A DNA stretch of 64,000 bases from Argopecten irradians (lineage: Eukaryota; Mollusca; Bivalvia; Pectinida; Pectinidae), in contig NC_091141.1 in assembly GCF_041381155.1 (NCBI RefSeq), positions 24,014,828-24,078,827 on the forward strand, read 5' to 3'. Under the pieces are notes generated by a model. It ran no database searches. It saw only the letters and a list, made by a program, of their open reading frames with translations, and was not told the DNA's origin. The first letter of the stretch is position 1, and each line of letters opens with the position of its first letter. Positions 1 to 64,000 of the stretch are shown here, one piece after another. The translations under genes and the position numbers were made by a program.

Positions 1-800
1 TGGACAAATCCGATGTTACAAATTCCAAAGCTTTGGGTTATCGTTTATGTTTTCACACCAGTATGTAAAAAACTACTGTGTCTCTGATTGGTCAACTCCA
101 TCATCATTTGATTCCTATTGGCTTTTAGCATAGGTCTAATTTATATAACGCATTTTAGTTTTAATAACATTGTATTTACTGTATAACAGCTAGTTGATAT
201 TCAAAGTAAGCATTCAACAACAGAATGGTGGTTCTCTATTCAGGTACTATGTTATATGGCGAAAAGATATTATGAATCATTGTATCGAATTTCCTTGAAT
301 GTATACGAGAAACAAATAATTACCACGTTATAATCAAGTTCCCCAATGCTAGACTATTATTTATCATGTTTATTTAAACTCTATTCAGTTATTTTCGTAT
401 TTTTAAAAGACACTTGCTAAAGTCTTTTTCAAAATTTGAAAACTAACTTATTCGAGTTCGATAAACAGACAGATTTTTATAACGCATGTTGATATAATAC
501 GAACACACATTATTTTCTCAATCAAAGCGATTTGTTAACCCCATATACATGTATCTGAACGTTTTCAGCAATAAATGTGATTGATAACATAATTACATGG
601 TATATATAATTATATTTTCTAAAATATAAGTTAAGTTTGTTCCCCTGTTTATTGACCAATGTATTTCTGCTAGACACATTGTTTGGAAACAAAATAATGT
701 AAGGCAGTGGTTATTCCCATGCTAGTTATACCTGAAAAATAGCACCAATATATGAAGTTGTAATAAAAATAAGACAAAAATATGTATAATGCTGCCACGT

Positions 801-806
801 TTTATT
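801..806 (-). terminator. Polyadenylation signal, copy 1
   Basis: AATAAA on the minus strand about 30 bases after the stop codon at 837-839. Copy 2 has the same hexamer at 13209-13214 in the same flanking sequence (GTGGCAGC). Confidence 0.55.
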
Positions 807-836
807 TGTCTAATCCAACTGACACTATCGAGGTAT

Positions 837-3800
837 TTACCCTACAACAGGCCCGTTATGATGGTTGTGATGGAGTTCAGCAGCGATATGCTGAAACGGA
901 AAACGTCGAGCATTATATACATATTATATTATAAACAAAAGACACACTGGTATTTACCTTTGGTATGTATATATATATCTCTGGCGTAAATGTTTGTCAA
1001 AGGGTTAAAAAATTAAAGAAAAGATTAGTATAATATATCTTATTACTGGTATTATATATAACCTTTGTTATGCATATCGTTTGAGTTAAACTATATTTAA
1101 ATTTTAAATACTTTAAAAATAATTATGTCTTAATGATTATATCTACAAAGTTTCACATAACAATATAATTACAGGTATACTTACCGTCGACATGTAATGT
1201 AAGAAGACGTGCGTCTCAGCTGGTGACGAAATATCTGGGGAAAAACATCAACAATATTCACTAAGGTATAAATTTTGAAATTACAGAAAGTTTCTGCAAG
1301 GAACAAACGACATATTTTAGCGAAAATATATATATATGGATTTCTGCTTAAAATCTTACTTTTGTCAGTCAAAATACCAAACTGAATCCATGTTACCATA
1401 TGATTGTGCGTTCTTGAAGTTTGAAAATTTTGTATTATCTTACGGAAATTTCGTGGAAAAACGAACCGATCAAAATCAGTTGAAAAATTCTTAAATTCAT
1501 GGAACATATATAATAATAATTGCACACATATTATGCTAATCTTTTTAGTTTAAACGTATCTATTGTCAAAAGCGTATGACAAGGGTTAGGTTACAAGTTA
1601 TAACAACTTAATAAAGGCCCTTTCCCAAAATGCAACAAAGTAAATGCATACAAAAATATACATGTGTTTTAGAGTGAGAAATTAATGAAACATTTTTTTC
1701 TTAAAACTTGCTTTTTGACTCAATGTAGTTTTATACATGAATAAATAAATTTGAATTAATTTCATCAGACAAATTTTCGCTTCCATTTAGCACTAAATTT
1801 ATATCAATTTGAATAATGAAGTTTATCATGAAGCCAGATTAGTTGTTTCCATGTCTGATATTTAGCAGACATTCAAAAAAGTAGTGAAAAGTATTTTCAC
1901 GTGGATATCCACATGGACAAGTTGGTTCTTCCATTAGTCCTACCCGAAAGAAGATTATATTATAATGGCCTACTTTGATAGTTGAATATGGTATGTAAAA
2001 TATTCATATTTTGTTTGCCTACATTGACATATTTAGAAGTGGGATTTTGTCAGTTTTGACCAGAGAGCAACGTTTGATTAAATGACCGAAGTGTAGGAAA
2101 AGACCTGGTTTCTAAATCTAAAGCATTCCATAAATATAGTGTTGATAAGAGAACAAAAAACGAATAGTCGATGATAGGCGTTAAAAAGATATTCGTTAAT
2201 CTTCATCATTTTTCAGTACATATTGACTATGCTGACCTACTGTTGGTGGTAATAATATGTATAAATATTCGGGAACAAGTTAATTATGCCTTTGATAAAA
2301 AAGAGAAAGTATACGACGTTTTTGTCTGACATAATTTTTCGAGACTCGTCTCAAAATATAAGGAATGGTTTCTAGTATACGATGGTAAACCAGTTATAAT
2401 ACTGGCTGCTTGTAATTGCATTATTACGCTTATCAACACCCCTGTTCCCTAAATGTAGTTTTGCAAACATTCCTATCTTAAGCTTAATTACTTGAAAATT
2501 CCTGGACTTTACATATTAAAGAGTTAGCTCCCTTACCCATTATTCTGTGGGCGAGTTTCGCATCGTTTTCTTCGAAAAGGATGACGTTACGCTCGCAAAT
2601 TAGTGACGTCACAGTTAATACCTACTCGCCAGGGCAGATACCTCAGTCTTTAATATGCTGAATATAACAACGGAAGAAGTTATAACTTACGTTCAACTAA
2701 GGCAAAGACCTTCGAGTATCCGACTTGTTCTATATAAGGTGTCACTGTTCCATTCTCAGCCGCCTTAGCTAGATTCAACATCAGAGACTGATCTTCAGAA
2801 GATAACTGCTGAAAGGCAGCGTTACCGGTCATAGTATCGATGACGTTTTGGAGACTTCGTCGGCCGACCTGTTGATGTAATAAAAGGATTTATTTAGATC
2901 AATTTCATAATTTTTGTATTGCTATTAGCACAAATATATTGTAATCGTTAAGGTAAAATGATATCATCTGTTTTACTAAAAGTATGAAGTTAATTTATTA
3001 TTGCTTTATTTATTTAACCTTATGGATGCTCTCATAACCTACGATATGATAATTCAAAAGATGGAAAGAACCTACCGTTGGCATAGTTGTTGTTTCTTCC
3101 TGTCCGAGTTCCTATTAAAAGATAATCATACTGTCCATTAGATACAAATTTCGATTGCTCTTTAACCGAAGATCACATACAACGTGTAAAACTCAAAGAA
3201 GACCACATTTCATTTCAATCGTTTACTCCAATACAAAATAGCAAACAACTGGTTTCAACATTCCTGTCATACCGACCATGCTTTGTAATGGAACTCTCTA
3301 ACGAGTAATTGAAAAGCGAATACATGCATTTAGTTCTACATAACGGCTGCGGTATAAAGACTGGACATTTTGAGCAATATAAAATTATCATTCGCTCTGA
3401 TTAACACAGGAAATAAATAACACTTTGGTATCGCCAAAAAAGTATTCCGTATTATCTTGCACATTCTTTTATTGTAAACTTAGTGCATATCTTATCATTT
3501 GAGAAGGTTTTCGTTTCAATAAATTTGTACTCGTGTTTAGTACTGTTCAATCACATGCCTAACCCTCACTAAATAATGTTTTGACATCATTTATCTGCCA
3601 CGCAGATATAAGAAATGTTTATATCTAAAATATTTTCTAAATAAAAAAAAATAATAGAGAAATATAAATAGTATATATAAATACCACAATGAGATATTTT
3701 TCAAACAGGTGAGCCTCCTGCTGGTTGATTCGATTCACATCTGCAATGGAATAGCAAGCTTAGTATTTCCAGTGGATTCTTTGTTTTCCATTGCTTTCGC

Positions 3801-5200
3801 ATTGTCTTAATCTGACTCATTTGTAACAATAATAGTTATCTAATAAAGATATACTTCTTTCTGTTTCTGATTATTTTTCAATACAAACCGTTTATATCTT
3901 TTGTGAATATATCCTATACAACATATCTAAATATAACAATATGCATAATTCAAATGGAGATATTCATATATGGCGCTACTATAAACTCGATTCTTTTCAT
4001 TCAGTAAGGTCTAGAAGCAAAGATATGAAACAGCTTGTTTAAAAAATAGGAGTAGAAAAGTTAAGACCAATAAATCGTTACATAAAACATATGACACAGC
4101 AGATTTCGAGTGCGAAATACGTTAACGTTTAAAAATTTCGTCTTCAATACATACGGTCAAGGAACTGAAATACTCTATCAAGACCAATTCGGTCTACGTA
4201 GTGGGTGACAGTGTCAGTTTCAGCGGCTGCTATCAGTTCTACTAAAATGATCTTTTCCATCTCGGGTAATTGGTGGAATGTATCGCTGCGATGCATGGCC
4301 TGTAGGACCTGGAGAAAGTGGTCTTCTGGAGGGAATGTCGTATGGGCGGCACTCGCGAACGCCACAAGGGACGTCAACAGGGCAGGAAGAAGCATCATCT
4401 GAAATGTGACCGAAATAGTGACACTAAAAGCAAGTAAGTTTTTCAAAACTGGAAAATGTATTAAAGCTGAATGTATTAAGATATGATTCTGTTGCATGTT
4501 TCATCATTTTTAAAACTATACGCATTAAAGACATGTCGACAAAGGAAATATCTGACAACTGTCCATTATGGAATGTGAACTCGAAATCCGGATTATGAAA
4601 GCTAGGGGAAATTTGACCGGACGCCTTAATTACTCCCGTGGCCAATTTGATTTATTACTCCGCTGCAGATACTTATTAAGTATGTTCCCAAAACACGATA
4701 ACAAAAACATGACAGCAGAAATAATTCTTTTGATAATTTTATTCACTACATTTGTAATTGTTGAGCGTTATTGCAGTATTATCTTGGTGTTTGAGTAATT
4801 CCGGTGTACTAACCCCTACTTAAGAGCTGGTAAGAGTGTCTATCTAAACCTGACATGCGCTTAAATGACTAAAAATATTAGCTCCACGTTTAATCAAACC
4901 AAATTTTAATTCATAGCACAATTGGTTCCAGATAAAGGACCAAATTACAATGCATTTTATTTTCATTTCAAAACATATACTGAAGACAAATCAATTCGAG
5001 TTTAAAATAATATTGTTTCTATCACAAAATAATTTTAAACACATATGTAATTACTCATCTTTTTTGTTTAAAAAGATTTACATTTATGTAGTTATCTATT
5101 TCTTTGATTTACAATGTGAATTTATATGGTTAAATACACAAAGAAAGTTCCATACAACTCACCTTGGTGTTTATTGTAGTTAGTCGACTCGAAAGTGAAG
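837..5200 (-). CDS. Secreted two-repeat, cysteine-free, His-tailed protein, copy 1
   Basis: I do not recognise this family. Six coding exons on the minus strand, in transcript order: 4398-4155, 3740-3685, 3111-3076, 2868-2691, 1234-1185 and 890-837 (stop). All have GT-AG borders and compatible phases, giving 205 residues. A 5' UTR exon lies near 5163-5195. Residues 1-18 (MMLLPALLTSLVAFASAA) are a clear signal peptide. The mature protein has no cysteine. It has repeat A (exons 1+2), a 12-residue Glu/Thr linker (exon 3, ELGQEETTTMPT), repeat B (exons 4+5) and a His-rich tail (HIAAELHHNHHNGPVVG). A and B share a pattern like AAE..(T/S)VT.Y(V/I)...G...VF, and both are interrupted by a phase-1 intron at the same place. 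The model is strongly supported because all six exons recur in copy 2 with the same phases. The short His cluster could bind metal, but that is a guess. Function unknown. Confidence 0.82.
2518..2657. repeat. Short MITE with GGGCAGATA-type ends (intron of copy 1)
   Basis: About 140 bases running from GAGTTAGCTCCCTTAC to CCAGGGCAGATACCTC. Inside is a block resembling CGTTTTCTTCGAAAAGGATG, then ACGTTACGCTCGCAAA and a TGACGTCACA-like motif. Related copies lie near 14091-14240, 28695-28850, 34235-34350 and 42283-42440. This copy and 14091 are the same insertion, carried by the duplication. Confidence 0.55.
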
Positions 5201-5232
5201 TCTTATCGTGGTCAGCCTTTATTTATACATTT
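5163..5232 (-). promoter_or_regulatory. TATA box and 5' UTR exon of copy 1
   Basis: Reading the minus strand, a TATAAATA box at about 5218-5230 is followed some 30 bases on by the likely start site and a short non-coding exon. The exon ends at 5163 with the donor GTGAGT. The next exon opens with the initiator ATG directly after its acceptor (CAG|ATGATG at 4398), so the first intron lies in the 5' UTR. Copy 2 has the same arrangement at 16627-16695. Confidence 0.65.
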
Positions 5233-5267
5233 ATACCGTGTTCTCTATCCTGACCACTTTAGTCGGA

Positions 5268-5425
5268 ACCTAACATATGTTTAATTCACGAACCGTCCAG
5301 GATTCCGAAAAAAGCAAGTGTTCACGTGTGTCCCCACACCGTTGATTTCTCGCAATCACTTCAATCGTTGATACCCTCGAGGTACTATTTTACAAACCCA
5401 TGTATTTATAGGCTGGGTTGAGCAG
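5268..5425 (-). promoter_or_regulatory. Conserved upstream block of the duplicated gene (copy 1)
   Basis: About 150 bases just upstream of the TATA box resemble 16742-16890 upstream of copy 2 more closely than the introns resemble each other. They include a nearly identical stretch with ACGAACCGTCCAGGATTCCG and a GAGGTACTATTT motif. This is a candidate proximal regulatory region. It could also just be a slower-diverging part of the duplication. No factor site is assigned. Confidence 0.4.
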
Positions 5426-5687
5426 TGAACCAAAATCCGGATATATGCTAACATCAGTGATAAGGATATATCTGTCACGAAATTAATTAGGATAGTTGTC
5501 AGCGAAAGTACGTTAATAATCTCTCTCAATCTTTAATATATAATTATATACCGGCACCATATACAGGTAGACTAATACAGACAGCATTAATTAACATGAT
5601 CAAATAGCGATAGGTTATCCAACATTTCAGATATCATTCCGAAATTGTCGTAAACAAGCAGTTTGTAACCTTTACCCCTTATACATT

Positions 5688-5875
5688 GTTTTACCAGGGT
5701 TAGCGTGTTCGAATCCAATACGGAGCAGTTGCCGACTTCTGACCGTTGGTCGGTGGTTTTCTCCGGGTTATACGGCTTTCTTCCGCCTCCTCAACCTGTT
5801 ACGCCCTAAATTGATACTGACTGTTACTAGGACGGTAAACTAATCAAACAAAACCAAAACAGTCATCACTAAAAT
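5688..5875 (+). repeat. tRNA-derived SINE, degenerate (left copy)
   Basis: A box-B-like GTGTTCGAATCC is followed by GGAGCAGTTGCC, a CTGACCGTTGGTCGGTGG block, a GGTTTTCTCCGGGTTATACGG-like stretch, and a tail with ACTAGGACGGTAAAC and AAACCAAA. This order (tRNA-like head, conserved body, A/C-rich tail) is typical of bivalve tRNA-derived SINEs. Related pieces lie at 17271-17490, 35030-35125, 47985-48055 and 61675-61800. Family name not assigned. Confidence 0.55.
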
Positions 5876-5999
5876 CACAAATTTAGTAATGTTAGTAATC
5901 AAAACTTTACAAGTATTATGACTAAAGGTGGTTATTTTTGTAAATAACAATTTAACATCAGTGATATAGCATTGATTAGATGGTAAAAAAGACAATCTT

Positions 6000-8475
6000 C
6001 TCGTTAAAAAAAGGTGACAGGAAGTTGCGCTTGCTGTTCCGGTGTTGATTTTTGCCGATGTTCGTTTATTGTGCACGTCTTATTGTAATGTATTTGCACG
6101 CTATGTAAATTTAATCCATTATATGTTACTAAATGGTATTAATTCAATTTTGATGACAGTAAAAGTATTGTTTGGGATCGACGTTCTGTGTATCTGTCTC
6201 TAAAAATGAATTCGTATCGACCGAAATGGTATTTATTTATTGTCATAAATAACAACAGCAACGACAATTAGTTTTTTGTATTTTTTCTACTTTGCCACAT
6301 TAAAAGAGTTCAAATTACAATTAATAATTATTAGGTAATGCGTTGATTCTATGATGGATTGAATCTGAAATTCATTTTCATTCAATTGTGCTATTAGTTT
6401 AAATCAAACGCAAAATAAATATTTGTAAAACGTATGTTGCTAAAGGAAAATTTCGATTTATTTATATGCACCATTAATCAAAATAGACATCAATGATTGA
6501 AGTTAATTATTTTCTCTGTTAAAAACTCTATCTAACTTGAAAAATACCAACAAAGCAATTCAATAAATCAACAAAGCTTATCTTCCAATTAGTCCATTGG
6601 TAGAGGATTCTGTTATCAACAAGTTTATCTGAAGGTCCGAAACAATTTTTATGGGATGATTTCAGCATTGCCATGCCGAAGTGTGACACTGTAAATAGAC
6701 GTATTTTGACGTTCGAAATTTTTGGTGTTTTTGTATCATAATTGGGTGATTATGTGTTGAATGTTAGCGTTTTCATATACCTATTGTACTTATGTACAGA
6801 TTTTCACACATTTCATGGAATGCAAAAACTCGAAACAGAGCCAAAGAAGTACATTATGTAAATGACATCGACTCGCTCCTCTCACTGTAATTAATAGTGA
6901 ATAGATGAATCGATCTGTATCATATTCAAATATATATATAAATATAAGTTGTCTACTTAATAAATACATTACTCTAGAGTTCACTTTCTAGATTATATAG
7001 ACAAAATAAAATAGAAGTAGACTTACACTACCAAAATAAAGAGTAAGAAAATAAAAGTCCAGCTTTGTATAACGACGTCATTTAATTAAGATGTATATAA
7101 ATTTGATAATATCATGTCAAACGCCAAATAAGCCAAATTATGACCACATACAAATAGCAAATGTTTGATGAAATAGGGTCATAGCATTTTTATTTTGCAT
7201 TGTGTCCTATTATTTGACATGGTCATATCAGGACAGCTCCTTATCGTATTATGTATTTAGGGCGAACATTTAAAGACATCGTGTTATTTGTGCTACTTAG
7301 TATATATTTAGACAATAAAGATATCGCGTTTAAATGTCGTTTAAATTGGGATACAAATCGGTTTAATCATGTATTTCCCTACTGCATTTCGGAGATTATT
7401 TAAAGATCGTTTGATCTCCGCATCAAGTTCGTCGTCTGAGAAATTAGATGGAGTTTATATTTTTAGTGAGATCGCATTGCATAAAAAGTTTCAAATTGAA
7501 CTAAGCTTTATCAAAGGCCGCATTATATCCATTAATATTGCCCGTGCATTACTTTGCATATGACGCTAGTGTGTTATACCATGAACCGATTGTCATTAGC
7601 CGAAAATTCATTGTGTTCAATAAGACGACTTTAGAACAAACAAAGTAATATCAACAGTTTGAAATTTTATAAAGCTAAGCTTAAATTCACGTTCGCTAAG
7701 GCTATGAAAATATAACTGGGATTGGTTCATACAATCACATATGAAATGAACACTGATTTAAGATCCTATATATCATTAGTTAGTTCACTTTCTTGTTACA
7801 TCCATTTAATCTAATAACGGCCTAAGTCATTGTAGAAAATAATGTGAATATCTGAGAAAATATTGTCAGTATTTGCCAACATGCCAACATGAATTATTTC
7901 CACATACACTACTGGATCTATAATGCTGTCAACAAACTTCCCATATATCATTTACATATCGGGGCCGTTAGATTAAGTAATATCTCTTGACAAATGCATA
8001 ATGTTACTGAAATTCATTTCATTTATTTTACAAATTAATGTAAAAGCAAAACGTCGAGTCACATAAGTTAATAGATTATGATAAATACGACAGATATTAT
8101 CACTTCATGGACAATACTTAATAGATATACCAAATGTTGCTTTGCATAACGCGGGTCGGTTGATGTGTCTTGACGTTGTTCTTATTACCACACAACGCCA
8201 CAAGACAAACCAGTAAAATTATTGTTACCAAAGTTTTACACAGAGAATCAATCACGCATTTGTTTGGAGCAAAAATACTGATGTCTTCTCATTACATTTT
8301 TTTTCATAATTGATCTTTATTGCTTTTTATTTATCATTATTTTTTGTTGTGTCGGAAACATAGATGGTGATTAAATAGTAAAAAAACAACGAATTAATTA
8401 ATCTGGACTACACGCATTATAAGGACATAGAAAAGAGAGAGAAAAAATCATTCACAACCATTCGGCATTTCCAAC
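6000..8475. other. Intergenic DNA without recognised genes
   Basis: AT-rich sequence between the left duplication block and the foldback element. All open frames are short and none resembles a known protein. A degenerate tRNA-like stretch (about 6593-6650) is noted under rejected items. Confidence 0.5.
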
Positions 8476-8478
8476 CCT

Positions 8479-11400
8479 CAAAATAGGCTTCTTAATAGGC
8501 CATTGGCTAGGAGGGTCCCACATGCATCCCCACCCAAACCTCCAAACCAATATTTTTCTGAACCCTTATGACCCGTTGCTTACAAATCAAAATGTTAACA
8601 TTGCATAAGTTGGGATGAACTTCCGGTTATGTCGTCATCAAGATGGCAGCCAACTCCAATTTCACTAAAAATTGAAAAACAGTCATAACATTGTCATTTT
8701 TCAACCGAAATTGACAAATGTGGTATCAAAATGACCAAAATAGAACAACAAATACATCCCAGGACCAAAAGGTCCAATATATGTAGCGATTTCTATGCAG
8801 GAAATGAAAAAATCGAATTTAAGCTCAAAATTGGTATTTTTTAGCAAATTTTGCATACTTGGCTTTATGCAACAAAAATGTTTCCAAACAGCAAACTATT
8901 ATTTATAATCTGTTATTTGACCTCTTCTTAATCAGTAAAAGCAACAACAACAAAAAAAATCCAATGTTAACATTGTATAAGTTCCGGTTATGACGTCAAC
9001 AATATGGCCGCCATCTCGAATTTCACTGAAATATTTAAAATAGTCGTAACATTGACATTTTACAATAGAATTCGACATACAAAGTATCAAAATGACCAGA
9101 ATAGGACAACAAAAACATACCAGAACAAAATAACCCAATATGTAGTTCTTTGTACGCTGGAAATAAAAAATTAATACTTAAAGCTCAAAAATGGTAACTT
9201 TTTGAACAAATATTTCATATTTGTTTCAACGAAGTAAAATGTTTCCTAACAACAAACTTTTATTCGTAAACAGTTATTTGATCTCTTAACAATCAGTAAA
9301 AACAACAACAGCGAAAAATATAGAAATGCAAAAGAGAATTATTGTTATACCATCATTTGGTTTAAAATCATCAGCGGATGCGTATACAGGGATGAATGTA
9401 ATGTTTTCCAAACCGCTACTTAGCATTTCCTGAATATAATATTGGCTATTGACGATTTATATCTTAATAAATTTGAATATAAAGTTAGCTGAATTTCTAA
9501 GGTGAACTTAAAATTTCCTAGCATAATCCATTTTCACATTCGAAATTTTCTAGACTAGTAGCGTCTCAAAATTATTTATTCCAGCACAACGTCAACTAAT
9601 AGAGTATCAAATAAAAACTGAGGAAAGCCTGTGTTTCCGTTAATACCAAGATACTTTTCGAAACGTTTTGTATCTTTTACAATGAACATATACATTGTTT
9701 ATTCCCTGTGAATAACATAAGGGAATGTCATATAGTATCTACAGTGTCACATATTTCTTTATCTAGTTCTTAATGATAATCATTATCATTATGCTTGCTT
9801 TCTCGCCTGAGTGTCGTCTTGGATGTCGATGAGCTAATGAGCTGATGTGACATTACATTACCGGTTTACCATCGTGGTTCTTACTTGTCAACCGTCCATG
9901 GCCAGTATTAACACCAGGAACATCGGGTTCAGGGATGTTGGAGCTCTTCCTCTTTCTAAGCTAGTGATTTATATATCGTATATGATGTTCCAGAACTTCC
10001 AAGCATGATTGAAAAAACACCAGATCCACATTCTGCGAAGGGTTGAGGTGGTTCTTCTTAATTCGTATGAAGCACACTGCCTCATTCTTGTGAACCCTCA
10101 GTGACCATAGATGACACAAGTGAATTATATGAGGTCATAATTGAGGTCTGCATTGTAGAGAACTTTTTTCTGGAGAGTCTTCAATGGCGTCTCCACGCAT
10201 ACACCAGCTGTGACAAAACCAGCACCATCAAGGGAATGGGAAAAGTCAGACCATTGAAAAACATTTAACATCTTTGATCTCATTAATGATCTCGAGGGTA
10301 TCACCTATGCCATCTATGGCCGCACAATGGTCAACAAGGTTAATGAATGGTGGTTCATACGAATTTTTGAGCTTTTTGCTAAGGAGAACTAATTCCACCA
10401 TTCGAAGAGTATATGGGCATTGATAGGTCATAAAAGATGACAGGCTACAACAGCACTGGTAAGGAATTTGATACTAATGTATCGATTACTCTGATTTGGA
10501 CTGCATGTTCTAGCTACCAGACATACCGAGTCATTTCTGTGGATAGAACAGTGAGGCGAGAAAGCACCCATAATGATAATGGTTATCATTGAGAACCAGG
10601 GAAAGAAATATGTGACACTGTAGTAACCATCTGACATTTTGATAATGCTACGCATAGGAAATAAACATGAAAATGGATTACATTAGGAAATTTTGAAGAT
10701 AGGAAACCATGACTTGTCCCACCTGGATAATATGTCAAATTTGAACTAATGGTTTCTACTTATAAATCGCTAATAGTCAATGTTTCTATCTAAGGAAATC
10801 ATTATACACCAGGAAACTGTAGTAGCAGCGGTTTGGAAAACATAACAATCATATTTCACCTATACGCAGCCGGTGATGTTTTGTAAACAAAATGATGGTA
10901 TAAAAATAATTTTCTTATGCATTTTTATATTTTTGTTGATATTTTTATCTTTACTGATTGGTAAGAAGTCGAACAACTGATAACGAATAGCAGTTTGTTG
11001 TTGGAAATCATTTTTGCTTCGGTGAGACAGATGTGAAATATTTGCTCAAAAATGGTAATTTTTTGAGCTTAAAATATTATTTTTTTATTCATTTCCTTCT
11101 TACACATTACTACATATATTGTATTATTTGGTCCTAATATGTATTTGCGTTCTATTGTTGTCATTTTGATATTTCCTTTGCCTACTTCAGTTGAAAAATG
11201 TCAATGTTATGACTATTTTTTACTTTTCAGTGAAATTCGAGAAGGCGGACATTTTGATGACGTCATAACCGGAACTTAAACCATGTAAACCCTTTTTTCT
11301 TTTGTTGTTGATTTTACTGATTGATACGAGGTCAAAAATCTATCAGGAAATAATAGTTTGTTGTTTGAAAACATTTTTGCTGCTTGAAGCCAAATATGGA

Positions 11401-11762
11401 AAAAATTGCTAAAAATAATTTTTTAGCTAAAAATCCGATTTTTTCATTTCCTGCATAGTAACAACTACACATATTGGATTATTTGTTCCTGATATGTATT
11501 TGCTGGTCTATTGTGGTCATTATGACACCTCATCTGTCTACTTCGGTTGAAAAAAATTTAATGTTATGACTATTTTTCAATTTTTAGTGAATTTCGAGAT
11601 AACGCCATCTTGATGACGTTATAACCGGAAGTTCATCCAGACTAATGCAATGTCAACATTTTGATTTGTGATCAGTGGGTCACAAGGGTTCAGAAAAATA
11701 TTGGTTCGGAGGTTGGGGGGATGCATGTGGGACCTTCCTAGACCATAGCCTATAATTAAGCT
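8479..11762. mobile_element. Large foldback element with ~1.3-kb inverted arms
   Basis: The left arm (about 8479-9820) reappears as an imperfect reverse complement at about 10540-11762. The outer ends match as GTCCCACATGCATCCCC against GGGGATGCATGTGGGAC. The inner ends match as AATGATAATCATTATCATTA against TAATGATAATGGTTATCATT. Each arm contains two diverged direct repeats of about 355 bases (8589-8946 and 8961-9307 on the left). The central ~700 bases (9830-10540) are not repeated. No transposase was recognised, so it is non-autonomous or decayed. No target-site duplication was identified. It lies between the two paralogues, outside the homologous part. Alternatives are a large MITE or a Foldback-type DNA transposon. 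Confidence 0.75.
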
Positions 11763-11769
11763 GTCGAAG

Positions 11770-12280
11770 ACTCGGCATAACCTCCGGTGTGACCACTAAG
11801 AATCTTACTGACTCTTGACGTACACTGTTTTCTATCGGAATTCGTTTGTGTTCGCTTCACCCACGTTTTTGACCCACCATTTTGTTTACATTCATTTGAT
11901 TTGTGCAGTGCATTGTGGGAGGTCACTAAAGTTCAACACTACTATACGTTACGACCGGGTCGGTTCAAAATACAGAAAGATGGAATTTCCATTATAATTA
12001 TTTATTGGACACATTTGCACAATAACTGATATCTATTACATAGTAAGGTATCTGACACGTCTTAAATATGTATTTTACTCAAATTTACATGGTTTATTTA
12101 GGTTCATGTCCCTTTAATCAAACATATGATATTAATTGAAGATATTTAAACAGTAAATATCAAGATACCAAACATACGGTATTCACTTTTACGATACCTA
12201 ATGAAATGGAACGTATAGAAAAGATTTTCCTATTTCAAAACGCGAGTCCTCATTAATCCTCTAACTACGCATGTTTCACA
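11770..12280. other. Intergenic spacer
   Basis: About 500 bases between the foldback element and the right duplication block. No gene, strong repeat or RNA signal seen. Confidence 0.4.
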
Positions 12281-13208
12281 ATGGACAAATCATGTGAAAA
12301 ATTCCATAGCTGTTGGATATCCTTTATGTTTAATCACCAGTGTGTAAATACCAACGGCGCCTCTGATTGGTCAACTCCATCATCATTTGATTCTGATTGG
12401 CTTTTAACGTTGGACTACTTTTCTTAGCAGATTTTTTTTCATAACATTTTAGTTACTGTATAGCAAGTAGTTGCTTATTCGAAGGTAGTATTAAACAAGA
12501 GAATACTGTTTCTCTATTAAGGTACTATATATCATGGCGGAAAGATATTATTACGCTTTGTATGGTGGTAAGTTTCCGTGGATGTAGAGGAGAAATAATT
12601 GATCAACGCGAAATAAATATAAAGATAAATTTTTGGTTAACAAGTTCCCCAATGCTTGACTGTCTATCATGTTCATCAAAACTCTTATTAGTCAATTTTC
12701 TTGATTTTAAAAGACACTCATTTTTATTTGGAAATTAACTAACTTGAGTTCGATAAACAGACATATTTTAATACCACATGTAGATATAAAACAAGCGAAC
12801 CTCATTTTCTCAGTAATTTCAAACTCAAATTGCAATTCGTCAACAACTCATACCCATATCTTAACGTTTTCACCAATGAATATGATAAATCGTATATATA
12901 ATGATATTTTATAAAATTAAAACAAATTATGTTCCTCTGTTTATTGACGTTTGTAATTCTGCCAAAGAAATTGTTTGGAAACAAAATAATGTAAGACAAT
13001 GGTTGTTCCTATTTCATTCTTTACTTTCTTCCATTGCAACAGATACTTTGAAGAAGCGCAGTAGAGTCACGTGGAACTCGTTATATTACTGTGAATCATT
13101 TATTTATGTTAAAACCACTGCAGTATGACACTGGTTATACCGGAGAAATAGTCCAATACATGTAGTCGTAACAAAAATAAAACTAAAAGCTGTATGATGC
13201 TGCCACAT

Positions 13209-13214
13209 TTTATT
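13209..13214 (-). terminator. Polyadenylation signal, copy 2
   Basis: AATAAA on the minus strand about 30 bases beyond the stop at 13245, in sequence shared with copy 1. Confidence 0.55.
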
Positions 13215-13244
13215 TACCGAATCCAATTGATACCATCGGCTTAT

Positions 13245-16200
13245 TTAACCTAAAACAGGTCCATTGTGATTGTCGTGATGCAGTTCAGCAGCGATATGCT
13301 GAAACGGAAGACATAGAGCATTATAAACATATTACATTATAAACAAAAACACACTATTGTTAAACTTTGTTACATGTATGTAATATTTGGTATACATATT
13401 TGTTAAAGGTCTATATACCTCTGTGTCTTATTACTAGTAATAGTCTTTGTTATGTATATATTTAGCTCTCACATAACAATGGAACTACAGGTATACTTAC
13501 CGTTGACATGTAATGCAAGAAAACGTGCGTTTCAAATGGTGACGAAATGTCTGGAAAAAAAAACAATAAAAAATAACTAATGTATAAAATTGCAAAAAAT
13601 GCTTTTACAAGGAACAGAATACATAGTTGGAGAAAACATAGTAAATGAATTTCTGCTTGAAATCTTACTTACCCAGCCAAAGTGCGACATTGATCACATA
13701 ATCTTACTTTCCTGAAGATTCAAAACTTTATGGATATTTCTTAGAAAAAACAAACCCATAACAATAAGAAATTTTGTCACAAGTCATGAAATGTGTATAA
13801 GTATAATTGTAAATATGTTAAGTTTATTCACAAGCCCCCCCTCCCCCACCCCCAATGCAGTTTCACAATCATCCCTGCAAATTACTTGACAAATCCCTAA
13901 GGAAATCATTATCAAATCTTAGAACAAAAAAAACACAATTAAACGACTTTTCCGTAACATCTGTAAGGCTTCCTTTTGTTAATTTTGAAGTTTAAACATT
14001 TCCTGGTGTTAAGAAATCTTCATTTAATTTGACCCATACTTGTGACCATCTTATGATTTTAAAGGAAGATAATTCGTCTTCACATATTACAGAGTTAGTT
14101 CCCTTTCGGGTGGGTATCCTGTGTGACGTAAATATTTTGTGAGTGCGTTTCACATCGTTTTCTCCGAAAAGTATGACGTTACGCTTGCAAATACATGATA
14201 TCACAACCAATACCTTCTCACAGGGGAAAATACCTCTATGATATTGAACCACATAATATATCAAAGAGTGAAGCAATCACTTACGCTCAACTACGGCGAA
14301 GACCTTCGAGTATCCGACTTGGTTTATATAATAAGTAACGGTTCCATTCTCAGCCGCCTTAGCTAGGTTCAACATGAGAGACTGATCTTCAGAGGATAAC
14401 TTCTGAAAAGCAGCGTTACCGGTAATTTGAGTGATGATGTTTTGGACTTGTCGTCGGCCGACCTGTTGGTGTATTGAAATATTGTTAAACAAATAGTGTA
14501 GATGTCATGATATTTGGTATTCTAATTGCAGTAATTTGTTTCGGTGACTATAAACATTTCGTTGTAATGGTTAAGGTAATATGATATAAACTGTGTTGTA
14601 AAACGTATAGACATGATTTATTATTGATTTTTGTTTTACTTTATTGATATTTATTCATAATCGACTATCTCATTTATTTTAAATAAATATACCTACCGCT
14701 GGCATAGTTGTTGTTTCTTCCTGTCCGAATTCCTATTAAAAACAATCACATTAAAAACGAATTAGGATTGTTCTTTAATTGCATTCATATACAATGTGTA
14801 TAATTCGAAGAATAACACATTTCAAAAGTTTTCTCTAATAACAAAAATAGCATAGCAAATAATTGTTCCCCAGGGATTTTTTCATAAAGATCGTGCTTTG
14901 TGATGAAACATTCTAGCGAGTTATTGAAAGGCAAGTACAAACATTTTGTTCTACATAAAGATGAAGTGGCGTAACAAGTGAATTTATTACGAAATTTCTA
15001 ATTTTAACTAAGTGTATATCTAATTATTAGAAAATATGTTCGTTTTAATACATATTTGTATTTGTATGAACACGTAGTACTGACCTATCATGTGAGAATC
15101 TCTCTTAATATAACTTATGATTTACAGATCTATTCGAGAAAGAAATGTCTTTTGGAGTCCTGTATTTGACACGTAGATATAAGACATACTATGTCAAAAA
15201 TGTTTGTAGATAAAAAAATAACAGAGAAATATCAATATAAATACCACAATGAAATATTGTTCAAGCTTGTGAGCTGCCGTTTGGTTAATATGATTCACAT
15301 CTGCAATGAAACAGCATGTTTAATATCTCCAGTGGTTTTTTAAACCCATATGTTTTCCTACTATCGCAATGTCAAATCTAGCGGACTCATTTGTAATATT
15401 AATAATGAATTAACTCAGATACATGTCTTTATTTTTCTGAAAAAATATTGATACAAAACATTTGCATTTTTGTGAATATATCCTATACAACTTATATATG
15501 GCGCAACTTCATTCTTTTCAGTAAGGTCTAGAAACATAGAAATGGAATAGTTTGTTTAACAAATATCGGAACAAAATATATTATCAATACATCGTAGATT
15601 AAAAAACCGCGAAATACGTTAACCTTTAAATTATTGTCTTCAATACTTACCGTCGAGAAACTGAAATACTCTATCAAGACCAATTCGATCTACGTAGTGG
15701 GTGACAGAGTCAGTTTCAGCGGCTGCTATCAGTTCTACTAAAATGATCTTTTCCCTCTCGGGTAACTGTGGGAATGAATTGCTGTGATGGATTGTCGTTA
15801 GGACCTGGAGAAGGTGGTCTTCTGGAGCGAATGTTGGACCGGCGGCACTCGCGAACGTCACAAGGGAAGCAAGCAGGGCAGGAAGAAGCATCATCTGAAA
15901 TGTGACTGATGTGGTTATAGTAAGAAGGCAAATATTTTTTTTAAACTAAAGCCGAAAACATTAAAATGATATTGTATTGATAGTTTACATATAATTTTGT
16001 TGATTTATATATATCCTTTAAAAAGGACAACTGAAATTAAAGGCAAAGTCAAATACGAAAGAGGTTGGCAATTGTCCAACGTGAGATTTGAACTCGGAAT
16101 CCGGAAGAAGAGGCCTAGGGGAAACGTGTCGGGACACCGTAATTACTCCCGCGGTTTATTGGATATCTTCCTCAGCTGGATATATTGATAATGTCCCAAA

Positions 16201-16665
16201 ACAAAATAGCACAATTCAGCTTATGATTTTTATATTTTTAGATTACGAAGACGAGAGCTGGCCAGAATGTATACCTGACATATTCTTAAATGACTCCAAG
16301 CATTGGCTCTACGTTTAATACAGATAAATGAAACCGAAATTGGATTTGTAGCAAATTATGTACCAGGGGAAGCACCGCAGGGCTATGTGTGGGATTTTTT
16401 TTCATTTCAAGAAATTTATAATGGAAAAATCCATTCGAATTTAAAATGATATATTTCAAGTCAGAATTGATCGTTTTCATAACAAAGTAAATTTTAATAC
16501 CTTTAATCAGTCAGCCTTTATCAATTATCACCGATTTACATGTATGTATGTATAAAAAGTAATTAAGGTTGTTCACAATGAGAATTTATATACTTATATA
16601 AGCAAAGAAAGTTCCATATAACTCACCTTGATGTATGTAGTGGTTGGTCGACTCGTAATTAGTGT
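13245..16665 (-). CDS. Secreted two-repeat, cysteine-free, His-tailed protein, copy 2
   Basis: Tandem paralogue of the gene at 837-5200. Coding exons in transcript order: 15894-15651, 15300-15245, 14732-14697, 14462-14285, 13550-13501 and 13298-13245 (stop). Exon lengths (244, 56, 36, 178, 50, 54) are identical to copy 1, so the product is again 205 aa. The 5' UTR exon ends at 16627. The signal peptide is MMLLPALLASLVTFASAA. By eye the copies differ at about 13 of 63 mature exon-1 residues, 8 of 19 in exon 2, 2 of 12 in exon 3, 10 of 59 in exon 4, 1 of 17 in exon 5 and 3 of 17 in exon 6. The tail is HIAAELHHDNHNGPVLG. Both copies look intact and have a TATA box and an AATAAA signal, so both are probably expressed. 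The length match across introns of different size is good evidence for real coding exons. Confidence 0.83.
14091..14240. repeat. Short MITE with GGGCAGATA-type ends (intron of copy 2)
   Basis: Positional and sequence counterpart of 2518-2657 (GAGTTAGTTCCCTT start; GTTTTCTCCGAAAAGTATG core). It dates the insertion to before the tandem duplication. Confidence 0.5.
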
Positions 16666-16697
16666 AGCCTTACAGTGGTCAGCCTATATTTATATGT
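16627..16697 (-). promoter_or_regulatory. TATA box and 5' UTR exon of copy 2
   Basis: On the minus strand, TATAAATA (about 16686-16695) is followed by a leader with GGCTGACCACTG and GTCGACCAAC-like sequence. The leader ends at 16627 with a GTGAGT donor. Position, order and sequence match the copy 1 leader, which supports a real shared core promoter. Confidence 0.65.
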
Positions 16698-16741
16698 ATG
16701 CATAAACGGACCGTGTCCTCTCCCACGCCATTTTTTTGTAA

Positions 16742-16890
16742 TCTAACATCGATCTAATTTACGAACCGTCCAGGATTCCGGACAAAAAAGTGTTCAGGTG
16801 TGTCTTCCCACCGTTGGTCACTCGCGATCACTTCAATTGTTGATGCTATCGAGGTACTATTTCATGAACTCATCTATTTATAGGATGTGT
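16742..16890 (-). promoter_or_regulatory. Conserved upstream block of the duplicated gene (copy 2)
   Basis: Counterpart of 5268-5425, with the same order of short conserved words and the same distance to the TATA box. The second half ends in CTATTTATAGG in both copies, which could be a second TATA-like element reading toward the right. Confidence 0.4.
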
Positions 16891-17270
16891 GGAACAGTGG
16901 AACTACATGCTGAGCTTTGTTGTAGTGATAATACTATAAGTCTCGTATAAGCGATTGTTGCTGCCAGTAATTTTGTTTGTTTGGAATATGCTAATTACAG
17001 TATTCAATATTCAATTAGATACTGTATCAAGCAAATGATGAATGCAATCAGTTGCATCACTTACAGGTATACTTACAGCATTTATCACCATGAATTGACG
17101 TACAAATCATTCGCCAACAAAATTGAAATGGAAAACGGATAGGATTGTAAACTGAAATATTTCCAGAAAAAAAACGTTAGGGCATCAATTATTTCAAATA
17201 TCATAATAAATGTCATTTCGAAATTATCGTTAACAAGAACAGTTTGTAACCGTAACCCCGTATACCGCTA

Positions 17271-17490
17271 GGTGAGAAATATCCTAGTGATTAAGATGTC
17301 CCGACTTATTAGTATTCTGGGTCGCGTGTTTGAATCGCATGTGGAGCAGTTGACAGGAACTGACCGTTGGTTGGTGTTTTTGCCAGGTACTGTGACTTTC
17401 TTACGACTTTTAAACCTGTAACAACCTTCAATGGCCTTGACTGTTAATAGGACGTTAACCCAATTAAACCAAATCAAAACAATCATCACT
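17271..17490 (+). repeat. tRNA-derived SINE, degenerate (right copy)
   Basis: Longer, better-preserved copy of the element at 5688. The head has CTAGTGATTAAGATGTCCCG (tRNA A-box region), then GTGTTTGAATCGCATGTGGA (box B region), the GGAGCAGTTG and CTGACCGTTGGTTGG body, and a GTTAATAGGACGTTAACCC tail. It lies at the same place in the duplicated block as 5688. Confidence 0.6.
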
Positions 17491-17609
17491 AAACACAAAG
17501 GTCTTTGTACGTTATAATTCAAACATTTACAAGAATTATGATTGAATGTTGTAATTTTTGTAAATTGCACTTCTTCTTGATAACTTATTAAACTTTTTTG
17601 CGTTAGAAA

Positions 17610-18433
17610 CATAGTGGTGCATAGTAGTACAAAGAATTGGTACCGGACTAAACGTGATATTTATACCACAAATATGTTTCAAAATCAAACGAAGGCCATT
17701 GGGTAGCTGTAACGCGTGACTAATTTTTATTCGAATACGTGTCTTGGAACTAGAAGGATAATCAACACACTACGATATAGAAGGCAATAATGTTACTGAT
17801 ATAATGTTTTACTCAATTCACCTTATCGATTTTGAATGACGTCAATCTATCATTTACAGATAGGATCTTAAATGAGTGTTCATTTCCTATGATCTTTTTT
17901 TATGAAACGAGCATTAGAAATATATTTAATAATCAAAACATTTCAAGTTCGAGTATTGGCCTGAACTGTATTGGAGTTTTAATCATATTTCAACTTAACA
18001 TCATGCCAACTCTTATATAAAGGTTCTCAAATGAGTATTCATTTCATAAAAGTTTATAAAACGAATATTTATTTTGCGAGCCCTTTTTATATATTTTTAT
18101 ATGAATTTTGACACAATGTGCCTAGTCAGTATTCCGGTTTTTTTTCCTGATTTATATCTTTTCTGTTTTGTGATACTTAGACTGTATAAAACACAGTATA
18201 AACCGTATGTACAGAGAGTTTCCTAACATTCTCCAAGAAACGAGAATTGCAGCGTGTAGCATCGAAACAAACTTCCTGAAATGTTTACATTTCAAACATA
18301 CCTAATTATCAAAGGAAATAGGGCTGCAGTATCAAATGGAATATTTGCATAATAGATTTTGAATAAAAAATCGAATTGTTAATATTTAACCAGCAGAGTT
18401 GTGAATACCTTGTGCAGTAGGATTCTTTGAACT
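17610..18433 (+). promoter_or_regulatory. Upstream region of the IgGFc-binding-like gene
   Basis: No coding sequence recognised. A TATA-like TATAAAAC at about 18185-18192 lies roughly 240 bases upstream of the start codon at 18434, with no splice junction needed between them. It is a plausible core promoter giving a 5' UTR of about 200 bases. Not confirmed by a second copy. Confidence 0.3.
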
Positions 18434-20953
18434 ATGGGATCTGTATGGGCGCGGTTCATGGTTGGACTGACTGTATTTACAGCAGTGACAGGTAGGATAA
18501 AAATACAACCAAACCTGTTTATAACGACCACTCTATGAACAGGAAAAACTGTGGTCTTTATACACAGGTTGGATTGTGCTCTAGTGTTTCATTTGGGATC
18601 CTAGAAGAATGGTGTGATTAGGAAGACTATATAAGTATATTAAAATATGAAATATCCATTGAGTTCAATTTTGAAAACGTGGTTATAAGGCTACAGTGAG
18701 TATTTTGTGTCAATAAGACACATATATACAAGATTTAACATCAGTGATTGTTCAAGTGATAGGTACCATTTCTGCTCTGTCGGCGGTGGGGCATCTTTAA
18801 ACTTAGGCAAATAATAGTATGTAATGGGATTGGTGAGAGAGAGCAAGGAGGAGTTGATTTTTTTTTACTTTAAAATACTAAAAAATGTTTGCTAAATATT
18901 AATATTCTTTCTGCTGTGAATCGCATTTGAGAGTTTGTAATTATATCTTATTCACCACACAATTGAATTATTTACAAAATCCTTTCAACATTTTATGGCA
19001 AAGTAATTGAACTACTTTATCTCTGAACACAAGCAAAACATATATTGGTGTTGGGAAGCTTAAAAAATAACACCCTTCTCACAAGATTATTGTTTATTCC
19101 AGGACCGTTTTACAGTAATGCCACATCGAACACGTACACGGTTGGGTTTATGGAAAACATGTTTTCGCCAGTGCTTCAAGTCGTGATTATAAATATTGGT
19201 ATAGATCCAGCTGCTATAAACATCTCTTTACACTCCGGCCAGATCGTAAAAGAAGTTCTTGACAAAGAATCATTCAGAGTCTATAACATGTCTGACGAAT
19301 TAGAAGTCATAGGTTCCAACAGAAGCACCAAAGGAGTACGGGTTGATTCAAATGCGACAATTACCGTTATTGGTGTAAATCGTGTAGAAGAAATGTCAAA
19401 AAATTCCATGGATTTATTTACTGGTTTGGAATATTCTGACATTGGGACGCACTACTTTACTGTAAGTGGAGGTTATGCTTCTCAACTTCTTATAATAGGA
19501 ACTTCAAACCAGACTCAGGTTACGGTAAAATTGAGAACTAGTGGCAAAGTCATCATTTACAAAGGCGCAATCTACAACGATTTAGACATACTCCAAGAGG
19601 TAGTAGACGAATTCGATACCATCCAAATACAGTGTGAAGCTGATCTCACCGGAACAGAAATACAATCAACTCGTCCTGTGAGTGTTTTGAGTGGAAACAA
19701 GTGGTACGGATTTTTTGGCGGAACCTCTGGATCATATTTGGTTGAGCAGTTGTCTCCTTTGGAAAGCTGGGGGAGATATTGTGTCACTACGGCACCTAGA
19801 GGATTCAGCTACTTTGTGGCAATTGTTGCCGGATTTGACGACACTTATATTGAATTAAATTGTGTTGAAACGAATGTTACTCATTTGTCCCTGAACCAGA
19901 CTTTAAATTCTTATAAAACGGAAGAGTTGTTTCATGCCTGCGTTATCAACTCTACTGAAGCGATTCTCGTTGCTTTAATGCCGGTTAAAAGAACAAAAGA
20001 TGTATCATTGGTTACAGCACTGTCAATGCAGACTGTGTCAAATAATATATCTGTTTACGTACCAGCGATGTTTACATCAGCCGAGCTTGTGTTAATAACA
20101 TCTGAAAATGGTTTTAACGCTTCTAGCATAACACCACAACCAATTGAAGTCACCTCTTATGGCATCATCAATGGCTTTTTTGGAATACATTTTCGAGTTA
20201 ATGAAGGGCTCTCTATTTTCTCTATACTACAATCGAAAGGGACGGTAACAGCTTACGTTCACGGAACAAGAGAGTTTGGTTGGGAGTACGAGTCATTCGC
20301 TTACCCATTGATAACACACGATGATAAGGTATGATCGTAATTTCGTGTTGCTTTATTTAAACATCGATGTCACTGTTTTTAAAATTTCACTGAGGTATGA
20401 AAATAAATTTTTTGCACAATGTAGCGGCTTTTCATAAAAAAATTATCCAAGCAAAATGTATTTAGTATAAAAGTAAAGAAAACATATTTATTACATTCTT
20501 AACAGTATTTTAAATTAAGATGAGGAATAAGTTCCAGTGAGATATCAGCATCATTGTATGTTTCCATACCGGTAATATATATTTTGGAAATCACGTGGAT
20601 TTTTACTCTATGTAATTTTGTGTTATTTGTTTTTATCAAATGCATATTATTTTCAGTGGGATACAACGACTGACTTATCAGTGACTTCTGTGTCGACTTG
20701 CAGTCGAGAAATTTGCTTTTGTGAGCATATATACACATCCGCAGAAAAAACAGCCCTGGCTAAGGAGTTACAAATGAAACTTTTGGTTAGTAAACATACA
20801 ACGAACAAGTACCTGCGATCCAAAATTTCTGCCTCGGACAATAGAACCTCTGCAGCGGCTGTTGGCTATATAGCAGTAGTATTTCTTGTGCTGATAGGGA
20901 CATGCTTGATTGTATTAGACGTAATCACATTTGTGTGTAACGTCAAAAGATAA
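18434..20953 (+). CDS. IgGFc-binding-domain type I membrane protein
   Basis: Three exons: 18434-18491, 19103-20328 and 20657-20953, with phases 1 and 0 and GT-AG borders, giving 526 aa. Exon 1 is a signal peptide (MGSVWARFMVGLTVFTAVTG). Exon 2, about 409 residues, resembles the N-terminal domain of IgGFc-binding protein (FCGBP-like), with typical features such as RPVSVLSGNKWYG, a VEQLSPLESWGRYCVTTAP segment and repeated beta-strand patterns. About a dozen N-glycosylation sites (such as NAT, NIS, NQT) support an extracellular location. Exon 3 has a short Cys cluster (CSREICFC), a stalk with KISASDNRTSA, a transmembrane helix at about 497-517 and a tail of about 9 residues. The M at 19045 is not the start, because an acceptor at 19101-19102 continues the signal exon in frame. 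Mucin-binding or pattern-recognition roles are inferred from FCGBP. No vWD or trypsin-inhibitor repeats follow, unlike vertebrate FCGBP. Confidence 0.85.
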
Positions 20954-21014
20954 AACTCGTATTGTGATAATAATGTATCATATTCAAAAGAATTTCATAT
21001 ATTTCAGTTTATTA

Positions 21015-21795
21015 TACCTCAAGTGAGAATCCTGCATTCTGATTGGTCGAGAGATATTTGGTATTTTACACTATCACACGGCAGGTAACATTAGAGCAAT
21101 AACAAACAATAGACACATTCGTAGCAACCCCCTAGCAACGGGTGATAGTGTATTTTTGACAGTGCAAAATATTAACCGCCCGAAAAAGATGCGCACTCGT
21201 TTCTTTTTTCGACGCCATCTTTGTTTTTTGAAGCGACGCTTCAAAATTTATCTGGAGCTATTTAGTAATTGTTTTGCCAAGTTAGTCTATTTGTCAATAA
21301 TTGTTTTTCATATTAAGGACGGAGCTTTCCGTTCACGCCTTTTCGCTTACCGTCAAAGCGCTATATGTTGGATTTTATGAACTCGTCGGTAATTAGGTGA
21401 ACGGAAGACATGCGATTTCAAGCGTCTTCTTGACGTTGCTAATGTTGTAAACAGACGACGGGACGAAACCAAAATTCCTTGAGATTTACGAGATTTACAA
21501 AAACGTTGAGATTTTTACAAACGCAGGAGATAAGACAACAAAACTTTTTCACTAAATGCTTATTGTGAGTATTCTTTTTAAAAATGCACCGATAGTTAGC
21601 TCTACTGAGTAGAAGCTGATATGCTATTCTACTGCCGACGGTGACTGTTCGACTTTTGCTATAATCAGTTAAATGTTTCAGTAGAAAATACTTGAAAACT
21701 AGTTTTGTTTCTAGACTTTTGGTATAATAAAATAAATACTTCCTGCATTAGAGGGTTACAGTGCCTAGTGTCACCCTCTAAAGTAGTATTTATAT
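21015..21795 (+). repeat. Dispersed repeat, inverted relative to 53.7-55.0 kb
   Basis: Starts with TACCTCAAGTGAGAATCCTG and ATTGGTCGAGAGATATTTGG, continues through AACCGCCCGAAAAAGATGCG and TTGAAGCGACGCTTCAAAA, and ends with CTGCATTAGAGGGTTACAG. The same pieces occur in reverse complement at 54555-55030 and 53726-53850. This copy has about 340 bases (21300-21640) that the other lacks. Basic-looking open frames here belong to the repeat. Probably a MITE or a non-autonomous DNA transposon. Confidence 0.65.
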
Positions 21796-22249
21796 AATAC
21801 ATTGACTTTGGAAATATTGTTTTATTGTATGGTGTTTTATGTATAAATGGTCTGATGTTTATGTTTTTCTATTTTGGTAACCAAGTAGACATTTAAAGTA
21901 TACCTGATAAATATCTGCCATGATAGTTTATAAATCCATATACATTATAAACGTATGCCAGGAATTACTATGCAAACAGCAACACATTTGGTTTTAACAT
22001 TTGTCATTGTATAAATTTTGATTAAATCAACAAACTGAATGGAACAACCATTTTCAATAGCGCTGTAAAGTATTGAATAAATCTAAAATTTGGTCTGATC
22101 TAAAATACAGGCAAATAAGCATGACTGTGCAAATACCAAATAAACTGTTTTAAATCAATGTCACCTAACACTTAATTTATTTCGTTGAAAATATTTATGT
22201 AACGCGTATACTATGATAATTGTGTAAACAGTTTCAATACATTCTAAGG

Positions 22250-23340
22250 GATAACAATCGATGCTTCCAATGGTTGGTTTGTTTACCAAGTTAACCATTT
22301 TAAATAATAATAGCAATGCTTTGGTTGCAATTGATAATTAACATTTATCAACTACATTTGGAGAATATTATTGGGATATAAAGCCTTCCAAATTGATTTC
22401 ATTACATGCATTGCCCGTCCAGCCATGTCATATGGCCATACCTATTGCACAAAATAAATGGAATCAAGATTTTGAAATTGATCGAGATGAATGGGAAAAA
22501 ATTAATAAACATCCTTTTAATGGTAGTACTAGCTCCAACCTTCAATGGTTGCAATTCCGAATTAATCACAGAATACTAAATACAAAATCATTTTCATTAA
22601 AAATTGGTAAATTAAACAGCAATCTATGTACTTTTTGTAAAACATATCCAGAAACAATAGCTCATATATTTTGGGACTGTGAAAATGTATCAAATTTGAT
22701 TGAATAATTAAGAATATCGATAATTACTAATAAGTCTTAGATTTAAAAAAAAACAAGATTTTATTTTCGGCAAACAAGATGGTTCTCATTCTAATTTTCA
22801 TGCTGAAAATTTGATACTGCTTCTAGTAAAACAAGACATGTAAATGTCTTGAAAAAGAACTTAACATAAACAGTCTAAAAATCACATAAAATTTGAATTA
22901 AAAGCTCACAATATTATAATATCTAATAGTAATCTAAAGCGTAAACCACTGATACTTGCAGAACTACAACATTGGTTAAATATATAAATAGTAACATTTT
23001 AATAAATGTTCTTGAAGTGTCTCTGACCATACTTTAATCCCTGTTTCTGTCTTTTCCTTGGTGTACTTTCTCTGCTTTATCAAGAGTTGTCTCCCTTATT
23101 CACTTTGTCACTTCATTTGTAGGAAGGGTAATAACTCTTGATAGATAGTCAATGTGTGTAGTCAATATGTGTGTACTATGTAATGTTTAATAGGATAATT
23201 GTTAGTACAATTAATTATTTGTTTTTGAATATTTTTTCATATGTAACAATTATTATATTTGTCTTTAATGTATCTCTTGTCAATGTTGTTTTGTGTATAT
23301 TATTTTTAAAACATGAATAAAAAATAATTTTAAAAAAATG
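22250..23340 (+). mobile_element. 5'-truncated LINE, 3' end with zinc-knuckle tail
   Basis: An open frame at about 22393-22707 reads like the C-terminus of a non-LTR reverse transcriptase. It has a tryptophan-rich segment (DEWEKINKHPF), LQWLQFRINHRILNTKSF, and a C-x2-C-x8-H-x4-C knuckle (CTFC...HIFWDC) of the zf-RVT type. A 3' untranslated stretch of about 600 bases follows and ends A-rich (GAATAAAAAATAATTTTAAA) near 23335. The endonuclease and catalytic RT domains are absent, consistent with 5' truncation. The clade cannot be set from this piece. Confidence 0.7.
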
Positions 23341-23540
23341 TCATACGGCCATGAAATAAAATATCGTAAGACACTATTGTGACGTCACATATGGATTTTA
23401 CATCATAATATTTATATGATATAATTCTCTCAGTAGACGAAAACTTCACATTCGGGATGGATTTTTTTCTCTCTATTATATAAAGACAGAATAAAAAGTT
23501 TCACTTTATATAATGCTACGTGATACATAGAATCTTACAA

Positions 23541-23664
23541 TCGTGACTATGTAAAATGAAAATTATCAAACTCGTGAAATAGTTTGATATGACACTCACC
23601 TATAGGGCCGTGGCATATCAAATTATTGAACTCGTTTGATTAATTTCATATTACATAGCCACTC
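23541..23664. repeat. Small foldback MITE
   Basis: Arms of about 53 bases. The left arm has GTGACTATGTAAAATGAAA and AATCAAACTCG; the right arm is its imperfect reverse complement ending in CATATTACATAGCCACT. The loop contains ACTCACCTATAGGGCCG. Confidence 0.6.
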
Positions 23665-23935
23665 ATTAGAGATTCTCTATCTATATATTGTTCGTATAAA
23701 ACAACGGTTGATATTTACAACACGAAGTGAAGTAGTGTCAAAGGGTAAAGCACCTACAGATGGTAAAATTGTTCGTATGATGTTGATAAAATACCTTTGA
23801 TACTGGGAAATTATGAGTGTCCTTTAGTGTCATTAATACTTTTCTGTGATAAGCTGACTCTGATATTCAGGACTACTAATAACGCGGTGATAGGTATTGC
23901 CTTTGATGTATCCCATATTGTACATGTATTATAAG

Positions 23936-24086
23936 ACTCTTTCATATGTGGATATGAAGGATATGGATATTCTACCCGAGGGTCACAAATTGTAGTAAAA
24001 CCCGGGGATTGCCTAAGGTTTTGCAACATTTTGTGATCTCGAGGGTAGAATATCTCTATCCTTCATATCCACATATGAAAGAGTAT
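23936..24086. repeat. Foldback MITE with 42-base arms
   Basis: The left arm starts ACTCTTTCATATGTGGATAT and runs to TTCTACCC. The right arm mirrors it as GGGTAGAATATC to ATATGAAAGAGT. The interior has a second weak inverted pair (acccgagggtcacaaa / tgtgatctcgagggt). It abuts the next element. Confidence 0.65.
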
Positions 24087-24088
24087 TT

Positions 24089-24384
24089 TTCTTTCATACC
24101 TCGACGTTTTATTGCAATTTTACAAATATAATATCCCGCCATTTTGAAATAAATTCGAAGAAATTCACGACTGAATGTCAATTTTTCATAAACGAAAAAT
24201 TACGTGATATTTTCAACAAAAAAAATCGTTGTTTGCATCTTTTAAAGTAAAATCAGTCAAGTTTGTGAAAAAATGTTAAAAAAAATTTTCACGAGGCTGC
24301 ATGGGTAGCCATGCAATACAGCCTCAGGCGGCATGAGTGTATTGCCCTAGACCAGCCAGTATTACACCCGTAGGTATGAAAGAA
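24089..24384. repeat. MITE with TTCTTTCATACCT ends
   Basis: Terminal inverted repeats TTCTTTCATACCT (24089-24101) and AGGTATGAAAGAA (24372-24384) enclose about 270 AT-rich bases. These include TTTCACGAGGCTGCATGGG and CAGCCTCAGGCGGCATG. It sits two bases after the previous foldback element. Confidence 0.55.
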
Positions 24385-24389
24385 ATGTT

Positions 24390-26210
24390 GTATATTTTTA
24401 ATCCGACCACTTGCAATTGGAAGACCAAAGTTTCATCGACTTGAAAAAAAATTCAAGCTTATTGAAATTGCATAATAGATATTCATTTAACCACCAAATT
24501 TTATGTTGAGCGTTATAATGTAAACTTGCATATTAAAAGTTCTCAAATACTTTTCATTGACATGTTTATCAATTTACTAATTTTTTACACAAAAAAATAA
24601 TTTATTCATTGTCCTGATGAGTTTGTGGCATGAAAAAAAAACAAAATTACCTCTTTATACCGATGTGTTACGCAAAATTCAGAAAAGTGATACAATCGTT
24701 AGACGTAATTGTTAACTTAAAAGGAGGGATATGTGTGTCCTTTGTTTTGCAACCGCAAAATCTATCGATAACAGACATAACGTGAATAGCGACTATTTTA
24801 CATGATGGACACTTTATGTGCCCATGTGTTTGGGCTGAGGTGACAAAGATTACATTTTACGGTCACGGACTAGCGGTTGAGACTAATTTTATTATGTTTT
24901 ACGCACGTTCATAACACATATTCCAAAATATAATTGTCGAAGACAGATATATTGAGATAAAATATCCGATAAAAACTTACATAATATATGGCCATGATCG
25001 AGTGCATAACATTAGAAGTAGGATAAACTCATGACGGTGTATGATATTAAATAAATGTATAATTTTATGTAATTACCAGCTTATATGATAAAAGTATTGG
25101 GTGAACAAGCCTAGATTTAAAACGTTAGACATTTTATTTTGCTGTTATTAACATCGATGCTGTTTATTGCTGACAAAATGACGACGAGACCGCGCGGGAG
25201 GTAGCTGACAATCAATTTTGTGTAGAAGCACTGTTTAACAATTTAAATATATTGACTACTTTATTGTTTTGGTGGCATTTAAAATTGTTTTGATAAAATA
25301 TGCATTATTTACGATGTTTGCTTTTATCTAATGATTAGTATCTTACAATGCAATATTCAATTTGCTGCGAGATTTTGGAAAGCCGAGATGCTATTTAAGC
25401 GTTTATTTTTTAACCAAAAAACCTAATGCGTTAATATTGTTTGCGTATGCCGAGTTTAGAAAAAAAATATTGAAAGTTTGAGAAGAAGGACAAATCAACT
25501 TTTATACCTCTTCCGTTTATAATAATTACTTTCACAACAGATGGTGCCTTTTCAGCGAATGTTGGTGAGATTAACTTAAAGTACTATTTGTTACCAGTTA
25601 ATGGGTTGGGTAGTATTGACTTCAAATGTGCGCCCCAGCCCACAGCTTATGCATATGTACATCCATAAGCCATCTGCCGTAGATTTTTGGAGATTGGTCA
25701 AAATGTATACAGATTTTGATCATTTTCCCGGCTGATGTGACAGATTGTGAATACAATATACTAAACTGTACAATACTGTGCTGTAGCTTCTAAATAAAAA
25801 AAAGATTAGTACATGTTGTATGCACCCGATGAATAAGATATTGTGTTATCCAATGTAAGTATATCAACAAGTCAATCGAAGAATAACTTGTCTATATAAA
25901 TGGATAGTAATAAATAATTCAAAATGTTCACCCTAATCACACAATAATAATTCCATTCACAAGCATGGTTACTTAATCGTAAATGTATATACCATAACAG
26001 GCTATCGTGATGATACATAAATAAGCTATAGAAGGTGTTAACAGATTAAAATTTACAAGAACATGGACAGAAGCGTGACATATTAAGTCAAATTAGTTGA
26101 CTGCCCATGGAAGACCTGCATTTGATTTTACAATGAAGCGGATGTAAGTTTTCCCAGACTGCAGTCGTTAGTCTATCGTCGACCCGGCCAAGGACACTAA
26201 CGTCTCAAAT
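24390..26210. other. Region upstream of GGT, no gene recognised
   Basis: AT-rich, with no open frame resembling a protein and no clear repeat. The last ~150 bases presumably hold the GGT promoter and 5' UTR. No TATA box was convincingly identified next to the start at 26215. Confidence 0.4.
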
Positions 26211-26214
26211 TAAA

Positions 26215-29200
26215 ATGGGGAAGGATGAGCTTACACATGAAGCAGAAGAGTAAGTGTTTGGTTAACATATTTATCATTAATTGTATTGGTGAATAATACA
26301 GAAGTCGGTTTAGGAGGGGGGGGGGCAATCAAACCTGCATTTGTATTTTATTTTAGCTCTATCTTAAATTACATGACTGGTAAACTTTGTTTTTTATTGG
26401 GTTTTTTTTGGGGGGAGGGATTGAATATCATAATCAATTTAACGCCACGTCCAATTAACAATTAGGGTAATAAAAGACGTTTCAGGTTTAGACGACAGAG
26501 AATATCTTGTTTATATGTTTCTGTCCTAGTTTTGATCATTTCATTTGTTAACTTATCCATCTTTCTTATTTTCTGGTTCTTGATTTTTTATCAATTTTCA
26601 ATGTTAGTGTTCAACAACTAAATTCCGATTTCAGTTTCATTCAGAAACGCTCTGGGAAGTCAGATAAAACTCTGGAAGGTTCCTGGATAAGGAAGAACCC
26701 TTTACTTGTGATCGGACTCTGTCTAGCTTCAGTTGTCATCTACACCGTCGCTTTGACGCTTGGAGTGGTACATCAACACAATGATGTGTCCACGTCAAAT
26801 ACCCGGAAGATCACAATTAACGTTGGAGCAGTGGTCAGTGATCACGAGACGTGCTCAGAAATCGGCCTGTATGTAAATATTATAGAACTCCCAAAATTAC
26901 AAAATAATTCATTAATACTGTATTTTATGGTCAAGGAAATACTGCATTCGTGTATTTGTGTGATATGTTTAAGCCATCGTTTGAAACGCTAGAGTATTCG
27001 GAATGACTATTTAAACATATAAACTTAGAAAGTCATACATGACGTAACGTTTTGTAACGTCATTTTTGATTGGCTAAGTCTAAAATTAGAACTGTTTCAG
27101 AGTTAAGTCTGTTTCGTGGTCATGGGCCTGATTTCGTATAAGTCGCATTTACAAATCAATGGTCAATTGAAGATCGTTATGATCCGTATGGACACTGTGT
27201 TTCCTTATCTGTAGTGTATATCACTATTGTGAAGTCATACAATTTGTATATTCTGGCCTCCGGACCGTGAAACAGTCTGAATTCCAAAACTGTCTATGTT
27301 TAGACAATCAACCATGACGTCACAAGCTTAGCAATTAATTATTGTAAAAAAATTGCATGATTCTGTAGTGTATATCACTATTGTGAAGTCATACAATTTG
27401 TATATTCTGGCCTCCGGACCGTGAAACAGTCTGAATTCCAAAACTGTCTATGTTTAGACAATCAACCATGACGTCACAAGCTTAGCAATTAATTATTGTA
27501 AAAAAATTGCATGATTCTGTAGCCTGGTTTAATATTGTAAGTGTGAACTGGCATTGGAATTTCTCAGGGGGTTGTCCTTGGGTCATCGTTTTTCTTGTTA
27601 TTAATATAAATATTACAATGTGAGTTTTAAAACAAAATCATACATATTAATGGATGCTTACTAATGTCAATAACATACTGCTTTCAATAAAGTTTCATAT
27701 TGACAAAATATTGAAGCGTTATGCTTGCTAATATTTCAAAAGCTTTTTAAGGGAAGGTTTGTTGTTAAATCTAGGAAAAATGGCCATATGATAACTTGTG
27801 TTACTTGTTATTTCAGAAACATATTGGTACGGAATGGTTCTGCAGTGGACGCCGCCATAGCAACACTTCTCTGTGACGGTTTGATGTCCAGCCACAGCAT
27901 GGGAATAGGAGGAGGTAAATATAAAAGAAACTACATATTACTACCCATCATTAACACAAAACAATGTGTTTGGGTGGATATAATATCATGTATTTCAATG
28001 AGCTGAACTCATATGCCAAACAAAAACAACGTATTGTGCCAAACAAAAACAACGTATTGTAATACAAATTAAATTTCATAAAATTCATTAGATTAAATCT
28101 TGTGAAAATAAATCTCTAGGAAAAAACGTAAACCCGAGACTTTAAACTGTAAGTCGTGAAATTAATTTGTAGAATAAATGTTATGAGGCATGAACATGTA
28201 TATTAAGACGCTGGGAAAATAAAATGTTCGACGCAAAATGTAAGATTTCATCATTACAGGAAGCTTCTTTGTCATCTATGATGGACACACTAAACGAACA
28301 CAGACAATCAACGCCCGGGAAACTGCTCCTTCTGCTCTTACGTACAGTCTTAACACCCAGAGGGGAGAAAATATATCTCTTCAAGGTAACAATATTAAAA
28401 ACCATATATATGAAAGATTCAAATTGTATGGCTGCATTTCTACTGGTAATTAGTTTCCAGTGAAGTTTTCGTTCAATTTTTTTCCGTACTTACATATTTT
28501 TATTAACGGCCAGTGATCAGCATTGAATATCATTACTACTCGGACATGTTCCTTAAAGACGTTTTTGACATCTTATATGTTATGTGATACTCCTTTATAT
28601 TGTAATGTATGATAGACGTTACCGTTGACGTCATGTGTTTCATTCAATGACCATGAACGCAGACAATTTCGTATTCAAGGTATTCCATGTTTACATATCA
28701 GAGGGACTATCCTGGCGGGTAAGTTTCCATTGTGATGCCATCGGATTTTTAGCGAACTTCACGTCGCTTTGTCTGGAAACAATGACATTACGCATGCATC
28801 TTCATGACATCACAATAAATATCTACAATCAAGGGCAGATAACTATGTAATATGAAAAGACAGAATACAACAACCCGTACAAACAGTTGAAACCATGATT
28901 TGTAAGATATAATTGAACAAATAAAAAAGGCCTTTTAAACATTAATTCAAATGCTATCGACACCGATTGATTTAAAAAAAAAATACATGACTTTTGTGTA
29001 ATTCTTGATTTTTATAGGTTGGGATGTTTGGTTTAGATTCGGATTTTTTGTAGAAACAAAAAGGACTGTAGTGACTTTGGTTTGGAAACTGGCGCATTCA
29101 TTGAGTAGCACATCTATTACAACCCTCAGGTGTTCTATCCCTTTATACAATTTGTTGACCTAGACATTACACTGTTTTGATACACGTACATTGATTCCTG

Positions 29201-32200
29201 TGTAATGTTGAGATTTGGTTGTTTCAAATCGGAGTTTTCGCGCTTTCGTCCTTTGTTGCTTGTAATCGGTTCTTTGTTAAAACGCATGTCAATGATGTCT
29301 CGTGTTCGCATTGTCATAAATATACTGACACTTCTGGACGGGAACGAAATAGTTTGCAAATTTATCAGCATCATTTCTGTATGTGTAGTTATCACGACTA
29401 AAGAACACAATATAGTTACATGTTCATTCACGCAGTGACAGAAAGTCAATTTCAGTCGATGTACATGCAGTCATGTGATGTCATCTGAACGTGACTCGTA
29501 ATGAAACAGAGTAATAAGGTTAGAAACATTATACAATTCCGGCCCTCTGTAAAGGAATACATATAGGAACCCTGGAAAGGGTTATTTCCTCGAGGCCGAA
29601 GCCCGAAAGAAAATAACACTTTCATGGGAGGCATTTATAGATGCATCCCGACAAATAGGGACATAATTATTTTATTATACCGAAAGAAATTTAAAAAACA
29701 ATATCAGATAAAAGAACTCATGCAGATATTTTCCAACAACATTTTTAATTTGTTAGTTGACGTTGCATTTGATGTCAAGTTCGGGCACGGTTTGAGTATC
29801 TAACTTATTCAATGTCATGTGATCAAGGTTAATCCAATCAGAACATTCAAAATGAAAGTGAAATATAAAAATTTATTTTAATTAGACGTTTTCGATTTTA
29901 TCTTGTGTGACCAGCTGTAGAAGCTTTGTCCATTGGAGTACCCGGTGAGATTAGAGGTTACTGGGAAGCCCACAGGAGACATGGGATATTACCTTGGAAG
30001 GAACTATTTCGTCCTACTATAGACCTCGCCGAGAACGGGTATTACCTCTCCCAACCTGTTAACAGAGCATTTAGGGTTCTCAAAGACGGGCTTGGAATTG
30101 ATTTAACCAACTACCCAGAATTCTGGTAAAGAAAATACAATATATTATCATCGAAACGTGAATTTGACGAATAACTAAATTACCCTTTAGATGCTGATCA
30201 ATGCAACTTCATTGCATAATATAGAATTAAGAAATTCAAGTAATAATAATACTATGATGCATTTACCTATCATTGCTAAGTCGATGACACATTATTTGAT
30301 AATATGAAATTTATTGTCGAAAATGCAGAGAGTTTGGTTTTGTTGACGACATATGTAATGACCATAGGTTTGACATGCTGACGCCAAACACATATAGAGA
30401 GCAACCAACTAAACAATTTTACATAGACCACAGTGTTAAATTTTGTTAAAGTTTTGTACTGTATTATTAAAACAAAGGAATAGTTAGCTGTTGTATTATA
30501 TAATTACAGTCTAGGTTCTCATATAACACTGGATAGAAAAAAAAAAGTTTGGGTCCTTCTGCTCATACTCCAACCAGGGTAGCTTTATTGAAATCAGGCG
30601 CATTTTGCACTAAAAAATCCGAAATTCTAATGATTTACCTATTTATTATCAAAATTGATATTTTGAACCTAAATCTCAAAATGAATTTCCAAATTCATAT
30701 CATGGTTATCTAGGAATATTTACCTGTCAGAAAACAATTTTACTTTTGAAATTCATAATTATCCAGCCAATCAGCGGCCGGGTTAAAATTCTATCATGGG
30801 CTCAATCTTGTATACACATGAGCCATTTCGAAGGTTTTTTTTTATTTGGTTGGTTGTTCCCTATAATGACAAAAGGCTTGGCATGTTGACGATTTATGTA
30901 ATTATCATATATTTGACTTGTTGACGACATACATAATGATCATACACATTTAAGTTTAGCATGCTTAAGACATATACCGTATAGCCGGTTAATTTATCGG
31001 GATGATATTTTCGCGATTTCGCGGCACATGATTGGGAACATTTGATACGCGAAATAATGAGAAACGGTTGAATGATATCTACCTTTAAATCAATATATAT
31101 ATTTTTAGATCAAATCACGAAAATTTTGGTCCGCGAAAATATGACATATGTGCATATACTGACCACATGTCTTGGTACGTTGACGACATGGACATACTGA
31201 TAATATACAATGTATTTGACATGCGCATAACAGAACAATTTATTAATCAATATGGGAACCATAATCATTTTAACTATATATTTAATGTACTTTTGGTCTA
31301 TTATTCATATTAATATTTTCATACTCAACAGGTCCATCCAATGTAGATGCTATTTTAGTTTATAGATTTGTCATACCTATCATTTATTTCGTCCTTTGTC
31401 AGTAAGGTGTATTGTGACAACACTGGGGAGATAGTCCCGGAGGGAGCCGTTATAAAACAGCCCAAGCTAGCAAGGACTCTGAGAGCAATCGCCGACAGGG
31501 GACCTTCGTACTTATACGAGGGGCCAGTTGCAGATGCAATTATTCGCGAAATAAAAGAAAAGGGTATGAGCAGGTTAATTTGACGTATTTCACTCGTATT
31601 ATCTGCTTATTAAGATCCTTAATTTTTGTAGAAACAAAGGAATCGATCTTAACTGCAGGAGGAAAAAGATACACAGTGGTATTTATTCCCATTAACTTGT
31701 TACTGACGAAACTCCTGTACTGAAGTTCAAATATCCAAATCAACACAGCATACCAAGATGTTTGGCTTACACTAGCTACCACTAACACTTTAAGAACTGC
31801 AAGAAGATTTAATATAACTAATTTACGAGATTGAAAGAAAGTCCATACATCCATCATTATATCCCCATCTTATAACAATAAAATGATTATTATGTAAATA
31901 TTCGAACAAACATATATGAAACAAATTATGTATCATTATACCATCCATATATTGTTTCATATTGTAGGCGGTGTCTTGACTAAATCAGACCTCTCAGAAT
32001 ATACTCCAGTTGTTGAAGAAGGCATTTCCGTTGACCTTGGTGACGCCAGATTATTAACTATGGGCGCCCCTAGTGGCGGGCCAGTCATGGGGCTTATCCT
32101 CAATATTCTGAAAGGTAAGCGACTGAAATATATGTCAACGAAAGGTTAACGGTACGGTAACTTTTGTCATGATCAGCTATTGACATTTTATTTGTGGACA

Positions 32201-35200
32201 TTGGATTGCCTCCCTTGCAATATAAGCTTACACTACTTCATACATGCACATGCGTATTTGAGGAAAAGGTATTGGAAAAGAAATGACATAATACCACTGA
32301 TTGAATCCTCTCAACAATCTTCCATACGAATACACATGCTCTAAGTTTAACGTGTGTGTATATATAGAATATTCATAGTAATTTAACTCATTGTCTCTCG
32401 TCGTTAGGATATTGCCGCTAACTTCGCGAGTGTATCTTGCTTAATCAGTATATTGCATTGATTACAGATAATTTAAACACATTTTAATTCAATTTCATTG
32501 TTTTTATGCTCAGTTAAATGAACCTGACGAAAATACTCTACTCCCATGCTATATAATAACGGATATGTATGTGTATTTTTCGATCCAATGGTGTTATTAG
32601 GATTTGTTTGTCGGTATTCTTTGATATTTGCCATTAACATAAAAACTAATTTGATTTATTCTATAGGAGTACTCACTAAAGGAAAGTATTCCATGGCTAC
32701 GCGGACCAAACGATCTGCCACTTTACATGCTATAGTTGAAGCTATGAAGTTAGCATATGGGGATAGATGGCAGCTAGCTGATCCTGATTTTGTATCGGAC
32801 GTCAAACAGGTGATATAGACAATTATATAGAAATGTGTGCATACCAACAAAGGAGGTACACAACATTGTCATAACAAATCAGTAACTTAAAGGCTGTTGA
32901 TATACAAATGTGCCTTCCCTTTACATGAAAGAAATATTTACAAGGAAATGATAATCAGTACGGGATATGTTATGTACACATATCTGCACTTTTAATCTTA
33001 TATGTACATTACAGGTTGTTACTCAAATGATATCGGATTCCTATGCATCATTTTTGAGGAAAAGGAGACTGGACTTGACAAGAACACACAACTGGTCTTA
33101 TTACGCCAACAAAACGGACCCACCGACTGACCACGGTACTGCGCATGTGTCCGTTTTATCTCCTGACGGAAGTGCTGTTTCTGTAACTAGCAGCATCAAT
33201 TTTTAGTAAGTACTGTATTCCGCAGATGTGTGTGAGATTAAAACAGTGTTTAAATTAAATTATCTAATCTAAAATGCATAAAAATACATGATATGTTTTT
33301 CTCAAATCTAGATCGACATAAAAACATGTTAGACATTAGTACCTCGAAATAAAGATAAGATGTATAGGATCAAACAAATCAGAAAACTACTTATGGATAC
33401 AAAGCTTATATATTCTTTTAAACCCTGTTCCAGTCGACAAATGCTATTGATGTGATATAAGGATCCATTGATATATAAACCGTCTATTGCATAATTATTA
33501 AAGGTTTTCTGAGATTTTGCTTTTAATCAATAAGAAACTCTGTCTTTAAAAGTAGTGATCGATCAACTTTAAGAAAAAACAATTGACTATTGTACAAAAT
33601 TGACACCATTGACTAAATATGTCACCCCGCGTGGTACAGGGTTGAGATTGACAGATGGTCGTCAAATTGTATTGATATTAAAAACTGCAGCACAAATAGT
33701 ATGCCTTTTAAATGTTTACCCCAAGGATAGAGACTTTTTTCTTTGTTTGTTTTAATGACATATCTATTAGTTTGAAAATAAATATTGCAAATAATATAAA
33801 TACGAAAAATAGGAATGTAATTTACCTCCAAACCAATACGTGAAATCGTATACTAAATGTTTTGTTTTTATTTTTTTCAGCTTCGGATCAAGAATTATGT
33901 CAGAATCAACAGGAATAATCTGGAATAACGAAATGTGGGATTTTTCCAAGGTAATCAAATCGTCGATATGTGATCTGTGTACTAATGGGCGCACATATAT
34001 CACCGGATGTGCAAAATGCAATGTTAGTAGTACGCATTGAAATGCCTCTTTTCTCTGACGTATTCTCTTACGAGATCTTCCCCTTTTGCCATACTTTGCT
34101 CTTGTTTTATTATTCTCCATTGTACGTTACATTACACTATTTTCTCCCTGTCCTGATTGCACTTGTAAATGTTTTGTATATTAATTATATAAGCTTCGAA
34201 TTCAAATTACTATTCTGCATTTGCATGATACCGAGTTATCTGCCCTTGCAGATAGGTATAAATTGTGACGTCGTTTGTTTGCGAGCGTTTGATCATATTT
34301 TTTGCGAGAAAGAAAACAACGTAAAAACACACTCACAAAATAATCGCCAGTGTTATAGTATGTGGATGTATTTATATTTGCTCGAATATCAAGTATAGGT
34401 TTTGGTACACGTTCATGTAACTAAGAAGAAAGTTTTTGTAACAATAACCGTAGACTGGTACAGGTTAACGTTTCGGAATCTAATCATATATTAAATGTGT
34501 ACATTGTAGATTTCTAGTGGCATCTTGGCCATGGATAGTTTTTATGACTGACTTGGCATTGAAAAATGCATTTTGAAGGTTCTATTTTGTCGCATCCTTA
34601 AATATTTCATACTTAGTCTAGTATATATATAAGGATAAGTTCAGTTTCTAAACAATTTGATCTAATTTGTGAAGATTATAGCAAAGTTATAATTAAATAA
34701 CTTATAAATTCGTTTCTGTCTATCGCTCAAGAACATTCATTTTCAATGTACAGTCCTTAGAACACTTGTAAATCAAGAATTGTCTTGACATTATACTGTA
34801 TGAATGCACTATTTCGGTATATATACTCGTATGCCTTATTTATCTTGACCGATATACGCCTACGAGTAACAGCTGTGTGATATAGTGTCCCATAAACGTA
34901 CCTCAATTCTTATCACTAACGTTCTAAAATACGATCCAAGATTAATGGAATTTTTGATTGCATTGTAAGCTTAAGAAGTCTGTGTTTACGTGGTATTATA
35001 GCCATTGGACAACTTAGGCATATACGACATATACGTGTAAACTACTGGTCAACCAGCGCTAGGTTTCGAGTTCGAATCTAGATAAGTCAATTACTAGGTA
35101 CTGACCGCATATCCATGGTTTTTCTCTCGGTATATATCAAGTTTAAGATTCATGGGGATTTCTTAATAATTATAAAAAAGATTAGATCTAAAGATGTGGA

Positions 35201-38200
35201 TAAGTTTTTTACATCAACGACAGAATCGAAGGTTTACTACAAATTTAATCAGAATATAAATCTCATGTAAAGCATTCCCACATTTACATTTAGCATAATA
35301 TTAAGCAAATGCGAAAATATTAACAGAATATCTTGAAATGAAACATACTGGTAAGGATGAAAGTCAACAACGAATTAAAAACTCGTTTACGTGGTATGAC
35401 TCGGCGAAGGAAGATAATCAATAACCATATAATTGTATAGACGTTCAACTTCCGCTAGACAAATCTCCTAATTATCTTAGCTTCTATTTTGTAGATTCTT
35501 TAAGATGAACATATCCCTGTACGGTACATTGTATTAGTTTGTCCTGTGTGTATATTGCGGATCTCGTTAGTGTGTTGCATCGGTAATCATACTACTGGAT
35601 TCGCTCTCGGCGTTTGATACAAGTTTTTACTAGTATGACTTTTTTATTATTCTTAGCATTACTAGCATTACTGTATAATGTTTGGTTGGATGTGAATGTG
35701 TGTCGTCATTTCCGCTAGTGTTGGTTTTATCCTGTATAAACGTTATAAATACATTAGCACAATAACGCTATTAAAAGCTACATATATAAACACAATAGCA
35801 TTTCGATAATAATAGCAAGCAGAGATGTCCATTAGGATTATATAAACCATAGAAGGAGGCGCTTCATCCTCCGCGGCTAATTTCCTGAGGCACATTTCCA
35901 TTAAAGTAACTACTAAATTTACTTAAGTATGAACCGCATCTCCCTATTTATGTACGAGTATGCTGCTGTGCTAGGACTTATAGACTGGGATCTTCAGTTC
36001 TGGACATCTAAGGGAAGACAAACCTTTGATACGCTACCAGACATGGTAAACAGTCTCGAATGTAATATTAAAATAATGACAGTTATGTGTGAAGAATCAT
36101 GATCTTGTATAACCAGTTATCCGTAAACAATTTTCAACTAACAAATTGTCTCCTAGTTTAAAAGTACAGAAAGTCCAGTCCATATATTAGCATGAAGAGT
36201 CATTCACATCGTACACCCTGTACCTGACGACAAATGATGTCTAGTGACGATGCCTGGTCTCTGGCGCCATCTTGGTGACAGACTGATGTCTGACTCTTGA
36301 CGAATGCCATCCCCTCTAGCACAGATAGGTCTGTAACGATTGTCTAACCAACAATTTGTTTTCAACTGAAGGTGTTGTATTTAGGCACAAGGATATTATG
36401 TCTCATATTGATTAGTGTTAAGGAATTGATCACGCATCCTTGCCCCGCTAATGTGTTTTGACGCAAGACGTTGAATTCAGTTTTACTGTTGTGTTTTCCT
36501 CGAGCTAAATCGGTTGTTGTTGTTTGCTGTTGTTTACTCTAAGCTGCCTGTGTTGTTGCTGTTGCTAAGCTATGTACTATGTTATAATCATAAATATAAC
36601 TACTTGTGTATGATTGAGAGTATCTACGCCAGCATGGAAACACGTGCAGAACGCCTCGTCACCGTATATGTTACGTAACAATTCAGTAATTGTAATCTAC
36701 ATTACAATTAGTAGATTAATTGTCATATACAATGAATACATATTCAAGATATTTTGTATAATCACATACCTACAACAACCTACATTTCGAAGAGTCCCAA
36801 CGTCAAAATATGTTGAAAATATCCAGTGGAGGATGCCATTTTGTCATAACGTCCTCGACTCCTGGCGTCGCGTCATTGTAAACTGACGTCAAATTATTTT
36901 GTCACAATGAATGTCCGGTCAATGAAAAACGTCCCATGATATATGAATACACATCACATATGCGAAGTGGATGTAAATGGAGTTGTATGATTAAAAATGT
37001 AACTTTCTAACTTTCATTTAATCTTAGCGCCAATATAAGATTTATATGATAGACCTCAGCTCCCGACTAATTGTCGTTCGGCATTATACATGTATTACTA
37101 ACTGGCCTTTTGATAACTTTGTGAGCATTCACTATGTGGTACCGAGTGTGGAAGGCCGTTTATTCTAATTTAATTTAAGTTTTTCTCCATCTTCAAAATT
37201 TCAAAATAAACAAATAAAATCTATCCTGTGTTGATATTGATAACACATTGTGATAGTTTCAATAACATTGTTTTCGAGTGAATCGAATACAATTATGTTC
37301 TCACTTGTTTGGTTTTTTTTCATAATTAGTTAATGAATTTGCTGTCGCTGTGCTATGATTATGATTTAGTTTTGGGTTTACACTTCCATCACTATGGTAA
37401 TCTTGCGTTTTAGGAGTCATCTTTAGTTCTGTGCTTGTATTTGTCTATGTTGAATTGAATATGATTTGAATGGGAATTCGTTTCGTAATTACATCACATT
37501 TGTTTTTGTAGTGACGATAAAGTATCTATCCATTATGTTTAATCTCCTAGGACAACCCACGAAATTTTGTGGAGCCAGGAAAGCGACCTCTATCGTCGAT
37601 GGTGCCCGCCATATTTGTTGACAAATCTGGACAGGTGCAAATTGTAATTGGCGGAGCAGGTGGCGCCACCATCACACCAACCGTGACGGAGGTAAAATAT
37701 CACATGTTTTATACAGAGGTTTTTAACTATCAAATGTGCATATTGTAAACCCCCATCCCCCCTCCACCACCACCACCCCCTATCCCCACCACCAACCAAA
37801 ATATAAGTGGTGTAGTTGTTTATTCGCCAAAACAAACCTTCGTGAAATGACATTTACATGAATCGTGAAGTTCTCGAAAAAGAAAATCGCACGCGAAAGA
37901 ACATTGGATTACTGTGCTGTGTGACGTTCGATACACACACTGCTAAATGTAAAGTCGATGTTGGTATCAATTCATCTTTGTTGTTTTCCGATTCTAAAGC
38001 CATAAAATCATTTTGGTCGTAGGATGAAACTGAAATAGACCGATTTTACAACTCTTTGATTGATGTTTCAAGGTCAAAACATAATCGATGGTTATGCTTT
38101 TATACAAATTCGGTTAATCGAATGTTTTTATCTATGCACTTTATGGTTATTTTATTGAACATATGAAATCAATGGATGTTTGCAATGTTTTCTATCAACA

Positions 38201-41200
38201 TGCATTGTGTGCTTGCTTTGACGAAATTCACAAATGATTGAAAAGTCTATAAGTCAATAACATGACTTTCTCATCTTATTATGGTTTTAAGTAGAAAATG
38301 CTCCGCTATGCCGGTTAAATTTCAATATCTGATACTAAAATACTAGCATTTCCATAACAACACGTACTAATTGCATATTTGTTTTCTGTGCCAGGTTGCC
38401 GCTTTCCTATTATATCTAAAGGATGATGTTGACTATGCTATGAGAAGAAAGAGGTTATTTTACCGCGTAAGTAAGGACACCCTGGAGTATGAAAAAGGCT
38501 TCCCACAGGTAAGTCGTTTACTGTAAGAATGTTTGTTTTCGAGATAGGTTATTTCACGAGTGTTTCTTGAGTAACTCAGAATGACGTTGACGGGATCTAG
38601 GTTGCCTTATAAAGTAAAAAATCTTCGAAGAAATATCCGATGGCGTTTGAACTGACGATTCACACTATTTGCCAATAAGCACGAAAATAAACGTACCACG
38701 CCACAAAGCGGATTTGTACCGTATTTAGCAACTTTTGGTTACATGCAGTTGATATTTGTTTTTGTTTAAACGTTGCGCCACACTTGCATTTTTGTAATGG
38801 CAAAAAATAATTTCCGCTCATATGATAAACTGCCGAATACCTCCAGCAGGATATTACTGAGCCCATAGGTTGATGATGTTGTTCTTCTCTCAAATGTTCT
38901 CCGACAATAATTCCACAGACGCGATCATATAGGACAAAATAAACCAAAACCAGTTGCTGAAGAATATGAAAATATATAAATTGTAGTATTTCCATTTGAA
39001 CTTTGCGATATGGGCAAAATGTTTATTATGAACTGACTGAAAAATTAAACCAAAATAAGAAAAGGATGTCAAAACGAGGCTTATGAAAGGAAACAGGCCA
39101 TCCTGTATCTCTTTTAAGATACACATCAATCGTTTGCTGGTCTAGTCTAGACATGTTTTCTGGTTTTTAATAAACGATTCAGAGTCCTGAAGCTGAAACA
39201 TATTTCTCTTTTTTTCACATTCTATCATTATAGCAAAAATATAAAGAATTAAGTAACGCATAATTGATTTTTTTTAATATATTGATAATTTTATCCTAAC
39301 ATAATTTACAGCCTGACCACTGGAATTTCGATTTAAAAGCTTTTGCACTATAAATCAGGTAAATGCAGGCCTGTAATGACTATACGACGATGAGACAGCT
39401 ATAAGATAAAAGGTTATACGATAGATTAGTGATATCCAAGAGGGAAATTAATTACGACGGCTGACAAGGATGTTATGGAGTAATGCATCTAACTATAGAA
39501 TTATATATGCTTCCTCGTCATTTACGCAGCATCTATCTATAATCTGAAACAACAGCACTGGCAAAACATGACCATAAGTCCTGGTGTCTGGGAAGCTTGG
39601 AGTTTGCGCTCACTTGAAAATATATTACTGGAAATTAGAAAATCCTTTTTATGCTATTATAATTTGGTGTATAGTGTCATTGTTTGTTCCTTTAAAACTG
39701 CAAACCAACAACATGTCATTTCGCATAGCGTTTGTACATTAGGTGAGTAGTTCCGATTTTGTTGGTTTGTGTGTTTTGTTTCTATTGCAATTTACATTGG
39801 ACCTAAACTCCGATCTACATGTTGGATTACACAGGTAACCGTGGCAACCGTGACAGGTGTATACCATTCTGACTCTCTGTAACGTTTGCTTCTTGTGTCT
39901 ACCTGGACTAAGAATTTTTTCATTTGCATAAAACTGTCTCTTTCGTTTTACATTTTTGGGAATTTAGAGTTACCAAGATGGCAGTAGCCATCAAAAGCTC
40001 CTCAAAAGTTTGTATCTGTTTAAAATTTAAAATTTTCTTTATCGAGGATAAAATAGACGGGTTACTGGAGGTAAAGGTAGCGGTATAGAATAAGGCAATG
40101 TTTCTATGATTTCACAATATAGCAATAGGGAACATGCTATCAGCCTCCTTTGAATCTACAGACATATTCATTGCTTTTTATATACAACATAATGTCAAAG
40201 ACATACTAATGCTACAGAGAGAACATAAAATGTTCTACATTTTATATGTACGTTTATAAAGTCCAGTCTATGGATCCCACCCGTGAGTGAAGAAACATGT
40301 TTTCTATACCAAAACGGTCTTTATAGATATGTCGTCATTTCGAGGCCTTTTCAAGCATGTGTTCTTGATTCTTGGTAACAGGGGCAGGTTATACTTAAAA
40401 TTCAAATCGAATGTCTTTTTTCCCGATCAAGATGTGTCATGTAACGGTCCTCAAATATATATTTTCATAAACATTATGACATCGTATTGTATGGAATACA
40501 GTGTATATGTCATAAAACTCCGCGTAGTCCCTGAGATAACAATCGCGATCAGGTGTTTTTTTAGGTTTCCGTCATTTCCCCAAGTTTCTGCCCGAAAGAA
40601 ATAGCAATTTAGGCTATATCGTAAGATATTGTAATTGTCTTCAAATGTCAAAACCAGCTGCCTAGAAGAAACAAAATCATGCTTTGACAAATTTTAAGAT
40701 TTACAATCAACTCGATACCATTGATTTGTTACAATTTTGTCTTGGTTAAATGCCAACTTCAATAAGGAATGGGATGTTATTATTTTTTTATTTTAAAACC
40801 TTTTTAAGAAACGGAATTATTATACATTGGGTAATGTTATGTGTTTTATTTCTAGGAGTTCCTGTAGTTTAAAGAATATGTCATTTATATTCAATTATTA
40901 ATGCAGTTTTAAAATATCTTTTTTATAAAATACATAATTTATATTGATAGGAAATTCCATTATATTTTTATTTCATAAATTTTAATCTTTGCGATCTTGT
41001 TTTGAAATGGAATTCACTAAACACTAAGTTCATTATTGTAGCCCGCGGAAGTTAGTTTTCAGGATACGGCTTTCGGTGAAAACGCCAAAATATTATCGAA
41101 ACCGCGATCCTAATTCGGTAACAATGTGCACTACTGTAAGTTCACTATCAATGCATCTGTATCGTAATATTATACCTCCCACGAAAGAACAAAATAAATC

Positions 41201-41636
41201 TCATTATTTTCTTTATTCATTGAATCGTCCTTCTGCAATCTTTCTCTCTCTCTCTCGCTTTTATTTTATTTTTTTGGGGGGTGGGGGATCACTAATACTC
41301 TTTGACGTTAATTGACATCATGACATCAATAAACAGGAATGATTTTAAATCTTCTAGGTTTGTTTCTGTTTATAAATTGTCTGTGTATTTGATGTCTACG
41401 TTTATTAAAAAAAAAATTATATTAAGTAACAGCATTTGTCTGTTCCACAGGACATTGTAGAAGACCTTGCGAAGCAGTACGGCCATAAGGTACTTGAGCA
41501 CAATCGTGACTACATGGCCGTCGTTCAAGCCATTGCCAGGAAACCCAGCACAGGGGAGATAACTGCATTCTCGGACGAAAGGAAAATCTCGGGAAAAGCG
41601 AAATTCTTAACTGAGGAGGTTGAAGTGACGTTTTAG
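26215..41636 (+). CDS. GGT: Gamma-glutamyltransferase (glutathione hydrolase)
   Basis: Thirteen exons: 26215-26249, 26635-26868, 27817-27914, 28260-28385, 29915-30125, 31403-31563, 31968-32114, 32667-32809, 33015-33205, 33881-33950, 37551-37691, 38395-38508 and 41451-41636. Phases join without a break into 618 aa. The enzyme is a membrane ectoenzyme that removes the gamma-glutamyl group of glutathione. A cytosolic N-terminus of about 33 residues and one anchor helix (about 35-57) make it type II. Family marks are [14 protein letters not shown] (about 75-88), substrate-binding Arg142 in [19 protein letters not shown], the autocleavage/nucleophile Thr427 in [17 protein letters not shown] (Glu466, Asp469), PLSSM (485-489) and the Gly509-Gly510 pair. 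Cleavage before Thr427 would give chains of about 426 and 192 residues. All recognised catalytic residues are present, so it should be active. The exon 10/11 junction is shorter than I expect (see findings). It could be a GGT1- or GGT5-like paralogue; the substrate is not distinguished here. Confidence 0.95.
27208..27521 (+). repeat. Perfect 154-bp tandem duplication in GGT intron 2
   Basis: The unit starting GTAGTGTATATCACTATTGT at 27211 recurs at 27365 with no difference that I can see, through ATTGCATGATTCT. The lack of differences points to a very recent duplication or an assembly artefact. The unit has TGACGTCAC and an inverted pair around CAATTAATTATTG. Confidence 0.85.
28014..28062 (+). 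repeat. Short direct repeat, about 23 bp x 2
   Basis: GCCAAACAAAAACAACGTAT followed by TGT occurs twice in a row in GGT intron 3, just after exon 3. Confidence 0.7.
28695..28855 (+). repeat. MITE with GGGCAGATAAC end in GGT intron 4
   Basis: Runs from GAGGGACTATCCTGGCGGG to AAGGGCAGATAACTATGTAA. It has the family core (CTTCACGTCGCTTTGTCTGG, ACATTACGCATGCATC, GACATCACA). Same family as 2518 and 42283. Confidence 0.5.
30970..31150. repeat. Probable MITE with GCGAAAATAT motifs
   Basis: Between CCGGTTAATTTATCGGG and CCGCGAAAATATGAC lies an interior with TTCGCGATTTCGCGG and ACGCGAAATAATGAG. The ends form a loose inverted pair (gatattttcgcg / cgcgaaaatatg). Similar cgcgaaa-rich stretches occur near 44700-45000 and 53190-53370. 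In GGT intron 5. Confidence 0.35.
34235..34350 (+). repeat. MITE fragment in GGT intron 10
   Basis: Runs from GTTATCTGCCCTTGCAGATAG through TTGTGACGTCGTTTGTTTGC to CTCACAAAATAATCGCCAG. It matches the left part of the element at 42283, so it is a partial member of the GGGCAGATA family. Confidence 0.45.
35030..35125 (+). repeat. SINE fragment in GGT intron 10
   Basis: Contains GAGTTCGAATCTAGATAAG (box B), then TACTAGGTACTGACCGCAT and GGTTTTTCTCTCGGTA. These are the same blocks in the same order as the SINEs at 5688 and 17271. The 3' tail is missing. Confidence 0.45.
41244..41290 (+). repeat. TC-rich and G-rich simple sequence
   Basis: A (CT)n run (TTTCTCTCTCTCTCTCGC) followed by T and G runs (TTTTTTTGGGGGGTGGGGGA) in the last GGT intron. 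Confidence 0.7.
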
Positions 41637-42282
41637 TGAGACATTAGCTCAGTAATTGATTTTACGTACTCAAATTATCCAGATTATCATTAATACAGAT
41701 AAAACATAAATGAAAACCATGGGTTTTTTTTCAAAAAAGAAAAAATAGAGATACAAACACGGGGTAACTGCATGGCTCAATTAAACATAATGTAGTTGTA
41801 GTTGTTGTTATATTTCATTGTATCTAACAAAGTTGTTTTCACATTTTATCATTTAAAATTAATAGAGACAAATACGCTCTATATACAGTAAAAGTTTGCA
41901 ATTTAGTTTGTGAATAGATTATAGAATATAAGACGAGTTAACGACATCCTTGTCAGTTGTGTGTTTATATTATAGGAATTATAAGTAAATATTTGATTTA
42001 TTAAAGTGATATGAATTGGAAATTCAACTTATGACCGTGCCTTTGATGAGAGGAGGCATATATTTAAATAAATGAAACGCATAAATACTATGACATATAT
42101 ATGTATTCTGTTTTTAATATCAACCATTTGATAAGGATTCAAATATATATCTTTTACTTTGTTCTTGACTCGAGTTCCGATAGGAATAATTTGTCTTGCA
42201 TCTTGATACCTAAGTTTTTACAACAGCTAACATATAAGACTGTATATAGTCGCTTCACACTGCAAGGATTCCATATTTGCAT

Positions 42283-42440
42283 GTAAGCAAGTTATCTGCC
42301 CTTTGGGGTAGGAATTGATTGTGACGTCATTTGTTTGTGAGCGTAACGTCAAATGACTTCAAATTAACGTAAGTTTCATTCACAAAATAATGACATCACA
42401 GTGAAAATCTACCTGCAAGTAAGGTAAATCTGTAATATAA
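42283..42440. repeat. MITE of the GGGCAGATA family
   Basis: Runs from AAGTTATCTGCCCTTTGGGG through TTGTGACGTCATTTGTTTG and GAGCGTAACGTCAAATGAC to ATGACATCACAGTG and AAATCTACCTGCAAG. Clearest left end of the family. About 650 bases downstream of the GGT stop. Confidence 0.5.
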
Positions 42441-42589
42441 CGGGAAACAATTAAAGATTCATAACAATCACAGCGTTGTTTGGTGTAAGGAGAAGCTAGT
42501 AGATGGTTGACGACTATCAACCAGTTACAACAGAAAACTAAAACATTTTAAATATCCAATACATTAGCCTTTACTAGACAGTGAATAAC

Positions 42590-42641
42590 ACAGCTGATGA
42601 TATTTAAGGCATATGACAGCTGATGATATTTAAGGCATATG
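42590..42641 (+). repeat. 26-bp perfect tandem repeat, two units
   Basis: ACAGCTGATGATATTTAAGG plus CATATG occurs twice back to back (42590-42615 and 42616-42641). Confidence 0.8.
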
Positions 42642-42774
42642 AAAGTTATGATATATCGGAGACAACCGAGTAGATTGATGTTGTTGTTTTGTTTTTTATT
42701 TAGGTTCGACAACAATTATTTGTGTCGCATACTTTGGTCTTTAACCATGTCTTCAAGATACGACATTATACAAA

Positions 42775-42966
42775 TATTAACTTTTTGAAGGTGAATACGA
42801 GGATTTGTTAAACCTTTGATAGGTGATATTACCCTTGGCCCGAGGTCGAATACCAGGAAAATTTTTAAACCTGAGAAAGATGATATTCCCCGAAGCCGAA
42901 GGCCGAGGGTAATATCACCTTTCAAAGGTTTAACAAATCCTCGTATTAACCTGCAAAGAGTCAATA
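42775..42966. repeat. Foldback MITE with 75-base arms
   Basis: The left arm contains AATACGAGGATTTGTTAAAC and AGGTGATATTACCCTTGGCC. The right arm mirrors it (GGCCGAGGGTAATATCACCT ... TAACAAATCCTCGTATTAA). Arms are near-identical, with a loop of about 43 bases (42849-42891). This is among the best-preserved foldbacks in the window. Confidence 0.75.
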
Positions 42967-44711
42967 TTTGTTTTGTTATATGAAATGGGACAACGACAAA
43001 AGTTTGTCTACTTGGAACAATTTTGAAGCAAGGACAGTGCAATGACTAATCAAACAAAATATCAAGAAAAACTTCATTCACGTATCCTCATTAGGTGAAT
43101 TTTAGTACTTCTGCTGTACTTCTTCACAATATAACTCTAACATATAGATGCATTTAAAATGTGTTAAAACATCTTTCCTAATCCTACCTCACTGCTGTCT
43201 GCCATGTTGGATTTGGCTATTGCCCGATGATGGCCAATGCTCTATTTCGATTGGTCAAAAATGTGGAAAAGACAGGGTATTCTTTGTGTCTATTTATAGC
43301 CAGGTTACAAGATTTGCAATGTCAACCTCTGAACAAGTATTCATCGGTCTCATGTTGACATCGCATTTTGTCAAGACCTGGCCGAGCGGTCTAGACAAAT
43401 TAGAGAACGGAAAAGCTCAGAGTCATATACCAATCAGCTTTATTGCGTTATCACAGACTTTTATCAAATGTAATAAAATAATTTTCGTTTGAAATTTCAG
43501 TATCTTCTATTCACTAAAGCTTAACTTGTTGATGTAAAGTTCTACATTGACATCAAACTGATGATAATTATTTTTGCACATCAAAGCTGTCCCTTAGCTG
43601 AAATAAGGTACTGGTAAATTTATAGGTATATTTACACTGGCATAATCACATTTAAAGTCATTGAGTCTATGCTTTCAAGTACGTTTTTAATAACAATGCT
43701 CATATTGTAAGTGTATGGTACTAGAATGAAAGTGTTCCGACGTTCTACCACTTGCCTTCTCCTGGGTTTTAGTCTGTATCGATCTTTACGAGGGGTATGT
43801 CTTCCTTAGGTCGTCTGACGTTCTTTATCTAGCTCCGTATACAATTTCGACAAAATAAGGCCTTAAAATATAAAAAATAATATAGTTGTTAATCTGTAAA
43901 ATGTGCATGTATTAACATTCATTTATAGTCAATTTGTAGATTTTTAAGATTTCAGTGTGTTATCGAAATAATTCGGAACTTATTCATGTTTCTACCACTG
44001 TAACCCGCGCTATTTTTTCACATCAAGCAAGCATTTTTTGTCCAAATGCACCTTCGGATAAACCAAAATAATGTTCATTCGATACAATTCATTCAGGTTT
44101 ACTATTAAAAAGCATTTCAATCTAACATACAACTCTTCACAATATAATTTTCCAACAAAGACAAGAATAAGTGTACATTATCTTAATCTTATTTCGAATG
44201 CGATAATGTACCAGCACATATAGACCTATTAAAATTACGGCTTTCTCAAATTGTTGAATGATTGAATCAGTAAGAAGAGAGTAATATTTATTTGGATAAC
44301 ATTTTGCTGTGTCCTTCGAAGCGGACCTATATTGAATTTATTTTAGAATAAAATTCGATTACGTTTGCTATCCATCACGGTTTCATTGACAGAATGCATT
44401 ACAACCAGCATCAATAGTAATAGGAATTAATACAAAGCTTACTGTTTATAAAATGATATTGGCTGTTGTTGTACATATGTAGTATTTGTTGGTAACTTTT
44501 AAACTAAATAGAGATATTATTTGCTGATTTGAATGGATGGAATTATAATAACGTGTATGTTTTTTCTACATGAACACGAAACATACTTTCTACAGTCCTT
44601 TATGTATTTGATTGCGATGAGCCCGGCATATATTTATTCAGCTTTATTTAGTTTATAGGAAAATTGCATTTTTAACATTATAACAATATAGCGTTAAAAT
44701 TGCTGTTTATT

Positions 44712-44835
44712 ACTTTAATTTTGCGAGATACAACTTTCTGCGTAATTTTGCGAAATCTTTTTGCGTAATTTTGCGGGATACATCTTTTCGCGTAATTTTG
44801 CTTGATACATCTTTTCGCGTAATTTCCTCGAATTC
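44712..44835 (+). repeat. Minisatellite, ~27-bp unit, about four copies
   Basis: The unit GCGTAATTTTGCGGGATACA plus TCTTTTC is repeated with changes (tgcgtaattttgcgaaatc, gcgtaattttgcttgatac, gcgtaatttcctcg). The sequence is imperfect and likely old. Confidence 0.65.
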
Positions 44836-47800
44836 AATTGTTTCGCAATTATACAGTAAGACTCCTCATCGCAGACTTGTTCATTTGTGACTATTTCGAA
44901 AATGACTATGTATACACGAAAATGAAGTGATTTACAGTAGCCATTAGAAAGACCATTTGTGTAGGTTTGAGAGAAAACGCCGTCGTGACAACGAAATCTA
45001 TCAAAATAAAATGCTTACACACATTTTTACAGATATTTCTGTTGCCTAAAATGGTCATAATCGATTTAGATTGTCCTTAATGTCATTCTCGTAAATGTGG
45101 ACATGGCCGTAATGAAAGTGATTTGTGGACAATTTCGATAAGCCTTTTGGTTAGGAGCACTTAGCTAAGCCGAAGGTCTCTGGTCCGCTTCTTCCGTGAA
45201 ACTCTTCTTAATGACAGCAATAATTTATCAGAAAACGACGAATAGGGTTATCACCATTCCTCCAGATACTATAGAGATAATTGACTGTAATTGTTCAAAT
45301 ACAACATACACATTGTAAAGAAGGAAATAGCTCGTCAGAAGTAATATCTCCTTTACTGTTGGGAAGTCAAATCGAGTTCATCTCGTCATTACTCATACGG
45401 ATATGGAAACCATCAAAGAAACAAGCTTTGTGTACATTGAAGAATTCTTAGTGGTAATCTTTAAAAAACCTTAGAAATAGCTTTAGTATTTATTATTTAT
45501 TAAAGCTCAATTGATAACGAACTTTATTTTCCCATATAACAAGAACACACTATTTCAAATGGATATACTAGTAGGTCAAACAAGGATTTGAATTAAAAAT
45601 CACATAGTAATTTTTCGAACTTTACCGGCTCATCGATATCGTAGGGGTTACTATCCCTGTCGTAGCAGTCTTTGGCATCCGGGGTGAATATACCGACAGT
45701 TATATAGTTTAACATGGAATATCGAGAACGACTTTTCTAATAAGGAGAAAAATGTTTGAAATGTCCATATTTATATTATTTAAGGAAACGTTAACGTCGT
45801 CGATAATTGTTATCTACAGATGCAAAAATACCGTGTTTATGCTTCTGTGGAATTAATATAAAAAGCAATATAGAATATGCACAATTATATATATTATTAT
45901 TGATGGAAATCTAAATAAGAGATTATTGTCTTTGTTATTGGTTAAGAAGACCTATCAATTCTGTAATATCCAATCAGCGTTTAAACATAACAGTGTTTTC
46001 GACATATTTAAACGACGTTGGTTACTTACGATTTACCGTCGATTAGTCGCACCTCTCGGTGATTGTGACGTCACAAAAATCACATAAAATATGGTGTCGC
46101 AACAACCAAAGGGTGGAACAAATCGACGGTAAATTGTATTTTACCCAAGTCGATTTGGCATATCGAAACAGGCGTATTAGAGTAGCATGGGAATCAAAGT
46201 TATACTCATTAACGGCGAAGCCAGAGTATTACCATGTCGCCTAGATATATGGCTTTTGCGATACATGTCGATGTATAAGCTTACTTTCAAGATTTCCCAA
46301 TACCATAAAGGTTTCCGGAAAAGTCGTCCTTACAATTTACATCAGGCCTCATGTTAAGCGTGTCTGTCATGCGAATCCATACATACGTGTTTAAATGATA
46401 CTAAAACGGTTCCTAAATAAATGGAATCCTCACATGTACACAGATATATCGATGTTGGTTCTCTTGACGGATCTACGGGACTGACCCAATATGTCTGTCG
46501 GCAGCACAAAACAGTAAGTTAAACACGGTATACAAAGTATATGCAATATGCATATATATACATATACTACATTATCTATTTTCAAAAGACGTAAATTAAA
46601 TTTCATTTTAAATATATGTTGATCGGAAATGAGGCATATAGATAACCAGCTTTCAAAATGCACATATTAATTATTTAATATGAAGTTTTTTATTTGGTGA
46701 CGTCTTTCTTCGAATCGTCAGCCTCTAAAAATTTCAAATAAATTTCCAATTGAAATATTTGTTTAAAATGCTTATAGAAGCCAAAGATTTATCGAAAGCT
46801 GTTTGGTTGCTATGTACATTGATTTTACTCGTGCCATTAGTTGTAATTTGAGTTTAACAAACTTCAAATTTATATCCGCATCGTCCGCATATTTATAAGT
46901 GCAAAGAACAATGATATCTAACGAGGGTAATTGATGGGTGTTTTCAATGTTCAATAAAAGAGTTATGATTGGATAACAAAACAAATGGGTCGGAGGCGCT
47001 CCTCGGATACTGCTGTAAATCACGTGGCTATCAGTAGAGTGATTATCTGCACACGACACTTCCATTACGTCAAGTCACGCTTGACTGACGCCACTTCTAT
47101 CGTCGGCTGATGTTCTGTATCAGATAGCAGTAGGAGTGTATATAACGACAATGAGACTGATTAAGAGATACGCAGAGGATGTTTGTCGCGAATTTTTGTC
47201 TTCCTGTTTGTTTGGCTCGTAAAGCACAAAGTATCGTTTGACTGGATGATTATTCGGACAAATTACACTACCAAAAGAAGCTAATATTTCTCTCGTTTGG
47301 TATCAACGCAATAACGTGTTATTTCAATACAACTTAAACTGTATCCAACGTTCATCTGACCTAATTCTGTAATGTTGTTGTTAATGATGCCGTCAAAACA
47401 GGCTTGCCATTCCGAAACATCTGGTTTTAATTTAAAACATTAACCAACATTGACATCTCGTATATTTTGCATTGCACTAGCGAAAAAAATGCCTATATAG
47501 TATTGCCGTTAATTCAGGAATTACATGGTTTGCAGTTTAAAAGGTATTGTTCAAATTGTGAAAATTTTGATAAATAAGTAGCAGATAAATTTTATATGCA
47601 CCTTTTGGCAAAACAAGGAATGTTCATTTTTGAAAGATACGCTTTCTCGATTTGTGGCAATTATTGACCCGAGAGAATAATTAGGATTTAGGATTTTAGA
47701 GGCCTGATTCAAACACGCGTTGAACCTCCTTATTATATTAAGTATACCTAAGAAATGATGGATGTAAACAGGGTCTTAAACCTTAATCAATTAAACAATC

Positions 47801-47984
47801 AATAAAAAAGGAATTGATAGTTGCTCTATAAGACAGATGCCAACTAGAAGTATCTGCGAAACAAGTTTCCTAGGAATACCTAACCTTAGGCAAACCCAAT
47901 AAATTTATATTCTAAATGGAAATGAAAAGTTCAACGAACTCCATCTAGATCGCCTATCCATATGTTGTTGTTGTTGTTTTGGTG

Positions 47985-48060
47985 GTTTTTTATCTCTTGG
48001 TTGACTGGTTGGTTAATTTATTATCTGACCGTCCTATTAACAGCCATGTTGATTTAACAC
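47985..48060 (-). repeat. SINE tail fragment
   Basis: On the plus strand, GGTTGGTTAATTTATTATCTG and then GACCGTCCTATTAACAGCCA. This is the reverse complement of the SINE tail (ctgttaataggacg) seen at 17450. Confidence 0.4.
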
Positions 48061-48165
48061 AGCTTCCAGTGAATGCGTCGTGTTGTGTGTATGTGTGAAG
48101 TGATTTGTTAGGAGACTGCAGTATGTTGGTGTTGTGACTCTTGAAACAATGGTACCTTTGCCTTT

Positions 48166-48470
48166 TTATGGTGCTGGCTCACTAAAGCATGTCGCCAGAG
48201 CATACACATACACCCCTAGGTCACATTATACTGACAATGGGCGAAGCAGTCGTCCCTCTCCCTTTTATTGAGCGCTGGCTCACTAAAGCATGTCGCCAGA
48301 GCATACACCCCTAGGTCACATTATACTGACAATGGGCGAAGCAGTCGTCTCTCTCGCTTTTGTTGAGCGCTAAACAGGAACAGCGCAATCCACTTTTATA
48401 GACTATGGCGTGTCTTGGCCAGAAAACAGAACCCAGAGCCAACACAACAAGGTCGATCGTTCAACCAGAG
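48166..48470 (+). repeat. Tandem-core repeat, ~100-bp unit x 2 plus flank
   Basis: The unit CTGGCTCACTAAAGCATGTC, GCCAGAGCATACAC, CCCTAGGTCACATTATACTG, ACAATGGGCGAAGCAGTCGT occurs at 48171-48271 and 48272-48365, the second copy about 7 bases shorter. A flank follows with GACTATGGCGTGTCTTGGCC and AGAAAACAGAACCCAGAGCC. A core repeated inside a unique flank is the layout of bivalve 'pearl'-type or Helitron-associated elements. That assignment rests on memory of the layout. Confidence 0.6.
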
Positions 48471-49476
48471 ACTAAAAGTACCCGGTAAGTAAGTCAATAC
48501 GAAGACAAGATACTATCCTTACCGCATTATACGATCATGTCATAATGGCAACAAGAAAAAATCTAGCGCCATACCTGCAGGACATATCATAATTCTACAT
48601 ACTGTGTCTAAAATCCTCTGGGTTATTATCGTCACATTTTACTATTATTTTGCCCTCGGGAAATATTATCTTTCTTGAGCGAACAAAGATCCATATACTA
48701 AGTTACTCAGTCAAAGGCGGTAGATATATCGTGTCTATGACAAGCGGTTCTGGTTTATTTTCATTAACTCAGTTTTTGTCTATTCGGCATCCATTATGCA
48801 AATGAATTCCATTTTAAAGAAGGCAAAACTAATCAGAGTGTTAACCATTCACAATGTTTTAATTTTCCCTTGAACGACCTAGACATGATTAAATGAGGTT
48901 TTTCATTTGTCTTTTAAAACAAACCAAAATCTTGAAATTTGATTAAATCGTGTAGCCACTAATAAGTAAAAACAAACATTTTGATTATCATGTTGTTTCT
49001 AACACCTTTCTTATTAAGCAGATCTGTATGTTAAAAATTCATGGTAGCGAAACGTCTGTTTCGTTTGTGGTAAAAATGCATTCAGAACATCAATACAGCC
49101 ACGGTATATAGTATCTGATGCAGATTACACTAATCTCTGTTAGTATCTAATCTGTACAATTCTCCAAAGTCTTGAAGAAAATCGCCGTTGCAAAAGGAAT
49201 ACGCTATTGTTTATATATTCATCTTACTTTCACCTGTAAAGTGTAATTAAGCATTTGCTAATTAAATTGTGTCCGTATTTTTAAAAACCTTATTATCAAT
49301 TGCTAAATAGAAACCTAATGGAATTAACCAATTAAGATATTTGGCATGTGGAATTGAAAGACAAGTTTACAAGTAATTCCTAAGGGTTTCGTTTTCTGAT
49401 GAACAACAAAAGACCTTAAAGTCCCAATATCCATATTTGTCTTATTTTTTCATGACTTTTGAAATTTTGAATTTTG

Positions 49477-49507
<31 letters not shown>
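49477..49507 (+). repeat. Poly(A) run, 31 bases
   Basis: Uninterrupted A run. Open frames that read through it are low-complexity artefacts. Confidence 0.9.
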
Positions 49508-49509
<2 letters not shown>

Positions 49510-50111
49510 TCTGTTGTAAATCATGCAGAGACAGGGCAAAATCGAAGTCAAGATGAGCGATAATGAATCGGAAACTTTTGAAAAAAATCAAATAAATATT
49601 GAATATATCTAGATGGGTCCCATTTAGTCGAACAACGTAACGTCGTTTGACTGATGTAACTTTGTAACGTTTGTCCGATGTCTCTCGAGAACGGGTCATG
49701 AACTGTCATACTTTCGTTAGGCAATAATCATAACTTATATGGTGTCCAGTTTCAAATGGAGGCATGTTTACAAGCATCGACTTTCAATAACTGGAACCAA
49801 AGTTGTTACGAAATTATTTTAATTTTTTTTTATATCTTAATTTCAACTACATCTTAAAATACTAACAATATCGTGGTCGAATCTGACTTGACTTTCTGTT
49901 GATAGTTACATTATCACAATGTACGTATAGTATGACTTTAAAACAATATCTAAAAAGATATTCTAACCGAGAATAAATGAACGAAACAAAGGTCAATGAA
50001 AATCCAGTGTGTTTATCCTTATATTGTTTATGTTTCATTTTGCTGATTTTATGATAAACATAGGACAAAAGACAATATGTAACACTGGCAAGAAAATAGG
50101 ATTGGTACGGG

Positions 50112-50131
50112 TTTTTTTTTTTTTTTTTTTT
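50112..50131 (+). repeat. Poly(T) run, 20 bases
   Basis: Uninterrupted T run ending about 7 bases before the MITE at 50139. It may be the A-tail of an element inserted on the minus strand. Confidence 0.85.
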
Positions 50132-50138
50132 AAGTTTA

Positions 50139-50246
50139 GGGCCCGGCACCATCAAACTATTCTAAGACAGATTTTTACTCAAGTATATGATTTTACATAG
50201 GCTTATGTAAACAATCTGTCTGAGAAAGTTTTATGGTGCCGGGCCC
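50139..50246. repeat. Compact MITE, 108 bp
   Basis: The ends GGGCCCGGCACCATCAAAC and GTTTTATGGTGCCGGGCCC are inverted repeats. Inside, AGACAGATTTTTACT pairs loosely with AACAATCTGTCTGAG, so most of the element could fold on itself. Confidence 0.75.
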
Positions 50247-52542
50247 AGATGCAAGAGCGGGCTGTGCATTAAACAGATGTATGGCTCCTATTTATCAATA
50301 AAATACATTAGTGTCTTCCACTCTTGTCTCTTTATTTAACAATGGAGATTTGACGAAGAAAGAAGGTATTAACAGCTCAGATTGCCCTTGAGTAAAACTA
50401 TTAATAGGAGTATCCTTTAAGGGTAAAAAAACTAATGTCGGGGGTAAAAATTTAAGGTCGGTCGGATAACCCTAAACAGACATATCTTTTGGCGTAATGT
50501 TTCTTCGTTGGTATATATGGCTGCTGTACAAAACTGTAATGAATTATACAACCATGTACGGCTATACAGATTATACATTGTGAACTTAAATAAATATATG
50601 GTCTTACCAATGAACTTGTTTACACAAACGTGACCTAGATATGTAGGAAAACCACAAAAATGGTCAGTTACAGAACCTATTTAAACATGTATGAGGTTGA
50701 AATCTGTGTATACACGAATTTATTCCTATTAGAAAGTCTGGATACCGGATTTTTTGTCAGGAATACATACAAGTAGATTTATTTTCGTCTTTAACCCTAC
50801 GTTCCCATTAGTTTTTCACCACACCAGCCGTCCTTCTGTAATGTTTATATTACAAGTAAATACTGAAACATTAGCTATCACTATTGTATCTAAAGCAATA
50901 CCACCGTTTTGTATGTTATTATCAGTTTTTGTATATGTTCGAATATTGAGAAAGCTTTTCTTACGGATAACTTTGTCGACGAACTTGGCTGTACGAATAC
51001 AATGCGGTTATCTGATACGCCAATAAATACCATAAGCTATCGGTAATGGAGGGACAGAAATCGCTATGTAAGAAATTAAGTCCATACTTAGTAGTGTCCA
51101 GCGATAAAGAGATGTTTTCCTGGGCTAATGTGACATTTCCTGAACGCCAGGTTATATCAGAAATTGTACATGGTTACACAAAATCTATTTTTTTTCGCTC
51201 TGTAGTGTTCGCTGTATGATTTTTTTTTTCTTTTCGTGATTTTCTATAAATAGCCACTGAACGCCTGGCATACTGTATGATACAATGTAAAAGGACGAGA
51301 GTTTCACTATTAAATAGAGTCACAGCAGGAATATACCACACCATCTATATAGAGGCCCTTTCCTTAAACGACCCTGTCTGTTAATACGACATTCATCTAA
51401 TCAACCAACAGCATTTCCCACGTGTATAATTCTGCAACGAAACTCTTAAGCCATGTATCTGTCATTGCATACGCATTGACCTTTACTAGAGACAAACCAC
51501 AGGACAAAAAAAATGATATTAATACTTAAATTTGAAACCGATCATAATTACAATAACTATGGTACTCCTATATATACATTGGACGTACAGCCGTTCAATG
51601 GACAATTCATGCTCAATTAGAAAAGGAAGAAGGTATCACAAAGAAAAAATAACCTCTGTAAACATGACATTCAGAGCACGCGCTCACGTACGGATCGCAT
51701 CATTTATGTCTCGAAGTGTTTGTTCTCTAATATCAAAGATAGCGAAACGTCCGCACCTTGGAAAGTAATTAAAAATATGCTTGGAAATATCGCCATTGTT
51801 TCTTTATGGGAGAAATCGTGCTTTTATTTCAACTGAGAATGTCTGTTATCACAAGCGACACTCGCCGACTCTTGTCATCATTAACAGGGATACTGGCTGA
51901 CCATTCTTAGGGGGAAATCAAGATTTATTTGACTTGTGGGCAAAGAAAGCCTAAGAAATTCAAAGTTTGATGAGACATTAGCATCGACTATTTCTGTTTG
52001 AACAGCTCCGTCCAGTGTGTTTGTGTCAAATCGATCAGACCCAAAGCACGTCATCCCCCTAGTCACGTGACAAAAGAGCACCCAGCGAGCTGGACATCTT
52101 GATAGCTTTGAAGGCAGTCAGTACAAGCAGCAGTACTAATTCAATATTTAAACCTTAATTATTAAGTGGTCTAGAGCAAACTACACCTGTCTTGTTTCCA
52201 CGCATCAAAAAACGCATTGCGCATGCTTAGCTGTCATATACCAAACAGCGCTGTCATAGCGCGGTAATTAGGATCACTTCAGTGTTTGCTTATCTTGACA
52301 ACTGATTCAACACTGTTGCATCGTGTTTTACTCGCTGACATGTCTGTGTTAGAGCGACGCTTGGTTGTCATGTAGTAACCATCATGCATGTAGCCTGCAG
52401 ACACCGAACCTCCCTCATCACTACAGCAACTTGTGTGAAATCGATGGAAACGTACGAGCCGCTCTAAGATTGTGTTCCGCGTGTTTTTGTAACATTCAAC
52501 TTGTTTTCGAAAAAGCATGATGTGTCTTAAATAGCAAAAAAC

Positions 52543-53145
52543 ATGGAATCTCTACAGACAAGTAAGAGATCTATTTTTGCTCCCAAATCATCATTAATTC
52601 CGAGACTGTCGGAATCACATAATCGCCGAAATTCCAACAAAATTGTCATTAATGTTGGCGGTGTTCGGTTTGAAACTTACAAAACGACACTTAAAAGTAT
52701 ACCGGATACCAGATTATCCTGGTTGACGGACCACTCCGGACATAATCCGGATTATGATCCTTTAACCGGAGAATATTTTTTCGATCGACATTCCGGGATG
52801 TTCCAAATGATCCTGAATTACTACCGGACTGGAAAGTTGCACGTGTCTATGGACGTCTGTGGTCCAGCGTTTGAGGAAGAATTAGCCTTTTGGGGCTTGG
52901 ATGAGACCCAGATTGAGCCCTGTTGTTGGCACACGTACAGAGCCCATAGGGACGCACAGGAAACCCTGGCTGAGTTCGAGGGAACAGAAAATGACGTGGA
53001 GAGTGATAACGAGGAGGAGTTTGAAATGAGACAAAAGTTCGGTATTTCTGAGGATTTCAAACAAGTAGAGGTTTCCCGTTGGAATAAATGGAGACCAAAA
53101 GTGTGGCGATTCCTTGATGACCCGAAAGCAAATAAAATTTCAAAG
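52543..53145 (+). CDS. Shaw/Kv3-type voltage-gated K+ channel, first coding exon
   Basis: 201 codons from ATG (52543, A at -3) to a GTAAGA donor, phase 0; only the N-terminal cytoplasmic part is here. Residues ~33-130 form a T1 (BTB) tetramerisation domain, opening with NKIVINVGGVRFETYKTTL. The zinc motif H-x5-C-x20-C-C is complete (His100, Cys106, Cys127, Cys128) and marks a non-Shaker class. FEEELAFWGLDETQIEPCCW followed by TYRAHRDAQETL is typical of Shaw/Kv3. A Glu/Asp-rich linker follows (about residues 145-160), then RPKVWRFLDDPKANKISK, which in the family runs directly into S1. The family splits exons at about this point, so the S1-S6 exon is expected downstream. It is not found in the remaining 10.8 kb, so it must lie beyond the right edge. 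The upstream AUG context and absence of an in-frame extension support this start. Confidence 0.9.
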
Positions 53146-53725
53146 GTAAGAATACGCATTAATCAGAGACCTCATGTTTAAAAGGGATAGTGTGAACTAC
53201 TTTAGTTTTGCGAGACACCAATGTTTCCTTAATTTCGTGAGAGAGCTCACATATTAGTTCAAATGATTCGTGAATAATTGTATAAAACTTACATATCAAT
53301 GCACCATTATCCCTGGAAACATAAAATAGTGAGTTCATGTATTCGTGAGTATGTTGAAAGTACACGGGAAAAAATGAAGTGGTTTTCAGTAACTTATAAT
53401 TATGGTTTTTATCATTATTAGAAATTTTATTTTTGGGTGAAGAAGGCCTATAGTGGCTGAACATATATTCCATAGATTGATTTTTTAAGTTACTTTGAAT
53501 TTATTTTGGCCTTTTATTTCAGATTATTAATACATTAGCTTTATACCATGTTTATCCCTATTATAACTATTATAATATTTATACAATAACACATTGTTTA
53601 GTATGAGTATATCAGTTTTGTTGTACCATACAGCTAATTGAAAGAAGATAGTTATACAAGTGAAACACAATAACAGTTGCCTGATCTATTACTTAACTAT
53701 CGGTTTTGTCAATACTATATAAATA

Positions 53726-53850
53726 CTACCTGCATTAGAGGGTGACATTGCCTAGTGTCATCCCGAGGATATCACCGGTTCGCCTCGGGTGACAGTGATA
53801 TTCCGAGGGGTGACACTAGGCACTGTAACCCTCTAATGCAGATAGTAGAG
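53726..53850. repeat. Foldback MITE with 53-base arms
   Basis: The left arm TACTACCTGCATTAGAGGG ... GCCTAGTGTCATCCCGAGG is mirrored by CGAGGGGTGACACTAGGCAC ... CTAATGCAGATAGTA. A short form of the same end (CCTGCATTAGAGGG ... CCCTCTAAAGTAGTA) closes the repeat at 21.7 kb. Confidence 0.75.
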
Positions 53851-54554
53851 AGCGCATCGAACTCTTGTGATAGAGGTGTCTCGATAACGTTATTCTATGT
53901 AAATCATCCAATATATGTAGAGTTGAAAAACTTTCTCAATAACCGGAAACAGGAAGTCAACACAAGATCCAGCATCGCGCAAGACAGTGTTAAAAGTCAC
54001 ACTGTCGCGTGATTACGAAATCACACTCTCGTGTGATTACAAACAAGTAACGCTTGGAAAAAATCAAAATGAAAACATTAGTGAAAGATAAACCTTCCAG
54101 TTAATTCTTACCTGAATCTAACAATTACATTTTGTCCTGGATCTTAACTTAAAAGCCGTCTTACGTGTGCAGTTGCTTCGGAATTTTACGCCTGGCAACG
54201 GAGAATGACGTTGAGATATAATTTGTAGCCGCAATCACGTGTTTTTGCAGAAAGTGAAAGTAGAAGTATTTATGTTCAATATTGTTTTTCTTGTTACAAA
54301 CTCAATGCCAGTAATTCAGCAAAGCTATTATTCTAATAATTAATAATTCTATAAATGGTTTCTAGCATTACAGTTATTCAGCGCACCCAAGCAGCTATAA
54401 AAACAAAACACATGTCAATATCGATAAGACTGATGGGTCAGGGGGATTACTCTTTCCTCGTTGGAAATCCTTCATTTACCTGACATATTTCTATTTAGTA
54501 ACACAGTTAAAAATAATAAACCAAAGAATGGATTAACTGCTGCGTTCTCAGATA

Positions 54555-55030
54555 GGCTTTTCCTAAAATTATATTATATTATTTATCTTATTATACCCAA
54601 AGTCTAGAAACAAAACTAGTTTTCAAGTATTTGTAATCTATTGAAACATTTTAACTGATTTAAACAAATGTCGAACAGTCTGATAAACAGACTAATTTGG
54701 CAAAACTATTACTAAATACCTCCAGATAAATTTTGAAGCGTCGCTTCAAAAAACAAAGAAGGCGTCGAAAAAAGAAACGAGTGCGCATCTTTTTCGGGCG
54801 GTTAATATGTTGCACTGTCAAAAACACACTATCACCCGTTGCAGTGGGGTTGCTACGGACGTGTCTTTTGTTTCCTATTGTTCTACATAATGTTACCTGC
54901 CGTGTGATAATGTAAATAACCAAATATCTTTCGACCAATCAGAATGCAGGATTCTCACTTGAGGTATAATAATGTAAAATACCAAATATCTCTCGACCAA
55001 TCACAATACAGGATTCTCACTTGAGGTAAA
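54555..55030 (-). repeat. Dispersed repeat, reverse copy of 21.0-21.7 kb
   Basis: Reads on the minus strand as the element at 21015, with the same TTGAAGCGACGCTTCAAAA hairpin, AACCGCCCGAAAAAGATGCG and CTCAAGTGAGAATCCTG end. The end segment (tcaagtgagaatcctg ... attggtcgagag) is present twice here (about 54900-54965 and 54966-55030). The ~340 bases found in the other copy at 21300-21640 are absent. Confidence 0.65.
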
Positions 55031-57099
55031 ATATAATAAATTAGTGCCATTTTTTACCAAAATGATATTCGAAAAACAAATAGTAGACAAATCAAAGGTC
55101 TTCGAGACTGATTCCATAGGAATGCATTGCTATTATCTTACAATATAACTGATTTGTTCTAATGCGATACTTAGGAAAGTAGAAATGACGAGGTTTTACA
55201 GAGCCATCTCGACTTTCCGTGTCGAGCACGAAAATGCACCTTGTATAGTAAGAAACTAACTCTGAAATCGCTTTATCATGCAATCAATGGTTTATAAATG
55301 ACATTCAAAATTATGCGAGACACTTATTTGTTGCCCAGGACACATGCATTCTCTTAAAACTGAGAGTGTACTCCTTTTTAATGAGATGGGAAATAGAGAT
55401 AAGCGCCTTCGTAAACAAATCCTGTAAATCTGTGGGGTTTTTTTTTAATTCAGAGTATGATATCAATGAAACATTGAAATACTCTGAAAATAATCATTCC
55501 CCAATAAAGAGCTATTTACAGTATGTAGTCTACCTTTGTCATGAGCCAAAAAAGCTGATATTGCAATACGGAGGTTTCGATATCGTCAAAGACTGACGCC
55601 ACGTTTTGATGGATTGTGAACGGCGGGGTTAATTAAGGAAAAAAGGTTCCTTTAGATGTACAACAAATTCACGTAAATCGTATTGACGGATAAGACATTT
55701 CGTATTGACAGATAAACCTCAGCTTTATACTGCGACAGTTGTAGGATAAAATGTAATAAACGTGTCATTTTCATTTGGCTGAACTTGGGCTGAAATTCGC
55801 AACAAAGGAAGCTAGTAATAGCTTGTGATGTTGCCTCTTGATTGTCTTGACAGTTACTCGTGTGTTTAGCAAAATTAGTATGAAAGTCAATATCTCATTT
55901 TTTAGACAAAAAAATAATTTCTAATATGTATTCGTGAGTGTGGTAAACTGGTACAGACGGTTTCCATATTCCCAATGAGAGATGTCACTACCCAACCGTT
56001 TTGAGAGTCACTCATAGATAGATAGCATGACTAATGCCATGAATCATATTGCGTATACATAAAATTCCCTTTTCCGAAGCTAAAAGGTTTTCTATAAAAA
56101 AGCGGTTTTAAGTACATGTTGATCTCTGGTATAACGAATTTCTGAGATTTGACCGAAAACGTCTCATATGATTTCTGTTAACTCTACTTAAAGCTATTTT
56201 AAGTAATGTTTTCTATTGATCGTAATCGGTTGAAAATTTGCAGTATTTACATAAAAAACATTACGTCATTTTGGCCTCTATACATTTAGCTATTAAACAC
56301 TTCTAGTTCCCCAATATCAGGGATGCGTATGGTCACGTACCGACTGTATATCTATAATTTTCTCCTGTTCCGTCACTAGCCATACCTGATACAATGTACG
56401 CAGTTCACTGGTCTTATTTGGTATATCAACCCACTAAATAGCCAATAGAAACGAATCGAAAAATTAAAAATAAAATATCACATGTTTAAAAGCAATATTT
56501 TTGCATACTGCAAAGAAAAATATTTGCAACCAAGCATATTTTGTTTTCTTTTGTTTCGTTGGTGTGTTCTCTGATGGTGTTCATTGTCTTTACAATCCAT
56601 AAGGGCTGTAAGTAAATTAACAAATTACAAGGTCGTTTAAGTCAGACTGTTACGAAAATAGCAAATCGAATCGAGTCATCTGATGCTTTATCTGTGTGGT
56701 GTTACTTAAATGGGCAACTATCCTTAAAATCGACCGATAAATGGCGTTGAGAGTAATGTATTCCAGTCCTTTTGTTATTTCGAAGTCGGCAATCTATAAT
56801 TAATATTTTAATGTTTGAGTTAGGTTGAAGATCTATTGAAACTTTGATATGGGCAAAATTATTTCTAGTTTTACAGATTTCTCGAATCTCGAACAGTTCG
56901 TAATAATAAAATCGCTGACTTCGCAGTTTCCCATCCAAAGTCTTGAGGTCACCTTGTGCCCTTCATTGATAATACGTACTATATGGTAGCTTGCTAATGG
57001 ACTTATTTAAGCATTAGACTATATTTTGTATGAAATATGGTCTTGATAGATACAAGAGCTTTGCAACGCCCATTACAAAATGAATGTCTGCAAATATCA

Positions 57100-57880
57100 T
57101 TTATATAGACTATTGGTACATCACGTGACAGAATACTTGATTCTGATTGGCTACACACATATGTACTATTTGCAATAGTGCCCGGGCAAGCTGGCACTAT
57201 TGAAGTGGCGGGAAATGGAACGTGTATGTATTGTGACGTCAACTTTACATGGCGTCATTATAACATTGCGCTTCGACCAAGACGTCAAGATGGCGGACAG
57301 GCTGTTGTGTGAGGGGATGGAAGCAAATGTTGCTTTTGTACAAGAGACAGTTATTTATGTTCTATATTGATTTACTTTTAAATCTCTTTGTGAAGCTGAA
57401 TCCCACTTAATAGAATCACAGATTTCTGCGACAATTCATATGTTGTACTTTTAATGTGACAACGTGGTGTGGAAATGAAAATAACGTTGCGAGATATCGC
57501 CTGACGTGCTTCTGCTACGATGACATGAAAACAGGTCTCATGTGAGGATGATGTACTAAACCCATTATGGCTCAACCAGGCCATAATAGATAAATAGGAT
57601 CTTTTCCTACCTTGAGGGTAGGACAGAGAATTCTCCCATACTTTACCGTGGTTGCTAGGGAAAAGATATCTCTATCTTACACAGGGGGTGTAAGACAGCT
57701 CACACGAGCTAGACAATAACGTGACGTCATCAATATATACGGCGTAACTGCGGCGCGCATTGTAGATGACGTCATCAATTTTGACGCTAACGACGTTCCT
57801 GCGATCATGGCGCGATGAAAAAGCTGAAAACCAAGTGGAATTTCATCATTTTTTCTACTAAGTATGGGAGAAAAAGAATC
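57100..57880. repeat. Composite repeat region left of a foldback
   Basis: Contains several GTGACGTCA / TGACGTCATCAA words, a short inverted pair around AATAGTGCCCGGGCAAGCTGGCACTATT-type sequence (57175-57205), and CCTACCTTGAGGGTAGG (57608-57624). It looks like nested MITE remains; limits uncertain. No gene recognised. Confidence 0.35.
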
Positions 57881-57882
57881 AA

Positions 57883-58021
57883 ACATGGGTCTGTGAAATG
57901 GACAGGGATATCTCAACCCTCGTGAAAGATTTTGGCCGTAAACCCTCGGCAAGCCTCGGGTTGACCGGCCAAAATCTTTCACTCGAGTTGAGATATCCCT
58001 GTCCACTTCACTGACCCATGT
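57883..58021. repeat. Foldback MITE with 55-base arms
   Basis: The left arm ACATGGGTCTGTGAAATGG ... GTGAAAGATTTTGGCC is mirrored by GGCCAAAATCTTTCACTCG ... CACTGACCCATGT with few mismatches. The loop is CCCTCGGCAAGCCTCGGG, itself partly palindromic. Confidence 0.8.
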
Positions 58022-58033
58022 AAGATTCTATTA

Positions 58034-58118
58034 ATCTCTACCCGAGGAGGAGATTCACGACTGTGTAATCCGAGGCTTGCCGAGAGTTACTGTTGTGAAT
58101 CTCTTCCGAGGGTAGATA
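58034..58118. repeat. Small foldback next to 57883-58021
   Basis: TCTCTACCCGAGGAGGAGAT against ATCTCTTCCGAGGGTAGAT, with GTAATCCGAGGCTTGCCGAG in the loop. The loop word GAGGCTTGCCGAG is the reverse complement of the neighbour's CTCGGCAAGCCTC, so the two are related or nested. Confidence 0.6.
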
Positions 58119-60215
58119 TTTCCCTGTCTAGATTTGTGATTTTTTATGATTCTTTTCTGCCCCTTTAATTTAAAAGAAATGTTGAAAACTATAAACTGTC
58201 TTCCCGATTTCAAAAAAACAAATTTACTAAGTCTATCAAATTGAAGATTCTTATTATACTTCGTAACAAACTTTTGAAAACTGGTTGCAGTGTGACAAAC
58301 AGAAATCTCAATCATTTTGAAATACTCAACATGATATTAACATATATTGTGATGATAAAACTGGGTCAGACATTGGTAATCTATAAAGTCCAATACACAT
58401 ACCTATTTGAGCACGAGTCAATAGCGAAATAGATACATAGATATTATTTCGTGATACCTTTCCCATTTCCGTATGGTATAGCATTATCGATCTTTGTTAT
58501 TTGCTTCATCATGATGGCATGTTCTAATTTGGAATAAAAACTTATCTAACATGATTAGATTATAAGGAGTGATTTTAAAAATTATATGCGATGTAATGTA
58601 GTGGCAATTGTATGAATTAAATCTTGATGAGCATTCATGGTGGTATCAGATATCCCTTAATCAAATTTCGTCCCAACATTACTGATGAAAAACCGTATAC
58701 TATATCGATCAATGATAAAATCGAAATTAAGTGATGGCACGATGATATGCGGGAGGAAAACCACGTGATACGTTTCTGTGCGACAGTGCGGGCTGACCTT
58801 ATCCCCTTTGTCTGAAAGATCTACATCCGCATGTAGACTCAGTGTCTGGCGGAGTAATCGCATCGGGCCTGTTGACACATATCTACTTAAAAAGACATTT
58901 CGTACAATAAAAAGAAGAAATCGAATTTATATAATTTGTAAAATCGGTATATGTTTGATTTCAAGGATACTGTCGTTCAGAAATGTATTATCTCAGGTTG
59001 AAGGTGTATATAAAAGAATTCAGTGGAGAATTCCCACTATTCTATAGAGGGCATCACTAACATTTCGTGAAAATTGAGAGAATATTTCCAATTAATATCA
59101 GATTCATTATATGAATTTCCTTGGAATTCGGGACATCTATCATGACTAATTGTCAGTGATACAATTTATGTAATGCGATATACAATGGATTACATTCATC
59201 ACTACATTGTGTACATTCACTTTATTAGGGTTTACCTTTTCCATATAATGTCGTATCAAATGTAGAAAGTTAGATCTTTACACTAATTCCTACTTATATT
59301 TCCATCTTTCGTAAACATCTAACATGGCCTTCTCTTGAAAGACATTCTCGATATTCGAAGGGGTACTACCACTGTCGTTATATCCACCCATGGCTTATAT
59401 CATTGCAGGACTGAAGGCTTTGTGTTTTGACAACAAATGAGCTTGTAGGTTGGTCCTTTATGCATATCAACAGAATTATATAACAGTATAATGTACTTTG
59501 TTTGACAATGTCGCTTTGAATTTGGTCGTCGCTTTCCCTGCAATCGTCAAGGGACATTTCTGCGGGCTTGAATATGGTCAGATATACTCTTCTGCACTAC
59601 CTTTTGTTTTGCTATGAAATAGTACAGGGATGGATAGAAGTACAGTGAATGTAACCGCTGGAGTATCGAGGATGTCTAAATGGACGGATGACACTGACTG
59701 TTTGATGATATTTCCACGAGAAAAATATCTTGTTGCTCTTACAAAATTTTGACATTAAATTCAGAGAAAAAAACATGTACTGACAACCGATATTACTTTT
59801 AAAATGTCTATTTTCAATAGCTTACTCCTCTGAATAATGACAAGACTTAATCGAGGTTCGAGTAGGTTGATGAAGGTTATGGAAATTCGATATGAGTATA
59901 GACTTCTTCTGTGCCAATTTATTTCCCTAGTGGCCGGTACTCGATGTCCATTATTCGATTGGTATCGTAACTTGACATGAATGTGATTTGTATGGACGTT
60001 ACTGTCGGTGTGGCTAAGGACACTTCATCTACATAAACTCTAGGTAATGGTATGACATTGTACGAATTTTATGCTTGAAATATTGTAATTGCGGAATCAG
60101 GAATTTGATATTATGTCAACGTTCTTTGTTGTCAAAAATATGTAGGTCTTGTTTCAATCAAATTTATAGTTCAGATTTCTGGATCCAATGCAATGCTCCC
60201 GTCCCGTTTTTATAC

Positions 60216-60348
60216 AATGACTGACCTAATTTCAGGTGGATACTGGGAGTTATCAACCCTCCAGAGTCATATAAACCGAGGTTAGGGCCTCATGTCTTAT
60301 CACTTACTCGGGTTGTAATTCACTATATCCACCTGAAAACAAGTCATT
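60216..60348. repeat. Foldback MITE with ~25-base arms
   Basis: AATGACTGACCTAATTTCAG plus GTGGATA at the left and TATCCACCTGAAAACAAGTC plus ATT at the right. A short inner pair (GGGAGTTATCAACCCTCC) lies next to the left arm. Confidence 0.6.
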
Positions 60349-61674
60349 AACGGATCTATTGTATGAAATTGACAGCCCCTTTAAAACATTACAGTGCACC
60401 AACATTGACAGAATGATATTTAACAAATAATTGCAATGTACTTTTTCCAAGAGTAGCTTGCCTTCATTGCTTATGTTTCTGTCCGTCTGACATTCTTGTA
60501 TGTTTTCCGTTCTATAGAAGCTGATGACCGTTGATCACAATACGTTTGGTGCCTTCTGCTAGATTTTGCCAACTATAATGAGTCTACAATAGGTTATCAT
60601 GACGTCCATGAATTTGGAAAGCCCTTTTACGCTATATTTGGGTACGACTTAACGTCAAAAGTGATTATGACATCACGTTTTTCGCCGCTGATTTTGGGGT
60701 TGATATTGCATTTGATGAATACTTCTGAGAAACGTATAGAAACACAGCAAAAACGCCAATTATATAATAAATTTGGTTAACACGCCTCCTTTCCGCCATA
60801 CATACTTAGCATATATAATGTTTATCTTGTTTCTTCGACATTTGAAAACCTATCGATGCATTTCAACAAACAGCGATAAAGATTATTAATTAAGTTTCCT
60901 GAAATTGCTACATAATTTCGCCATATGTCTAGATAACAAAATAAGTGAAAACTAGATTTTAAAATAAATTAATATTAATGAAAAGTCATTCGCAGACACG
61001 TGAGAACGAGAAACTATTTCGACAGTGTCTCAACGCTTTTAGTTCATCCAAGATCTTTCAAATGAGAAGATGCAATAATGTATTAGAATAAAAAATTTTC
61101 TTCACTTATCGTGTACTTTGGTATATGGAATTCTTCGCGTCTGGATTTTTATGTCATCGATCCAACTAATTTTGCTTTCACTTATAATTCACAATAAAGT
61201 CGAATCATGATAATTAGCGATTCTTCCTCGAAATAAATCTGCACGCACTTTACGCATATTGAAACAAACCAGCTCATTTGACTCTTAGCGTATAATGTAA
61301 AGTTGAGAAGAAAGCTATCATGATTTTTGGCAAATTGTATATCAGATTAAAATTGTACTGTGTAACTTGGATGTGCTGTTCTAATTGAGGTTTTGGATTC
61401 ATTTCTCCATAAACTTCTTCATATGGTGTTAGGTACATGCTGCACAAGTGAATGAAGTTTTGTAGATTTGTATGGAATTTATCAAATTAATTCACTTCGT
61501 ATTCATCTTCAGTTTTTGATATCTTTAGGGATCATGACTATGGCTGTCAGCATTTATCATCGTTAGATGGTAAGTTTCATAATTACTGTCCGCAATTCTA
61601 GGATACATGAAAAGGCAGGTGAATTTAGGTAATCTAGAAACCAGAACAAATTCAGTAAATATGATTTTGTGATT

Positions 61675-61805
61675 GGTTTGGTTTTATTAGTTTAACGTCC
61701 TATTAATGGACAGTGTCATGTAAGGACATGCCAGATTTGTTGGTGGAGGAAAGCCGGAGTCCCGAAGAAAAAACACCGACTAACGGTCAGTACCTGGCAG
61801 AGGTG
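61675..61805 (-). repeat. SINE, 3' half, minus orientation
   Basis: Plus-strand order is GGTTTTATTAGTTTAACGTC, CTATTAATGGACAG, GGAGGAAAGCCGGAGTCCCG, CACCGACTAACGGTCAGTAC and CTGGCA. This is the reverse complement of the SINE body and tail, and one of the better-preserved bodies here. Confidence 0.5.
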
Positions 61806-62639
61806 GAAGACTTGTGGTAATATCGTGTGATACTACCTTGTTTTACTCATTAATGATTTAAAATCTGTCACATTTCGACACCAGTCCGGTGTTTGGAATT
61901 TAATATTTACAAATGTACCTAGATAAATATGATACAGGTTTTCTCTTTTTCTCGATCGTGTAATAGTTTGACGAAACAAATTTATACATATGTTTCGGGT
62001 CAAACAACTCGTTTCAGTATTTATTTTTCTGGAATGCGATATCCAATAATAACGTCGAAATCTTATTTAGGAAGAATGAAATACTTTCTTGATCTTAAAT
62101 TTTTACGGTGAACGTATGTACTGGTTATTTCCGTTTGGACTACCAGGTGCATCTAATGCGTTGAAGATGGTGAACTTATTTGATGAAGCCATTCACCACA
62201 ACGAACTGATATCTGAAATCCTGTGTTTTTCCCAGGCGATGTTGTAATGCTTGATAAGTGTAATATAGTGATTGAACGACAGTGACCGAACGCAATGTAC
62301 TTATTAAAAGGACTCACTACGAGTGTATAGATGCTTTGATGATGCCAATGAGGGAAGAACTATTGAAATTGTTAATAAACTTAAATACTTATAATACATG
62401 TTAAAACACAGTAGGCATGAATCCTTTTGTTCTTTTTGTGTTATATTTCAGGGAATGTACAGGACTTACCAATAACTGGTCGATAAGTGACCTGTAGCCG
62501 GTTTATATTAAGACTTTGGCCCTTGCCCGGTTTATATGTGGTCAATATTTTGACAGTCACTTATAAACCAGATAAAGGTAAATCCTAAAATCATGCAGAT
62601 TAGAAGTTTGAACGTACACCAAACTGGTAGTGTTTCATA

Positions 62640-64000
62640 ATCATTTATTACCAATTCATGCTTATAAACACATAGATAATTCTCAGAATTTCAGAGTGAA
62701 TGATACATTGGAGTTTAACCTCCCTTTCGCCGTCTGTATTAATATTCTCCTTCACATCCATTATCTTCATTTTTGGTGAATGTACACGTTTCTCCTGTAA
62801 AACAGATCTAACATTAGCTTGTTGCAAATCATTAGTTCGCTTATAGTTGCGAACAACAGCTGATATATGACCAGTCTTTTCTACCACCAACTGTTCATCC
62901 ACCCCAGCATTGTATAAGCGAGTAGCGGCTGTAGCCCTCAATGAATGATTGAGTAAAATCCCTTTAATCCAGCGGACTCGCAGAGTCGTCCAACCGTTTG
63001 TTGGAGCTGGTGACCTCCTACAGGTTGATCAACATACCAACAATCTCCTGTACCAGATCTTTAGGGTCGGAGGTAAAGGGCATCACATTTACCATGTTTA
63101 GGCCTGACAAAAATATGAAAACGGTATTAAAGATAAGTATCTATTATTATCAGTGTGATAAACAACTCGTCAAAACCTTTATAAACTCACTTTTTTGATA
63201 ACATATAGTTTAACACTGTTTTATATTCAAAGAATTACTGTATATAAATTCAAAAACTAACTCCATTTAAATTAAGGCAACAATTAATTCCAATATTATT
63301 CAAAATCTTACCTGAGACTAATGTATCGCATATATATTCTAACAGGACATTTGGCAGGATTCAGCGTATTCTCGTTGGCTCTTGTTACTTTTGGTGATAC
63401 CTATCTGTGAAGAAGACCCCCAGGATTAGTTTTTGACACGATTTCTGTGTATTGAAGATATTTTCGTCTATCTGGGTTTTCTTTGACATAAATTTGGCTC
63501 ATTTCACCACATCTTAAATTACGATGTTTCTGTCCTGCCCTGAGAGCGAAATTTAAACCCAGTTGAAACAATAGTGTATCCAACAGTTTTTGTAGTGCAT
63601 CGTCACCTAAAATATTTTTCTCTCATTGTTGTTTTTCCTGGTCTTCTGATATAACGTTGGCTTGTATTTTACTGATGCCTAATCCTTGTTTTGATAGATG
63701 TTTCATTTAAGCATATAAAACACGTAAGCCAGTAAATTCTGCATCATCCAAAAAGTTCACATATCGTCCGTTGGTTCGAAAATGATGTTGGATGCTTACA
63801 ACCATCTCATATAAGCTATTCGGTTTATATTTACCACCATTTTTATTTCCAGCATCCACAACAACAAAAACTCAATGCCTCGTTTAGCACTGGAATTGTC
63901 AATTTCATACAGTCTGTTTTAAAGCCAGTTATATCCTTATTGTGAGCAATTTTCTCTTGACGGTTTTGAAGCCATCCAACGAACCCATTCAATGCACACT
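62640..64000 (-). mobile_element. Broken DUF3504 tyrosine recombinase, Crypton-like
   Basis: Minus-strand pieces resemble the KIAA1958/DUF3504 family of tyrosine-recombinase-derived proteins. At 62941-62760 there is RATAATRLYNAGVDEQLV and EKTGHISAVVRNYKRT, carrying the catalytic-domain pattern T-G-H near the C-terminus. At 63050-62970 there is VGGHQLQQTV-like sequence, and at 63583-63401 LLFQLGLNFALRAGQKHRNL. The order matches the family, with the N-terminal part beyond the right edge. The pieces lie in different frames, so the copy is broken and of moderate age. A Crypton-type DNA transposon is most likely. A recombinase of a DIRS-like element cannot be fully excluded without the rest. Confidence 0.7.

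Follow-up and report, generated by a model that had tools for sequence, protein, structure and literature searches.

Two genes lie in tandem on the minus strand of the 64-kb window (the whole stretch of DNA that was analysed). Splicing of the window sequence by script gives six coding exons for each of them, spanning positions 837-4398 for copy 1 and 13245-15894 for copy 2. Each copy is carried by one unit of a segmental duplication. The features are listed below in order along the window.

1..5945, no strand assigned: segmental duplication unit 1, cut by the window edge
801..806, minus strand: copy 1 poly(A) signal AATAAA (sequence match)
837..890, minus strand: copy 1 exon 7, end of repeat B, His-rich tail and stop (splicing)
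1185..1234, minus strand: copy 1 exon 6, later part of repeat B (splicing)
2691..2868, minus strand: copy 1 exon 5, repeat B core (splicing)
3076..3111, minus strand: copy 1 exon 4, Glu/Thr linker (splicing)
3685..3740, minus strand: copy 1 exon 3, final part of repeat A (splicing)
4155..4398, minus strand: copy 1 coding exon 2, signal peptide and repeat A core (splicing; 88.5% identity to the copy 2 exon)
5163..5197, minus strand: copy 1 non-coding leader exon (donor seen, start inferred)
5220..5227, minus strand: copy 1 TATA box TATAAATA (sequence match)
12282..17565, no strand assigned: segmental duplication unit 2 (similarity to unit 1)
13209..13214, minus strand: copy 2 poly(A) signal AATAAA (sequence match)
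13245..13298, minus strand: copy 2 exon 7, end of repeat B, His-rich tail and stop (splicing)
13501..13550, minus strand: copy 2 exon 6, later part of repeat B (splicing)
14285..14462, minus strand: copy 2 exon 5, repeat B core (splicing)
14697..14732, minus strand: copy 2 exon 4, Glu/Thr linker (splicing)
15245..15300, minus strand: copy 2 exon 3, final part of repeat A (splicing)
15651..15894, minus strand: copy 2 coding exon 2, signal peptide and repeat A core (splicing)
16627..16664, minus strand: copy 2 non-coding leader exon (donor seen, start inferred)
16687..16694, minus strand: copy 2 TATA box TATAAATA (sequence match)

The rebuilt models agree with the first-pass annotation, which had described two intact paralogues of 205 aa with identical exon lengths and phases. 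In both copies the coding exons measure 244, 56, 36, 178, 50 and 54 nt (the last including the stop codon), all introns between them are GT-AG when rebuilt from the sequence, and the 618-nt coding sequence specifies a precursor of 205 aa. The start ATG begins at the first base of exon 2. It is preceded by a non-coding leader exon whose donor, AAG/GTGAGT, is read in the sequence at 5157-5165 (copy 1) and 16621-16629 (copy 2), while its 5' end is a putative one, set from the TATA box. The latter lies approximately 57-60 bp upstream of the leader donor and an AATAAA is located 30 bp downstream of the stop codon in both copies. Sequence matches thereby confirm that TATA box, leader exon and poly(A) signal are common to the pair, as had been claimed. 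The estimated transcript length is about 710 nt. Taken alone, the gene anatomy and the repeat anatomy described below can be regarded as nearly certain from the sequence. Such an architecture, in which a compact gene has a TATA box, brief untranslated regions and a second copy nearby, would suit a well-expressed secreted protein.

The two duplication units align as 8 pieces with 69-84% identity and the segmental duplication, judged by sequence comparison, is old. Similarity continues as far as the window's left edge, so that additional copies may be present beyond it. A tblastn search identified no third copy of the coding sequence elsewhere in the 64-kb window (best outside match E 0.37). A foldback element occupies part of the region between the units; its inverted arms are each about 935 bp long and 80% identical (8487-9420 and 10824-11761). 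Neighbouring reading frames match the IgGFc_binding, G_glu_transpept and BTB_2 models, which fits animal DNA.

The precursors of copies 1 and 2 are 81% identical. Their N-terminus is hydrophobic (computed hydropathy) and ends in ASA/A, near which a signal peptide cleavage is called by eye. Residue counts reveal neither cysteine nor tryptophan in either precursor, so that the absence of cysteine, previously noted for the mature protein, applies to the whole precursor. The mature forms have a computed pI of about 5.4. Copy 1 has 24 acidic residues and 15 histidines, copy 2 has 22 and 13, and each has 10 basic residues. The architecture initially proposed, with a signal-like start, repeats A and B, a Glu/Thr linker and a His-rich tail, is found in both proteins. 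However, the HHxHHN form of the tail holds for copy 1 (HHNHHN) and not for copy 2 (HHDNHN). The product, of about 21 kDa, is acidic and probably secreted, and is predicted to be all-alpha. Cys-free helical secreted proteins are uncommon, although precedents exist among apolipoproteins, nematode FAR proteins and insect Bla g 1-like gut proteins.

Repeat A covers residues 25-100 and repeat B residues 114-195. They are 31% identical over 68 columns in copy 1 and 26% identical over 54 columns in copy 2. No shuffled sequence reached the repeat A-B score in either copy (0/2000 in each), which upholds the two internal repeats seen earlier. Phase 1 introns interrupt codons 82 and 172, which align with each other, and the short exon following each core exon ends in phase 0 in repeats A and B alike. 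The similarity of the repeats together with their common intron codon and phase shows that a unit of two exons was doubled within the gene. This unit is a "core exon plus short exon" cassette, and the 36-nt exon acts as linker. The duplicated cassette would encode a helical unit of about 75 residues and the Glu/Thr-rich linker exon, of 12 residues, would connect the two helical units. The intron codon common to both repeats provides a clean example of growth by two-exon duplication, a point that goes beyond the first-pass annotation. Twelve columns are identical across the four repeat cores (F, L, L, V, Y, V, F, two Ala, one Gly, one Glu and one Thr). These are mostly hydrophobic or small and include no obvious catalytic set, which favours a fold core over a catalytic site.

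Comparison of the two copies shows 534 identical bases out of 618 in the coding exons with 0 gap runs, whereas the five introns between them retain 1269 identical bases out of 1968 aligned and include 45 gap runs. A Nei-Gojobori-type count gives dS 0.27, dN 0.12 and dN/dS 0.44, the latter being one pairwise value from two sequences that does not apportion constraint between the copies. Per site, non-synonymous changes are fewer than synonymous changes (Fisher p 0.0007, rounded counts). The gap-free exons, set against the intron gap runs, and the dN/dS value suggest that both copies are functional, and the pair has probably been constrained since the old duplication. The view that these are real paired genes is therefore sustained, with a signature of purifying selection in both the dN/dS and the exon/intron gap contrast. 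Loss of function in either copy or in both is very improbable: the reading frames and splice sites are intact, as are the exon lengths, and the same dN/dS and gap distribution argue against it.

Constraint differs along the protein: repeat A has a dN/dS of 0.70, repeat B one of 0.30. A faster changing repeat A might be expected of a recognition, immune or reproductive protein. However, the counts in this repeat are small (10 synonymous and 26 non-synonymous changes) and there is no sign of positive selection, and we consider such a role improbable. In the tail, 3 non-synonymous changes are found in approximately 23.5 sites, the sites of tail and linker being too few for a dN/dS to be read. These changes bear on another possible function, in which metal binding is the main job: the tail and the other histidines would bind Zn, Cu or Cd so that these metals could be transported or detoxified, with the helical units as scaffold. 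The number of histidines in the mature proteins and the retention of a His-rich tail in both copies are consistent with this. Nevertheless, the tail is short and differs between the copies, cysteine is absent, and none of the 12 columns that are invariant across the four repeat cores holds a histidine. Metal binding as the main job therefore seems unlikely.

AlphaFold was run on the contiguous exon-encoded cores of copy 1, with the four cores aligned as input to each model and the last part of each repeat left out. Both models are all-helical (repeat A core, 63 aa, pLDDT 79.2, pTM 0.59; repeat B core, 59 aa, pLDDT 83.1, pTM 0.61) and contain five helices in the same order. The helical character suggested for the protein at the outset is thus supported by prediction for the repeat cores. 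These compact predicted units, together with the lack of low-complexity or strongly acidic tracts, do not resemble what would be expected of a structural protein of the extracellular matrix, for example of shell or byssus. Although the protein is acidic, secreted-looking, His-containing and encoded by tandem paralogues, we regard this alternative as quite unlikely. Searches of PDB folds with the partial queries gave 37 matches to E 10 for core A (63 residues, best 2.9) and 11 for core B (59 residues, best 6.4), none of which is credible. Among the best 50 of the 80 matches of core B to viral folds, none had E <=0.001 (best 2.9). Short helical queries have low power and the missing fold match is therefore weak evidence for a new fold. 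It is with considerable doubt that one might see here a new animal fold, in which a secreted Cys-free helical unit, duplicated both within the gene and as tandem genes, would form a novel extracellular carrier unrelated to solved structures.

Family searches gave a similar picture. Pfam scans were run to a maximum E of 10, with HMMER filters removing most matches above about E 0.1. They returned MgtE_N (E 0.017), SpoVR (0.023), ATPTG10 (0.14) and MycE_N (0.15) for copy 1 and DUF659 (E 0.094) for copy 2. These were judged to be chance matches since no family matched both copies and every score lay under its curated cut-off. The four repeat units matched 0 Pfam families. Four NCBIfam families each matched one of the two members, the best being RssC (E 0.0023, 17.7 bits compared to a cut-off of 250). 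No credible match was found among PDB sequences (best E 2.2, 0.8 and 1.1). Viral contigs, bacterial and archaeal genome contigs and phages contained no relatives, as expected for an animal gene; part of the viral-contig and bacterial/archaeal search used as its query just the 81 aa encoded by exon 2 of copy 1. In the open-licence literature, no protein of such a plan was found in the titles or abstract starts among the matches listed, and none of six peptides taken from the scallop sequence, each 7-9 residues long, occurs there. A paper on a scallop cadmium-binding protein (PMC12357810), in the part available, names a meprin, which is a different protein. The absence of a family match anticipated earlier is thus verified within Pfam, NCBIfam, PDB sequences, PDB folds and viral folds. 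The "undescribed system" that had been put forward is not, since the evidence reveals one protein family with a paralogue. We regard the family as genuine and as an orphan relative to these libraries; its type, a secreted protein whose genes occur as tandem paralogues, is a familiar one.

We tentatively propose that the two functional tandem paralogues specify an internally duplicated helical protein that serves as a non-enzymatic soluble carrier or binding protein. For this statement as a whole, including the function, we estimate a probability of roughly one in three. The protein would pass into the gut lumen, the haemolymph or some other fluid outside the cell; there its two helical units might together hold a small, probably hydrophobic ligand. 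The His-rich tail may add a weak metal-binding or pH-sensitive site. Several observations count against a carrier. The PDB fold searches with the 63- and 59-residue partial queries gave no known carrier fold and repeat A is under less constraint than repeat B. Moreover, helical repeats are also found in structural and membrane-active proteins.

It is conceivable, if rather doubtful, that the pair represents a divergent member of a known secreted helical family (Bla g 1-like, FAR or molluscan vdg3) missed by weak or poorly stocked searches. The general plan is that of Bla g 1-like and FAR proteins, and the sequence searches were confined to PDB, viral, bacterial, archaeal and phage sets. However, no such family appears in the Pfam results, in which matches above about E 0.1 are mostly filtered, and PDB provides no credible match by sequence or, with the partial models, by fold.

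Bla g 1-like proteins are secreted, all-helical, Cys-free and gut-expressed, bind lipid and are composed of tandem repeats. Their helical repeats, with a unit of about 100 residues, form a hollow capsule filled with lipid. The insect allergen repeat family is present in Pfam-A, and we take PF06757 to be the corresponding profile (insect allergen related repeat, Bla g 1 / midgut G12). The scallop protein shares the Cys-free secreted character (0 Cys, signal-like N-terminus by eye). However, its unit is shorter (about 75 residues), and the repeat cores, predicted to be helical, have no PDB fold match when the partial models are used. The profile is also absent from the Pfam results for the two full proteins and the four repeat units, within the limit of the filter given above. 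FAR proteins (presumably PF05823, nematode fatty-acid and retinol-binding proteins) are secreted, helical and Cys-free, have about 180 residues, bind fatty acids and retinol, and are likewise represented in Pfam-A. To our knowledge they are not a clear two-unit duplication. Their profile is absent from the same results for full proteins and repeat units, which are subject to the same filter.

Mollusc proteins offer a further comparison. The orphan product vdg3 is reported to be mollusc-specific, to have several paralogues or variants, to be very abundant in the digestive gland and to be of unknown function (PMC5549309, PMC4203926, PMC4655091, PMC2810337, PMC4133350, PMC3517415, PMC4938671). 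Its abundance and multiple paralogues would agree with membership of the scallop pair in this family. However, the Mytilus vdg3 transcripts given in this set of papers (501 and 531 nt) are shorter than the approximately 710 nt estimated here. In the digestive gland of Mytilisepta virgata, abundant "probable apolipoproteins" reportedly lack detectable sequence similarity but show an HHpred likeness to apolipoproteins; they may be a parallel to the scallop protein. The find alone opens no long-standing question. If truly uncharacterised, the scallop protein would take its place as one more secreted protein of unknown job beside those reported to be abundant in the mollusc digestive gland.

Upstream of the promoters of both paralogues encoding the Cys-free precursor lies a block (5290-5412 for copy 1 and 16755-16884 for copy 2) that appears strongly conserved in the alignment, as judged by eye. 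Both versions of this block carry a second TATA-like sequence, CCTATAAATA, and the block may correspond to an alternative promoter or an enhancer.

A foldback-type element is located between the two gene copies. Its arms (8487-9420 and 10824-11761) are inverted with respect to each other, share 80% identity across 952 columns and each include nested direct repeats. A dispersed repeat is also present in inverted orientation (21000-21296 vs 54681-54981; 91% identity across 301 columns). Five MITE-like palindromes, each matching at 77-84% when aligned with its reverse complement, and two fragments with weak domain matches, both under the curated cut-off, were identified:

23933-24087, MITE-like palindrome
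42770-42971, MITE-like palindrome
50139-50246, MITE-like palindrome
53724-53847, MITE-like palindrome
57872-58032, MITE-like palindrome
22342-22704, zf-RVT fragment (E 5.8e-05)
62651-63028, Phage_integrase fragment (E 3.8e-05)

The two fragments are probably remains of mobile elements.

Three neighbouring coding frames match known domains:

19027-20331, plus strand, long open frame, IgGFc_binding (E 5.6e-28)
27704-28003, plus strand, frame, gamma-glutamyltranspeptidase (E 1.4e-10)
52531-53178, exon, BTB_2 (E 5.1e-30)

The IgGFc_binding frame sits right of copy 2. Immediately upstream of the gamma-glutamyltranspeptidase exon, a 161-bp stretch occurs twice (27208-27368 and 27362-27522) with 100% identity and an offset of 154 bp; this pair may be a tandem duplication that occurred recently, or else an artefact of the assembly. 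The BTB_2 exon looks like a voltage-gated potassium channel T1 domain.
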